From Prorocentrum cordatum (taxonomy: Eukaryota; Sar; Dinophyceae; Prorocentrales; Prorocentraceae): a stretch of DNA of 64,000 nucleotides. The DNA is taken from the NCBI GenBank assembly GCA_963575745.1, contig CAUYUJ010015706.1:237001-301000 (forward strand). Direction: 5' to 3'. The notes under the pieces are model-generated. The model was not told where the DNA came from. It searched no databases and saw only the letters and a list, made by a program, of their open reading frames with translations. The translations under genes and the position numbers were made by a program. Positions 1 through 64,000 of this stretch are shown here, in pieces (within the stretch, counting starts at the first letter, position 1; every line of letters starts with the position of its first letter).

Positions 1-321
1 TTGCAAAGGTGTAGGAACAGGTTAGAGATGAAAGAGGCTACCCAAAACGTGCACCACGGCCATACAGAGCCGTTGCGCTGCAAACATCACACAGAACACG
101 ACAGAAGCAGAGGCATCAAGCGAGAAAGCTTCCTCCGCCACGAACAGCCACGCCCCGCGCACACACAAACCTAAACACCATTCTGCAGCACATCCCTCCA
201 CAGAGCGACCTCCGTCGAAGAATCCACGGAGGCCGTCTAGTTTTTTTTTGCTCGCATGTTCATTAAGGGAAGTATGGAATACAACGTAGCAATTTCTGGT
301 TCTGGCCAACCATGTCAGCCT
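1..321 (-). pseudogene. LINE-D-family ORF2 C-terminal fragment (permuted RNase H tail)
   Basis: The minus-strand translation gives LTWLARTRNCYV, LDGLRGFFDGGRSVEG and CVMFAAQRLCMAV, closely matching the last ~95 residues of the LINE-D ORF2. It keeps the first-strand aspartate motif (FDGG) but lacks EN, RT and the GDS/ADRL half of RNase H. There is no own start codon: the listed frame opens on TTG at the junction. The position corresponding to the catalytic Glu reads V (CVMFAAQ versus CEMIAAQ in LINE-D), so the domain would be inactive even apart from truncation. Confidence 0.8.
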
Positions 322-341
322 ATGTGCAATCACTAATTCAA

Positions 342-1988
342 TCAATCAATTGGGTATCCCGCCTTGGCCGCCAACTCGCGGTAGTTCTTTACATTGCGAC
401 GCATCCATTCATCCTGAAAATTCGTCACGTACCTCATAGCTTCCGCAACGCTTTTGGAAACGAGTCTGCGGTGACTAAAGTCTCTGATATCCGTCGACAG
501 ATGGGTCAAATTGGCTATCGGGCCAAGTCTCGCGCGATCCCGAAGAAGCGCTTCAAGCAACACAGCCTTTTCCTCGGCGCCCGAGGCCATAAGGCGATAC
601 AGCGTGGCAGCCGTGAAAGAGTGAACGAGCTTTACCCAGCCAGACTTGCGGAAGCAGTATTTCCTGATCCTTAAATTACACGCCAACTGAAGCAAATAAT
701 CTGCGTGGTTACGTTTCTCCTCGTCCTCCGTCACTGCTGAACTCACAACTGCATTAGATAAACTCCCAGTCGTGGAACTCCCAGGGTGTGAACCCATAGA
801 ATCTTTTTGATGAGGAGGCCAAAAGGTTACACGAAGGTTCCTAATGTGGCTCTGCAAGCGTTGTTCCATCAACCGTTGAGCACCACTTGAGTAGAATGTC
901 AAGCACCGCCAATGTCCGGAGAACCACCCCGCAATACGGTGCATCCTTATCTGGTCCAACCGACACTGCTCCCAGAGTCTCTGGATGTCCGCGTCCTCCT
1001 CCCCATCACGGTGGTAAGCCTCGCACAGACGGTGCAGAGTAGCCTGTTTCAAATAGAAATTTGCCCTCTCTCGCAGGGTGGCCATTTTATCCCATGCGTG
1101 GAAGACCGCGTCCCAATCAGCGTCCTCCTTCTGCAGGTGGTCCGCCACGAGCAGGCGCGCGATGTGCCTCTGGAGCACCCATGTGGTAGCCGTGCCGGCG
1201 CACTCGACGCGATTTGAAGAACTGCACAAGTCCGCAAAAGAGGACGGAGGTTGGGGCGGATCGCAAGTAGATGGATGGGCCGACTTTGACATTGAAGAGC
1301 CAGTTAGAACTGCCTGAGCCTTCGCCCTTGCCCGCCTCCTGTTTCTGCGGTGCCTCTGGCCTTTCCCACGGCCAGCATCCTCCTCTGGACTCGGCACCTC
1401 CTCGGGGCTCTCAATTCCCATTCGAAGTTTGTATGCCTTGAGCGCCTCGATCCGAGCATGAAACTCATCTTTGGGGAGCCGTTCGAATTCCCGCCAAAGA
1501 GCAACTGCATCGCCATTGGCACGGGCCCAGTCCCTGGCAGCTCGACACTCAGATCGATTGCTCTGCAACTCATCTGAACAGAGCCGGGAAGAAGAAGCAC
1601 AGTTATCTTTACGCTGGTCGACTTCGCACTCTCCGTGGGTTTTCGAGGATGCCAACGGCAGCGCTTCGGGGCCTCCACCTTCCCTTTGCTCTCGACAATA
1701 ATCCAAAGGAACTGAGTGCAGAGAATAATCCAAAGGAGCTGAGTGCAGAGAATAATCCAAAGGAGCTGAGTGCAGTACAGCATCAATTGATTGAGAAGCA
1801 AGCGACGCTTCTTCAGCAGCAAGGTTGGGTCCTACATCCTGGGATCCTGAAGCGGCCGCATGGGTCTCCGACTGCAGCCCACCATCTGGAGACTGCACCA
1901 CATCTGGAGAATACGCAACCGAATGAGACGAGAAAGCTTCTCCACGATCAGTTGGCCCAGCAGTTGGCACCGATAAGGAACTCAACAA
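342..1988 (-). CDS. Foreign (captured) ORF of unknown function, 548 codons
   Basis: This is a long open frame, not recognised as any family. It is hydrophilic: an N-terminal low-complexity part holds three tandem copies of a HSAPLDYSL-type 9-residue repeat (codons ~75-100), then a basic stretch (GKGQRHRRNRRRARAKAQ, ~codon 210), then a longer mixed helical C-terminal half rich in W, H and R. The first in-frame codon after the upstream stop (1998-2000) is TTG and no nearby ATG exists, so the natural N-terminus is probably missing or in another exon. It ends within 21 bases of the LINE junction. Its place between a spliced leader and a LINE tail suggests a retrocopy of a cellular mRNA. Coding status is uncertain because no homologue is recognised. 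Confidence 0.5.
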   Translation of the reverse strand: MLSSLSVPTAGPTDRGEAFSSHSVAYSPDVVQSPDGGLQSETHAAASGSQDVGPNLAAEEASLASQSIDAVLHSAPLDYSLHSAPLDYSLHSVPLDYCREQREGGGPEALPLASSKTHGECEVDQRKDNCASSSRLCSDELQSNRSECRAARDWARANGDAVALWREFERLPKDEFHARIEALKAYKLRMGIESPEEVPSPEEDAGRGKGQRHRRNRRRARAKAQAVLTGSSMSKSAHPSTCDPPQPPSSFADLCSSSNRVECAGTATTWVLQRHIARLLVADHLQKEDADWDAVFHAWDKMATLRERANFYLKQATLHRLCEAYHRDGEEDADIQRLWEQCRLDQIRMHRIAGWFSGHWRCLTFYSSGAQRLMEQRLQSHIRNLRVTFWPPHQKDSMGSHPGSSTTGSLSNAVVSSAVTEDEEKRNHADYLLQLACNLRIRKYCFRKSGWVKLVHSFTAATLYRLMASGAEEKAVLLEALLRDRARLGPIANLTHLSTDIRDFSHRRLVSKSVAEAMRYVTNFQDEWMRRNVKNYRELAAKAGYPID

Positions 1989-2000
1989 TATATTGACCTA

Positions 2001-2342
2001 CTCCTCCGAGTTCCCCTGAAACGGGCATGGGTTTCGCGCACAATCATCGAGGATATCAAACCAGCCAAACGCGGGGAAAGCATTCGGATCAGCCACAAAA
2101 TATGGATCACGAGCACATAACATCAAATACAGCTTGTCTACAAACCGCCAGTTTGATTATCCTTGATTTTCTTTTCCAACTGGTCGAAACAGAACTCATC
2201 GAACAAAATTGCGCTGTCACGATGCCGCACAAGAAAGAGGCACGCAAGAACAACTAATCAATCCAATGCCGACAGGTCACCCGTTCGGTACTCAGAGATG
2301 CACGTTACGCGTGCATGCGCAAAACCTGTCCGCACGATGCGG
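2001..2342 (-). other. 5' part of the captured transcript, no supported ORF
   Basis: This stretch lies between the spliced-leader relics and the 548-codon ORF. It has stops in the ORF's frame and no recognisable domain. It is probably 5' UTR or a decayed 5' coding part of the captured mRNA. Confidence 0.4.
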
Positions 2343-2393
2343 CTTGAGCCAAAATGGCTTGAGCCAAAACGGCTTGAGCCAAAATGGCTACGG
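2343..2393 (-). other. Dinoflagellate spliced-leader sequence plus two tandem relics
   Basis: On the minus strand 2393-2373 reads CCGTAGCC ATTTTGGCTCAAG, identical to the 21 conserved bases of the dinoflagellate spliced leader. It is followed directly by two 15-base relics ending in TTTTGGCTCAAG (2372-2358 and 2357-2343). The leader is added to mRNA by trans-splicing, so genomic copies at the 5' end of an insertion mark a cDNA copy of mature mRNA. Stacked relics are the known sign of repeated rounds of retroposition and re-splicing in dinoflagellates. Confidence 0.88.
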
Positions 2394-2411
2394 GGACTCG
2401 TAGAGCTTCCT

Positions 2412-2446
2412 CGCGCAATGCGGGCGCGGCAATCTCGCATTGCGCG
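2412..2446. repeat. Inverted repeat, 11-bp arms
   Basis: CGCGCAATGCG (2412-2422) and its exact complement CGCATTGCGCG (2436-2446) flank a 13-base loop. It lies just inside the satellite block right of the left-edge chimera. Function unknown. Confidence 0.7.
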
Positions 2447-2516
2447 CGCGAGGGCGCGGTCCCATGGGGGAGGACGTGGAGGAGAAGAAGGAGTGAGGAG
2501 GCAGGAGATGGAGCAG

Positions 2517-2574
2517 GGTGAGGAAGAGAAGGAGGAGGAGGAGGAGGAGGAGGAGCAGGAGGAGGAGGAGGGGA
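2517..2574. repeat. Purine-rich (GGA)n microsatellite
   Basis: A run of GGA/GGAGCA triplets. The ORFs it generates on both strands are low-complexity artefacts. Confidence 0.85.
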
Positions 2575-2599
2575 GAGATCAAGAAAGGCATCGTCATCT

Positions 2600-3905
2600 C
2601 TGGAAACATTACTAGAGTGCGAAACTCTGCAAGCGTGACGAGGTCGGACATCTGTATACTTGAAACTAGCGCGTCTAATACAAACAGCTCTGTAGCTCCT
2701 CTGCAGCTCCAGTTACCTCAAGAAAGTTACCATCGTCTTTCTAAAACTTAGCAGGGTACGGATAGTTTTGCCTGACCCAGCTCTGGTAGCAGACCGAATT
2801 GAGGCGCCTACATGCTTTAGACTAGCGCTTCTTCTAATTTCCTGACGACTTATGTGACAAACACCTCTGTAGCTAATCTCCAGCTCGAGTTAAGTCAAGA
2901 AAACCATCACATCTCTACAAATAACTAAGAATAGGAATATGTTTTCGGACCCAGCTCCTCTGATAGCAGACCGAGTTCAGGCGCCCAGATACTTTGAGCT
3001 AGCGCGCATGACGAGTTCCTTATGACTACTGTGCCGGAGAGTTATGTAGCTCATCTGCAGCTCCAGTTTAGTCAAGAAAAATCCATCATCATCTCTGAAA
3101 AATAACAGAGTACGAATAGTTTTTCGCGCCCAGCTCTGATAGCAGACCGAGTTCAGGCGTCTAGATACTTTGAACTAGCGCGCCTGACGATTTTAGATCG
3201 ACTAGGTGTGCCTACCAGCTCTGTAACTCATCTGCAGCTCGAGAAAATCGAGGAGTTTTGTACACATATATATATATATATGGCAGAGTACGAATAGTTT
3301 TCCAAACCGAGCTCTAATATCAGAGATCAGGCGTCTAGATACTTTAAACTAGCGTGCCTGATGATTCCCTCCCGATTGCTGTCGAACGGCTCTGTATCTC
3401 ATCAGCTCGAGTTGAGTCAAGAAACGCAGCATCATCTCTGAAAAAATACGAATAGCTTCGCAGACCTAGCTCTGGTAGCAAACCCAGTTCAGACATCTAG
3501 ATGCTTGAGACTGGAGCGCCTCACGATTCTACATCGATTAGGTGTACTACCAGCTCTGTGGCTCTCCTACAGCTCGAGCTAAGTACAGAAAACCGCCTGC
3601 CAAGATGACACGAAACAGCCGATCCCGCCGGAATGCTTTTCGACAGTAATAGGGACCCCATCGACGTAAGATTAAGATGGCAAGCAGAAATAATCGAAGA
3701 TGGGCGGAACGAATACTAGAGCTCTAACGAATTTCCAAATTCCGAGAAATTGAATTTAAACAAATGCCCCCCCCCCCCAAAAAAAAAAACAAACATATCT
3801 GTCGAGATTCGCGCCTGGTAATTCTAGATGCATTACTGCCAGCTCTGTAGCTCTCCTTCAGCTCGAGTTCTGTCGAGAAAACCAACAGCACCTGCCAAGA
3901 TGACA
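2600..3905. repeat. Diverged ~177-bp satellite units
   Basis: Seven degenerate copies of the window's main satellite unit, recognisable by AGCAGACCGAGTTCAG, CTCTGTAGCTC and GAGTTAAGTC at roughly 175-base spacing. A (TA)n run lies at about 3266-3282 and a C-run/A-run at about 3768-3790. The block's closing module (CGATCCCGCC ... GATTAAGATGGC) is at 3620-3700. No gene seen. Confidence 0.8.
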
Positions 3906-3915
3906 CAAAGCTGGG

Positions 3916-3948
3916 AACCCGTAAACCGTCAACCAGGTCACCGCCGGG
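3916..3948 (+). repeat. Hairpin target, unoccupied, left arm decayed
   Basis: The left arm reads CCCGTAA instead of CGGCGGTAA. The loop ACCGTCAACCAGG and the right arm TCACCGCCGGG are kept. Confidence 0.7.
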
Positions 3949-4262
3949 ACCCTCGCAGAGCTCTACTCACGCGAAGAAGTGCTCAGACTGTCAGAAGGAA
4001 GCCTGCTCGGAACTCAGCGCGCAAACTCCGATGGTACAGTTACTCGGTTTATACAAAATTGATTCCTCCACGGCGTTTGACAGTAGTATTGCAGCTACGG
4101 GCCTGAGAATTTGACAGGCAGACGCGCCATGACCCACTACACGTGAGAAAAATACTGGTTCTCAAAACGACTTGTCAAATCTCTCACAATCTTCGAAACA
4201 CCGACCCCAGGTCGTCACATTGTCCGCCCGGGCCGGGTGGGCCAACTGGGAGCCGGCGGTAC

Positions 4263-4292
4263 TGGGAGCCGACGGTAAATCGTCAACCAGGT
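4263..4292 (+). repeat. Left (3') flank of LINE-A: half hairpin target
   Basis: GAGCCGACGGTAAATCG TCAACCAGGT ends at 4292, where LINE-A begins. A near-copy lies at the element's other end (about 10201-10227, two mismatches over ~27 bases), so it may be a long target duplication. A partial extra copy of GGGAGCCGGCGGTACT precedes it. Confidence 0.6.
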
Positions 4293-4309
4293 GTTTTGCG
4301 GTTTGCGGT

Positions 4310-4339
4310 CCGACCGCAAGGCCCTACAAGGGCGGTCGG
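4310..4339. other. 3'-terminal stem-loop of LINE-A
   Basis: CCGACCGC (4310-4317) pairs perfectly with GCGGTCGG (4332-4339) across a 14-base loop, 17 bases from the 3' junction. Confidence 0.7.
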
Positions 4340-7300
4340 GTTGGTGCAGCCATCCCCTGTGGGCTGGATGTACCCTGAAAAACGTGATACTCTTGAAGTA
4401 TCTTGCAAGCAGAGCGGGCAAGTCTCGAAGCGGCCTCAAGCTCACACTGAGTAACCGTCGCATCGGGAAGCAGGCCACAAGCCTCCTCCGCCAACGGACG
4501 GGTAAACGTGTGCAGGCAATCACTAACCCCTTCCCCAGATTGCTCACTGATGAACTCACCGTCTAGCCACCATCCCCCCCCAGCACCTGCACTGCTAACG
4601 CCACCGTCGTACGCACCACGGATTGCGATCAATGTTTCAGTATTGTTTATATGTTGTTGAATGCTTCTGTACCTCGATTGTAATGGTAGATGTCTGATTT
4701 CCCAAGTCAGTCGGTCGGCACGGTCGTTGCCTTCACGATAGTGATGACGCCACAAGTCATATCCTGTGGCTGGGCCCTGCAGCTTAAAATTTCGACAGGC
4801 ATCGTCTAACAGATCAATAACCTCCCCCACCTGCGATCGGTATATATTGTTGTTGCAAGTCCACCTTCCCCTCATCCAGCTGGTTATTAGCATGGAGTCG
4901 CCCAACAGCTCCATCGCAACTCCGCCTCGTCGCTCGAAGCGGACCTCATTTTCAAAGTTTGCTGCGAGACGCCTGGCAATACGATAAAGCGCCGTCTGTG
5001 TATACTGATTGTCCTCCTCCTCCTCCTCTCTGTGTATCTGACCTCCCTCCTTCTTAAAGATAAAGCCCTCCGTCATATGTGAAAATCCCGCCGCGCCCAG
5101 TCGGGCCGTAGCAAACGCGCGAAAACCACGTTCACTCCAGTCGAGATGATGCCACCAGTTCACACCAGCAGCCTGCACAAATAAGAAGTCCCACGGCCTG
5201 CAGCCTGTAGGTAACCTCCTCCCTGTTAGTCTGGTTATCTCCGTCCTCCTCCCACTAGCAGTAATCATAGCCTCCCTCCTCTCCGTCCACTCCCCCAAAC
5301 CATGCAGCATCGCAACACGTGAAAGAACAAAGGGCCTCGACACGTCATCCGACACAGGTGGTGCTGGTGTCGGAGCCTCACCAGGCTGAGTGGTCGAGAG
5401 CCTCTGTCGTTGGCCCCGCACCGTCTCACGGAAGATTCTCGCACGCTGACGACGATTGGCATGCGCCTCCTCCCCCGACGCACGCGCTAACATAGGTGCA
5501 CACGTATGCATACAAGCGAACGATGCCGCATCCTTTGCCCAGTCAAACTGCTTTCTGAGAAATCGTTGGACCAATGATTGGAAGCCGTACCTAGCAAAGT
5601 GTTGGCGACCATAGCGCAGCCGCCTCTGAGTATACACGGTCCAATCCTCACTCGCCTTCTTACGCAGACCACCAATGATCGCCAGCAGTTGACCCTCCCA
5701 CGCATATAACATCTGAATAGTCCCCTCATCCGCCGTCATACCTTCGCATGCATACAAAACAATAGACTGCACTCGTGCAATGTAACGCATAAAACGGCCA
5801 CGCAAAGGTAACTGTCTACAACGATAGAACTGTACATCACACATCCACGCACGCCTGGCACGCTGTAAATGACAAAGTAGATCCCGATGCTCACACCAGT
5901 CATCAAAGAGTTCCACTCCCAGAGCCGACATCTGTCGAAGACGTGGCAGGACCAACTCCTCACCATACTCAGGGACCCACACACGAAGCTCGGTATCAGA
6001 ACAGCGAGGCCAGCCTCCACACAAGAGGTATCCCAGCGATGAGGGTTTCCACCGCAGGCCCGCCTGAGCCAACGGCACCGTGAGCATAGACATCATCTCC
6101 CGAAGTTCGTCCAGGGTCCGTGCACACACATACAAGTTGTCCGCCCACAGAGCATGCGTAATCCTCCTCCTGCCTCCACTCAAGGGGGTCTCCAATTCAT
6201 AACCATAGTCGTTCTCCTCCCACTGCCGTACCACCTTTTCCCAAAGATACACCGAGACAGCCTTGAACAAGAAGGGGCTCCCCACTCCTCCCGTGCGGGT
6301 ACTCCTATCCCAAGACACCCAATCCGTCCACCGCACACCTTCAAAGGACATCTGACACACGTTCTCACGCATGGGCTCCAAGAGGGCAAATATGAGCTCC
6401 GAGGGGAACCCCAATGATACCAGACTGTTATACGCCAACGTCAACGTCACCTGGTCGAAGCACTGTAGTACGTCTGCACTCCCAAGATATAATGATTCCC
6501 CTTTGCCCCAGAGACACGCGTGCTGTGAGAGCCTCTTAAGTACCGCCGTAATTTCATGTGGTTTCCTACCTGACGCAAAGCCGAACAAGCACGTATGAGG
6601 TCGGAGCTTAGTCAACTCTTCCTCCGCAAGTACAGTGAGACACAGGCTGTACCATTTGGACATAAGAGGTATGAGGCATATTTTACTAGTGTCTTTGAGT
6701 TGGGTCATTTGGGGGCTTTTCGAGATCAGAGTGACAAGGAATTTTCTCCAGAACTGCGGCGTGAGATTCTCCCGACAGGCCAGGCGCTGAAAGAAGTCAC
6801 GTACACGGCGCACACACGCCCAAGGAAGTAACTTGAGCATTTCGGGCGACACGTCATCGTATGACGCTGCTCCTCCCCTCTTGAGTCGTGCACGAGCTCG
6901 CAACACAGGGGACATGCGAATGTCTAGTGTCCGATGCGAGGCCGCTGCTGCACACCTCGCCGTCTCCAACGTCTGTGCACTAGCCCTGCGAGCCTCCTCG
7001 CATTGAATAGTGGCACAAGCAAACCGTCCGATCTCCGCCTCCCACTCCTCCAAGTCCTCAGATCTATGAATACTACCGTCCTCCTGAACCACCTCCAGTA
7101 CCTGATTGTGTGTACGTTTACTCCGTACTTCCCTGGTAAATTGAAATCTGACCAGTTCAGCCTGGCACCTTCTCTTCGCAGGTCGGAACCGCCGTCGTGA
7201 CTGTTTGCAGTCCTCCCACCTCCTCTCCCTCCTGAGCTGTTTCATGTCCTCCTCCATCCTCCACAACTCCTCTGGCTTCTTGGGACGTTGGACCTGTCGT

Positions 7301-8514
7301 CCCTGTGCATGAGGTGTGAGACTGGCCGCCGACACAATCGCCGCATTGATGAACTCGCCTTCACCAGTGGGTGATCCCACCGCCTGAACGCACTGTGTCG
7401 TCACATCCTCCACCTCCTCCCACTCCTCCAAGTCCTCCATCATAGTCTCCGTACTGTCCGTGCTGTTACCCTCCTCCTCCACCACGGTCCTAAGCTGACG
7501 CGCCACACGAGGATGGGAACGGCTGACCAGCTCCCAGCCCTCCTCGGGCGTCGTGGCAGCAGACCTGACAGGAATTGTCCCGCATGCGGTGAAAGCAATC
7601 TCCGCCTCGCGAGCGTAAGCCTGAGGATCCTCGGGAGCCCAGTGGACCAAATTGGAGGCCCTCGTCGCCTTCGGCTTCTGCCTGCGTACACCCGTCGGAG
7701 CACATGGTAACGTGGCATGTAACAGAGCCTGATCCGATACCGCAGTTAGTGCCGTCGCCCCCAGTGGTTGGATGAATTTAACCCCCACCTCCGACTGTGC
7801 ACCGGGTAACCCAATATAGTCCAAGACACTGGGAGCCCCAAGACCCGACGGGATCCAAGTAGGCCTCCTGGGTCCAAATGTGTTGGCCATCACAATCCTC
7901 CACCTCCCACAGAACTGAAGAAGCGCCTCCTTCATTGCCCCCCTCCTCCTCCAACGCACACGTGATGCCCCACCCGAGTAGACCAGAGTTGATTCCAGCA
8001 ATCCCTCCCCCGTAAGTTGTAGACCGTTACAGCTCGTATCTGGCGACAGTTCCACGTTGGCATCCGTGGGCAACACCACCTTCTGGGGCCTCCTAGGGTA
8101 CCTGTGGAAATACTTCTCCAGGGTCTCATTCATATTATATAAAATGTTCTGAAACTTCTCATTCGTAATGTCATCACTCTTCAACGTCACATCCTCAGCA
8201 TTGGGCAAATAGCATGAAACAACCGTGACCGTCGTAAATCCTATGGCAACGTAACCTTTCCCCTTGAACGTAGCAAGGCGGTGCTTCCGCCAATTATCCT
8301 TATACAGGATGGCAACCTTGCGGGAGCTATCAAAAATCGTGTGAATAGCACCTTCACCCGAACCTGACAGCTCAGAACGATGATCCTAAATATTTTGACA
8401 CTCTTGTACCCCCAGGAGTGTCACATCCGCCCCTTTCATCGCACTAAGTATTGTGTGGATAGTAAGTTGTCCTCTCCGTCGTAGGTTCCACGAGCCTAGA
8501 CGGACCTCTCGTCG
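4324..8514 (-). pseudogene. LINE-A ORF2: APE endonuclease - reverse transcriptase - permuted RNase H, one in-frame stop
   Basis: The reading frame continues directly from the ORF1 stop. The N-terminus has GSWNLRRRG and VQECQNI (endonuclease Asn and Glu motifs), then a TAG at 8386-8388. After that come VLPTDANVELSPD, ANTFGPRRPTW, VLDYIGLP and AVSDQALL; the usual SDH is SDQ. The RT has motif A SADVLQCFDQ (about 6446-6480), motif B RTGGVGSPFLF and motif C LWADNL (WADN at 6136-6147) in place of YxDD. The C-terminal RNase H reads LLGDSMLITSW, EGNDRADRLTW, AYDGGVSSAGAGGGWW, then QCELEAASRL. The stop and the SDH-to-SDQ change argue for an inactive copy. Clean frame elsewhere suggests a fairly recent insertion. 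Confidence 0.85.
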
Positions 8515-8517
8515 TCA
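8512..8517 (-). promoter_or_regulatory. In-frame UGA-CGA between ORF1 and ORF2 (candidate readthrough site)
   Basis: The ORF1 stop TGA (8515-8517) is followed by CGA, and the same frame stays open into the endonuclease. There is no ATG before the first endonuclease motif, so ORF2 is most simply reached by readthrough. Confidence 0.6.
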
Positions 8518-9555
8518 CGGCGCTGATAGTCGCGCCTTGGGGCCTGCAATGTCCAAATTCGGCTCATATGATTTAATCTCGTCCCGAATCGTCCATCCCT
8601 CCTGCGCATGTGGCCCAGGCTGAAATATCATGACAATATGACCTGCATTCTGCGCCTCACTGGATGCACGCGCCCACACATATGTTTTCCCCAGACCACT
8701 GCCCAGCTCTGAGCGCATGATGGTTCCGTTCCTGCACACCCGAGCCCATACAGCATGACACTTGCCTGAAGCTTGGACATGTACGGTCTTCCATGGGGCG
8801 ACCTCCACAGACACCCGAATACTGGCCGCCTCTGGCCACGGGAGTCTATTGATATCATCACTCGCAAGGGCTAGATTAGATAACAGCGACCGTCTGAGTG
8901 CCAACAATTTCTGTCTTGGAGTACCTTTCTTGAAATAGATTCTCAGACGCCCATATCCGAAGTACTCCCTACCCGAGTTCGCGTTCGTCGTCGCCTCCTC
9001 GTCGATACAGTTGCACCACCCTCCAGACTGAATGATGCGTTGTTTAATTGAGTTGAGCAGGGTCGTCAGGACATCCTGGGCCATCATCTGACGGGATCTC
9101 AACCCACGGTTGTTCCAATCAGTAACCCACCCCTTGCACTCAACAAAGCTTGGCCCCCACTGAAAGTTGAAACGCCCTGGAGCTGTGCCTGACCCCTGGT
9201 TTGAAGCCGCTGGCGCTCTAGTGGGCGTCTCTGATGCCGCCCCGCCGCTGCCAACAATATGATTCAGAAACTTAGTCTCCAAATCAGCTTGCCTACGTGA
9301 GAGAGCCTGCATATCCTGATTGAAAGATTTGTAAACGGCATCCACCTTACTGTCGACTGCTGTAATTGCCGTTTTGACCGTCTCGATTTTCCCGTCAACC
9401 GCTGTGAGAACGGCCGCCGTCACACTCTGCGTTTGTTGTGCCATCATTCTCTGAAGCTCACTCAACAGATTTGCTGATCCCGACTGCTCCTCCTCCCTCA
9501 TCCGTTTCCGTTCAGTCCCAGTCTCTGCCATCGCCACATCACTCGACCCCGCCAT
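8515..9555 (-). CDS. LINE-A ORF1: coiled-coil nucleic-acid-binding-type protein
   Basis: The first ATG of the frame is at 9555 (346 codons); the frame stays open further upstream without ATG. From the start, a charged N-terminus contains ERKRMREEEQ. It is followed by a heptad-rich coiled coil (VDGKIETVKTAITAVDSKVD, codons ~60-110), a Gly/Ala/Thr linker, and a C-terminal domain with PSFVECKGW, YGRLRIYFKKG, VEVAPWKTVHVQASGK and EGWTIRDEI. The last four motif regions recur in the ORF1 of LINE-C and LINE-H, defining one ORF1 family. The likely role is RNA binding in the retrotransposition particle, by analogy with coiled-coil ORF1 proteins of other LINEs. No zinc knuckle is seen. Confidence 0.75.
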   Translation of the reverse strand: MAGSSDVAMAETGTERKRMREEEQSGSANLLSELQRMMAQQTQSVTAAVLTAVDGKIETVKTAITAVDSKVDAVYKSFNQDMQALSRRQADLETKFLNHIVGSGGAASETPTRAPAASNQGSGTAPGRFNFQWGPSFVECKGWVTDWNNRGLRSRQMMAQDVLTTLLNSIKQRIIQSGGWCNCIDEEATTNANSGREYFGYGRLRIYFKKGTPRQKLLALRRSLLSNLALASDDINRLPWPEAASIRVSVEVAPWKTVHVQASGKCHAVWARVCRNGTIMRSELGSGLGKTYVWARASSEAQNAGHIVMIFQPGPHAQEGWTIRDEIKSYEPNLDIAGPKARLSAP

Positions 9556-9726
9556 TGCAACTGCTGGTGGGTAACCGAAATCACTCGAGTCAACGCTCGG
9601 AGGCAGCCTCCAACTTTCCCACGAAGGGCTGGGTTGTGAATCCCACGCCGTGATGGGCGTGCACACTGAAACAGGCAATGAAACGTGTACTCTGACAATC
9701 AAGAAATACGAACTCCAAACAGTCAA

Positions 9727-10180
9727 TGAGAGTGTACTCCGACAGTTAGTGGATGTGTACTCCCACCGTCAATGAAGTGTACTCCGACAACCAATGAGTA
9801 TGTACTCCCACAATCAATGAGTGCGTACTCCGACAATCAATGAAGCGTGTATTGCAACAGTCAATGAAGTGCGTACTCCAACAAACAATGAAAGAATACT
9901 ATGCGCAGCCTCTCAATGATGATGTACTCCGGCAATCAATGAATGTGTACTCCGACCAACGAAGACAAACTCCGACAATCAATGATGTGTACTCCGACAA
10001 ACAATGAACGTGCACACCGTCAATCAATGAAGCGTGTACTCTGACAATCAATGAAGTGTGTACCGAATGAATCAAAGAAGCCTAGGCCCCCCGACATGAT
10101 GGGTCTCTCGGTGGGGTACTCTGACAATCAATGAATCTGCTCGCCGACAATCAATGAGCACGTGCGATACACAGGCCGTG
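9727..10180. repeat. ~22-bp minisatellite in LINE-A 5' leader
   Basis: About 18 imperfect copies of a unit like GTACTCCGACAATCAATGAA, with spacing varying from 19 to 26 bases. It lies immediately upstream of ORF1 and is likely part of the element's 5' UTR or promoter region. No spliced leader is recognised at this 5' end. Confidence 0.75.
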
Positions 10181-10203
10181 TACGGTAATGAATGGGAACC
10201 GAG

Positions 10204-10237
10204 CCGGCGGTAAACCGTCAACCAGGTTACCGCCGGG
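10204..10237 (+). repeat. Hairpin target, complete, at LINE-A 5' flank
   Basis: Perfect 10-bp arms CCGGCGGTAA / TTACCGCCGG with a loop containing GTCAACCAGG. It is followed by GACCCTCGTAGAGCTC. Confidence 0.85.
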
Positions 10238-10778
10238 ACCCTCGTAGAGCTCTTCAAAATAAGTGCCTACATAATAAGGAGGAAACTTCCTCGACTTCAG
10301 CGAAACTTGTAAACGTTATTTTTGGGGTTTCAAAGAAAACCAGTTTCGCCGCGTGTTTCAAAAGTAATACTGCAGCTACGGACCTAAGAATTCAACAGGC
10401 AGATACGGCATGACCCACTACAGGTCCGACGGATACCGCTTCTCAAAAAGAATGGTCGAATCTAGCACGATCTTGGAAAAAAACCGACGCGAGATTGTCA
10501 CATGTATGTTTTGGGTGTTATACGATGTCGGTTCCTCCACGTCTTCTGACAGCTACATTGCAGCTACAGATCTGAGAATTCGACAGCCAGAGACCCAGCT
10601 CCAGCAGCAGACCGAGTTCAGACCTCTGGATGCAACAGACGAACGCGCCTGATAATTCTGAATCTGTCTCTGTAAGTATCAGCTTCGTAGCTCTCCTAGA
10701 GCTCGAGTTATGTACAGAAAACCGTCACCGCGTGTCAAGATGACACGAAACGGCCGATCCCGCCTGTGTGCTTCTTGG

Positions 10779-10821
<43 letters not shown>

Positions 10822-11190
10822 CGATCGACCTGATATTAAGATGGCAAGCGGGAATAAGATCAAATATCATGAAAAAAAATACTAGGAGCTCAAACGAATA
10901 CAAAATTCCCAGCAGCAAAAGTCACCAGGGTCCGTCGAGATTTTCCTTGACAACAAGCTCTCCACCGCCCCGGAAATAATTTTAAGCTTCCAGCAACTAG
11001 CTAAACGAGCTCTTCGAGTTACTCCCTCCAGAGAGCTGAGCTGCTTGCAGAAGTAAGTTTAGATACTAATGCTCGGAGTAAAAATCTGCTTTCTCAAAAT
11101 AAACTGTCAAATATTTTTCAAAAAACAGCAAAACCGACCCAAAGTCGTCACATATTCTTTTCTGGTCGGGTCAACCAACTGGCGCCGGCG
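10238..11190. repeat. Satellite block with (AT)n run
   Basis: ~177-bp units (10480-10740), the closing module (GATCCCGCC...GATATTAAGATGGC), an (AT)n microsatellite at about 10781-10819, and boundary motifs such as GAGCTCTTCGAGT. No gene seen. Confidence 0.8.
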
Positions 11191-11238
11191 GTAAGCCGTC
11201 AACCTTTCTTTTTTTCTGCCTTTTGCGATCTGTCTAAC

Positions 11239-11255
11239 GGCTGCCAAAAGCAGCC
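11239..11255. other. 3'-terminal stem-loop of LINE-B
   Basis: GGCTGC (11239-11244) pairs with GCAGCC (11250-11255) over a 5-base loop. Confidence 0.6.
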
Positions 11256-12784
11256 ACAGGTCGTTTCTCAAGCCTAACCCTACGGGCGAAGTTACGGGTT
11301 ACACTAAAGATGGCCTCGCAGAGGCTCGATAAAGCTTCGAATTCAGCGTTCATGGCAGAATTTTTTGGGGGAAGGCCAAACGCCTTCGATTTGATCAGCA
11401 CCCATTGTGGTCTATCCAGAAAGGCAAAGCTCCCATATATTGAATGAGATGCCGATGCTTTGATCAATCCCTCCAGCCACCAGCCTGCTCCTGCTTTACC
11501 GTTATCGACTCCACCGTCGAAAGCGCCCCGAAGGGCATAAAGGTCATACTCCTGCAGCTCGTGTGTCCTATCATACTCTATATCTCTGACGCGTGCAATG
11601 TGAGTTAATTCATCCACCCGCTGATTTCCCTCCCGATTGACATGCTTACCTATGTCTCCTCCGACCGTGGCTCCGACAACGTTAAACTCTTCATGCAACT
11701 CGTGAAACTCATGTTGTATTTCGGCAATCTGTCTGGCATATGTTCGGTTTTGGATCTTCCACTCCCCGTTTAACCACTTGATCGTGGCCATGTTATCTCC
11801 CTGGATCTCCACTGGCAAACCTCGTGCAAGCCCCTGTTCGTACTCCCACCAGTCCGTCATCGTCGCGAAAACATGTGCGAGCCTCTTGGCCTGCTTTGTA
11901 TTCGCCGCCCGTGTTGGTGCCTCCCCCTCCTCCTCCCATGTGTTTGGTCCCACACGCTTTTCCCTTTCCTGCTTAAAGTGTCGATCAAATGCAAGTCCAG
12001 TCCTTTGTTTGATATGCTCAATCCATGCTTTCCGCGTCCCCTCATCATGTGTCAAGTGTTTCCAATACTCATCTCCCCGAAAACTTTCAAATGTCGCATG
12101 CCACGATGTCTGACCTATTGCCTGGCAATCAATCCTCCGACGTTTTTCTGACACTTCTGGGCTCTTCCAGCTTTTACTCAACAACCCGATCGCTTCATTG
12201 TACAAGTCCCGTCTCTCCGTCCAACGTTTCATACCATGGAACATCGCCAACCTTGCTGTCATAAAACTGCGGCACACACTTGTTGATTCACGCCAAGCTC
12301 CAGAATTCTGTTGAATGCAAGCAGCACCTGTCGCAATGTCCGCCGTCTTCAAGAAAGAGCAACAATCCTTATTCCACTCCCATTGTTTCTGCAAGTACAA
12401 CTCTACAAGGCTGGCGTGTTTTTCCCGAAACTCCCCCCTGGCAAAGTTATATGCTCTGACATTGAAGCTGAACCATGTTTCATTGGCCTTTTTTTCCGCA
12501 CTCCAACTATTTTTATCCAACAACGTCCCTCAAACTTGTGAATATCTTGCAATGCCGATTTGTCGATGCTCGATCCTTCAACACTGTACAAGAAAGTGCT
12601 CTGTACTTTGCTCACATACTTATCTCATTTCACCGTCCACGGCACCGACCGACACCGATACAAACTGATGTCTTGAGAGAACGCATGCTGAGCTTTCTGA
12701 ACCCGATACTGCACGTCCAAGTGTGTCCTCATTCGAGTGTGTAGCCAAACACCCAAGAAGGTAATCTCCTGCACTCGCGGATCG

Positions 12785-13330
12785 AAGAGTGTCTCCACCA
12801 AATCGGTGGACGAGACCGCACCCGCATTCTGAGACAAGGCCAGATCGGTCATCGGTTGAACAGCACCCGCATTCTCAGACAATTCGTGCACACTGCAAGC
12901 TGAGGCAACAGGCTGCACACTACAAGCTGAGACAACAGGCACTCTTATCGACGACGACGATGACACACGAGTATGAAGGGATGGCGTTGGCGCTGTCAAA
13001 TGAGAAAGAACAACAGGCACTCTTATCGACGACGACGATGGCACACGAGTATGAACAACTGGCATTGGCGTTGGCAAATGTGCGTGAGGAAATGTCGTTG
13101 GCGCTGTCAAAGGCGAATGGGGAGCTGGCATGTTTCTGTTCAGCGTAGCTGTCTGATATGTCTGTTCAGCGCAGCTGTCGGATATCTTGCTCAGCGTAGC
13201 TGTCGGATATGTCGAATGAAGAAGTGATGTCGGTGCTGGCAAATGTGAATGAAGAAGTGATGTTGGCGCTGGCAAATACGAATGAGGAAGTGGTGTTGGC
13301 CCTGTCAATGAAGTTACTCTCGCAGCTGGT
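12785..13330. repeat. In-frame minisatellite inside LINE-B RT linker
   Basis: Short tandem units coding for PAPTSLLHS-, SSSSIRVPVV- and SACSVQ-type repeats expand the segment between RT motif C and the thumb by roughly 500 bases without breaking the frame. The same region is short in LINE-A, C and D. Confidence 0.65.
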
Positions 13331-13832
13331 TCAAAAAATGATCGCTGTTCTCTGTCTTTTCGCAGCTGGTTCAAAAGATTTGATCGGGATTTGAACTTCC
13401 AACGGATCTGCATCAAAGTCTATCCCAAACGTCGCTAACTCAACCGAACTGGGTTTCCATTCGAAACCCCGTTCACGCATGGATATCGTAAGTTCCTTCA
13501 TCATCGTGGAAACCATCTTCTTTCCCTCCTGTCCATCGCCTTGGGCGAAGATGAAAAAGTTACCCGCCCATATCGCATGATTGAGAGTCTGGTGTACCTC
13601 TATCTCCTGGGAGCCCTCGCTAGTGCGAGAGCTGGCTCCAACTTTAGCCTCGATCGAATCTGCGTACGCTCTCGGTCTCTCGGTGTTGTAGCCGAGGCCC
13701 CTCTCTTTCCACGAGTGCACTGTCGGGCCAATCATCGCAATCGTGACTAGCACAAACAAGATGGGGCTCTCAACACCTCCCGTCCTAGCACAGGTGTCCC
13801 ACGGCACTGTTTCGCACCATACACTGGGAACT

Positions 13833-13860
13833 GACGGTAAACCGTCAACCAGATTACCGC
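13833..13860 (+). repeat. Hairpin target between LINE-B and LINE-C
   Basis: Arms GACGGTAA / TTACCGC with loop ACCGTCAACCAGA. Only ~90 bases separate the two elements here. Confidence 0.75.
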
Positions 13861-13911
13861 TGGGCACCTTGTAGAGCTCTTTTCTTGCACAGCGCTCCTC
13901 GGAACATCTTG

Positions 13912-13924
13912 GTGTCCACTTGGT
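13912..13924 (+). repeat. Target-site duplication of LINE-C, left copy
   Basis: GTGTCCACTTGGT, identical to 19367-19379. Confidence 0.9.
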
Positions 13925-13946
13925 TGGGTGTTGGGGTCGGCTACAC

Positions 13947-13962
13947 AGGGCGCGTGCGCCCT
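13947..13962. other. 3'-terminal stem-loop of LINE-C
   Basis: AGGGCGC (13947-13953) and GCGCCCT (13956-13962) form a 7-bp stem with a 2-base gap, 22 bases from the 3' junction. Confidence 0.7.
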
Positions 13963-13977
13963 AGCCGCGCAGAGTCC

Positions 13978-16900
13978 CTAGGGTCCCTCACGCCCTCTCA
14001 ACCTCTTTGGGGTTGGAGGCCCGAGGATCTCAGAGATAATCTGCCGAACACCTTGGAGCAGGCGTTCACAAGCTGTGAGCTCGCTATCTGTAACAGTGGC
14101 CCCCAGAAGGGAGTAAAGAAGCCTCCTGGAAAACTCGTCGCCAGCGGTTGTCCCCAAATGAGACCTCCACATAGCAACCTAGAGCAGAGCCTTCAACACT
14201 CACGCCACCGTCCCATCCTCCACGGATACGTTTGATACAATGTCTCTGTTGTCGTAAATATCTGAAGTCAATCCATCTTCCCGTCCTTCCCCTCCTCGCC
14301 TCCCAAGTCAACTCATCCGCAACACAATTGAACTCTCTGTAGATATGCTTCCACGGATCCGCCCCTACAGTGGCACACCTGATGTCGTAATCCTCCGCCA
14401 GTTGATTCATATCGTTTTGTAGACCGTGCACTCTCCTGCGGTACGAACGATCACGGCATTCCCAGATCCCTCGGGCCCAGTTCACCACACACATACTATC
14501 ACCAGTCATTTCAACCAACAGTGAGCTCTCCAAGCCCTCCTGCCAGACAGTTTCGTTGTTATATCCGTGGGCAATCCTACGAGCGAGCCTGTCGGAGTCC
14601 TCAGGGGAGTCCCACGTATCCACAGGGCAAGGAGCACAGGGCGGTTTCCTGAAGATGGGCTCCCATCGAGGCTGTATTTTTGTCATGCACGCAACTACAT
14701 TCCACCAGTCCGTCGCATTCCACTTGATGCTGAACCAACGTAAATTACCACTCGCCGCCAGCATAAGACAATGCCAGCTGTCAGTGCTTGCATGCGCTCT
14801 CCCTCCCACTCTCCTCGTACCTTCCCTCCTCCTGGCTCCCGTGAACATGGATACAAGTGTGTCCCTCCGTAGTGACCATTCCCCCGCACAGTGTAACATG
14901 GCCTGCAGCGTCTGACGCCAGGCTCGTGCCCCACGCAAGTCCGTGGAGGCGAAGGCCCGATCATGAAACTGGGCCAGCTCCAACGCAAACTCGAAATTGG
15001 CTCGGACCACCCTCTCTAGGAGACTGCAGTGGCCAGCCTGCAAGAATAGCTCGTATGACTTCGGTGTGGTCCTGTCCCTGAACTCCTCCCACGTCTCCTC
15101 CTCCCTCTTGTGTAATCCTCGCATACCGTTGAGACACCTCCCCTCCCAGACCTTAATCCTCTCCAGCAGTCGTAGATTGCACGGCCAGCCTATACATCCG
15201 TGGTACACCACAGACTGCACACGAGCGGCATACCTGCGAAACTTCTCTTTGAGTGAGACCGATCTGGAGCGATAAAACTGGATGTCGGCAAAATAGGCCT
15301 TCCTCCCTTTCTCCAGTCGATGATACAAGCCGTGATATCCCTTGATTTCCGAGCTGAGCTTCACTCCTAGTACCTCCACCTCCTCCTTCCTCGGCATAAC
15401 GACAGTAGAGCGCAAGTGCTCTGGGAGATCCTCATCTCCAGAAATCGCACAGATGGCTGGCGAGAGCGGGCAGAGCAGCGGCGGATCGCCACCTGTGTAC
15501 GTCTGGCCAAAAAGTACATACGCCAAAGAGTCCTCCTTCCAGTCCATCCCAGCCCGTCTGAGTGTTACCGTCATCATACCGATCATCTGTTGTAGCTGGA
15601 GCTGCGATGCAGCACAGAGCGCAACATTGTCCGCCCACAAGAAGTGGTGTACAAGAGCACCGTCCGTCCCCTCCCCTTCCAGTCGGACACCGTATCCTAA
15701 GGTATCCCAAGTCTGAATCACAGATCCCCAGATGGCCTCCAAGACAATATTGAAAAGTATGGGTCCCTCCTTACCTCCCGTTCGGACCGATTTGTTGTAT
15801 CTCACCTCATCGCCGCACACGTTCTGAAACTCAAAGGTAGCAATGTTATCCAGCATGGGCTCCACAATGGCTCTGATGAGGCACACAGGGTACTTAAGGT
15901 ACAGCATGGCCTTGATGATAGTGTGCAGTGTGACATTATCGAAAGCTTTGTGAATGTCCAAGACTCCCACGTGCATAGACTCCGCCTTCCCCCACACATT
16001 TGCATGTCTAGTAAGATGTGATAGTGGTGCTGTGACGTTAGTAACCTTCTGATCCTTTTCAAATCCGTATGTGCACAACCGTCGGTTCACAGGAAATACA
16101 TCAATAAACTGCAACACACATGCCATGTACCATTTACTCATCACACTGATCAGGCAAATCCCTCTGGTGTTGGAGAGTCGTGTAGCATCCCTCATCTTCG
16201 GCACAAGTTGGATACTGAGCTGCCTCCACGTCTCAGGGCTGGAGGCTCCCTGCTCGAAAATCCTCTGGAAAGCACGCCGCACAAACAAGAGGCTCCTCCA
16301 CGGCAACTCACGAATGACCTCCGCAACGACTCCATCGCTGCCGGGTGCCGTGCCAGGCTTCAAAGACGCACGAGCCTGCATGAGCATGCCCATCGTGATG
16401 ACTCTTCCCTCCACCCCACGGTCGTTGTGTCTGAGTTCCTGAAAGGCCTCCAAAGTCCGTTTTTCCTCCTCCGAGTTCGTGTAAGACGCCGTCGCATACC
16501 TAGTGATCTCCGTACTCCACCTAGTCCTGTCCATTGTCAGCACACCCTCACACTCCAGCTCCTTGAGGATACACCGTGAGGTCTTACTGGATCCCCTGTG
16601 GTCCTGCAGGAGTTGGTTCCTCCTATGCTGTCTCCTAAGGGTCTTCCTCCTACGCAGCAGTTGTTTACGAGTATTCCCAAGGGCCCCACGCCTGATGGCA
16701 GACTCCACCTCAATGAGCTCCCTGGGCCTCTGAATAGGTTTGCAGTTGGGGCGCCCCTTAGTGTGGTCCACAAGCTTTGCCGTCTCCAAGAGTACCCGTC
16801 CGACCTGCTGCAGGTCCGTCCCTACCGTGTCCGATGCAAGTCCCTCAATCGACACATCCGCAAGCACACGAAACATGTTCCTCGCCGTGTCGTCCGTCGG

Positions 16901-17761
16901 CTGCCAGCCAACCATGGACACAGGGCGGGGTGGCAAAGCTGGGCGCCTGATCTCCGTCGTCTTGAGATTTACCCAGACCAGAGCGTGATCACTATAGGCA
17001 CTGGCTTTTGCACGTATACCTGGCGTAGCTTTGATGGGTTCCACAAACTGGACCTGGCATCTCATTTCCTGGTGAGCTCTTGCCTCATCCGCGCACCAAT
17101 GTGTAGGGATGAGTATATAGTCAAGCACACGCTGCACATGTGTGGAACAGTACGGTATATGTGTGATACGTCGGTCTCCATATGTGTTCGCCGCACAGAT
17201 CCCCCAAGTACTCATGAACCTCATCAGCATGTCCCTCCTTTCTGCATGATAGTTCGCCTCCTCCCTCCTCCCGTCCACCTGCATAAGACCTCCCCCCGTC
17301 ATTCCCAGCATATCTGGTTCAAGTTCCGTCTGAGCATCCATCCCCACCCATGGTATGACTCCAGCCTGTGTCGTTTGAAACATAGTAGCACTGCACTTAG
17401 TAAGTACATCTAAATATTCCCCCAAGTGGTCCACATCACGCATCACACATGGTAGATACACTGATGTAGCTAGAGCACCCCTGAATTCAACACACGCAAA
17501 TCGTACCCCACTCCGTCGAGCAATCACATGTGGTGCCCAATCCCTGCACCATGCAACCGCCGCCTTAGAGCAGGAGCTATAGTGAATCTCCCATCCACAT
17601 CTGTTAAAAGTATTTGCACTGGTATGCTCACACTCTTGCAGGCACACCATTTGAATTGACCTGGCTTCACATGCAGCGACCAGGTTGGGTACTTGACCGT
17701 CGGATATTTTCTGCACATTCCAGGTTGCGACCACGGTCTCTGTCGCAGCCCTACCGCCCCG
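13978..17761 (-). pseudogene. LINE-C ORF2: APE endonuclease - RT - permuted RNase H, one C-terminal frameshift
   Basis: The frame opens right after the ORF1 UGA. Counting from 17734, endonuclease motifs are TWNVQ (~5), CLQEC (33-34), WVGMDAQ (~133), VLDYILIP (~203) and YSDHALVWV (248-250). RT motif A is VLDIHKAFDNV (~593-599), motif B is VRTGGKEGPILF (~650) and motif C is FLWADNV (WADN at 15626-15637). RNase H order is MTGDSMCVVNW, EFNCVADELTW, GGWDGGVSVEGSALGC, then, in the next frame, VTDSELTACERLL. One extra base in the C-run at 14100-14104 shifts the frame just before the last helix, so the single frame ends at 14084. Apart from that the ORF is clean. Confidence 0.88.
15626..15637 (-). 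other. RT motif C WADN codons (LINE-C)
   Basis: TGG GCG GAC AAT on the minus strand occupies the place of the YADD/FADD catalytic box. Confidence 0.85.
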
Positions 17762-17764
17762 TCA
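17759..17764 (-). promoter_or_regulatory. In-frame UGA-CGG between ORF1 and ORF2 (candidate readthrough site)
   Basis: TGA (17762-17764) followed by CGG, with ORF1 C-terminal sequence upstream and the endonuclease downstream in the same frame. UGA-CGG is the context of known viral type II readthrough signals. Confidence 0.65.
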
Positions 17765-18862
17765 ATGATTCGGGCACCGTAGTGTCTGAAGAAACTGCAC
17801 CTGATTAATATCGGGCTCAACGTGTGTCAAATTATCACCATAGAGGTTCCATCCTTTTGTCGGTCCCCATTATGCAATCAAAATCTTTTGTGTAGTATCA
17901 TCAGCATTCGGCATATACCACATATATGTCATTGGCGGACCCGTCTCACCTCGAAGAATAGCCGTCGCATTTTTCTTGATATCAGAAAATAGTGCTTGAA
18001 ACCGTCCTACCGCCCGAACATGTTCTATCTTCCATGGCTGGCATTCAACTTGAAATCGCACATTGGGAGGTAATGAAGTGAGTCCCCGCCTGTAGTCATT
18101 CTCCCACACACGTTTCGCTTCCCATAGGATCTCAGAGGATGCACCTGGCTTGAAATAGATCCTACCCCTCGTGTACGGCCAATATCTACCAGTATTCTCC
18201 TGAACCGTCCGATCCAAGTCCAGTGCCACCCTCTGTGTAGCATCAATTTGTTTAGAGTCAATGAGGCCATTCATCGCCGTCGTCAGTGCCTCCTGTGACA
18301 GAGCCTCCCGCTGACGTATCTCACGGTTCCTCCATCCCTCCCTTGAAACCCACCCTTTGAACTCAACATAACGTGGATTCCAACCAGGATCGTGCCTGTC
18401 CGTACCCGCCTTCGTGGATCCACTTGCTACCGACAGCCCGTCCCCCTGCTTGAGCTTCTGAACTTCATTGGTGAGGTCCTGGATCGCCGATTCTGTTTTT
18501 GATACCCTGGAGTCCAGAGATGTTTTCAGACCGTCCATTTCCGTACGAATAGAGTTCCTGAACGATTGCATGTCAGCCGTCATAGTCTGTTGTCCCGTCA
18601 TGATGGATCGAAACATCTGTTCAATGTCAAGGCCTGCTTCCTGGGCAACCTCATTCGCACCCAACGTTTGCCCCGCACCTCCTCCTTCTCCTTTCCCTGC
18701 TCCTTTGACATTACGAGCACGGACAGCTCTAGCAAACGCCCCACCCCCATCATCAATTGTCATGTCCTGGCCCACCGCATGCAAGCCTGGAGCACCTGAA
18801 ACTGAAGAACCTGCTGGCATCGCTGGTGCAACACCTGAAACTGAAGAACCTGCAGCAGCCAT
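17762..18862 (-). pseudogene. LINE-C ORF1, premature TAA near the C-terminus
   Basis: The first ATG is at 18862; the frame is open without ATG back to about 19105. Motifs are a coiled coil (TSLDSRVSKTESAIQDLTNE), then NPRYVEFKGWVS, YTRGRIYFKPG and VECQPWKIEHVRAVGRF. A TAA at 17870-17872 interrupts it. The next codons give GWNLYGDNLTHVEPDI, which aligns with GWTIRDEIKSYEPNLDI at the end of LINE-A ORF1. The TAA is therefore probably a mutation and the true terminator is the UGA at 17762. Upstream of the ATG a 45-bp tandem duplication codes FVQGEGYDFNILR twice. Confidence 0.75.
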
Positions 18863-19212
18863 CTTCCTTTTGTGGCTGCGTAAGATATTGAAATCGTAAC
18901 CTTCACCCTGCACGAAGTGGTTACGCAAGATATTGAAATCGTAACCTTCACCCTGCACAAACGGTACTGTTGGTGTGAGCGATGGCACACAAATAACAGC
19001 TCTCCTGTCACCTCGAGGTGTCCCGACCTGTCTAGCAAGATAGTCCCAGTCCGCGTGACTGAAGTCAGATCCCCAGCACTCCGTCGTTCCAAGAGAGAGG
19101 AAAAGAGACTATTGCCGCAAACAAGTGCAGGCAGCCTAGCCCACACAATAACAATAACAAGTGCAGCGGCCTAGCTGACCTCGATCTCGCTGAACCCGAA
19201 GAAGACGAAGAA

Positions 19213-19235
19213 GGCAGCGATGGCTGCCGCGCCGC
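19213..19235 (-). promoter_or_regulatory. Leader segment conserved between LINE-C and LINE-H
   Basis: 23 bases identical to 52155-52177 except one. In both elements it is followed outward by a GCGACGC motif and CCTGTGGGATCCAG. ORF1 of these elements is strongly diverged, so retention of this segment suggests a regulatory or packaging role. Inference. Confidence 0.5.
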
Positions 19236-19271
19236 CCGCGGCGACGCACCCCCCTCCCACACGCTAGACGC

Positions 19272-19366
19272 CTGTGGGATCCAGACGCCTTGATCCAGAC
19301 GCCTTGAGCCAAAATGGCTACGCCTTGATCCAGACGCCTTGATCCAGACGCCTTGATCCAGACGCC
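19272..19366 (-). other. Spliced leader embedded in a 14-bp tandem array at LINE-C 5' end
   Basis: 19322-19303 (minus) reads CGTAGCCATTTTGGCTCAAG, 20 bases of the dinoflagellate spliced leader. It is flanked by four copies of GCGTCTGGATCAAG (19289, 19324, 19338, 19352), which share the TCAAG end with the leader and may be degenerate relics or a separate minisatellite. The array ends exactly at the target duplication. Confidence 0.8.
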
Positions 19367-19379
19367 GTGTCCACTTGGT
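19367..19379 (+). repeat. Target-site duplication of LINE-C, right copy
   Basis: GTGTCCACTTGGT, identical to 13912-13924. Confidence 0.9.
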
Positions 19380-19735
19380 AGCGCCCAAATCCCGGAGAGC
19401 GAAGAGACCCTCGGGGACGCGAAATATTTCCTCGACAGCTCTGGGGGCTCTCCAGCAGCGCTTCCGAAGCGCTGCCTGGCGCCCTTCTATGCGTGCCTGC
19501 ACATGCCTGCACACGTGCAAGCACACGTGCACGCGCGCCAGAAGCTCTCCCGGACGGGCTGCGACCCCGGACGAGTTGCTGCGGGGATTCTGGAGCGGCG
19601 AAGATGGGCTGGTGGCAGGCACCACCACCGTCCGGCTCCTAATCTAAAACCCTCTAGCTCTCAGAGAGCTCTCCGGGAAAAACCCGGAGAGAAAAGAGAG
19701 CACACGCCGGAAAGCTTTCCTGGCGAGCCCTTGGA
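19380..19735. repeat. TR-B repeat, copy 1
   Basis: Starts AGCGCCCAAATCCCGGAGAG and contains GCCTGCACA and CACGTGCA palindromic stretches. A second copy lies at 57168-57475 and fragments at 44650-44695 and 55966-56025. Plus-strand ORFs here are not conserved between copies, so no gene is called. Confidence 0.7.
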
Positions 19736-19756
19736 CTGGGCGCCGGCGGTAAACCG

Positions 19757-19767
19757 TCAGCCTGGTT
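19757..19767 (+). repeat. Target-site duplication of LINE-D, left copy
   Basis: TCAGCCTGGTT within the hairpin loop; the left arm CCGGCGGTAA is at 19743-19752. Confidence 0.85.
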
Positions 19768-19781
19768 TTTGAGTTTGAGTC

Positions 19782-19812
19782 AGGGCGCGGACAGCTGTGA
19801 CAGCTGAGCCCT
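19782..19812. other. 3'-terminal nested stem-loop of LINE-D
   Basis: AGGGC (19782-19786) pairs with GCCCT (19808-19812), enclosing CAGCTG (19792-19797) and CAGCTG (19801-19806), which pair with each other. Confidence 0.65.
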
Positions 19813-19981
19813 AAGACTCCCAAACGGAGCACAGGGTAGCTGGAGAGGGCAACTCTTATCATCACACTGCCGAGCCACTGAGGCATAGGCAACGGAATAG
19901 GATGCAGGAACAAGGAAAAGGATGCAATACAACATGTGAAAATGTAAAGGTGTTGGAGAGCTCCAAGCAAGATGAAATGAG

Positions 19982-22900
19982 TCAGCTGCTTGGATGAAAG
20001 ATGCTACCCAAAATGTGCTCCACGGCCATACAGAGCCGTTGTGCTGCAATCATCTCACAAAACATGACAGAAGCAGAGGCATCAAGCGAGACAGCTTCCT
20101 CCGCCACCAACTGCCACGTCCCGTGTACACACAAATCTATACACCATCCTGCAGCACATCCCTCCACAGAGCGACCTCCGTCGAAGAATCCACGGAGGCC
20201 GTCTAGTTTTGTTTTACTCGCATGTTCAATAAGTGAGGTATGGAACGTAACGTAACTATTTTTGGTTCTGGCCAACCATGTCAGCCTGTCAGCTCTTTCG
20301 TTTCCTTCTCGATAGATCCACTTGAACATATTGTGGCCCCAACTCGGAGGCCTCATACCATACAACACAGAGATATGCTCCAGCCTATTTTGAATGTCGC
20401 CAAGAATGTGCTTGTAGATAATATTGGATGTTGCCCAGAGACCGTTAATCCAATTCACCCCTGTGGCGGAGTCCCCAATCAATTCCATCGGTATCGAGTC
20501 CCGAGGCTCCGCATTCCACTCCGATGCATGTTCATTAATGTACGCAAGTCGTTTCTCCATCTTCTCGTCCTCCTTCCTTTGCTGCTCCTCCGTCTTCTCC
20601 CTCTCCTCCTCCTCCCTAGCATATCCCGCAGGTTGTGCATGTTTAAAGTAACAGTACCCCCACGCCTCCTCCATGTTAGTAACATCCAGTGCCCGCTTCA
20701 GAAATTCTTTCCATCCCTGACGTGAAAAGGATAACGTGTGATACCAATCCTTCCCTGATACCAACTCGAAAATGTAATGGAAGTTTCTCAACGCCAGTGG
20801 TCTCCCCCCCTCATGCCGACGCGTCATTAATGGGCGTTCTTTCCAAGGCAGCGATGCAATGAAGGCCTGCCGTCGGTCAGTCCACTCCCCCGACCATGCA
20901 AAAATACATTCTCTAGCCTGCATATGCGAGTCCCCTGTACTACGATGCTGAGGTGGAGCCACCCGTCGCCGCTTGTTTGCAGCGATTTCCTGCGACGGCA
21001 ACTCAACAGAGGAACGCTTTTGCGACAGAGAATCCTGAGATGGATGGAATGTCTTTGCACGCTTATGCATCTGGGAAATCAGATTGCGCCGATGCGCGGG
21101 TAATTGTGTCTGAGAACCAGGGAGCTCAAAGGAATCAACAGCATGCATCGTCTCACACACGTCAGGATGACATCCCATTGATGTCGAGCACGCAATACTT
21201 GGTAGCACATACATGGGTTCATCCTGACGTTGTCTCTTGGCCGGCGGTGGCTCACACGCAGCAAAGACGTTGGGGCCAGGCTTGCCTGAAGAATCAAAAG
21301 TACCTGGAGGAATCTGTGCGGGTGTTGGGTTCAGGCGTTTCACAGTAAACGTACAGTCCTGAGCCCACTGCCACTGACGAAACAAGAATAGCTGCACAAG
21401 AGACGGCCGTCCCAATTCCAGGAGCATACGCCGCCCACGTTTGTACAAGTTGCATAAGTATATACTCCAATCCATGTCGGCAGGTTTCGGGCGGCGTACC
21501 ATAGAACACAATATTTTACCTTCCCACGTGTGCAACTGTTTCAAAGTGTGGTGGTCCGCTGGCATGCCTTCAACACCGAAAAGTACAAAACTACGCAACC
21601 TAGATTCATAATGCTTGATTTTCTTCTGGAAGGGTACAGCACGATTCGTATAAAACTTGCGGAACTGGTTAAATCGCTTCCAACCCCGAGCCAATTTCCA
21701 AGCCACATCATGGTGTTTGTCAGTCTTGGTCGTGACCAGGCAACCCAGGCACTCCATTTCAGAGCATCGCGGAAGACACAGGGTACCGAGATCGTTCACC
21801 TGGACAACGAGGTTCCCCGTCGAGGCGCCTTCAGAGTCCTCCCCAAAGGCAAGATAGTGTAGTGAGGAATCTTTCCATCTGAAACCGTGCGTATACAGCT
21901 GAGCCGAGAAGTCCCCCACCATACGTGTGAGCTCAGTCTTTGATTTCGAGAAAAGCAAAATGTTATCGGCCCAGAGCGCATGAGTAAGATACCTCCCACC
22001 AGCCTCCACCCCCAAATCGTACCCCAACTTCTCCTCCTCCCAATTCAGTACAATCCTATCCCACATCAGTAGTGTCACACACTTCCACAGGAAGGGGGCC
22101 TCCACACTACCAGTACGTACACATGCATCCCAGGGAATACCCGTCGCCGTGGAGTCCTGAAAGGTAAAGTCCGCTGTGTCCAGGATACTGGGAGCGAGTA
22201 GCGCCAACGCCAGGTCATTGGGGAACCCAGGGATGGCATCCAAGGCCCGACTGGCCTTCTCAACCGTGACGTTATCAAAGGCAGTCTGCACATCTAATGA
22301 CGCGAGGTGCAGGGTCTCATCTTTCCCCCACTCCAGAGCGTGTGTGGTGGCATGCTTAAGCATGGCAGTGATCTCGTGCGTGCGCCTTCCCTTGCAAAAT
22401 CCGTAGTTATGTAGATATTGTGGGACCCTTTTCAGATAACCTTCAGCAATCTCAACCAAACATGAAGTATACCATTTGCTTAGGCTGCTAAGTAAGACGA
22501 GAGCACGAGTATCAGACAACTTAGTGATATCTTTAGCTTTCGGCATCAACACCACAAGCAACTCAGACCAAATCCGAGGAGTAGGATACCGTTGAAGATA
22601 CAGGTCTTGGAATAACCGAAGAATATGACGCAAACCTACCCACGTGATACGTTTCAACATAGAAGGAGAAACTCCGTCCTTACCCACCGCCTTACCACAC
22701 TTTAAGCGTGATCGTGCCTGTAACAATACGGACATGGAAATGGGGGAGACGTCCACTGTGTTCGTGTCCTGCAACCTCCTCCTCCTCCTCTCCTCGATAC
22801 ACTCCACGTTACGTATCCCTTGCGCAGCACAGTGGTACTTGGCGAACCCGTGAGCATAGAGCGCCTTCTCCCACAACTCCCTATCCTCCGTGAGCACATC

Positions 22901-24160
22901 GTCATAACTCAATTTGTCCACCACCGTCCGAGCGAGCTTCCCGTCACGATGATCGTATTCGAGTCGACGACGAGTGTGTGCACGCATCTCCTTCCTTCTC
23001 TCTTTCTTAACCCTGATGAGCTCCTCCTCCTCCCCTCCTTCACGACGCAGTCGGCGATATTCATCATCAAGTTCCTTATGACGATCTGTCTTTTTGGGGA
23101 TCTGCATTTTCTTTGGGACATTGGTGTATGACTCCTTGTCCTGTGTACATGCATTCAAGATAACAGGAGCCAATTCATCCGGGCAGAGACCAGATGGGTA
23201 ACGAGCTGCAGCATGCAAACGACGATCAAGGTTAGCCGAAACTTGCAATTCCGAGGCTTCGTCGCAGCACCAATGAGTGAACGTTTGTCGTGGCTTCGTT
23301 CTCCAACGTCGAGTCGGAGCGGCCGATTCGGGGACAAGCAAGGTGAGCAGGGCATGGTCCGACAGGCGGGTCTTTCTGGGGTCCACGGAGCCCCTGAGTG
23401 TTGGCCTTAACCACGACACCTCCCACTGAGGCCTTTCCCAGGAGCTCGGAATACACAGGTAATCAAGAACCTTGTCCTCCTCCTCCGTCTCCTCCCTGGC
23501 CTTCCAGGTCGTACGACGGGTCCCAAAAGAATTCGAGAAAACCAAATCATAATGCCACATACATTCACAGAGCTCGTCACACATGTATTGTTGCATCCTC
23601 CTCCTACCCTGCTGGAAACCTCCACGTCCACCTCCTCCTGCATTGTCCCCTTCTTCAAATCTCTCACCCTGCACTGCAGAACCAGTCAAAGCAACATCTC
23701 CAAATACCGTGTGAGGCAGAAGCTCAACGTTAGCATCCATCCCGATGAACAAGTCCCACCCTTCCTTGGGAAACCTAACTCGGAGCGTATCCAAATCCTT
23801 TCGAAACGACTGCAATGTTTGTGTGAATAAGATATTGTGATCCCCTTTTTTCGGCGCATGTGGTAAGTACAAGCTGGCAACAATCAACGATTGAAACACG
23901 AGAATGACATAACGATTACCCCTGATGCATTCACGTATGGAGGCTCTCCACACCCTCTTGTAGAGAACCCCGGCCTTCCCATCATTAGAAAGAGTTAAGG
24001 TGAAACCATGCTCAGAGCACCTACCTATTCCAAGGAACTGGCACTCCTGCAAAGCGAGAACTTCCGAATTCGAGGTCTTGATCTGAGCAAGCATGTCGTG
24101 GCTGTTCATGCTGCCACAGCGCCTCACGTTATACGTGCCCACGATGGCGCCATGGCACCT
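19982..24160 (-). CDS. LINE-D ORF2: APE endonuclease - RT (WADN) - circularly permuted RNase H, uninterrupted
   Basis: The single open frame follows the UGA at 24161; numbering here counts from the GTG at 24142 (1386 codons). Endonuclease: TYNV (N5), LQEC (E33), IGMDANVE (D136, N138), SDHALL (261-263). RT: SLDVQTAFDNV (D617, D623), VRTGSVEAPFLW (676-686), HALWADNIL (W724-N727). A long connection region includes basic KRXR patches (~968, ~1057). RNase H: LIGDSATGVNWINGLW (D1224), GNERADRLTWLAR (D1285), GFFDGGRSVEG (D1321), FCEMIAAQRL (E1363). The spacings D1224-D1285 (61) and D1321-E1363 (42) match canonical RNase HI spacings of 64 and 38, but the order of the two halves is swapped. This is the best-preserved ORF2 in the window and could be functional. 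Confidence 0.92.
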   Translation of the reverse strand, partial: RCHGAIVGTYNVRRCGSMNSHDMLAQIKTSNSEVLALQECQFLGIGRCSEHGFTLTLSNDGKAGVLYKRVWRASIRECIRGNRYVILVFQSLIVASLYLPHAPKKGDHNILFTQTLQSFRKDLDTLRVRFPKEGWDLFIGMDANVELLPHTVFGDVALTGSAVQGERFEEGDNAGGGGRGGFQQGRRRMQQYMCDELCECMWHYDLVFSNSFGTRRTTWKAREETEEEDKVLDYLCIPSSWERPQWEVSWLRPTLRGSVDPRKTRLSDHALLTLLVPESAAPTRRWRTKPRQTFTHWCCDEASELQVSANLDRRLHAAARYPSGLCPDELAPVILNACTQDKESYTNVPKKMQIPKKTDRHKELDDEYRRLRREGGEEEELIRVKKERRKEMRAHTRRRLEYDHRDGKLARTVVDKLSYDDVLTEDRELWEKALYAHGFAKYHCAAQGIRNVECIEERRRRRLQDTNTVDVSPISMSVLLQARSRLKCGKAVGKDGVSPSMLKRITWVGLRHILRLFQDLYLQRYPTPRIWSELLVVLMPKAKDITKLSDTRALVLLSSLSKWYTSCLVEIAEGYLKRVPQYLHNYGFCKGRRTHEITAMLKHATTHALEWGKDETLHLASLDVQTAFDNVTVEKASRALDAIPGFPNDLALALLAPSILDTADFTFQDSTATGIPWDACVRTGSVEAPFLWKCVTLLMWDRIVLNWEEEKLGYDLGVEAGGRYLTHALWADNILLFSKSKTELTRMVGDFSAQLYTHGFRWKDSSLHYLAFGEDSEGASTGNLVVQVNDLGTLCLPRCSEMECLGCLVTTKTDKHHDVAWKLARGWKRFNQFRKFYTNRAVPFQKKIKHYESRLRSFVLFGVEGMPADHHTLKQLHTWEGKILCSMVRRPKPADMDWSIYLCNLYKRGRRMLLELGRPSLVQLFLFRQWQWAQDCTFTVKRLNPTPAQIPPGTFDSSGKPGPNVFAACEPPPAKRQRQDEPMYVLPSIACSTSMGCHPDVCETMHAVDSFELPGSQTQLPAHRRNLISQMHKRAKTFHPSQDSLSQKRSSVELPSQEIAANKRRRVAPPQHRSTGDSHMQARECIFAWSGEWTDRRQAFIASLPWKERPLMTRRHEGGRPLALRNFHYIFELVSGKDWYHTLSFSRQGWKEFLKRALDVTNMEEAWGYCYFKHAQPAGYAREEEEREKTEEQQRKEDEKMEKRLAYINEHASEWNAEPRDSIPMELIGDSATGVNWINGLWATSNIIYKHILGDIQNRLEHISVLYGMRPPSWGHNMFKWIYREGNERADRLTWLARTKNSYVTFHTSLIEHASKTKLDGLRGFFDGGRSVEGCAAGWCIDLCVHGTWQLVAEEAVSLDASASVMFCEMIAAQRLCMAVEHILGSIFHPSS
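20000..20490 (-). other. Circularly permuted RNase H domain (LINE-D)
   Basis: Canonical order is D(beta1)-E(alpha1)-D(beta4)-D(alpha5). Here beta4 (GDS) and alpha5 (NERADRLTWL) come first, then beta1 (FDGG....G.GW) and alpha1 (CEMIAAQ). The same order is seen in LINE-A, B, C, F, G, H and I. Confidence 0.75.
21962..21973 (-). other. RT motif C WADN codons (LINE-D)
   Basis: TGG GCC GAT AAC on the minus strand. The second Asp of the canonical box is Asn although the 1386-codon frame is intact. Confidence 0.85.
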
Positions 24161-24163
24161 TCA
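24158..24163 (-). promoter_or_regulatory. In-frame UGA-AGG between ORF1 tail and ORF2
   Basis: TGA (24161-24163) preceded in frame by ORF1 C-terminal sequence (GWKVDAELLRKVDDKL) and followed by GAIVGTYNVRR of the endonuclease. Confidence 0.6.
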
Positions 24164-24300
24164 CCAGGTACGAAAGTTGAGCTTGGCCAGAAAGACCTCG
24201 CAATCCAACTTGTCATCGACCTTACGCAGCAGCTCGGCGTCAACCTTCCACCCCAAGTTAGGATCAAACACGGCGATGCATACTCCATCCCTCTCTCCCT
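24164..24300 (-). pseudogene. LINE-D ORF1 C-terminal remnant
   Basis: About 45 codons ending GWKVDAELL...LNFRTW. The GW-V-D/R-E pattern matches the ends of ORF1 in LINE-A and LINE-H. Truncated where the (GGA)n run starts. Confidence 0.65.
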
Positions 24301-24301
24301 G

Positions 24302-24358
24302 CCTCCTCCTGCTCCTCCTCCTCCTCCTCCTCCTCCTCCTCCTCCTCCTCCTCCTCGT
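24302..24358. repeat. (CTC)n / sense (GAG)n run at the LINE-D to telomere junction
   Basis: Nineteen near-perfect CTC triplets on plus, between ORF1 remnant and telomere repeats. Confidence 0.85.
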
Positions 24359-24361
24359 TCG

Positions 24362-24523
24362 CTAAACCCTAAACCCTAAACCCTAAACCCTAAACCCTAA
24401 ACCCTAAACCCTAAACCCTAAACCCTAAACCCTAAACCCTAAACCCTAAACCCTAAACCCTAAACCCTAAACCCTAAACCCTAAACCCTAAACCCTAAAC
24501 CCTAAACCCTAAACCCTAAACCC
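24362..24523 (+). repeat. Interstitial telomere repeats, CCCTAAA orientation
   Basis: About 23 perfect CTAAACC/CCCTAAA heptamers. Confidence 0.97.
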
Positions 24524-24649
24524 GGGTTTAGGGTTTAGGGTTTAGGGTTTAGGGTTTAGGGTTTAGGGTTTAGGGTTTAGGGTTTAGGGTTTAGGGTTTA
24601 GGGTTTAGGGTTTAGGGTTTAGGGTTTAGGGTTTAGGGTTTAGGGTTTA
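24524..24649 (+). repeat. Interstitial telomere repeats, TTTAGGG orientation
   Basis: 18 perfect heptamers, joined to the previous array at CCCGGG (24521-24526). The order CCCTAAA then TTTAGGG is the reverse of a head-to-head chromosome-end fusion. Confidence 0.97.
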
Positions 24650-24653
24650 TCCA

Positions 24654-24664
24654 TCAGCCTGGTT
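24654..24664 (+). repeat. Target-site duplication of LINE-D, right copy
   Basis: TCAGCCTGGTT, followed by AACGCCGGGGACCTCGTAG, the right half of the hairpin block. Confidence 0.85.
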
Positions 24665-25370
24665 AACGCCGGGGACCTCGTAGAGCTCTCTTCTTGCCCA
24701 GCTCCTCGGAACACGTGAAGCAATAGTTTTGCGGACTTAGCTCGAGAAGCAGTCTCTGTTCAAAGCTCTAGATGCTTCAGCCAAACGCTCTTCATGATTA
24801 TGTATCGGTTTCTGTATGCGTACCAGCTCTGTAGCTCTGCAGCTGTGCGACAGCGCCTCTAAAGAAAACTTGAGAAATACGAATAGTGTTGTGGACCTAG
24901 CTCGAGTAGCAGAACGAGTTCAGGCCTCTCGATGCAACAGACGCACGCGCCTGGTGATACTGAATCGGTTTATGTGCGCACCAGCTCTGTAGCTTCTCTC
25001 AATCTTGAGTTGAGTACAGAAAAACGGAATCACTGGTCAAGATGACTCGAATAACACACATAGTTTGACGGACCTAGCTCGAGTCCAGACCGAGTTCATC
25101 CCTCGAAATGCAACAGACGAACGCGCCTGATGATTCTGAATCAGTTTCTGTAAGCATCCTCTCTCTAGCTCTCGAATTAGGTACAAAAAACCCTGAACGC
25201 CTGTCAAGATGACTCGGAACGCAGCTGGTTTCTGCAAGTCTTTTGATAGTAATATTGCAGCTACGGACCTGAGAATTTAACTGGCAGACGCGGCATAACC
25301 CACTACACGTGAGAAAAAAAACGGCTCTCATTATGAATGGTCAAATATCTTTCGAATCAAAGCAAAACTG
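24665..25370. repeat. Satellite block
   Basis: ~177-bp-type units (AGCAGAACGAGTTCAGGCCTC, ACCAGCTCTGTAGCT) and the GATAGTAATATTGCAGCTACGG module. No gene seen. Confidence 0.75.
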
Positions 25371-25382
25371 GGAACCAGCGGT

Positions 25383-25399
25383 AAACCGTCAACCTGGTT
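25383..25399 (+). repeat. Left (3') flank of LINE-E: half hairpin target
   Basis: AAACCGTCAACCTGGTT directly abuts the element's A-rich end. Confidence 0.75.
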
Positions 25400-25424
25400 T
25401 TTTGCGTCTTTGCTGGGCCCATCT

Positions 25425-25439
25425 TGGCCACTGAGGCCA
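25425..25439. other. 3'-terminal stem-loop of LINE-E
   Basis: TGGCC (25425-25429) pairs with GGCCA (25435-25439). Confidence 0.55.
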
Positions 25440-25556
25440 GGTCCAACAAGTCTCAGGCGAATCAGAGCCTCTTATTCGCCACGCAAGCAGTCAGCTCTTA
25501 TTTCACAACAGCGAGACTGTAGGAATAAAGAGAACCAAAAGCATGCAATGACACAA

Positions 25557-25760
25557 TCAATCGCGAAGCACACAGAAGAACATACAAAGATCAAACAATA
25601 CAGCGGAGCAGATAGAATATACAAGAAGAAGAAGATTGAGAGGAGTAAAGTGCGACTGATCATGTGGATGATCAAAGAAGTTCTGCACGACCTGTGGGAG
25701 CACATCACATATACGCTCCGCCGCTGATAACTCAGTATCTGTCACAGACAACCCTCCAAC
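25557..25760 (-). pseudogene. LINE ORF2 C-terminal fragment (last RNase H helix)
   Basis: SVTDTELSAAERICDVLPQV matches the ends of LINE-C (VTDSELTACERLL), H (VTECELSAAEALL) and G/I (ITDAELSGLEGLL). Nothing upstream of it belongs to ORF2. Confidence 0.75.
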
Positions 25761-25894
25761 AGTGAGAACACTGATGAAGCGAAACTAATACTTCTGACTG
25801 AGGGGGGTGTCAGGCGGACCTGGCTACGTCATGATCATGCAAACCAACAGCTTGGATTTAATGGATAAAGGTGGAGAAATGCACCTGGAATACA

Positions 25895-27142
25895 CTAGCC
25901 TTTGCGTTTGCCTTTGCCTTTGCCTTTTCCCTTGTCTTTAACGCGAGTGTTCTCTGAAGATTGTGGAACCGACCCCGACACCGACAGAAGGAGAATTGCG
26001 TCGCGCTGTGAAGAAGAGAGACTCTCGACACCAACTTCGCCCATTATATCTTCGAGGCACATTTTCCAATCAGTAGATCTTCTAGCGTTTTTGAGATACC
26101 GCGAAGTACCCGTCAAGCTATTGGAAGCGCTCCGATGAATGTCGCCCAGGCTCGCTCCGACCCACTGTAACCGTGGCAGCACATTTTCGATGTACCTCAG
26201 CGCCCTCAAGTGAGCACTACCGATACACACCCGTTCCCGTTCCCGAAGCACTGCCTTATATGCAGATTTCATATTGAACGCGATGTCGCAGACAAACTCG
26301 GGAGTACGACACTGATTCAAAAGGTCCACTGAAAAGGTGGACTCCATGTGGTTTTTCCAAGCTGAAAAGCTGCGGTGTGAAAGGGGCTCCAGAGGATAAG
26401 ATGAAAGAACTGCATACACGTCAGAAGAAGATGAGGCCACTGCCTTCACATCAGAAGAAGATGAGACCACTGCCTTCACATCAGAAGAAGAAGGCGAAAG
26501 AACTGCATACACTTCAGAAGAAGATGAGACCACTGCCTGCACATCCTTCCCACCTGACTCATGAAGGCGCGATTTAACACTATTCCCGTCGGCGTCCTGG
26601 AAAGTGAACTTAGTTTGCACACAGGCGTCCTTCAAAGTGAACTGAGCATGCACGCCAGCATCCATTGAAGTGAACTGAGTTTGCACACAGGCGTCCTCCC
26701 AAGTGAACTGAGTTTGCACGCCGGCACCCATTGAAGACACTCGAATGCTTTGAGACTGCACTTGGACCTCAGCATCAATTGAAGACATTCGAATGCTTTG
26801 AAAGGGACAGTGCACTTCGTCAACCTGGACACCAGCATCAATTGAAAATACTCGAATGCTTTGAGAAGGATATTCGACCTCGTCAACCTGGACCCCAGCA
26901 TCAATAGCAGAAGAAAAACCGCGAAGTGCAACGGAACCAACTATCGGGCAGCTATCAGAGGGATGGAGTAATGCTGTCAACAACTCATTAGCCTGAGCAT
27001 CCAACTCTGCCCGCAAGACCGCGTCGCGGGCGACTAGGCCTTCGAGCACCAACGGAAGAGGACAATTCGGTCGAACCCATCCAAGTTGGCAAGCCCGAGC
27101 CCGACGCAAACACCTGGATGCGAGACTCCGCACATGAGGCAT
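25895..27142 (-). CDS. Foreign (captured) ORF of unknown function, ~415 codons
   Basis: The start chosen is the ATG at 27142; the frame is open a few codons further on TTG. The N-terminal ~70 residues are Arg/Leu/Ala-rich. Next comes a repeat region of ~17-residue units (SIDAGVQVDEV..P.QSIRV and shorter DA.VQTQFT units). Then SSSSDVKAV repeats, a more complex C-terminal part (FSAWKNHMESTF, FVCDIAFNMKSAYKAV) and a basic tail of alternating Gly-Lys (KGKGKGKGKRKG). Not recognised. The GCCAG just before the ATG resembles a splice acceptor. A cellular origin is inferred from its place between a LINE tail and leader relics. Confidence 0.5.
   Translation of the reverse strand: MPHVRSLASRCLRRARACQLGWVRPNCPLPLVLEGLVARDAVLRAELDAQANELLTALLHPSDSCPIVGSVALRGFSSAIDAGVQVDEVEYPSQSIRVFSIDAGVQVDEVHCPFQSIRMSSIDAEVQVQSQSIRVSSMGAGVQTQFTWEDACVQTQFTSMDAGVHAQFTLKDACVQTKFTFQDADGNSVKSRLHESGGKDVQAVVSSSSEVYAVLSPSSSDVKAVVSSSSDVKAVASSSSDVYAVLSSYPLEPLSHRSFSAWKNHMESTFSVDLLNQCRTPEFVCDIAFNMKSAYKAVLRERERVCIGSAHLRALRYIENVLPRLQWVGASLGDIHRSASNSLTGTSRYLKNARRSTDWKMCLEDIMGEVGVESLSSSQRDAILLLSVSGSVPQSSENTRVKDKGKGKGKGKRKG
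26370..26560. repeat. In-frame tandem repeat in the captured ORF (Ser-rich)
   Basis: Copies of TCAGAAGAAGATGA(G/A)(G)CCACTGCC-like units, giving SSSDVKAV-type peptides on minus. Confidence 0.7.
26590..26910. repeat. In-frame tandem repeat in the captured ORF (DAGVQ type)
   Basis: Units such as GCATCAATTGAAGACAT.CGAATGCTTTGAGA of ~48-66 bases, all multiples of three. Confidence 0.7.
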
Positions 27143-27492
27143 CTGGCACAGACAAAACCACAAATGATAGGTATATGGCAGAAAACTGAGGGGAGATGTG
27201 TGAGGACACCTGAAAGATCACAACAATGATATACTGCAAATTGAACAATATGCAATCCACTCAAGGCAGATCTGAAAGAACCGAGACTTACGAGCACCAC
27301 TCTAGGCAGCGAGGAACAAGTCAGCGCATACAAATTGCCACCACCAAATCGCAACGAGAAATGAATATGAGAGGCCAACAATGACAAGCAAGATGTACAG
27401 GGAGATGGGCAGTTGCGCAAGCAGAGCATAGCAACACGCTAGCTCAACGTTCACCTTCGCGGAGGTTCCCCAGGCAGGAGAAAATGAACGTC
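27143..27492 (-). other. 5' untranslated part of LINE-E chimera
   Basis: No supported ORF. Includes GAAAATGAACG-type sequence just inside the leader relics. Confidence 0.4.
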
Positions 27493-27520
27493 CTTGAGCC
27501 TTGGGCCTTGAGCCTTGAGC
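27493..27520 (-). other. Four tandem GCTCAAG spliced-leader-like relics
   Basis: On minus: GCTCAAG, GCTCAAG, GCCCAAG, GCTCAAG. The heptamer equals the last seven bases of the spliced leader. Slippage could also produce such a short array. Confidence 0.6.
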
Positions 27521-27933
27521 CGGGCACCTCGTAGAGCTCTTTTCTTGCACGGCGATCGTCGGACCACATGAAGAGCTTCTGGAGCGAGAACCGAAAAACT
27601 CGAAAAATCACGTTTTTTTCCTGTTTTTATCCAACGTCGGTCCCTCCAAGTGTTTTGATTGTAATACTGCACCTACGGACCTGAGAATTTGACTGGCAGA
27701 CGCGGCATAACCCACTACAGGTGCGAAAAATCTGGTTCCTCAGAATGAATGGTCAAATATCTTACAAATAACAAAACCGACCCCAGGTCACCACATTGTC
27801 TCTTTTGGTCGGGTCGGCCAACTAGCTCCACCCCGCACCGGAATTCCTCTAGCTCATCTTGCCGAAGAGCTCCACGAGGTACAAACCCAAAGTTGACACA
27901 TTGTCTCTTTTGGTCGGGTCGGCCAACTGGGCG

Positions 27934-27967
27934 CCGGCGGTAAACTGTCAACCTTTCTTAACGCCGG
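27934..27967 (+). repeat. Hairpin target, unoccupied
   Basis: Arms CCGGCGGTAA / TTAACGCCGG; the loop has GTCAACCTTTC and ACTG instead of ACCG. Confidence 0.8.
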
Positions 27968-28569
27968 GGGACTCGTAGAGCTCCCTATGTCGAAAAAAAT
28001 TGCAGAGAACGAATAGTTTTCAAACCTCTCGATGCAACAGCCGAACGCCCCTGATGCTTCTGGATCGTTTTCTGCGCGCACGAGCTCTGTAGCTCTCCTA
28101 CAGCCCGAGTTACGTGCGACAATCGACAGCACCTCTCAAGATGACTCGAACAATACGAATAGTTTCCCGGACCTAGCTCGGGCAGCAGACCGAGTTCCGA
28201 GCTCTGGATTCGACAGGCGGACGCGCCTGATATCTCAAAATCGATTCCTGTGATTACCAGCCCTGTAGCCCCCCTAGCGCCCGAGTAAAGTACAGAAAAC
28301 TGACAGCACCTCTCAAGATGACTCGAACAATACGCATAGCTTCGCGAACCTAGCTCGGGTAGCAGACCGAGTTCAGAGCTTAGATTCAACAGACAAGCGT
28401 GAGCATCAGCTCTGTAGCGGTCCTATAGCTCGAGTTAAGTAGAAAAAACCGACAACGCCTGTCGAGATGACTCGAAACGGCCGATCCCGCCTGCCTGCTT
28501 TTTGGCAGTAGAAGGTACCCGATGGAGCTGAGACCAAGACCGAATATCACGGGAAAAAGTACTAGGCGC

Positions 28570-28602
28570 TGGCGGTAAACCGTCAACCTTTCTTACCGCC
28601 GG
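28570..28602 (+). repeat. Hairpin target, unoccupied
   Basis: TGGCGGTAA / TTACCGCCGG, loop ending CTTTC. Confidence 0.8.
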
Positions 28603-28881
28603 GGGACTCGTAGAGCTTCCTGACCATATAATGTCAAAAAAATGCAGAGAACGAATAGTTTTTCAGCCCCAGCGATTTCAAACCTCTCGATGCAACAGCC
28701 GAACGCCCCTGATGCTTCTGGATCGTTTTCTGTGCGTACTAGCTCGTAGCTATCCTACAGCCCGAGTTCAATACAGGAAAGGGGCAACATAGAATACGAA
28801 AAGTTTTACAGACCTAGACCGAATAGCAAACCCAGTTCAGACCTCTGGATGGAACAAACGAACGCGCAGGATCACTGGGAG

Positions 28882-28909
28882 CCGGCGGTAAACGTCAACC
28901 AGGTTACCT
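28882..28909 (+). repeat. Hairpin target, right arm decayed
   Basis: CCGGCGGTAA with loop AACGTCAACCAGG; the right arm reads TTACCTCC. Confidence 0.65.
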
Positions 28910-30874
28910 CCAGGAGCTCGTAGAGCTCTTTTCTCGCGCGGCGCTGCTCGGAACACACGGGAAGCTTTCTCAAGCGTGAAGAAAAAAAGCTCGAAAAATA
29001 AGTTTGTTCCGTTGTCATCCAACGTCAGTTTCCACAGTAACATTGCATCTGCGGACCTGAGAATTGGACTGGCAGAAACACGTGAGAAATATATGTTTTC
29101 TGATTTCTGTGCGGGAGAGCCCTGAAGCTCATCTGCGGCTCGAGTTGAAAAATCACCATCAGTTCGAAAAAAATCGGTCGCATGCGAACTCGAGTAGCAG
29201 TTCTGGTGAGAGCTCTAGATGCTTCAGCCGAACGTCTCTGATGATTACAAATCGGTTTCTGTACGTATCAGCTCACTAGCTCACCTAAAGCTCGAGTTAA
29301 GCACATAATACCAACAGCGCCTAAGAAAACTTGAGAAATACGAAGAGCGTCGCCTAGCTCGAGTAGCAGACCGAGCTCAGACCTCTCGATGCAAGACAAA
29401 CGCGCGCCTAGTCATACTAAATCAGTGAATGTACGTACCAGCTCCTCTAAATCTTGAGTTTAGTACAGATCAAATCACTCGAAGAATACGAATAATTTTG
29501 CCGACCTAGCTCGAGTAGGAGACTGAGTCAGACACTGGATGGAATGGACGAACGCGCCTGATGATTCTGAATCGGTTTCTGCAAATACCAACTCTGTAGC
29601 AATCCGAATTCTCGAGTTAAGCACAGAAAAACGTCAACGCGTGTCAAGATGACTCGAAACACAGTCGGTTCCCTCGAGTCTTTTGATAGTAATACTGCAG
29701 CTACGGCGCTGACAATTTGACTGGCAGACGCGGCATAACCCATTCAATTCCTGTCCTTAAAACGAATTTTCAAATTTTACAGAGAGGAGAAAAAGACGAA
29801 TTCCTCTTAGTTCATCTTGCTAGGAGCTCTACGAGGTATCGGAAGTGTCTGTGCGCATCAGCTCTGTAGCTCTCCTACAGTCCGAGTTGCGTGCGAAAAA
29901 CGACAGGACCTCTCAAGATGACTCGAACAATACGAAGAGTTTCGCCAAACCTAGCTCGAGCAGCAGACCGAGTTCAGACCTCTCAATGCGAGAGGCGGAC
30001 GCGCCTGATCTCCAAATCGATTGCTGAGATTACCAGCCTGCAGCCTCCCTACAGCCCGAGTTAAGAGAAAACAGACAGCACCTCTCAAGATTACTCGAAC
30101 AATACAAACAATTTCGCGAAGCTAGTTCGGGCAGCAGACCGAGTTCAGAGCTCTAGACTCGACAGACAAACGCGCCTTATTATTCTGAATCGGTTGCTGC
30201 AAGTATCAGCTCTATATTACGGAAAAAATACTAGAGCTCGAACGAATTGAGAAATTTCGATTAATAAGTTCACGAAGCTACCTCGCGTAGCAGACCGAGT
30301 TCAGAGCTCCAGATGCCATAGATCAACGCGCCTGATGATTTCGAACCGTTTCTGTAAGTATTAGTTGCTGTTCTACAGCTGGAGTTAAGTCCGGAGAGCC
30401 GACAGCATCTGTCGAGATGACTCGAATAATATGAATAGGTTCGTGGACGTAGCTCGAGTAGCAGACCGATTTCAGAGCTCCAGATGCCATAGATGAACGC
30501 GTCTGATCATTCCGAATCGTTTCCATAATTATTAGTCTAAACTGGAGTTAAATCCAGAAAGCCGAAAACATCTGTCGAGATGACGAATGATATGAATACG
30601 TAGATCGAGTAGCAGACCGAGTTCAGTCCTCTAGATGCAACAGATCCCGTAAGAAAGCTCACGATCGAAGCAGAGAGCTTCCGGGAGCTTTTCTAGGAAT
30701 ACGTCAAATTGAGATTTTTCGGAGGTCAACATGAAGTCGGTTCCCGAAACTGAAATAGAACTAAAACTGGCTCTAGAGATCTGAGCTGCTGAGAGAACAA
30801 AGTTTATATGCCAATGCTTGGCGTAAAAATCTCTTTCAAATCTAGCAAAACCGACCCAAAGTTACCACTGGGCG

Positions 30875-30908
30875 CCGGCGGTAAACCGTCAACCTTTCTT
30901 ACCGCCGG
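30875..30908 (+). repeat. Hairpin target, unoccupied
   Basis: Perfect 10-bp arms; loop ACCGTCAACCTTTC. Confidence 0.85.
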
Positions 30909-30928
30909 GGGACTCGTGGAGCTTCCTG

Positions 30929-30962
<34 letters not shown>

Positions 30963-31431
30963 GTCGAAACAAATTGCAGAGAACGAGTAGTTTTTCAGCC
31001 CAAGCGATTTCAGACCTCTCGATGCAACAGCCGAACGCCCCCGATGCTTCTGGATTGTCTTCTATACGAGCTCTGTAACAATCGACAGTAACCCTGAAGA
31101 TGACTCGAACAATACGCATAGTTTGGCAAACCTAGCTCGAGTATCAGACCAAGTTCAGGCCTGTGAATGCGACAGGTGGACGCGTCTGATGTCTCCGAAT
31201 CGATTCCTGTGATTACTAGCCCTGCAGCTCTGCAGCAAGAGTTAAGTGCAGAAAACTGACAGCATCTCAGGATGACTCGAACAATACGAATAGTTTCGCG
31301 GACCTAGTTCGCAGCAAACCGAGTTCCGAGCTCTCGATTCGACAGGCGGACGCGCCTGATGTTCCAAATCGATTCCTGTGACTATCAGCACTGTAGCCCC
31401 CCCCCACACAACCCGAGTACAGAACTGGGCG

Positions 31432-31465
31432 CCGGCGGTAAACCGTCAACCTTCCTTACCGCCAG
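31432..31465 (+). repeat. Hairpin target, unoccupied
   Basis: One arm mismatch (TTACCGCCAG); loop ends CTTCC. Confidence 0.8.
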
Positions 31466-31984
31466 GGGACTCGTAGAGCTTTCTGACAATATATAATGTC
31501 GAACAAAAATTGCAGAGAACGAGAAGTGTTTCAGCCCACGGAACGCCCCCGATGCTTCTGAATTTTCTTCAGTACGAGCTCTGTAGCTCTCGTACAGCCC
31601 GAGTTACGTGCGTAAACCGACAGCACCTAACAAGATGACGCGAACAGTACGAATAGTTTGGCAAATCTAGCTCGAGTATCAGACCGAGTTCAGAGCTCTG
31701 GATTCGACAGGTGGAAGCGCCTGATGTCTCCGAATCGATTCTGATTACCAGCCCTGCAGCCCCCCTACAGCCCGAGTTAAGTGCAGAAAACCGACAGCTC
31801 TGAGGATGACTCGAACAATACGCAATAGTTTCGGGGACCTAGTTTGGGCAGCAGACCCAGTTTCGAGCTCTAGATTCGACAGCCGGACGCGCCTGATGTC
31901 TTCAAATCGTAGCCTGGCGAATAACACAACCATATGCAGCTCTCAGTACCGCAACTGCGGGTTTCATCTTCAATGGAACTCCCC

Positions 31985-33500
31985 ATAGGATTACGGAACG
32001 TGTGAGGGGTGTGCCGAGATGGGTGCCACTGAGGCATTCGGTTAAGCTCCCTATGGGGACATGAAACACGAACGGGGCGTGCCGACATGGGTGGCGGAAA
32101 CGCATGTGGGGCCGCCACTGGGGCCTCCAGTGAAGCCCCCTATGGGCCCCCGAAACATGATGCTACTGCGGGGGGGGGGCGGGCTGAGTGGCGGAGACGC
32201 ATGTAAGCGCCGCTACTGGAGCCTTCGGTGGAGCTCCCTATGGGGCCACGAAGCGCGTGAGGGGTGTACTGGGATGTGTGGCGGGGACGCATGTGAGCGC
32301 CGCACTGGGGCCTTCGGTGCAGCTCTCTATGGGGCCGCGAAACGTGTGAGGGGTGTGCGGAATTGGGTGCGGGTGGTGACGCATGCGGGCGGCAGCACTG
32401 GGGCCTTCGGTGGAGCTCCCCATGGGGCCACGCAAGCTATTGTTGGGGGGGCGTGCCGGAATGGGTGGCCGGGGCGCCTGTGAGCGCGGCCGCTGGAGCC
32501 TTCGGTGGAGCCCCCTATGGGGCCACGAAACGTGCGAGGGATGTGCCGAATTGGGTGCGTGTGGGTGACGCATGTGAGCGCCGCCACTGGGGTCTCCGGT
32601 GGATGTTGGGGCCACGAAACCTGTCAGGGATGTGCCGAAATGGGTGTGCGGGACGCATGCGCATGTGAGCGCCGCCACTGGGGCCTTCGGCGACGCTCCC
32701 TATCAGGCCACGAAACGTGTGAGGGTTGTGCCGAAATGGGTGTGACGCATGCGCCACGAAGCGTGTGAGGGGTGTGCCGAAATGGGTGTGGGTGACGCAT
32801 GTGGGCGCGGGCACTGGGGCCTTCGGTGGAGCTCCCTATGGAGGCGAGGGGTGTGCCGAACTGGGTGTGGGTGACGCATGCGGGCGCGGGCACTGGGGCC
32901 TTCGGTGGAGCTCCCTATGGAGCCACGAAACGTGTGAGGGGTGTGCCGAAATGGATGTGGGTGACGCATGCGGACGCGGGCACTGGGGCCTTCGGCGGAG
33001 CTCCCTATGAGCCCACGAAACGCATGCGGGCGCCGGCACTCGGGCCTTCGGCGGCGCTCCCTATGGAGCCACGAGGCTTGTGAAGGGTGTGCCGAAATGG
33101 GTGTGGGTGACGCATGCGGGCGCGGGCACTGGGGCCTTCGGTGGCGCTCCCTATGGAGCCACGAAACGTGTGAGGGGTGTGCCGAAATGGCTGTTGGTGA
33201 TTCATGCGGGCGCGGGCACTGGGGCCTTCGACGGAGCTCCCTATGGACCCACGAAGCGTGTGAGGGGTGTGCCGAAGTGGGTGTGGGTGACGCATCCGGG
33301 CGCGGGCACTGGGGCCTTCGGTGGAGCTCCCTATGGAGCCACGAAACGTGTGAGGGGTGTGCCGACATGGGTGCGGGTGACGCATGCGGGCGCGGGCACT
33401 GGGGCCTTCGGTGGAGTCCCTATGGAGCCACGAAACGTGTGAGGGGTGTGCCGAAACGGGCGTGGGTGACGCATGCGGGCGCGGGCACTGGGGCCTTTGG
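31985..33500. repeat. 90-bp GC-rich minisatellite
   Basis: About 15-17 units. The phase-marking GACGCATGCGGGCGCGG recurs at 32873, 32963, 33109, 33199, 33289, 33379 and 33468, i.e. every 90 bases with one longer interval. Left units are more diverged and use GAGCGCCGCCACTGG. Because 90 is a multiple of three, both strands show long ORFs with a 30-residue period (for example GRGHWGLRWSSLWSHETCEG on plus). It sits inside the satellite array and has no LINE similarity. Confidence 0.9.
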
Positions 33501-33504
33501 TAAC

Positions 33505-33900
33505 TCGTGGAGCTTCCCTCAGGAAGTTGTTGCTGGAAGCTTCAGAGTAATTCCGGGGCGCTGGAGAGCTAGTAACTCGTAGAGCTTCTCTTCGCAAGTT
33601 GTTGCTGGAAGCTTAAGAGTAATTCCAGGGCGCTGGAGAGCTATTTTGCAAGAAAAAATCTCGACGGATCTGTTTGCTGACTTTTGGTCGGTTGAAAATA
33701 ACTCGTAGAGCTTCCCTTAGCAAGCTATTGCTGAAAGCTTAAGAGTAAGCCCTCTGGAGCCAGTTTTAGTATTAGTTGACTTCCGGGAACCGACTGCATC
33801 TTCACTCCGAAAATCTCAATTTGACGTTTTTCTAGAAAAAACAATAAGAAGCTCTCCGCTTCGATCCCGAGCTTTCTTACGGGTGCAAGAAGCTCTACGA
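33505..33900 (-). repeat. Satellite block ends in inverted orientation
   Basis: Carries ACTCGTGGAGCTTCCCT...GGAAGCTTAAGAGTAATTCC, the complement of block ends elsewhere. Its last part (33757-33892) is the reverse complement of 36400-36520. Confidence 0.8.
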
Positions 33901-33920
33901 GCGGCGGTGACGAGGTTGAC

Positions 33921-33949
33921 TGGCGCCGGCGGTGAACCGTCAACCTGGT
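33921..33949 (+). repeat. Left (3') flank of LINE-F: half hairpin target
   Basis: GGCGCCGGCGGTGAACCG then TCAACCTGGT, ending where the element starts. Confidence 0.75.
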
Positions 33950-33974
33950 CTGCGGTCTGCGGGGCCCGATTCGA

Positions 33975-33989
33975 GCCCCCTTAGGGGGC
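33975..33989. other. 3'-terminal stem-loop of LINE-F
   Basis: GCCCCC TTA GGGGGC, a perfect 6-bp stem with a 3-base loop. Confidence 0.7.
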
Positions 33990-34029
33990 AGGGCCAGCGG
34001 TGGGATTACCTACAGGCAACCTAAGCACT

Positions 34030-34182
34030 AACAGCGGAGCTGTGCGGATATACAGGTCAGCGTAGCTGTGCAGATATATTACAACAGCGTAGCTGTACAG
34101 ATATATACACACATCGAAGAAACAGCGGAGCTGAGCAGGTATCTTACAACAGCGGAGCTGTGCAGATATAGTACACAAACAA
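34030..34182. repeat. ~30-bp minisatellite in LINE-F 3' UTR
   Basis: Five units of ACAGCG(G/T)AGCTGTGCAGATATA. Confidence 0.7.
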
Positions 34183-36395
34183 TCACTGACCAAGCTGTAC
34201 GTGTATACACAGCTCAGCAATGCCATTGAGAAGTGATTGTGCAGCTGCCAACTCAGCCTGTGTGATCGTGCAGTGGCTAGGGATCATGAAACCTCTGCGG
34301 CCAACTCCAAGGTGCCATCCGCCCTGAACAAGTCCAGGGGGAAGCTGGTGAGGAGGAAGAGAGGGAACAAGATAAGCATCAATTACCCAACCACACGAAG
34401 TGCCACGTTCACACCGCCCACCATCGAAAGCTCCTCTAAGTGCACGAGCAGTAGAATGACCCGATCTAATATGATAAAGAATGTTAAGATTCCAACGAAC
34501 CTCACAAGTTACTTTACCTTCACGTGCAAGATGTGTCTCATGGTCCGCCTCATCGTTGCCCTCCCTATACACCCATTTCCACATATCCCTTCCCACTTCG
34601 GCCGTGACGAGATGATGGTCCTCACTCATTATGTGAAGGCGGTTCTGCATACCCTTGATCGTGCGGCGATATACTTCATTGTGACAGCGATATCGTCCAT
34701 TAAGCCAGCGCACAACACACTGGCTATCCCCACGGAGCTCCAAGCCATATCCACCCCCTTCCCCACGCCAAGTGGTTTCATCAACATTTATCGCGGCCAG
34801 TCGTTTCGCCACCCGTTCATTTTCCCGTCGTTGCTGCTCCGCTGACTTCTCCCCCCCCTCCTCCTTCTGCTTGAACTCACCCGTGAAAGGATCCCGAAGA
34901 AGGCAGAAATCGAGAAGATCATCCAAGTTCAGGGCGGCCAGGGTACCCACCAGGAAGGAACGCCAGCCAGTTTCATTCCAGACCATCGTGCGATCCCAAT
35001 GAGCCCCGTGCGTGTGCTCGAAAATCTCGAACCAAGGCCTAAGTCCCGTCAAGACCCGATGACGACAAGCTCTAGTAGCCCGTCGACCCCCAGGGAGAAC
35101 TCTAACATGTACGTCGCGCTGCTCAGTCCACTCTCCCGACGCGTGCATCATCGTCAAGGCGCTCTGCATGCTAGCAGTGGGCAATCCTCCTCCCTCCTCC
35201 CGTGCATAGGTATGGCGTACCCGCTTACGAACTGGCTCATGTACATGTTGTGATTCATGATGTTCATGTGCCGTGCTCTCCGATATACGTCTGCGAACCG
35301 ACCTACTCTCCAAGGAAGATGCGCTCTGTGCCTTTCTCCTACACGAACTGTTACGCTGTCTGGCATTCAGGATAGGCGAGGGAACCGATAACTCCAGGGA
35401 ACGCTGCGAACCACCAAAAATATCAGGATCTCGTGGCTCATGATAAAGAATGCCCTGACTGAGTGCGTCCTCATCCACCCGACTATGCTCTCATGGATCG
35501 TGCTCACAACATGTTTGGCGAAGAGCCACTGGCGATGAAGGGCGAGCTGGACCATCGAAGGCTTACGGGCCCACTTCAATAAGCGACGGCCACCTTTAAT
35601 CCTCCTGCCCCAGTACTCTCCCCAGGACTCCGTGATCTTCTTTTTGAGACGCCTCATGGTAGACAAGAAATTGCCTTCAGCTGCATGTATCTGTTGGAGA
35701 CTACCAGAATCCAAAGTCGTACCCTCCAAGCCGTACAGGAAGCAACTTCTGACCCTGCTATCATAACGCTGAAACTTACAACGAAGCGGAACCACGGGCG
35801 ACGAATAAAAAGAAATCTCACTCATAAAGACCCGTCGCGCCTTCTCCAGCCGATGCTTAATGTCTTCATGATCCTGAAATCGCACGTCCGATAGTGTGCC
35901 AAGAACTTCCATTCTCTCAACCTGCCTCACTATCATCGCCTCCGAAGGACCTGCGGCGCTCTGGGAAGCCCCACGAGGACGCTTCCTACCAACCTCAGCA
36001 GACAGGAGCCCCGGCACAGGCAGGCGGATATCCTGCAATGGACCTTGGACGCCACAAGCCAAGAACTCCATCGAGGATGCTTTCCAGTTGAACCCGAAGC
36101 GGTGGAGGACCCCAGTCAAGTCCTCGAGCATGTGGGTCAATTCTCGCCTGGAAGCCGCTGCCAGCAAAATATTGTCTGCCCACAACCAGTGGTTGACCAG
36201 GAGATTGGAGGCCTCATCAGTGAGCTGGACGCCGTATCCAGACTGTCTCCAACCTGCCGTAACTGGTGCAAGCATACGAAGGGTCTGCGCAACAAATAGC
36301 AAAGGCGCCTCCAAGGAACCTGTACGAATGCAAGTATCCCACGAAATGGTCGTCGAGCACTGTTGGAAGCTGTGGAACCTCGGGAGCTCCTTGCA
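34183..36395 (-). pseudogene. LINE-F ORF2 fragment: RT motifs B-C to permuted RNase H, one frameshift
   Basis: The upstream frame (36395 to ~35480) has DTCIRTGSLEAPLLF, WLWADNILL (WADN at 36171-36182) and thumb/connection (YDSRVRSCFLYGLEG). A one-base frameshift near 35465-35480 leads into the frame ending at 34183. That frame carries RGDSQCVVRWLNGRY, EGNDEADHETH, GAFDGGRCERGTSCGW and ITQAELAAAQSLL. RNase H motif order is the permuted one. 5' truncation removed endonuclease and RT motif A. Confidence 0.85.
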
Positions 36396-36398
36396 CCC

Positions 36399-38165
36399 GT
36401 AAGAAAGCTCAGGATCGAAGAGGAGAGCTTCTGGGAGTTTTTCTGGAAAAACGTCAAATTGAGATTTTCGGAGTGAAGATGAAGTCGGTTCCGGGAAGTC
36501 AACTAATACTAAAACTGGGCGCCGGCGGTGAACCGTCAACCTTTGTTACCGCCGGGGGACTCGTAGAGCTTCCTGACAACATGTAATGTCGGAAAAAAAT
36601 ACACATAAAAATAGTTTTTCAGCCCAAGCAATTTCAGATCTCTCGGATGCAACAGCCGAACGCCCCCGATGCTTCTGGATTGTACGAGCTCTGTAGCTCT
36701 CGTACAGCCCGAGTTACGTGCGTAAATCGACAGCACCTCTCAAGATGACTCGAACAATACGAATAGTTTGGCAAACCTAGCTCGAGTATGAGACCGAGTT
36801 CAGACCTCTGCATACGCGTCTGATGTTTCTGAATCGCTGCCTGTGATTACCAGCCCTGCAGCCCCCCCTACAGCCAGAGCTAAGTGCAGGAAACCCACAG
36901 CACCTCTCAGGATGACTCGAACAATACGAATAGTTTTGCGGACCTAGTTCGGGCAGCAGACAGAGTTCGGAGCTCTGGATTCGACAGGCGGACGCGCCTG
37001 ATGTCTCCGAATCGATTCCAGTGATTACCAGCCATGCAGCCCCCCTACAGCCCGAGTTAAGTGCAGAGAACCGACAGCATCTCTCAAGATGACTCGAACA
37101 ATACGAATAGTTTCGCGATCTAGATCGGGCAGCAGACCGAGTTCAGAGCTCTGGATTCAACAGACAACGGCCACTGATCATTCTGAATCAGATTCTGTAC
37201 GCATCAGCTCTGTAGCTGTCCTGTAGCTCGAGTTACGTACAGAAAACCGAGAGCGTCTGTCAAGATGACTCGAACAATACGAATAGCTTTGCGGACCTAG
37301 CTCGGCGAGCAGACCGAGCTCAGACCTCTGGGTCCAACAGGCGCACGCGCCTGATCATTCTGAATCGATTAGCTGTGCTAACCAGCTCTGTAGCTGTCCT
37401 GAAGCTCGAGTTATCTTGAGAAAACCGTCACCGCGTGACAAGATGACTCCAAACGGCCGATCCCGCCAGTGTGCTTTTTTGCAGTAAAAGGTACCCGATC
37501 GAGCTGAGCTCAAGATGGCGAGCGGGAATGAGATCGAGTATCACGGGAAAATATACTAGAGCTCAAACGAAATGAGGAATTTCGAGAACAAAATTTTCAA
37601 CCGAGAAAAAGTCACCAAAAGGTCCGTCGAGATTTTTCTTGCCAACTAGCTCTCCAGCGCCCCGGAATTACTCTTAGGCTTCCAGCAATAGCTTGCTAAG
37701 GGAAGCTCTAGCCCCAGAGAGCTGAGCTGCTCAGGGAACCAAGTTTATATGCCAATGCTCGGCGTAAAAATCTGCTTTCTCAAAATAAATAGTCGAATAT
37801 CTTTCAAATCTGAGCAAAACCGACCCAAAGTCACCAATTTGTCCTTTCTGGTCGGGTCGACCAACTAGCTCCACCCCGCGCCGGAATTCCTAGCTCATCG
37901 ATAACGAAGAGCTCTACGAGGTATTTTTCTTGCCAACTAGCTCTCCAGCGCCCCGGAATTACTCTTATGCTTCCAGCAATAGCTTGCTAAGGGAAGCTCT
38001 ACGAGTGACTAGCTCCATCCCGCGCCCAAGTTCCTCTAGCTCATCGATGCCGAAGAGCTCTACGAGGTATTACTCGTAAGCTTCGAGCAACTAGCTAAGG
38101 GAAGCTCTACGAGTTACTCGTAAGCTTCCAGCAACTACTTGCTGAGGGAAGCTCTACGAGTTACT
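36399..38165. repeat. Satellite array
   Basis: One hairpin-headed block (36522) with six ~177-bp units, then the closing module and several copies of the AAGCTCTACGAG boundary (37700-38160). No gene seen. Confidence 0.85.
36522..36555 (+). repeat. Hairpin target, unoccupied
   Basis: CCGGCGGTGA / TTACCGCCGG, loop ACCGTCAACCTTTG. Confidence 0.85.
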
Positions 38166-38170
38166 GGGCG

Positions 38171-38195
38171 CCGGCGGTAAACCGTCAACCTTTGT
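38171..38195 (+). repeat. Left flank of LINE-G: hairpin split by insertion
   Basis: CCGGCGGTAAACCGTCAACC then TTTGT. The right arm TTACCGCCGG resumes at 39316. Confidence 0.85.
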
Positions 38196-38220
38196 GTTTT
38201 TTTTTGGGGGGAGGCTGACC

Positions 38221-38254
38221 AGGCACCGAGCGCCCCAGCGCCCGTTAAGTGCCT
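38221..38254. other. 3'-terminal stem-loop of LINE-G
   Basis: AGGCAC (38221-38226) pairs with GTGCCT (38249-38254); inner GCGC arms are at 38230 and 38238. The same structure occurs in LINE-I at 59625-59658. Confidence 0.65.
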
Positions 38255-38256
38255 AC

Positions 38257-39313
38257 CTAGTCTCTCTGCAGCTGGAGGTCTTGGGCCACCTGGGCTGCGG
38301 CCCGCAAGAGGCCCTCGAGACCCGAAAGCTCAGCGTCAGTGATACTGCTATGGGAGGGGAGTGCCTGTGCACAACGCCCTACTACTTCCCATATGATTGG
38401 ACAAGGAGAGGAGGCTTGGGGGAAGAGGGAGACTACACGAGCTCTCTTATCTCTATGCTCAGGGTCAGGGTAAGGGTCATGGAATCGAGGGATATATCCA
38501 ATCTGCAGAAACCAACCAACGCCCACACCTTGGGCACACACTCCGCCGTCGAAGGATCCGCGGAGGCCAATAACTCGAAAGTTGTCTTGGACATCAGGAC
38601 GAAAGATATGGTGGTGGAACAGCTCTCTGAATATCTGGCCTTCCCGTGCTAAGTGGGTAAGTTCATCAGCTACTGTGTTACTCTCTCGATATATGTGTCG
38701 AATGAAGTCGTTGCCCCATGAGGGGGGTCGTATTCCTTCCTCCTCCAACTCTTCCAAAAGAGAAATAATATTTGCCACCCGCCTACGATAAGAAGCCCCA
38801 TCTCCTCCTTCTCCTCCCTCAACCTTCCAGAGACCATTGATCCAGTTACAGATAAGAAGCGAATCGCCCGTCAGCTCAAGACCGATCCCATCATCACTCA
38901 GATCCCAAGTCGGCTCCTGTTCATTGTTCGAGGCCAATCTCTGGGCCAGCTTCTCGGACTCCTTCGCCGACAACGGACGAGCCAACATCTCCTCCCCCCT
39001 CTCCTTTATGTAGTCTCCTCTCCCTCCAGTTCCTCCACGGACAACAAACAAGTCAAACAGAGACCCCAAAGTACAAGCTTCCAGGAACTGCCTGCAATAC
39101 TGAACGAAGTCAGAGTAAGAGAAAGAGCACGCCCTCCACCACCGATCCTCCAGATTCACAAACGAGGGAAATATCGTCTGGAACATGAAACACCAAGGAT
39201 GTTCACCCGTCGCCTGCCCCTTAGTACTGCCTAATCGTGTCAGTTTCGAGGCCCCCTTCCACTTCCACTGGGAACGCAAATATTTTGACTCAAGTGTCCT
39301 TTTCTCCTCCCAC
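38257..39313 (-). pseudogene. LINE-G ORF2 C-terminal fragment: permuted RNase H
   Basis: Uninterrupted over ~350 codons: WKWKGASKLTRLGS, then LTGDSLLICNWINGLWKV, ESNTVADELTHLAR, GSFDGGVCAQGVGVGWF and ITDAELSGLEGLL, ending QDLQLQRD. It lacks endonuclease and RT. The frame runs upstream into satellite, which is not part of the protein. Confidence 0.88.
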
Positions 39314-40510
39314 CTGTTACCGCCGGGGGACTCGTAGAGCTTCCTGACAATATATAATGTCGAAAAAATACACCGAAAAAATAATTGTTCAGCCCAAGCA
39401 ATTTCAAACCTCTCGGATGCAACAGCCGAACGCCCCCGATGCTTCTGGATTGTCTTCTGTACGAGCTCTGTAGCTCTCCTACAGCCCGAGTTACGTGCGT
39501 AAATCGACAGCACCTCTCAAGATGACTCGAACAATACGAATAGTTTGGCAAACCTAGCTCGGGTATCAGACCGAGTTCAGACCTCTGCATGCGACAGGCA
39601 GACACGTCTGATGTCTCTGAATCGATTCCTGTGATTACCAGCCCTGCAGCCCCCCTACAGCCCGAGTTAAGTGCAGGAAACCGACAGCACCTCTCAGGAT
39701 GACTCGAACAATACGAATAGTTTTGCGGACCTAGTTCGGGCAGCAGACAGAGTTCGGAGCTCTGGATTCGAAAGGCGGACGCGCCTGATGTCTCCGAATC
39801 GATTCCAGTGATTACCAGCCATGCAGCCCCCCTACAGCCCGAGTTAAGTGCAGAGAACCGACAGCATCTCTCAAGATGACTCGAACAATACGAATAGTTT
39901 CGCGATCTAGATCGGGCAGCAGACCGAGTTCAGAGCTCTGGATTCAACAGACAACGGCCACTGATCATTCTGAATCAGATTCTGTACGTATCAGCTCTTT
40001 AGCTGTCCTGTTGCTCGAGTTAACTACAGAAAACCGAGAGTGTCTGTCAAGATGACTCGAATAATACGAATAGGTTTGCGGAGCTAGCTCGGCGAGCAGA
40101 CCGAGCTCAGACCTCTGGGTCCAACAGGCGCACGCGCCTGATCATTCTGAATCGATTAGCTGTGCTTACCAGCTCTGTAGCTGTCCTGAAGCTCGAGTTA
40201 TCTTGAGAAAACCGTCACCGCGTGTCAAGATGACTCGAAACGGCCGATCCCGCCAGTGTGCTTTTTGGCAGTAAGAGGTATCCGATCGAGCTGAGATCAA
40301 GATGGCGAGCGGGAATAAGATCGAATATCACGGGAAAAAATACTAGAGCTCAAACGAATTGACGAATTTCGAGAACAAAATTTTCAACCGACAAAAAGTC
40401 ACCAAAGGTCCGTCGAGATTTTTCTTGCCAACTAGCTCTCCAGCGCCCCGGAATTACTCTTAAGCTTCCAGCAATAGCTTGCGAAGGGAAGCTCTACGAG
40501 TTACTGGGCG

Positions 40511-40544
40511 CCGGCGGTAAACCGTCAACCTTTCTTACCGCCGG
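40511..40544 (+). repeat. Hairpin target, unoccupied
   Basis: Perfect arms; loop ACCGTCAACCTTTC. Confidence 0.85.
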
Positions 40545-41570
40545 GGGACTCGTAGAGCTTCCTGACCATATATAATGTCAAAACAAATTGCAGAGAACGA
40601 ATAATTTTTCAGCCTAAGCGATTTCAAACCTCTCGATGTGCAACAGCCGAACGCCCCTCATGCTTCTGGATCGTTTTCCGTCCGCACGAGCTCCGTAGCT
40701 CTCCTACAGCCCGAGTTACGTGCGAGAATTGACAGCACCTCTCGAGATCAGTCGAACAATACAAATAGTTTCGCAAATCTAATCGTATCAAACCGAGTTC
40801 AGACCTCTGCATGCGACAGGCAGACACGTCTGATGTCTCTGAACCGATTCCTGTGATTACCAGCACTGCAGCCCCCTTACAGCCCGAGCTAAGTGCAGAA
40901 AACCGACAGAACCTCTGAAGATGACACGAACAATACGAATAGTTTCGCGGACCTAGCTCGGGCAGCAGACCGAGTTCAGAGCTCTCAGAGCGACAGGCGG
41001 ACGCGACTGATGTCTCCGAATCGATTCCAGTGATTACCAGCCCTGCAGCCACATTACAGCTCGAGTCAAGTGCAGAAAACAGACAGCACCTCTCAAGATA
41101 ACTCGAAGAATACGAATAGTTTTGCGAACCTAGCTCGGGCAGCACACCGATTTCTGAGCTCTGGATTTCGCAGACGGACGCGCCTGGTGTCTCCGAATCG
41201 ATTCCTGTGAGTAGGAGCCCTGTAGCCCCCCTACAGCCCGAGTTAAGTGCAGAAAACTGACAACACCTCTCAAGATAACTCGAATAATACGAATAGTTTC
41301 GCGAACCTAACTCGGGCAGCAGACCGAGTTAAGACCTCTAGATGGGACAGATGATCGCGCCTGATGATTCGCAATCGAGTTCTGTGAGAATGACCTCCGT
41401 AGCTGCCATACAGCTCGAGTTAAGTACAACATACCGACAACACATATCAAGATGACACCAAACAGCCGATCCCGCCGCGACGCTTTTTTGCAGAAATATT
41501 TACCCGATCGAGCTGAGATTGAGGAGGCGGGCGGGAATGAGATCGAATATGGTCAGAAAAAACTGGGAAA

Positions 41571-41602
41571 CGGCGGTAAGCCGTCAACCAGGTTACCGCC
41601 GG
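41571..41602 (+). repeat. Hairpin target, unoccupied
   Basis: CGGCGGTAA / TTACCGCCGG; loop GCCGTCAACCAGG, preceded by CTGGGAAA. Confidence 0.85.
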
Positions 41603-41882
41603 GCACCTCGTAGAGCTCTTTTCTTGCGCAGCGCTGTTCGGAACACATGAAGGAAGCTTCTCAAGCGAGAGCCAAAAAAATCGAAAAATCACGATTTTCT
41701 GGTTTCCATCCAAAATCGGTTCCTGCAAGTCTTTCGATGGAAATATTGCAGCTATGGACCTGAAAATTTAACTGGCAGACGTGGCATAACCCACTACACG
41801 TGAGAAAAATCTGGTTTCTCAAAATGAATTGTCAAATATCTTTTGCATCTTAGCAAAACCGACCCAAAGTCACCACTGGGCG

Positions 41883-41914
41883 CCGGCGGTAAACCCTTAA
41901 CCTTTGTTGCCGGG
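41883..41914 (+). repeat. Hairpin target, decayed
   Basis: CCGGCGGTAA intact, loop ACCCTTAACCTTTG, right arm TTGCCGGG. Confidence 0.65.
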
Positions 41915-43118
41915 GGACTCGTAGAGCTTGCTGACAACATATAATTTCGAAACAAATTACACAGACAGAATAATTTTTCAGCCCAAGCAATTTCAGACCT
42001 CCTGGATGCAACAGCCGAACGCCCCTGATGCTTCTGGATTGTCTTCTGTACGAGCTCTGTAGCTCTCCTACAGCCCGAGTTACGTGCGTAAATCGACAGC
42101 ACCTCTCAAGATGACTCGAATAGTTTGGAAAATCTAGCTCGGTATCAGACCGAGTTCAGACCTCTGCATGCGACAGGCGCACGCGTCTGATGTCTCTGAA
42201 TCGATTCCTGTGATTACCAGCCCTGCAGGCCATCCCCCGACAGCCCGAGTTAAGTGCATGAAACCGACAGCACCTCTCAGGATGACTCGAACAATACGAA
42301 TAGTTTCGCGGCTCTAGCTTGGGCAGCAGACCGAGTTCGGAGCTCTGGATTCAAAAGGCGGACGCGCTTGATGTCTTCGAATCGATTCCAGTGATTACCA
42401 GCCATGAGGCCCCCCTACAGCCCGAGTTAAGTGCAGAGAACCGACAGCATCCCTCAAGATGACTTGAACAATACGGATAGTTTCGCGATTCTAGATCGGG
42501 CAGCACACCGAATTCAGAGCTCTGGATTCAACAGACAACGGCCACTGATGATTCTGAATCAGATTCTGTACGTATCAGCTCTGTAGCTGTCCTGTAGCTC
42601 GAGTTAATTACAGAAACGAGCGCGTCTGTCAAGATGACTCGAATAATACGAATAGGTTTGCGGAGCTAGCTCGGCTAGCAGACCGAGTTCAGACCTCTGG
42701 GTTCAACAGGCGAACGCGCCTGATCATTCTGAATCGATTAGCTGTGCTTACCAGCTCTGTAGCTGTCCTGAAGCTCGAGTTATCTTGAGAAAACCGTCAC
42801 CGCGTGTCAAGATGACTCGAAACTGCCGATCCCGCCTGGACGCTTTTTGGCAGTAAAAGGTACCCGATCGAGCTGAGATCAAGATGGCGAGCGGGAATAA
42901 GATCTAATATCACGGAAAAAAATCCTAGAGCTCTAACGAATTGTTGAATTTCGAGAACAAAATTTTGAACCGACCAAAATTCCTCCAAATGTCTGTCGAG
43001 ATTTTTCTTGCCCACTAGCTCTCCAGCGCCCCGGAATTACTCTTAAGCTTCCAGCAAGAACTTGCTAAGGGAAGCTCTACGAGTTACTTCTCTTAAGGCC
43101 GGGTCGGCCAACTGGGCG

Positions 43119-43152
43119 CCGGCGGTAAACCGTCAACCTTTCTCACCGCCGG
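43119..43152 (+). repeat. Hairpin target, unoccupied
   Basis: CCGGCGGTAA / TCACCGCCGG. Confidence 0.8.
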
Positions 43153-43311
43153 GGGACACGTAGAGCTTCCTGACAATATACAATGTCGAAAAACAATTGC
43201 AGAGAACGAGCAGTTTTTCAGCCCAAGCGATTTCAGACCTCTCGATGCAACAGCCGAACGCCCCCGATGCTTCTGGATTGTCTTCTGTACGAGCTCGAAG
43301 AATACGAATAG

Positions 43312-44516
43312 TAACTCGTGGAGCTTCCCTTAGCAAGCTATTGCTGGAAGCTTAAGAGTAATTCCGGGGCGCTGGAGAGCTAGTTGGCAAGAAAAATCTC
43401 GACGGACCTTTTGATGACTTTTGGTCGGTTGAAAATTTTGTTCTCGAAATTCAACAACTCGTTAGAGCTCTAGTATTTTTTCCCGTGATGTTCGATCTTA
43501 TTCCCGCTCGCCATCTTGATCTCAGCTCGATCGGGTACCTTTTACTGCCAAAAAGCGTCCAGGCGGGATCGGCCGTTTCGAGTCATCTTGTCACGCGCTG
43601 ACGGTTTTCTGGAGATAACTCGGGCTTCAGGACAGCTACAGAGCTGGCAAGCACAGCTAATCGATTCAGAATGATCAGGCGCGCTCGCCTGTTGAACCCA
43701 GAGGTCTGAACTCGGTCGGCTAGCCGAGCTAGGTACGCAAACCTATTCGTATTATTCAAGTCATCTTCACAGACGCTCTTGGTTTTATGTACTTAACTCG
43801 AGCTACAGGACAGCTACAGAGCTGATACGTACAGAATCTGACCCAGAATCATCAGTGGCCGTTGTCTGTTGAATCCAGAGCTCTGAACTCGGTCTGCTGC
43901 CCGATCTAGAATCACGAAACTATTCGTATTGTTCGAGTCATCTTGAGAGATGCTGTCGGTTCTCTGCACTTAACTCGGGCTGTAGGGGCTGCATGGCTGG
44001 TAATCACTGGAATCGATTCGAAGACATCAGGCGCGTCCACCTCTCGAATCCAGAGCTCCGAACTCTGTCTGCTGCCCGAACTAGGTCTGCGAAACTATTC
44101 GTATTCTTCGAGTCATCCTCAGAGGTGCTGTGGGTTTCCTGCACTTTGCTCGGGCTGTAGGGGGGCTGCAGGGCTGGTAATCACAGGAATCGATTCAGAG
44201 ACATCAGACGCGTATGCAGAGGTCTCAACGTCTGATACTCGAGCTAGGTTTGCCAAACTATTCGCATTGTTCGAGTCATCTTGAGAAGTGCTGTCGATTT
44301 ACGCACGTAACTCTGGCTGTAGGAGAGCACATAGCTCGTACATAAGACAATCCAGAAGCATCGGGGCCGTTTGGCTGTTGCATCCGAGAGGTCTGAAATT
44401 GCTTGGGCTGGAAAACTATTTTTCTGTGTAATTTGTTCGACATTACATGTTGTCAGGAAGCTCTACGAGTCCCCAGCGGTTACAAAGGTTGACGGTTCAC
44501 CGCCGGCGCCCAGTTT
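43312..44516 (-). repeat. Inverted higher-order satellite block
   Basis: Reads as a complete block on the minus strand: hairpin at 44506-44475, units in between, the closing module at 43480-43590, and end motif GGAAGCTCCACGAGTTA at 43330-43313. A clean orientation switch occurs on both sides. Confidence 0.88.
44475..44506 (-). repeat. Hairpin target in inverted orientation
   Basis: Minus strand CCGGCGGTGA, loop ACCGTCAACCTTTG, right arm TAACCGCTGG. Confidence 0.8.
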
Positions 44517-44703
44517 GGGAAACCTAGCTCAGGCCTCTGAATGCGACAGACGAACGCGCCTGATCTCTGAAACGAGTCCTGTGATTTCGCTTTCTGGCAG
44601 TAAAAGGTACCCGATCGCGCCGGAATTACTCTTGAGCTTCCAGCAACTTTGTAGCGTCCAAAACCCGGAGAGCGAAGAGAATCTCGGGAACGGGAAACTG
44701 GCG

Positions 44704-44736
44704 CCGGCGCTGAACCGTCAACCTGGTCACCGCCAG
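44704..44736 (+). repeat. Hairpin target, unoccupied
   Basis: CCGGCGCTGA / TCACCGCCAG, loop ACCGTCAACCTGG. Confidence 0.75.
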
Positions 44737-45040
44737 GACCCTCGTAGAGCTCCTTCCACGCGTAGGAATGCTCAGAGCCGAAAGAGAGAGCTCCTCGAAG
44801 CATCTCGAAAAAGGAAAAAAATGTTTTTTTTCGTGTCGACATGAAGATGGTTCCTCCAAGTGTTTTGATAGTAAAACTGTCTCAGAAGGGCTGAGCTGCT
44901 CGCAGGATCAAGTTAAGACACCAATGCTCGGAGTACAAATCTGCTTTCTCAAAATAAATTGCCAAATATCTTTCAACAAATTGCAAAACCACCCCAAAGT
45001 TACCACTTTGTCCTTTCTGGCCGGGTCGACCAACTGGGCG

Positions 45041-45074
45041 CCGGCGGTAAACCGTCAACCTTCGTTACCGCCGG
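45041..45074 (+). repeat. Hairpin target, unoccupied
   Basis: Perfect arms; loop ACCGTCAACCTTCG. Confidence 0.85.
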
Positions 45075-46198
45075 GGGACTCGTAGAGCTTCCTGACAACA
45101 TGTAATGTCGAAGAAAATTACACTGAAAAAATAGTTTTTCAGCCCAAGCAATTTCAGACCTCTCCGATGTAACAGCCGAACGCCCCCGATGCTTCTGGAT
45201 TGTCTTCTGTACGAGCTCTGTGGCTCTCCTACAGCCCGAGTTACGTGCGTAAATCGACAGCACCTCTCACTATGACTCGAACAATACGAATAGTTTGGCA
45301 AACCTAGGTCGAGTATCAGACCGAGTTCAGACCTCTCCATGCAACAGGTGGACGCGTCTGATGTCTCTGAAACGATTCCTCTGATTACGAGCCCTGCAGC
45401 CCCCCTACAGCCCGAGTTAAGTGTAGAAAACCGACAGCACCTCAGGATGGCTCGAACAATAATAGTTTCGCGGACTCGGCAGCAGACAGAGTTCCGAGCT
45501 CTGGATTCGAAAGGCGGACGCACCTGATGTCTCCGAATCGATTCCAGTGATTACCAGCCACGCAGCCCCCCCCACAGCCCGAGTTCAGTGCAGAGAACTG
45601 ACAGCATCTCTCAAGATGACTCGAACAATACGAATAGTGTCGCGATTGTAGATCGGGCAGCAGACCGAGTTCAGAGCTCTGGATTCAACAGACAAACGCA
45701 ATTGATGATTCTGAATCGGTTTCTGTACGCATCAGCTCTATAGCTGTCCAGTAGCTCGAGTTAAATACAGAAAACCGAGAGCGTCTGTCAAGATGACTCG
45801 AATAATACGAATAAGTTTGCGGACCTAGCTCGGCTAGCAGACCGAGTTCAGACCTCTGGGTTCAACAGACGAACGCGCCTGATCATTCTGATTCGATTAG
45901 CTGCTTACCAGCTCTGTAGCTGTCCTAAAGCTCGAGTTATCTTGACAAAACCGACAGCGCGAATCGAGATGACTCGAAACGGCCGATCCCGCCGCAGTGC
46001 TTTTTGGCAGTAAAAGGTACCCGATCGAGCTGAGATGAAGACGGCGAGCGGGAATAAGATCGAATATCACGGGAAGAAATACTAGAGCTCTAACGAATGG
46101 CTGAATTTCGAGAACAAAATTTTCAACCGAGCAAAAGTCGTCAAAACGTCCGTCGAGATTTTTCTTGCCAACTAGCTCTCCAGCGCCCCGGAATGGGA

Positions 46199-46224
46199 AC
46201 CGGCGGTAAACCGTCAACCAGGTT
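46199..46224 (+). repeat. Left (3') flank of LINE-H: half hairpin target
   Basis: ACCGGCGGTAAACCGTCAAC then CAGGTT, followed by the element's TTGTTTGTTTG end. Confidence 0.85.
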
Positions 46225-49200
46225 TTGTTTGTTTGTTTGGACTCGCGTTCCCAGCTGGGTGCAGCTGGGCGAGGACCGGTCCCGCAGCAACACACGGGCA
46301 GCGCTGAGCAGCGCTTCGGCTGCCGACAATTCACATTCTGTGACTGTAGCTCCTTCGAGGAGCCACGCGGCCTCGGCCACATCCCTCCAAACGAGGGGCA
46401 CGGCACTAGAAACAGCAAACTCATGCCCAGCAGGGAAGGGGCCCACGGTTCTCGCGGAAGCGATGCCTATCTCACTGGGATTGCACTGAGTATTGATTAA
46501 GCCGATCTGAAGCCAGAAACCACATCCTGATCCTTGCTGGTCAACCCCGCCATCAAAGCCTCCCCTGATAGCGAACGGTACGAGATAAGTTTCGAATGGA
46601 TATAGATAACAATGAGTTCTGTAGAATGTGCGGCCATATCTGGCCTCATGCGTCAATTCATCCGCTCGTGTATTGTCCTCCCTGAATTCGTGTCTCCATA
46701 TCTCACGTCCCAAGGCAGCGGGCCTCAGATTGAAACACGCAGCGAGCTCAAAGGTACAATCAATCATGGCAGCTGTCCTCTTGCAGTAGCCACGATTCTC
46801 ACATCTCCATTTACCCTGGAGCCAGGAGCAGATAAGTAGTGAGTCACCCTTGAACTCAGCAGCAAAACCCTCTGACGATATGTCCCACACAGTCGCACGC
46901 TCCTGGATCATCGCATATCGTATTGCAAGCTTGGCGGACTCTTTGGGGTCATACTTGGGGTGCAGAGGGTTGGTCGCGGTGTCGACCATCTGAGTATCGG
47001 CCTTCTCTCGAGCCTCAGGGGAGCCTCGAGGTCCATTGGAGAGCCCTTCCAAGACACCACAAAGTAATCATAGACCTTAGATTTGTTGTATTGTATAAGG
47101 AGTTGCTTCCATACCTCCAAGAATTGAACCCAATCACCCCGTACAGACTCCCACCACTTTTCCCCAAAGAACTGAATGTATGGGAACTGCCAAGACCGTC
47201 CGCCCACAGACACAGGGCCTCCACGAAGCCGTTTGCCCGAACTAGATAAGGCCCTGTTGCCGTGTTGTCGTAGAACCTCTGTTATTGTATCGCGAGCCGT
47301 GATCCAGCCCACATTGTACATCATAAGTGCACGTCGGGAGTCGCGAAAGGCCCTCCTCCCTCTTGAGACGGCAAGTGGCTCGTCTCTGAGAGCTTGGGCT
47401 GCTCCCTCTCCAGAGGGCATCGGCTGTGAGCGGGCAATGGAACAGGCGACCTGCGTGCATAGATCCTCCAGGCGTCTCTCCATATCCGTAATCCTCCCCT
47501 CCACCTCCATCATAGTCGTAGCAGGAACATCCTCCCCCCGTCCCTCCGTAAAGCGAACACGTTTAGCACGTTGAGTCGTTGATCCCTCCACCTCAACCTC
47601 CGTCCTTGCCGTCCTGTCCTCCTCCAAAGATAGTAAATATTGCCTCGTGGAGCGCATCATGCCCCAGCTCTTCCAGCACAGCATCTGCACAGCCGATGGG
47701 AAACCCCCATCGCAGAAGATTGTCCTGACTCGTGTCAGTGCAGCTGGCCGCCATACCTCCCACCCCACATCTCCTGGCTTCCTCCTCCCTGACATTCTCA
47801 GAAGACACATACCCTCGAACGCATGGATAACCCTCACACACTCACTGTCAATCGTGATGGCCTCTGCTGCATATAAAAGGCGGCTCTGCACAGTCGATTG
47901 ATATCGACGAAACTTCTTCACCAGAGGCAGCGCCCTGCACGTAAAATACTGCACCTGCGCAAAGAACGCCCGTCGGGCCTGCTGGACGCGCTCCTGCACA
48001 TCCGCGTGGACAGCAGTGAAACTTCTGGGAATCTGATACCCCAGCACATTCAAACTCTCAACATGCTTGAAAGGTACAATCCGCGAGCCAATCTGAACCG
48101 TGACCGTATCTGTGTACTGAGTACCACACACCATCATTTCTAAACTCTCCTCCTTCCACTCCATCCCCCAATCCCTGAGAGCAGTAGTGAAGGCAGTGGC
48201 TGCTACCTGCGCCTCCGATGCTGACTTGGCGGCCAGAAAAATATTGTCGGCCCAGAGAGCATGATTCCATCGTGCATACCGGCAGTGATCATCATGGCAT
48301 GGCATCTCGACTCCGACACCGCGCTGGTCCAGGCGAGCAATCACATCCCGCCACATAGCAATAGTGACAATAGTAAACGCGATAGGTGATTCGGTACACC
48401 CAGTACGGAGCGACCTGTCCCACTGCACATTTGGGATTGTCACTCCTTCAAACAGCACCGTGCATGAGGTAGATGAAAGAGGCTCCAATAACGCATACTG
48501 TAACCTTGCACTGATCCCCAGGGCCGTCATCGCTCTCGAGACTGTCGGCAGCGTCACAGCATCGAACGCCCGCTCGATGTCACAGCTGAGGAGCCACGCC
48601 GTTTGATCTCGCCCCCATGTGGAGGCATGCTGTGCAATACATTTCATGGCCGATGAAATCTCCCAGCAACGCCGTCCGCTGGTAAAACCGTAGATCGCCA
48701 TATCACTCATGAAGGGTTCCACACATCTTTCCAGTAAAATCGTCACGCACGTGAGATACCACTTGGCCAGGGTATTTCCAACAAGCAGGTTCCTTGTTTG
48801 TCGCAATGTTTCCAGTTTACTCGTTTTCGGCATAAGTGTTAGGTATACTTCCTGCCATTCCCTTGGCGTCGGGCGAAGCCCGTTGAATATATCAGAGAAA
48901 ACCTTACCAATAGAACGCACTGACCTCCACGAAAGAGCCTTGAGAAGTTCAACCGAGATGCCGTCGGGCCCACAGGCCCGTCCTGTTCGGAGCCTGCTCC
49001 GCGCCTGCAGAATAGTAGAGTATGTGATCGTAAGTGTGTTGTCCGAAGAGGCTGTTGATTGAGATGCATGGCGACGCAATGTGGACACAAGCTCCCGATT
49101 GCGGGCTCTGGAGTCATCACAAGTCATACTCTGCACAGCATATCGCTCCACCTCCTCCGCCCATAGTTCCCTGTCCTCCGTCATCATAGTCGTAGGCCCC

Positions 49201-50494
49201 ACATCCCCTCCCCCAGTGTCCGTCACCCTCAACTCCGTCACACGTGTCCTCCTCCCCTTCCTAGATGGTAGTGCCTCCCACTCCACCTTCCGTCGGCGAT
49301 ATTCCCGCGGCAGCGGTCTGATGCGACGTCGAAGGTCTCGAGCCAGCGCTCTGTCCTTCCTAGCCCGTGCCTCTCTGAGCTGTACCTCCAGCTCGGCATG
49401 TTGAGGAGTCCTACTTGGCGGGAGCCCTCTGGAGTACCTGGGGGCCCTCACCGTGAGGAGTGGTAACGCATGTCCAGCGATCGTTCCAGCAATACGTTGT
49501 GGGGGCACCGTCGGGATCTGTACGTCCGCCAGGACCTGGAATTGGGCCTCCTCCCGATACGATTGGAACTCTTTGTGGCTTGTGTGGTGGCTAGGGGGCC
49601 TTGATATTTCGTGACCTGAGGGTTCTGCATCTGGAACTCGGCATAGACACAGGCGTGATCCGAGAAGTTGGTAGTCGGGGTCTCTGGGATCCAATCCGTT
49701 CGGCATTCAACCAAGTCACCCTCCCAGGATTGTGGGACCATGAGATAGTCAAGCACTTTTGGCGCAATAGTCTTCGCCCCAGACTTGCGTCGAGCATTGT
49801 TCGCACGATGCACGAAGGTCGGCTGCCGAGAGTACGGCGAGCCAAGAGAATTGACTGCCAGCAAGCGCATCCGACATAGCCACTCCTGCAGCTGAGATCG
49901 CCACATGTCCTCCTCCCACCGTCTATCCTCCGTATCATTCCCATATCCCCTCCCGTCGAGAATCTGCACAGCGCCTCCAGTCACCGTGCCTCCTGAACAG
50001 GTGATGTCGGGCGCAAGCTCAACATTAAAATCCCCTGCAATCACAAGCTCACATGTGTATCTGCACTCCTCCTTCCACCTCCGATAAGTTGTTTCGATTG
50101 TTTTCAGCATCTCAAAAGCCACCTCCAATGAACGATTCTCCGATCTATTCGGAAAGTACGCAGAGACAAGAAAGATACACGGATGACGCAAGCACACAAT
50201 AGCAAGACGAGCATGATTGTTCCAAGAACGAACTATGTTGTGACAAGACTTCCCCCTCAAAGCTATGGAAGCCTTCCTGTCACTTGAGTAAACTAGGTGC
50301 CAGCCAAGCAGCTGAATTGAATTGGACGGTAAGTGTTCACACTCCTGTAAACAGAACACTTCACAGCCGTGAGAAAGAAGTGCCCTCATGCAAGCAAATC
50401 CCCGATCTGCTGTAGCCCCTTGTTTCATAAGATTCTGGGTGCCTAGCCTATGCTGGGCTGTGGGGCCACCAGCCCGACTGGCACCTCTGCACCG
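46225..50494 (-). pseudogene. LINE-H ORF2: APE endonuclease - RT - permuted RNase H, two frameshifts, no own stop
   Basis: Frame 1 (50494 to ~49600) has VFCLQECEHL, VIAGDFNVELAPD, VLDYLMVP and FSDHACVYAEF. After a frameshift near 49600, frame 2 (to ~47045) has RT motifs SCDIERAFDAV, LRTGCTESPIAF and ALWADNIFL (WADN at 48243-48254), then thumb and connection. After a second shift near 47045, frame 3 has KGDSLLICSWLQGKW, EDNTRADELTHEAR, GGFDGGVDQQGSGCGFW and VTECELSAAEALL. Frame 3 meets no stop inside the element and runs through the tail into the target, so the protein would end in hairpin-encoded residues (NLVDGLPPV). Confidence 0.88.
46250..46269. other. 3'-terminal stem-loop of LINE-H
   Basis: CCCAGCTG (46250-46257) pairs perfectly with CAGCTGGG (46262-46269) over a 4-base loop. 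Confidence 0.75.
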
Positions 50495-50497
50495 TCA
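50492..50497 (-). promoter_or_regulatory. In-frame UGA-CGG between ORF1 and ORF2 (candidate readthrough site)
   Basis: TGA at 50495-50497 then CGG. 22 codons later the frame has its first ATG (MKQGATADRG), just before the endonuclease. Confidence 0.65.
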
Positions 50498-52111
50498 CAC
50501 CCTGCCGGCAAGACTCGCAACAAATGTGTCGTATGTAGTCGTCACACCGCTGCGCATAAGTACACCCTCCCAGATCTCGCGGTCCACTGTCCACCCCGTA
50601 TTGATACGAAAGGATGCCAGTTCCACAGGTCGATGCTGAGGATCCTGCGGCTTGGTCCACATTGTGCTCCGTCCGTTGGGTCCCGAACCTGTCTCCCCCC
50701 TGATCTCCATGGCCTCACTGTTGGTGCACTCGCGGTATGTCCCGTAGAAGCGTCCCACAGCTCCGATATGATCACGTTTCCATGGTGGAGCTTCTATACG
50801 TACGCGGACCCGACTGGGTCGTTGTAACATGCCCTGGAACATGCTGTCGTAGTCTGGAGGTGACCTCGAAACCTGAGCCGCATTCCTCTGGGGATTCGGA
50901 GTTAAAGCATCATCAAAAGCACGCTTCACGTTGTATAGTGTCGAAGAGTCGGTTCCTACAATGAATTTGATTTTGATCGTACTCAACATCATCCTACTTC
51001 CATTCATACGTAATGTGCCCTCGTAATCGATCCTAGCTTCATCTTCTGCAGCGATGGCCGTCTTCAAATTAGTGATGAATTGTGCAGCGTCCGTGTCTCT
51101 CATCATACTGGCCGAACGTGCAACCGCTGTCCCGCTCCAGTCAGTCCAGCCTGTGAGCTCCACATAGCTGGGATTGAAGCTGGATGGTCCCGAGAGTCCT
51201 GGTGGGCCTCCTCCATAGGAAGGTGCCGTGGTCGAGGCAGCACCTGATATCACACTGGGGTTCTTCTTGAGATCCTGCATTTGTCGTTCCAAGTTGCTCA
51301 TCCTGATGTCGGAGGCCTCCTGACGGTTCGAGATGCTCTGAATATCGGCCCTAATTTCGACGTTTTCTTGTTGCCTAACTTTGCTCTCGAGTACGTTGAG
51401 CTCCGCGAAGGCCTTGAACCAGGATGGGGCCTCGTCCGAGACCACACTGAGTTTCTTTCGCTTCTCCTCGAGTTCCCCCAAGAGTGCCTCCTGAGGACCG
51501 TTGACACGATGTTTGACATTTCGTTGGGCGTCGTCGCTAACACCCTGCATACCCTGACGCTCTCCAGCACCTTCAGGGACAACAGCCGCTTGGGCCGCCG
51601 CTTGTTGTGCCTCCGTGGGCATACCTGGGGGTCCCCCTAGAGCACCTTGTGGAGCTGGGCCTCTAGGAACAACAGGAGCGCCTCCAGATCCTTGACCTCC
51701 AGGACTGACCTGACCTGCTGGAGCCCCTCCCACACGCCCTCCGTTGATCGTATTTCCCGCCACAGCTGCGTTGGAAGGAGTCTGCATCATATTCATGAGC
51801 CCTGTATTCATATTCACAAATGAAGATGGGACAACACAATGACTATCACTATCTGGTGTGGAGTCGGCAGTATTCAATCTCCCGTCCAGTGGAAGGTCAC
51901 GCACAATTTGCTCGGCATCCTGAAGCTGCCTCTTCCGAGACGCCCTCTCAACAGCAGAATCTGGTCTCTGTCCGTAATCCTGTGAGTCCTGCAAATAAGG
52001 TTCAGTCGGGGAAATATCCTCCAGCTGGAAACGTCTAGCAAGTATTGAAAAGTCGCACCCGTCCGTCGTTGCACACACGACAAGCAAAACAACAACAATT
52101 ACAGCACACAA
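50495..52111 (-). CDS. LINE-H ORF1: coiled-coil protein, 538 codons
   Basis: The frame opens at TTG 52111; the first ATG is at 51811 (codon 101). Upstream of that ATG the peptide GCDFSILARR resembles GYDFNILR and DFSHADWDYLAR in the LINE-C leader frame, so translation may start upstream of any AUG. A Pro/Gly-rich segment (~120-170) is followed by a coiled coil (LESKVRQQENVEIRADIQSI and NLERQMQDLKK, ~240-300). The C-terminal family domain has NPSYVELTGW, IKIKFIVGTD, RIEAPPWKRDHIGAVGRF and TGWTVDREIWEG. The role is inferred as RNA binding or particle assembly. Confidence 0.78.
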   Translation of the reverse strand: MCAVIVVVLLVVCATTDGCDFSILARRFQLEDISPTEPYLQDSQDYGQRPDSAVERASRKRQLQDAEQIVRDLPLDGRLNTADSTPDSDSHCVVPSSFVNMNTGLMNMMQTPSNAAVAGNTINGGRVGGAPAGQVSPGGQGSGGAPVVPRGPAPQGALGGPPGMPTEAQQAAAQAAVVPEGAGERQGMQGVSDDAQRNVKHRVNGPQEALLGELEEKRKKLSVVSDEAPSWFKAFAELNVLESKVRQQENVEIRADIQSISNRQEASDIRMSNLERQMQDLKKNPSVISGAASTTAPSYGGGPPGLSGPSSFNPSYVELTGWTDWSGTAVARSASMMRDTDAAQFITNLKTAIAAEDEARIDYEGTLRMNGSRMMLSTIKIKFIVGTDSSTLYNVKRAFDDALTPNPQRNAAQVSRSPPDYDSMFQGMLQRPSRVRVRIEAPPWKRDHIGAVGRFYGTYRECTNSEAMEIRGETGSGPNGRSTMWTKPQDPQHRPVELASFRINTGWTVDREIWEGVLMRSGVTTTYDTFVASLAGRV

Positions 52112-52154
52112 AGCAGGCGGCCTGGCTTGCCTGGAAGATGCCGTACTCGTCGAT

Positions 52155-52177
52155 GGCAGCGATGGCCGCCGCGCCGC
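52155..52177 (-). promoter_or_regulatory. Leader segment conserved with LINE-C
   Basis: One mismatch in 23 bases to 19213-19235; also followed outward by GCGACGC and CCTGTGGGATCCAG. Confidence 0.5.
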
Positions 52178-52586
52178 TCCCCCGCGACGCCGACACCCCC
52201 TGAGCTCCTGTGGGATCCAGGAGCCCTAGAGCCGAGATGTCTTTTCTCACACCGCGCTTCTCGTAATACATCAAGAGAGCTTCTGGAGCGAGAAACGAAA
52301 AAAACGAAAAATCACGTTTTTCTGTTTTTACCCAACGTTGGTTCCGCCAAGTGTTTTGATAGTAATACTGTACCTACGGACCTAAAAATTTTACTGGCGA
52401 GCGCGGCATAACTCACTACAGGTGCGAAAAATCTGGGTTCTCAAAATGAATTGTCAAATATCTTTCAAATATTCGCAAAACCACCCAAAAGTTGTCACAT
52501 TGTCCGCCTCGGCCGGGTGGGCCAACTAGCTCCACCCCGCGCCGGAATTCCTCTAGCTCATCGACGACGAAGAGCTCTACTGGGCG

Positions 52587-52620
52587 CCGGCGGTAAACCG
52601 TCTACCTTGGTTACCGCCGG
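52587..52620 (+). repeat. Hairpin target, unoccupied
   Basis: Perfect arms; loop ACCGTCTACCTTGG. Confidence 0.85.
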
Positions 52621-53680
52621 GGGACTCGTAGAGCTTCCTGAGCATATATATAATGTAAAATTGCAGAGAACCCATAGTCTAAACGATTTGAGACCTCTCG
52701 ATGCAACAGCCAAACGCCCCTCATGCTTCTGGATCGTTTTCTGTGCGCACGAGCTCCGTAGCTCTCCTACAGCCCGAGTTACGTCCGAAAATCGGCAGCA
52801 CCTCTCAAGATCACTCGAACAATACAAATAGTTTCGCGAATCTAGCTCGAGTATCAGACCGAGTTCAGACATCTCAATACAACAGGCGCACGCGCCTGAT
52901 GTCTCTGAATCGATTACCAGCCCTGCAGCCCCCTTACAGCCCGAGTTAAGTGCAGAAAATCGACAGCACCTCTAAAGATGACTCGAACAATACGAATAGC
53001 TCCGCGGACGTAGCTCGGGCAGCAGACCGAGTTCAGGGCACTCAATGCGACAGCTGGACGCTACTGATGTCTCCCAATCGATTCCAGTGATTACCAACCC
53101 TGCAGCCCCCTTACAGATTGAGTTAAGTGCAGAAAACGGACAGCACCTCTCAAGATGACTCGACGAATACGAATAGTTTTGTGAACCTAGCTCGGGCAGC
53201 ACACCAAGTCCCGAACTCTCAATTCGGCAGGCGAACGCACCTGATGTCTCCGAATCGATTCCTGTGAGTACGAGCCTTGTAGCCCCCCTACAGCCCGAGT
53301 TAAGTGCAGAAAACTGTCAGCTTTTCTCATGATGACTCCAACAACACGAATAGTTCCGCGAACCTAGCTCGGGCAGCAGACCGAATTCAGACCTCTCGAT
53401 AGACACTCGAACCCGTCTGATGATTTGCAATCGATTTCTGTGAGAATGAGCTCTGTAGCTGCCCTACAGCTCGAGTTAAGTACAAACTACCGAAAACGCG
53501 TATCAAGATGACTCGAAACAGCCGATCCCGCCGCGATGCTTTTTTACAGAAATATTTACCCGATCGAGCTGAGATTAAGATGGCGAGCGGGAATGAGATC
53601 GAATATGGTCAGAACAAATACTAGAGCTCAAACGAATTGTTGAATTTCGAGAAAAAAAATTCAACTGACCAAACTGGACG

Positions 53681-53714
53681 CCGGCGATAAACCGTCAACC
53701 TGTGTTCCCGCCGG
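53681..53714 (+). repeat. Hairpin target, unoccupied
   Basis: CCGGCGATAA / TTCCCGCCGG, one change in each arm. Confidence 0.75.
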
Positions 53715-54833
53715 GAGACTCGTAGAGCTTCCTGACAGTATATAATGAGGAAAATCCAGAGAACGACTAGTTTTCCAGCCCAAGCGATTTCAGACCTCTC
53801 GAGATGGCTCTAACAAAAAAAAAGAACAGTTTGACAACCCAGCTCGAGTATCAAGCCGAGTTCAGACCTCTGAATGCGACAGGCGGACGCGTCTGATGTC
53901 TGCGAATCGACTCCTCTAATTACCAGCCCTGCAGCCCCCCTACAGCCCGAGTTAAATGCAAAAAAACAACAGCAGTTCTCAGGATGACTCGAATAATACA
54001 ATAGCTTCGCGGACCTAGTTCGAGCAACAGACCAAGTTCCGAGCTCTCGATTCGACAGACGGACGCACGTGATGTCTCTGAATCGATTTATGTAACCAGC
54101 AGCGCTGTAGCCCTCCCCCAGCACGAGTTGAGTTCAGAAAACCGAGAGCACTTCTCAAGATGACTCGAATAATACGAATAGTTTCGCGGATCGAGCTCGG
54201 GCAGCAGACCGAGTTCAGCTCTCGATTGCACAGACGAACGCGCCTGATAATTGTCAATCGATTGCTGTGACTATGAGCTCTGTAGCTGCCCTACAGCTCG
54301 AGTTAAGTTTAGAAAACCAAGAGCGTCTGCTACGATGACTCGAATAATACGAATAGCTTTGTGACCCAGCTCGGCTAGCAGACCGACTTCAGACCTCTGG
54401 GTTCAACGGGCGAACGCGCCTGATCATTCTGAATCGATTAGCTGTACTTACCAGCTCTGTAGCTGTCCTAAAGCTCAAGTTATGTTCAGAAAACCGCCAT
54501 CGCGTATCAAGATGACTTGAAACGGCCGATCCCGCCTGCCTGCTTTTTGGCAGTAAAAGGTACCCGATCGAGCTGAGATCAAGATGGCGACCGGGAATAA
54601 GATCAAATATCATGGGAAAAAATACTAGGGCTCAAACGAATTGTTGAATTTCGAGAACAAAATTTTCAACCGACCAAAAGTCACCAAAAGGTCCGTCGAG
54701 ATTTTTCTTGCCAACTAGCTCTCCGGCGCCCCGGAATGACTCTTAAGCTTCCAGCAATAACTTGATAAGGGAAGCTCTACGAGTTAATTAAGTCAGCAAA
54801 AAGTCCGTCGAGATTTTGCTTGCCAACTGGGCG

Positions 54834-54867
54834 CCGGCGGTAAACCGTCAACCTTTGTTACCGCCGG
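54834..54867 (+). repeat. Hairpin target, unoccupied
   Basis: Perfect arms; loop ACCGTCAACCTTTG. Confidence 0.85.
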
Positions 54868-56030
54868 GGGACTCGTAGAGCTTCCTGACAATATAATGTG
54901 GAAAATAAATTGCAGAGAACGAATAGTTTTTCAGCTCAAGCGATTTCAGAGCTCTCGATGCAACAGCCGAACGCCCCCTGATGCTTCTGGATTGTCTTCT
55001 GTACGAGCTCTGTAGCTCTGCTACAGCCCGAGTTACGTGCACTAATCAACAGCACCTCTCACAAACAAAACGAATAGTTTCATAAACCCAGCTCGAGTAT
55101 CAGACCGAGTTCAGACCTCTGAATGCGACAGGCGGACGTGTCTGATGTCTCCGAATCGATTCCTGTGATAAGCAGCCCTGCAGCCCCCCTACAGCCCGAG
55201 TTAAGTGCAGAAAACCGAGAGCATCTTTCAGGATGACTCGAACAATACGAACAGGTTCGCCGACCCAGCAGACCGAGTTTCGAGCTCTGGATTCCACAGG
55301 CGGACGCGCCTGATGTCTCCAAATCGATTGCTGTCGTCACCAGCACTGTAGCCCCCCTATAGCCCAGTTAAGTGCAGAAAGAGACAGTACCTCTCTAGAT
55401 GACTCGAACAATTCGAGTAGTTTCGCGATCCTAGCTCGGGCAGCAGACCGAGTTCAGAGCTCTCGATTCAACAGACGAACGCGCCTGATGATTCCCAATC
55501 GATTCCTGTGACTATGAGCTCTGTAGTTAAGTTTAGAAAACCGAGAGCGTCTGTCAAGATGACTCGAATAATACGAATAGGTTTGTGGACCTAGCTCGGC
55601 TAGCAGACCGAGTTCAGACCTCTGGGTTCAACAGGCGAACGCGCCTGATCATTCTGAATCGATTAGCTGTGCTCACCAGCTCTGTAGCTGTCCTAAAGCT
55701 CGAGTTATCTTGAGAAAACCGACAGCGCGTATCAAGATGACTCGAAACGGCCGATCCCGCCTGCCTGCTTTTTGGCAGTGAATGGTACCCGATCGAGCTG
55801 AGATTAAGATGGCGAGCGGGAATAAGATCTAATATCATGGGAAAAAAAAAACTAGAGCACAAACGAATTGTTGAATTTCGAGAACAAAATTTTCAACCGA
55901 CCAAAAGTCACCAAAAGGTCCGTCGAGATTTTTCTTGCCAACTAGCTCTCCGGCGCCCCGGAACTTGGTAGCGTCCAAAACCCGGAGAGCAAAGAGGACG
56001 CACACCGGAAAGCCTTCCTGGCACTGGGCG

Positions 56031-56063
56031 CCGGCGGTAAACCGTCAACCTGGTTACCGCCGG
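56031..56063 (+). repeat. Hairpin target, unoccupied: empty-site equivalent of LINE-D
   Basis: Perfect arms; loop ACCGTCAACCTGG. The downstream sequence (CTTTTCTTGCCCAGCTCCTC) matches the right flank of LINE-D at 24690-24709. Confidence 0.88.
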
Positions 56064-57167
56064 GGTCTACGAGCTCTTTTCTTGCCCAGCTCCTCGGAAC
56101 ACGTGAAGCAAGCTTAAGCGAGAGCCAAAAATACTCTGAAAAAAACGATCGCATACAAATAGTTTTGCGGACTTAGCTCGAGAAGCAGACTCTGTTCAGA
56201 GCTCTAGATGCTTCAGCCAAACGCCCTTGACGATTCTGTATCGGTTTCTGTGCGTGCCACCTCTGCAGCTGTGCTACAGCTAGAGTTAAGTGCAGAATAG
56301 CGACAGCGCCTCTAAAGAGAACTTGAGAAATACGAATAGTGTTGTGGACCTAGCTCGACTAGCTGGTGAAGATGACTTTTACGGACCTAGCTCGAGTAGC
56401 AGACCGAGTTCAGGCCTCTGCATGCAACAGGCAAACGCGCCTGATCATTCTGAACCGGCTTCTGTAAGCACCAGCTCTGTAGCTCTCGAAATCTCGAGTT
56501 AAGTGCAGAGAACCGTGAACGCGTGTCAAGATGACTCGGAACGCAGTTGGTTCCAGCAAGTCTTTAGATAGTAGTATTGCAGCTACGGACCTGAGAATTT
56601 AACTGGCAGACGCGGCATAACCCACTACACGTGAGGAAAACACCGGCTCTCAAAATGAATTGTCCAATATCTCAAATCAAAGCAAAACCGACCCAAGGTT
56701 ATCACATTGTCTCTTTTGGTCGGGTCGGCCAACTAGCTCCGCGCCGGAATTCCTCTAGCTCATCGATGCCGAAGAGCTCTACGAGGTATTTTTGGACTGC
56801 TAACGTGAAGTCGGTCTCTGGCTTTGCTCCGGAGAACTTTTCGACGGAATGAACTAAGAATTTGTGAGGTAACTTCTATAATGCCAAGCTTTGCTCTGCG
56901 CAGATAGCAGCCTAAACGAATCGTTAGAACCGCAAAATCGGCTGAGCCAGGCCGCAGAACCGCAGAAGGCATGATCGCGCCTCTTTTCGACATTTCGCCA
57001 ACTAGCTCTACCTGTCGCCGAATTCCTCTAGCTCTTCTACTATCACAGCTCTACGAGGCACTAGAAGTGCAAGCAGACGCGAAGTGCAAGATAGCTTCTG
57101 ATGGCATTTTCTGCAAAACTAGAAAATTGCATTCTGTTGAAGTCGGTTCCTGGCTTCGCTCGGGGGA

Positions 57168-57475
57168 ACTTGGTAGCGTCCAAAACCCGGAGAGGGGAGA
57201 GACCCTTTGAAGACGGGAAATCTTTCCTCGAGCTCTGCGAAGCTCCCCTGTAACGCTGCCGAAGCGCTGCCAGAAACGCTTCCACGTGAGCCTGCACGCG
57301 TGCAGGCACGCGTGGAAGCTTGCCGGAAGCTCTCCCGGACCCGTTGCCGGTTCAGGCGAGTCGCTGCGGGGAACGTGGACCGCCGTGGAGGAGCTCCCGG
57401 CGGGCACCACCACCGTCCGGCTTCTAATCTTGAACCCTTTAGCTCTCAGCGAGCTCTCCCGGAATTTTCCGACGG
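57168..57475. repeat. TR-B repeat, copy 2
   Basis: ACTTGGTAGCGTCCAAAACC...AGCTCTCCCGGA, homologous to 19374-19680. It contains the near-palindrome CCTGCACGCGTGCAGG (57290-57305). Confidence 0.75.
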
Positions 57476-57667
57476 AATGACCTAAGAATTTGTGAGGTCA
57501 CTTCTGTAATGCCAAGCTTCCCTCTGCGCAAATAGCAGCCCAAACGAATTGTTAGAACTGCAAAATGGGCTGAGCCAGACCGCGGAAGGTATGATCGCGT
57601 CCCTTTTCGACATTTCGCCAACTAGCTCCACCCTGTCGCCGAATTCACCTAGCTCTTCTACTGGGCG

Positions 57668-57700
57668 CCGGCGGTAACCGTCAACCTTGGTTACCGCCGG
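57668..57700 (+). repeat. Hairpin target, unoccupied
   Basis: Perfect arms; loop CCGTCAACCTTGG. Confidence 0.85.
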
Positions 57701-58614
57701 GAGACTCGTAGAGCTTCCTAGCTCGACTTAAGTTGAGAAAACCGACAGCATCTACCAACATTCCGACTCATAGTGAATATTTTTTGACCTCTGAATGCGA
57801 CAGGCGGACGCGTCTGATGTCTGCGAATCGACTCCTGTCATTACCAGGCCTGCAGCCCCCCTCCAGCCCGAGTTAAGTGCAGAAAACCGCAGCACCTCTC
57901 AGGATGACTCGAACAATGCAGTAGTTTCGCAGACCTAATTCGGGCAGCAGACCGAGTTCGGAGCTCTGGATTCGAGAGGCGGACGCGCCTGATGTCTTCA
58001 AATAGATTTCTGTGACCACCAGCACTGTAGCCCCTCACCGCGAGTTGAGTGAAGAAAACCGAGAGCACTTCTCAAGATGACTCGAACAGCACGAATAGTT
58101 TCGCGAACCTAGCTCGGGCAGCAGACCGAGTTGAGACCTCTAGTGGGACAGACGAACGCGCCTGATGATTCGCAATCGATTTCTGTGAGAATGAGCTCTG
58201 TAGCTGCCCTACAGCTCGAGTTAAGTACAGAAAACCGAGAGTTGCTGTCAAGATGACTCGAATAATACAAATAGGTTTGCGGACCTAGCTCGGCTAACAG
58301 ACCGAGTTCAGACCTCTCGATTCAACAGGCGAACGCGCCTAATTATTCTACATCGATTAGCTGTGCTTACCAGCTCTGTAGCTGTCCTCAAGCTCGAGTT
58401 ATGTTCAGAAAACCATCAGCGCGTATCAAGATGACTCGAAACGGCCGATCCCGCCTCAGTGCTTGTCCATAGTAATATTCACCCAATCGAGCTAAGATCG
58501 GAACGGCGAGCGGGAATAAGATCGAATATCACGGGAAAAAATACTAGAGCTCCAACGAATTGTTGAATTTGGAGAACAAAATTTTTAACCGACCAAAAGT
58601 CAGCAAAACTGGCG

Positions 58615-58647
58615 CCGGCGGTGAACCGTCAACCTGGTCACCGCCGG
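58615..58647 (+). repeat. Hairpin target, unoccupied
   Basis: CCGGCGGTGA / TCACCGCCGG: compensatory change in both arms keeps the stem. Confidence 0.85.
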
Positions 58648-59014
58648 GATCCTCGTAGAGCTCCTTCCACGCGTAAAATGCTCAGAGCCGAAAGAGAGAG
58701 CTTCTGGAAGCATTTCTCGAAAAGGGAAAAAATGTTTTTTTTTCGTGTCGACATGGAGATGGTTCCTCCAAGTGTTTTGATCGTAAAACTATATCAGAAG
58801 AGCTGGCTGCTCGCAGGATCAAGTTAAGATACCAATTCTCGGAGTGAAATTCCTGCTTTCTCACAATGCATTGTCAAATATCTTTCAAAAAATTGCAGAA
58901 CCACCCAAAAGTTACCACTTTGTCCTTTCTGGCCGGGTCGACCAACTAGCGCCATCCCGCGCCGGAATTCCTCTAGCTCATCGATGCTAAGGGAAGCTCT
59001 ACGAGGCACTGGCG

Positions 59015-59047
59015 CCGGCGGTGAACCGTCAACCTGGTCATCGCCGG
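59015..59047 (+). repeat. Hairpin target, unoccupied
   Basis: CCGGCGGTGA / TCATCGCCGG. Confidence 0.8.
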
Positions 59048-59577
59048 GAACCTCGTAGAGCTCCTTCTACGCGTAAGAGTGCTCAGAGTCGAAAGAGAGA
59101 GAGCTTCTGGAAGCATTTCTCGAAAAAGGGAAAAATAATTTTTTCGTGTCGACGTGAAGATGGTTCACCCAAGTGTTTTAATAGTAAAAGTGCGCCTGCA
59201 GAGCTCATACTAAGACAGAGAGGCCCTTATAATCGCTTACAGGTGCGAAAAAATTGCTTTCTTAAAATGAATTGTCAAATATCTTTCAAAAAATTGCAGC
59301 AAAACCACCCAAAAGTTATTACTTTGTCCTTTCTGGTCGGGTCGACCAACTAGCACCACCCCGCGCCGGAATTCCTCTAGCTCATCGATGCCGAAGAGCT
59401 CTACGAGGTACTTCCGTCGAAATTTTTCTTGCCAATTAGCTCTCCAGCGCGCCGGAATTACTCTTAAGCTTCCAGCAACTGGCTAAGAGAAGCTCTACGA
59501 GTCACCATCAGAGCTCTACGAGGCAAGCCCACGGAAGCTCTCGTGAAGCTCCTCTGGGGGTCTCTGCGTACTGGGAA

Positions 59578-59602
59578 ACGGCGGTAAACCATCAACCAGG
59601 TT
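59578..59602 (+). repeat. Left (3') flank of LINE-I: half hairpin target
   Basis: ACGGCGGTAAACC then ATCAACCAGGTT, followed by the sense poly-A (T-run). Confidence 0.82.
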
Positions 59603-59660
59603 TTTTTTTTGGGGGAGGCTGACCAGGCACCGAGCGCCCCAGCGCCCGTTAAGTGCCTAC

Positions 59661-61685
59661 CTAGTCTCTCTGCAGCTGGAGGTCTTGGGCCACCTGGGCT
59701 GCGGCCCGCAAGAGGCCCTCGAGGCCCGAAAGCTCAGCGTCAGTGATACTGCTATGGGAGGGGAGTGCCTGTGCACAACGCCCTACTACTTCCCATATAA
59801 TTGGACAAGGAGAGGAGGCTTGGGGGAAGAGGGAGACAACACGAGCTCTCTTATCTCTATGTTCAGGGTCAGGGTACGGATCATGGAAGCGAGGGATATA
59901 TCCAATCTGCAGAAACCAACCAACGCCCACACCTTGGGCACACACTCCGCCATCGAAGGATCCGCGGAGGCCGATAACTCGAAAGTTGTCTTGAACATCA
60001 GGACGGAAGATATGGTGGTGGAACAGCTCTCTGAATATCTGGCCTTCCCGTGCTAAATGGGTAAGTTCATCAGCTACTGTATTACTCTCCCGATATATGT
60101 GTCGAATAAAGTCATTGCCCCATGAGGGGGGTCGTACTCCTTCCTCCTCCAATTCTTCCAAAAGAGAAATAATATTTGCAACCCGCCTACGATAAGAAGC
60201 CCCATCTCCTCCTTCTCCTCCTTCAACCTTCCAGAGACCGTTGATCCAATTACAGATAAGAAGCGAATCGCCCGTCAGCTCCAGACCGATCCCATCATCA
60301 CTCAGATCCCAAGTCGGCTCCTGTTCATTGTTCGAGGCCAATCTCTGGGCCAGCTTCTCAGACTCCTTCACCGACAAAGGACGAGCCATCATCTCCTCCC
60401 CCCTCTCCTTTATGTAATCTCCTCGTCCTTCAGTTCCTCCACGGACAACAAACAAGTCAAACAGAGAACTCAAAGTACAAGCTTCCAGGAACTGCCTGCA
60501 ATACTGAACGAAGTTAGAGTAAGAGAAAGAGCAAGCCCTCCACCACCGATCCTCCAGATTCACAAACGAGGGAAATATCGTCTGGAACATGAAACACCAA
60601 GGATGTTCACCCGTCGCCCTCCCCTTAGCACTGCCTAATCGTGTCAGTTTCGAGGCCTCCTTCCACTTCCACTGGGAACGCAAACATTCTGACTCAAGTG
60701 TCCTTTTCTCCTCCCACCTCGGGGTACAACACATCAGAAGCCGACGTGCGTCTCGATGCGCTCGAGGAAACACCGTCTGTTGTCCAGGTCCAGGGACTGC
60801 CACCCTCCGACGCTTCGGGGGGGGCCTGGGGGGATCCCTAAGCCCCCCCCGCTCACAGGGAACTTCATTATCTCGAGAAGAAGAGGCCCTATCAGAGGGC
60901 AGAGCAGAAGAGACCATCCCATGCATATCCGAAGAGACCACACCCATCCCATTCGTATCTGAAGAGACCGCACCCATCCCATTAGTAACTGAAGAGACCG
61001 CACCCATCCCATTGGTAACTGAAGAGACCTCAACCATCCCATTGGTAACTGAAGAGACCGCGACCATCCCTGGGCTCAGCTCCGACTCAGAAATCTGATA
61101 TCCGCTATCAGCATTGGCTCCGAAATATGATGCTATGTCCGCTCCAAGCTGCCACAAGGAATAAAGGACTCTCTGTACTGCGCTCTGGCACTTGGCTTCA
61201 AAGAACATCCGTCTAGCAATTCTGAGTCGAGCTGGCTTCCAAACTACCCAACTTTCGGAGGCTGGCTTTTGGGGTGACGTCATCTGGTAAAGGCAATTTC
61301 CCTCAAAGACATTCAGGCTATGCAAAGAGTCCCTGTCCCAACTAATACCTTGACTTCCATAAGTAAGAATGCTCTGAACCCGAGTGATATAACGCCTACA
61401 CTTGGCCGAAAAAGGGACTGCCTTCGATCTAAAATAAGCTGCATGCGCATGAAAGGCTCGTCGTGCAGACCCGATCCGTCGCTGAAGGTCTTGGTGCGTC
61501 TCCCTATAGCTACAGTATATGCTGTTCCCCAAGACATTCATCTCGTCAACTACTTTGAACGGCACCATCTGATCCCGAACCCGAACCAGGATAGGATATT
61601 TTGGCTTCTCCGAGAAACCGATAAACGCGACCTCGAGCGACTCGATCTTCCATTCGAATCCCCATCCCCGCAGAATCTCTGTCAT
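59661..61685 (-). pseudogene. LINE-I ORF2 fragment: RT thumb/connection and permuted RNase H
   Basis: Uninterrupted 674 codons without a natural start. RT tail (RGWGFEWKIESLEVAF, VDEMNVLGN, FRSKAVPFSAKCRRYITRVQ). A repeat region of ~11-residue units (VSSVTNGMGA, codons ~205-265). Then a region shared with LINE-G ending in LTGDSLLICNW, ESNTVADELTHLAR, GSFDGGVCAQGVGVGWF and ITDAELSGLEGLL. The open frame indicates a young copy, but endonuclease and RT motifs A-C are missing. Confidence 0.88.
60890..61075. repeat. In-frame ~33-36-bp minisatellite in LINE-I
   Basis: Five to six units of GAAGAGACCGCACCCATCCC plus ATT(A/G)GTAACT. Confidence 0.8.
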
Positions 61686-62188
61686 TTCTCCTACCTGTCG
61701 CCTAGGACCCTCGTAGAGCTCTGCATAGACCAGGTCGGTTTCGAGATAGCAGCAGAAAAAAGCTTCTGCATACTAGCTTTAAACATAAAGATATCTTGTT
61801 CTCGGTCGTACACAATGGTGGTTCCCCCTAGTCTTTTAATCGGAATAATGTAGCTAGCGCCCTGAGAATTGCACCATAAAACCACCCAAAAGTTATCACA
61901 TTGTCCGCCTCGGCCGGCTGGGCCAACTAGCTCCACCCCGCGCCGGAATTCCTCTAGCTCATCGATGCCGAAGAGCTCTACGAGGTACTAGCTCTCCAGC
62001 GCGCCGGAATTACTCTTAAGCTTCAGCAACTAGCTTAGGGGAGCTCTACGAGTCATCTCTCGCCATCTTCGAAAAACCGATCCCAGGTCATCACATTGTC
62101 CGTCCGGGCCGGGTTGGCCAACTAGCTGCACCCCGCGTCGGAATTCCTCTAGCTCATTGATGCCAAAGAGCTCTACGAGGTACTGGAA

Positions 62189-62221
62189 CCGACGGTAAAC
62201 CGTCAACCTGGCTACCACCGG
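62189..62221 (+). repeat. Hairpin target, unoccupied, decayed arms
   Basis: CCGACGGTAA / CTACCACCGG. Confidence 0.7.
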
Positions 62222-62529
62222 GAACCTCGTAGAGCTCTTTCCTTGCACGGCGACCGTCGGAACACGGAGGGAAAGCTTCTGGAGCAAGAAAGAAAAAACT
62301 AGAAAAAAACACGTTTTTCTGCTTTTACTCAAGGTCGGTTCCCCCAAGTCTTTTGATAGTAATACTGCACCTACAGACCTGAAAATTTTACTGGCAGACG
62401 CGGCAAAACCAACTACAGGTGCAAAAAATCTGCTTTCTCAAAATAAATTGTCAAATATCTTTCAAACATTCGCAAAACCACCAAAAAATTGCCACATTGT
62501 CCCCCTCGGCCGGGTGGGCCAACTCGGCG

Positions 62530-62563
62530 CCGGCGGTAAGCCGTCAACCTTTGTTACCGCCGG
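62530..62563 (+). repeat. Hairpin target, unoccupied
   Basis: Perfect arms; loop GCCGTCAACCTTTG. Confidence 0.85.
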
Positions 62564-63541
62564 GGGACTCGTAGAGCTTCCTGACAACATATAATGTCGA
62601 AAAAAATTGCAGAGAACGAATAGTTTTTCAGCCCAACTCGAGTATCAGACCGAGTTCAGACCTCTGAATGCGACAGGCGGACGCGTCTGATGTCTCCGAA
62701 TCGATTCCTGTGATTACCCGCCCTGCAGCCTCCCTACAGCCCGAGTTAAGTGCAGAAAGCCGACAGCAGCTCTCAAGATGACTGGAAGAATACGAACAGT
62801 TTCGCGATTCTGGATCGGGCAGCAGACCGAGTTCAGAGCTCTGGATTCGACAGACAAACGCGACTGATGATTCTGAATCGGTTTCTGTAAGTATCAGCCC
62901 TGTAGCTGTCCTATAGCTCGAGTTAAGTACAGGAAACCGAGAGCGCCTGTCAAGATGATTCGAATAATACGAATAGGTTTGCGGACCTGGCTCGGCTAGC
63001 AGACCGAGTTCAGACCTCTGGTTGGAACAGCCGAACGCGCCTGATCATTCTGAGTCGATGAGGTGTGCTTACCAGCTCTGTAGCTGTCCTATATCTCGAG
63101 TTAAGTTCAGAATACCGACAGTGCGAATCAAGATGACTCGAATAATACGAATAGGTTTGCGGACCTAGCTCGGCTAGCAAACCGAGTTCAGAGCTCTGGG
63201 TTCAACAGGCGAACGCGCCTAATCATTCTACATCGATTAGCTGTGCTTACCAGCTCTGTAGCTGTCCTGAAGCTCGAGGTATCTTGGGAAAACCAACAGC
63301 GCGTAACAAGATGACTCGAAACGGCCGATCCCGCCACGACGCTTTTCGATAGTAATACCTACCCGATCGAGCTGAGATCAAGATGGCGAGCGGGAATAAG
63401 ATCGAATATCACGGGAAAAAATACTAGAGCACAAACGAATTGTTGAATTTCGAGAACAAAATTTTCAACCGACCAAAAGTTGTCAAAAGTTCAGTCGAGA
63501 TTTTTCGAGCCAACTAGCCTGCCAGCGTTTTCGAACTGGCG

Positions 63542-63564
63542 CCGGCGGTGAACCGTCAACCTGG
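63542..63564 (+). repeat. Hairpin target, right arm missing
   Basis: CCGGCGGTGAACCGTCAACC followed directly by TGGTAGAGCTCC. Confidence 0.65.
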
Positions 63565-63918
63565 TAGAGCTCCAAATAGAGCTCCAAATACGCGCAAGAG
63601 TACTCAGTATCAAACGAGGGGCTTCTGGAAGTATTTCTCGAAAAAGAGAAAACATTATTGTTTTCCGTGTCGACATGAAGTTGGTTTCGCCAAGTGTTTT
63701 GATAGTGAAAGTGCATCTACAGAGCTCATATCAAGACGGAGAGGCGCTCATAATTGTTAACAGGTGCGAAAAATCTGCTTTCTTAAAATGAATTGTCAAA
63801 CAACTATCAAACAATTGCAAAACCACCCAAAAGTTGTCACATTGTCCGCCTCGGCCGGCTGGGCCAACTAGCTCCACCCCGCGCCGGAATTCCTCTAACT
63901 CATCGATGGTACTGGGCG

Positions 63919-63952
63919 CCGGCGGTAAACCGTCAACCTTTCTTACCGCCGG
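63919..63952 (+). repeat. Hairpin target, unoccupied
   Basis: Perfect arms; loop ACCGTCAACCTTTC. Confidence 0.85.
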
Positions 63953-64000
63953 GGGGCTCGTAGAGCTTCCTGACTATATATAATGTAAAGAATAAATTGC

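Follow-up and report, generated by a model that had tools for sequence, protein, structure and literature searches.

Ribonuclease H (RNase H) is among the oldest and best-studied of protein folds and a classic model of protein folding. Whether its chain order has been altered in nature is the question raised by a 64-kb stretch of Prorocentrum cordatum DNA (hereafter the window, meaning the whole of that stretch), in which the LINEs considered here lie on the minus strand. A sequence-only reading had proposed that the ORF2 proteins of eight of these elements (A, B, C, D, F, G, H, and I) end in an RNase H whose two halves have exchanged places. A natural permutant that is apparently active throughout a retrotransposon clade would show that chain order can change without loss of function, and its family would provide a ready set of sequences for folding and design work.

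Arrangement of the RNase H motifs in the window

The ORF2 of LINE-D runs from an endonuclease-like N-terminus through a reverse transcriptase (RT) with the motif LWADN and a connector to a putative permuted RNase H at the C-terminus (Table 1). Its RT is matched by PF00078 at residues 549-761 of the ORF (37.8 bits, cut-off 29.6), and the same profile exceeds its cut-off in the ORF2 of A, C, D, and H. Endonuclease motifs were read by eye at the ORF2 N-termini of these four elements, and Exo_endo_phos (AP endonuclease) matches LINE-H at 17.6 bits, below its cut-off of 24.5. The LINE-D protein matches an "unnamed protein product [Prorocentrum cordatum]" at 99% identity over 96% of the query. The RT of LINE-H (46908-49706) occupies another frame than its RNase H. 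ORF1-like proteins lie upstream of the ORF2 of A, C, and H (8515-9768, 17870-19108, and 50495-52225, minus strand) and share, by eye, a conserved segment (PWK..H) close to their C-termini.

RT motif C reads W-A-D-N, not Y-x-D-D, at window positions 21973, 15637, 6147, 48254, and 36182 (minus strand), as located by a scan for [WF]AD[ND] only, which covers five RTs including that of F. The YxDD box is absent, and WADN present, in all four aligned RTs (A, C, D, and H). Judged by this motif, the W-x-D-N RTs are a lineage in which the second catalytic Asp is replaced by Asn.

Table 1. Positions of the LINE-D ORF2 and of complete and partial permuted RNase H copies in the window (HMM, hidden Markov model)
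Feature	Position	Strand	Details
LINE-D ORF2	19982..24160	-	1392 aa stop to stop; one stop-free frame
LINE-D N-half (canonical second half: beta4 Asp, R, alphaE Asp)	20255..20503	-	half-domain HMM 128.4 bits
LINE-D C-half (canonical first half: beta1 Asp in FFDGG, alphaA Glu in CEM)	19991..20200	-	half-domain HMM 88.5 bits
LINE-A permuted RNase H	4378..4926	-	N-half 4926-4690, C-half 4626-4378; half-domain HMMs
LINE-B permuted RNase H	11279..11824	-	N-half 11824-11585, C-half 11536-11279; half-domain HMMs
LINE-C permuted RNase H	14023..14521	-	C-half split over two frames near 14105
LINE-F permuted RNase H	34189..34755	-	N-half 34755-34510, C-half 34443-34189; half-domain HMMs
LINE-G permuted RNase H	38263..38895	-	N-half 38895-38632, C-half 38568-38263; half-domain HMMs
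LINE-H permuted RNase H	46279..46872	-	N-half 46872-46627, C-half 46572-46279; half-domain HMMs
LINE-I permuted RNase H	59667..60299	-	N-half 60299-60036, C-half 59972-59667; near-identical to G
Truncated LINE-D-like copy, C-half alone	34..234	-	alphaA Glu reads Val
alphaA-like scrap of a C-half	25677..25751	-	half-domain HMM E 0.004

Half-domain HMMs run against the six-frame translation of the window place the N-half first and the C-half downstream of it in eight of eight copies. The chain order is beta4-alphaE-beta1-alphaA in every copy, in place of the canonical beta1-alphaA-beta4-alphaE. The exchange proposed for the eight elements is thus borne out in its order, with one reservation: the two halves share an open frame in seven copies, and in LINE-C a frameshift breaks the C-half. 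In LINE-D, GDS...RADRLT...FFDGG...CEM follow one another in a single frame. The motifs as originally worded do not fit every element, since GDS is replaced by GDN in B, FDGG by YDGG in A and WDGG in C, and N/ADxLT by ADHET in F. The within-half spacings given for LINE-D, 61 and 42 residues, are as stated. Among the copies read the beta4 Asp and alphaE Asp are 61-66 residues apart; the beta1 Asp and alphaA Glu are separated by 42-74 residues in six window families (A, B, D, F, G, and H), a range due to a variable loop. A linker of 32-40 residues joins the alphaE Asp to the beta1 Asp, and 22-62 residues lie between the alphaA Glu and the stop in A, B, D, F, G, and H.

With the family's own HMMs, no second beta4 half was found in the window downstream of alphaA, and the C-half HMM has no match upstream of any N-half, in agreement with the earlier statement that no beta1-like motif precedes GDS. 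A second beta1-alphaA half elsewhere in ORF2 was rejected on the same grounds. The canonical first-half HMM likewise has no match in these frames, a weak test because that HMM also misses the real C-halves.

Homology of the two halves to canonical RNase H

The identity of the C-half is the weak point of a permutation, because single-sequence tools see the N-half only; the C-half gave no significant match in such searches. An HMM of 81 canonical RNase H sequences matches the eight window copies weakly (iE 0.005 to 15) and over the N-half only (model positions 61-128 of 134), except for one fragment with an iE of 540. The permuted order leaves Pfam with a view of half of the domain: in native order the best RVT_3 (PF13456) score among 10 sequences is 20.1 bits, short of the cut-off of 21.6, and the match to the N-half of LINE-B is a sub-threshold one to the second half of that profile. 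Rotating single sequences brings small gains that are still half-domain matches (one of 10 reaches 21.8 bits), and after rotation and loop trimming 12 of 15 sequences match RVT_3, with a best E of 2e-6. Weak support also comes from NCBIfam in native order, where 11 of 20 members match the RNase HI model NF041175 (best E 1.2e-5), the one score printed being 13.7 bits against a cut-off of 140.

The two halves were therefore compared with canonical RNases H profile to profile (hhalign, pairwise E-values, four rounds), with column shuffles and a rotation scan as controls. In the first round, 15 permuted sequences were set against 81 canonical ones, mostly from Parcubacteria. The C-half alone gave E-values of 0.1 and 0.17 and a local score of 12.7, inside the range of its shuffles (maximum 16.7); the whole domain scored 71.6 rotated versus 65.2 native, and none of 200 profiles with column-shuffled C-halves reached 71.6 (maximum 70.5). 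A more diverse canonical set of 18 prokaryotic and phage sequences gave, in the second round, a C-half result that is not decisive alone (E 0.054; local score 15.3, shuffle maximum 15.6; global score 10.3, maximum 10.3). Rotated scores were 74.8 local and 70.4 global, where 150 shuffles had maxima of 71.1 and 63.7, and the rotation scan gave a global peak at 88 and a local plateau from 80 to 124.

The third round used as its canonical set 16 RNases H from the same genome together with LC11 and ST0753. The C-half alone then reached an E of 1.9e-4 with a local score of 27.95, above the maximum of 25.3 among 200 shuffles, and a global score of 21.9, below the shuffle maximum of 23.7. The rotated domain scored 90.9 (shuffle maximum 75.8) versus 70.1 native, and the scan peaked at columns 78-84 of 166, the junction being at 84. 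For the fourth round seven permuted sequences from the genome were added, making 22, and were compared with the same canonical set (16 plus LC11 and ST0753). The N-half aligns with the canonical second half at E=5.5e-15 and the C-half with the canonical first half at E=1.1e-5, its local score of 33.7 lying far outside 300 column shuffles (mean 9.9, sd 2.0, maximum 17.5), and the D and E columns of the C-half align with the canonical D and E. Rotation yields a single alignment that takes in nearly the whole domain, from position 5 to 131 of 148, at E=4.8e-18, compared with 1.1e-13 in native order. Against the 18 prokaryotic and phage sequences, the 22 permuted ones gave 4.8e-4 for the C-half, 5.2e-15 rotated, and 1.1e-11 native. 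The E-values of the C-half improved over the rounds only as the profiles did.

Among solved structures the best sequence matches are LC11 RNase H1 (3u3g), Sulfolobus ST0753 (2ehg/3aly), and 4e19, which have the canonical order and were deposited as ribonuclease H1 or ribonuclease HI, not as retrotransposon proteins. With the same 15 loop-trimmed sequences in both orders, the rotated profile outscores the native one by 0.9 to 3.8 bits across five RNase H rows at E<=0.001, which represent three distinct proteins; its alignment with 4e19 extends from position 3 to 158 of 161.

The order of the halves holds beyond the window. When the LINE-F domain was rotated into canonical order and used to query the genome, every one of the best 150 scored rows of 5,369 candidates spanned one half only (83/84/85-174 or 1/2-86/87), on which ground canonical-order copies of the F family were rejected within that scored set. 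Among the same 150 rows, an adjoining N-half row accompanies 22 of the 25 C-half rows, none being listed for the other three, and in all 22 paired places the N-half precedes the C-half, at a distance of 51 bases. A divergent permuted protein, P0017, has at least 150 matches in the genome (150 scored of 4,239 candidates). Fifteen of these loci were read: in 10 a C-half follows a near-complete N-half within one frame; in two it follows just the final part of an N-half; in two more the N-half-first order is interrupted by a stop or a shift of frame; and in one only the N-half appears. Taken together, these comparisons leave us highly confident that, at the level of sequence, the C-termini of these ORF2 proteins are circular permutations of RNase H.

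Catalytic residues, constraint, and competing explanations

None of the 22 permuted sequences compared lacks the beta4 Asp, the alphaE Asp, the beta1 Asp, or the alphaA Glu. Several of these sequences are close relatives; an alignment of 15 more distinct ones has 12 invariant columns out of 162, and the four acids occupy four of them. Arginine stands in place of the usual His, as in the archaeal-like subtype, in 20 of the 22, the remaining two having S and G. Excluded before counting were P0007 and the copy at 34-234 (both with Val for the alphaA Glu), P0012 and P0013 (without that Glu), element C with its split C-half, the near-duplicates P0002 and I, and fragments without one half. The conservation of the four acidic positions that had been claimed is therefore found throughout the compared set, and some decayed, excluded copies have lost one of them.

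Over 318 codons, LINE-G and LINE-I are separated by 28.5 silent and 6.5 replacement changes (dN/dS 0.06). Within the domain the counts are 22 silent and one replacement, divided as 14 and one in the first part plus linker and eight and none in the C-half, and the swapped RNase H is apparently maintained by selection on this measure. Twenty LINE-D copies from the lower-identity end of the 150 scored have a mean dS of 0.105 and a mean dN of 0.031, a moderately low ratio that is expected if many copies are dead; an acidic catalytic residue is lost in three, the R in one, and a stop is present in one. By these counts the lower-identity D copies are a mix of constraint and decay.

A search of 4,128,499,153 bases of the genome gave at least 150 matches to the D domain (150 scored of 21,871 candidates), a number that assembly duplicates may inflate, as they may those that follow. 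At least 56 of these, the window's own included, have the top score and 100% identity over 239 residues, and at least 39 lie within a 1392-aa open frame. For F, at least 34 rows (of 150 scored among 5,369) fall within 1422-aa frames, one with an internal stop. The suggestion of a working domain thus receives indirect support from the retained D-E-D-D residues, the low ratio of replacement to silent changes between G and I, and the many identical copies in one family.

We consider it probable that the ORF2 C-terminus is a circularly permuted RNase H of archaeal type that folds in cis and is catalytic. The RNase H chain would have been opened between alphaA and beta4 and its old C-terminus linked to its old N-terminus, so that in the permuted chain beta4 adjoins the RT connector and comes first, and alphaA comes last. 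Both halves would fold in cis into one sheet, with the four acids meeting in a single RNase H active site. In known LINE biology, second-strand synthesis requires removal of the RNA:DNA hybrid left by target-primed synthesis of the first strand. By analogy, the element-encoded permuted RNase H may cut the RNA of such target-primed hybrids and thereby help second-strand synthesis.

Other explanations differ in how much of this they dispute. That the FDGG...AEL motifs resemble RNase H by chance, the N-half alone being an RNase H remnant, would fit the single-sequence searches and the unconvincing C-half profiles of the first two rounds. We regard it as very improbable: the better profiles put the C-half alone far outside its shuffles, its D and E columns fall on the canonical ones and are retained in every compared sequence, and it shows silent changes only between G and I. 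Just as improbable is the view that two tandem canonical RNases H have each decayed to a half. A permutation could plausibly arise through such a tandem, but the family's own HMMs find no trace of the missing outer halves upstream or downstream in the window, and the other families read have the same architecture.

Two further readings accept the permutation and question what the domain does. One holds that the halves assemble in trans, or by domain swapping between ORF2 proteins, such that the enzyme works only as a dimer. The sequence would not seem to forbid a dimer, and a linker of 32-40 residues would allow either arrangement; on size, however, that linker looks long enough for folding in cis, and the adjoining, N-half-first arrangement in all 22 paired F places (150 scored of 5,369) also argues against assembly in trans, which we think unlikely. 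The other holds that the permuted fold has been retained to bind hybrids or to serve a structural role, and is not catalytic, and some copies have indeed lost catalytic residues. Binding alone would not require D-E-D-D, which is complete in 22 of 22 sequences and invariant in the 15 more distinct ones, and we give this reading a similarly small chance. A permuted RNase H that is folded in cis and catalytic remains our preferred explanation.

Canonical-order relatives, origin, and known systems

The same genome holds RNases H in canonical order. It gives 80 RVT_3 matches, many over nearly the whole profile, and the 40 that were read (20 loci and 20 fetched regions) include 31 near-complete canonical-order domains. 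Type I LINEs (e.g., L095, L097, L105, and L112) have an endonuclease-like start, an RT motif C of W-S-D-N, and a canonical archaeal-like RNase H between a finger-like stretch and the palm of the RT, an unusual placement. In type II LINEs (L114, L125, and L132) the RT has FCDD and the canonical RNase H is C-terminal. The canonical domains of L095, L112, L114, and L125 resemble the permuted ones in the motifs FDGGRR, EGDN..G.W, and HVRR.FN..AD, but differ in chain order and, for type I, in lying inside the RT or, for type II, in standing C-terminally after an FCDD RT. The permuted-type loci L164 and L166 have the RT motif LWCDN. The idea that a type I ORF had gained an additional permuted C-terminus was considered and rejected, there being no C-half HMM match in L094-L133, L169, and L170, where 3' ends were fetched for two type I ORFs only.

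In an RNase H tree, 10 permuted domains are split from 19 of 19 canonical ones with support of 90.8/98 (SH-aLRT/UFBoot). In an RT tree, five permuted-type RTs are split from the rest (99.2/99), although one of them, P0019, is a fragment too short to reach an RNase H, and the RT of H is off-frame from its RNase H. The permuted-type and type I RTs together are split from type II and P0020 (90.2/90). The trees hold few sequences with long branches; they tentatively suggest a single origin of the permutation and type I as a possible sister group of the permuted-type elements. The permutation probably arose once, plausibly through domain duplication and loss of the outer halves, and canonical-order relatives in the same genome make its origin directly studiable. 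A fuller account is possible but more tentative: an active permuted RNase H would have originated once in a W-x-D-N dinoflagellate LINE lineage, become fixed across a large and diverse clade, and recently expanded to hundreds of copies or more, the RNase H having been relocated from inside the RT, as in type I, to the C-terminus, with the beta4 start setting how the nuclease is attached to the polymerase. The permuted RNase H may also help to sort dinoflagellate LINEs.

Outside this genome, relatives are listed under the green alga Pyramimonas in EukProt (P0012, P0016, and P0018), of which P0012 is close to LINE-H by eye; they may reflect dinoflagellate contamination or horizontal transfer. 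A protein search with LINE-D alone retained none of 442 candidates, an RT-based protein search gave two matches, viral contigs gave no confirmed match, and PHROGs gave weak matches only.

Archaeal-like RNases H carry the signature D-E-D-R/H-D, according to the portions of PMC4640811 and PMC5348765 consulted here. Those of plant L1 and oomycete non-LTR elements have in common with the present family the form D-E-D-R-D, with R for the usual H, and are likewise element-encoded and adjoin the RT; the legends there list the residues as D-E-D-R/H-D, whereas here beta4-alphaE comes before beta1-alphaA, and the string "permut" is absent from the main texts of both papers. The oomycete Utopia elements are likewise non-LTR elements that gained an archaeal-like RNase H, but in the passages of PMC4640811 concerned it lies upstream of the RT, not at the C-terminus and permuted as here. 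"Permuted" in the excerpted text of PMC5408684 refers to a scaffold, and the excerpted text of the survey PMC3985635 does not contain "permut".

The closest precedent is computational: the CIRPIN preprint of 2025 (PMC12667903) reports, from AlphaFold clusters, one pair of Ribonuclease H-like domains related by circular permutation, like the present family a natural case of permutation in this fold class. In the available text of that preprint the proteins, hosts, and families of the pair are unnamed and "retrotransposon" occurs zero times; the pair could be related, which somewhat lowers the claim of novelty. The open-licence literature searched yielded no previous description of a retrotransposon with a permuted RNase H, which accords with the initial remark that no natural example in such an element was known.

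The window also contains repeats. One family, of 164-300 nt, is seen at 3398 and from 24829 towards the right end, often at a spacing of about 177 bases and with one unit present in 35 copies. A separate array at 32169-33446, partly with 90-base spacing and with a 185-nt unit repeated eight times, lies in the 4-kb bin with the window's highest GC content.
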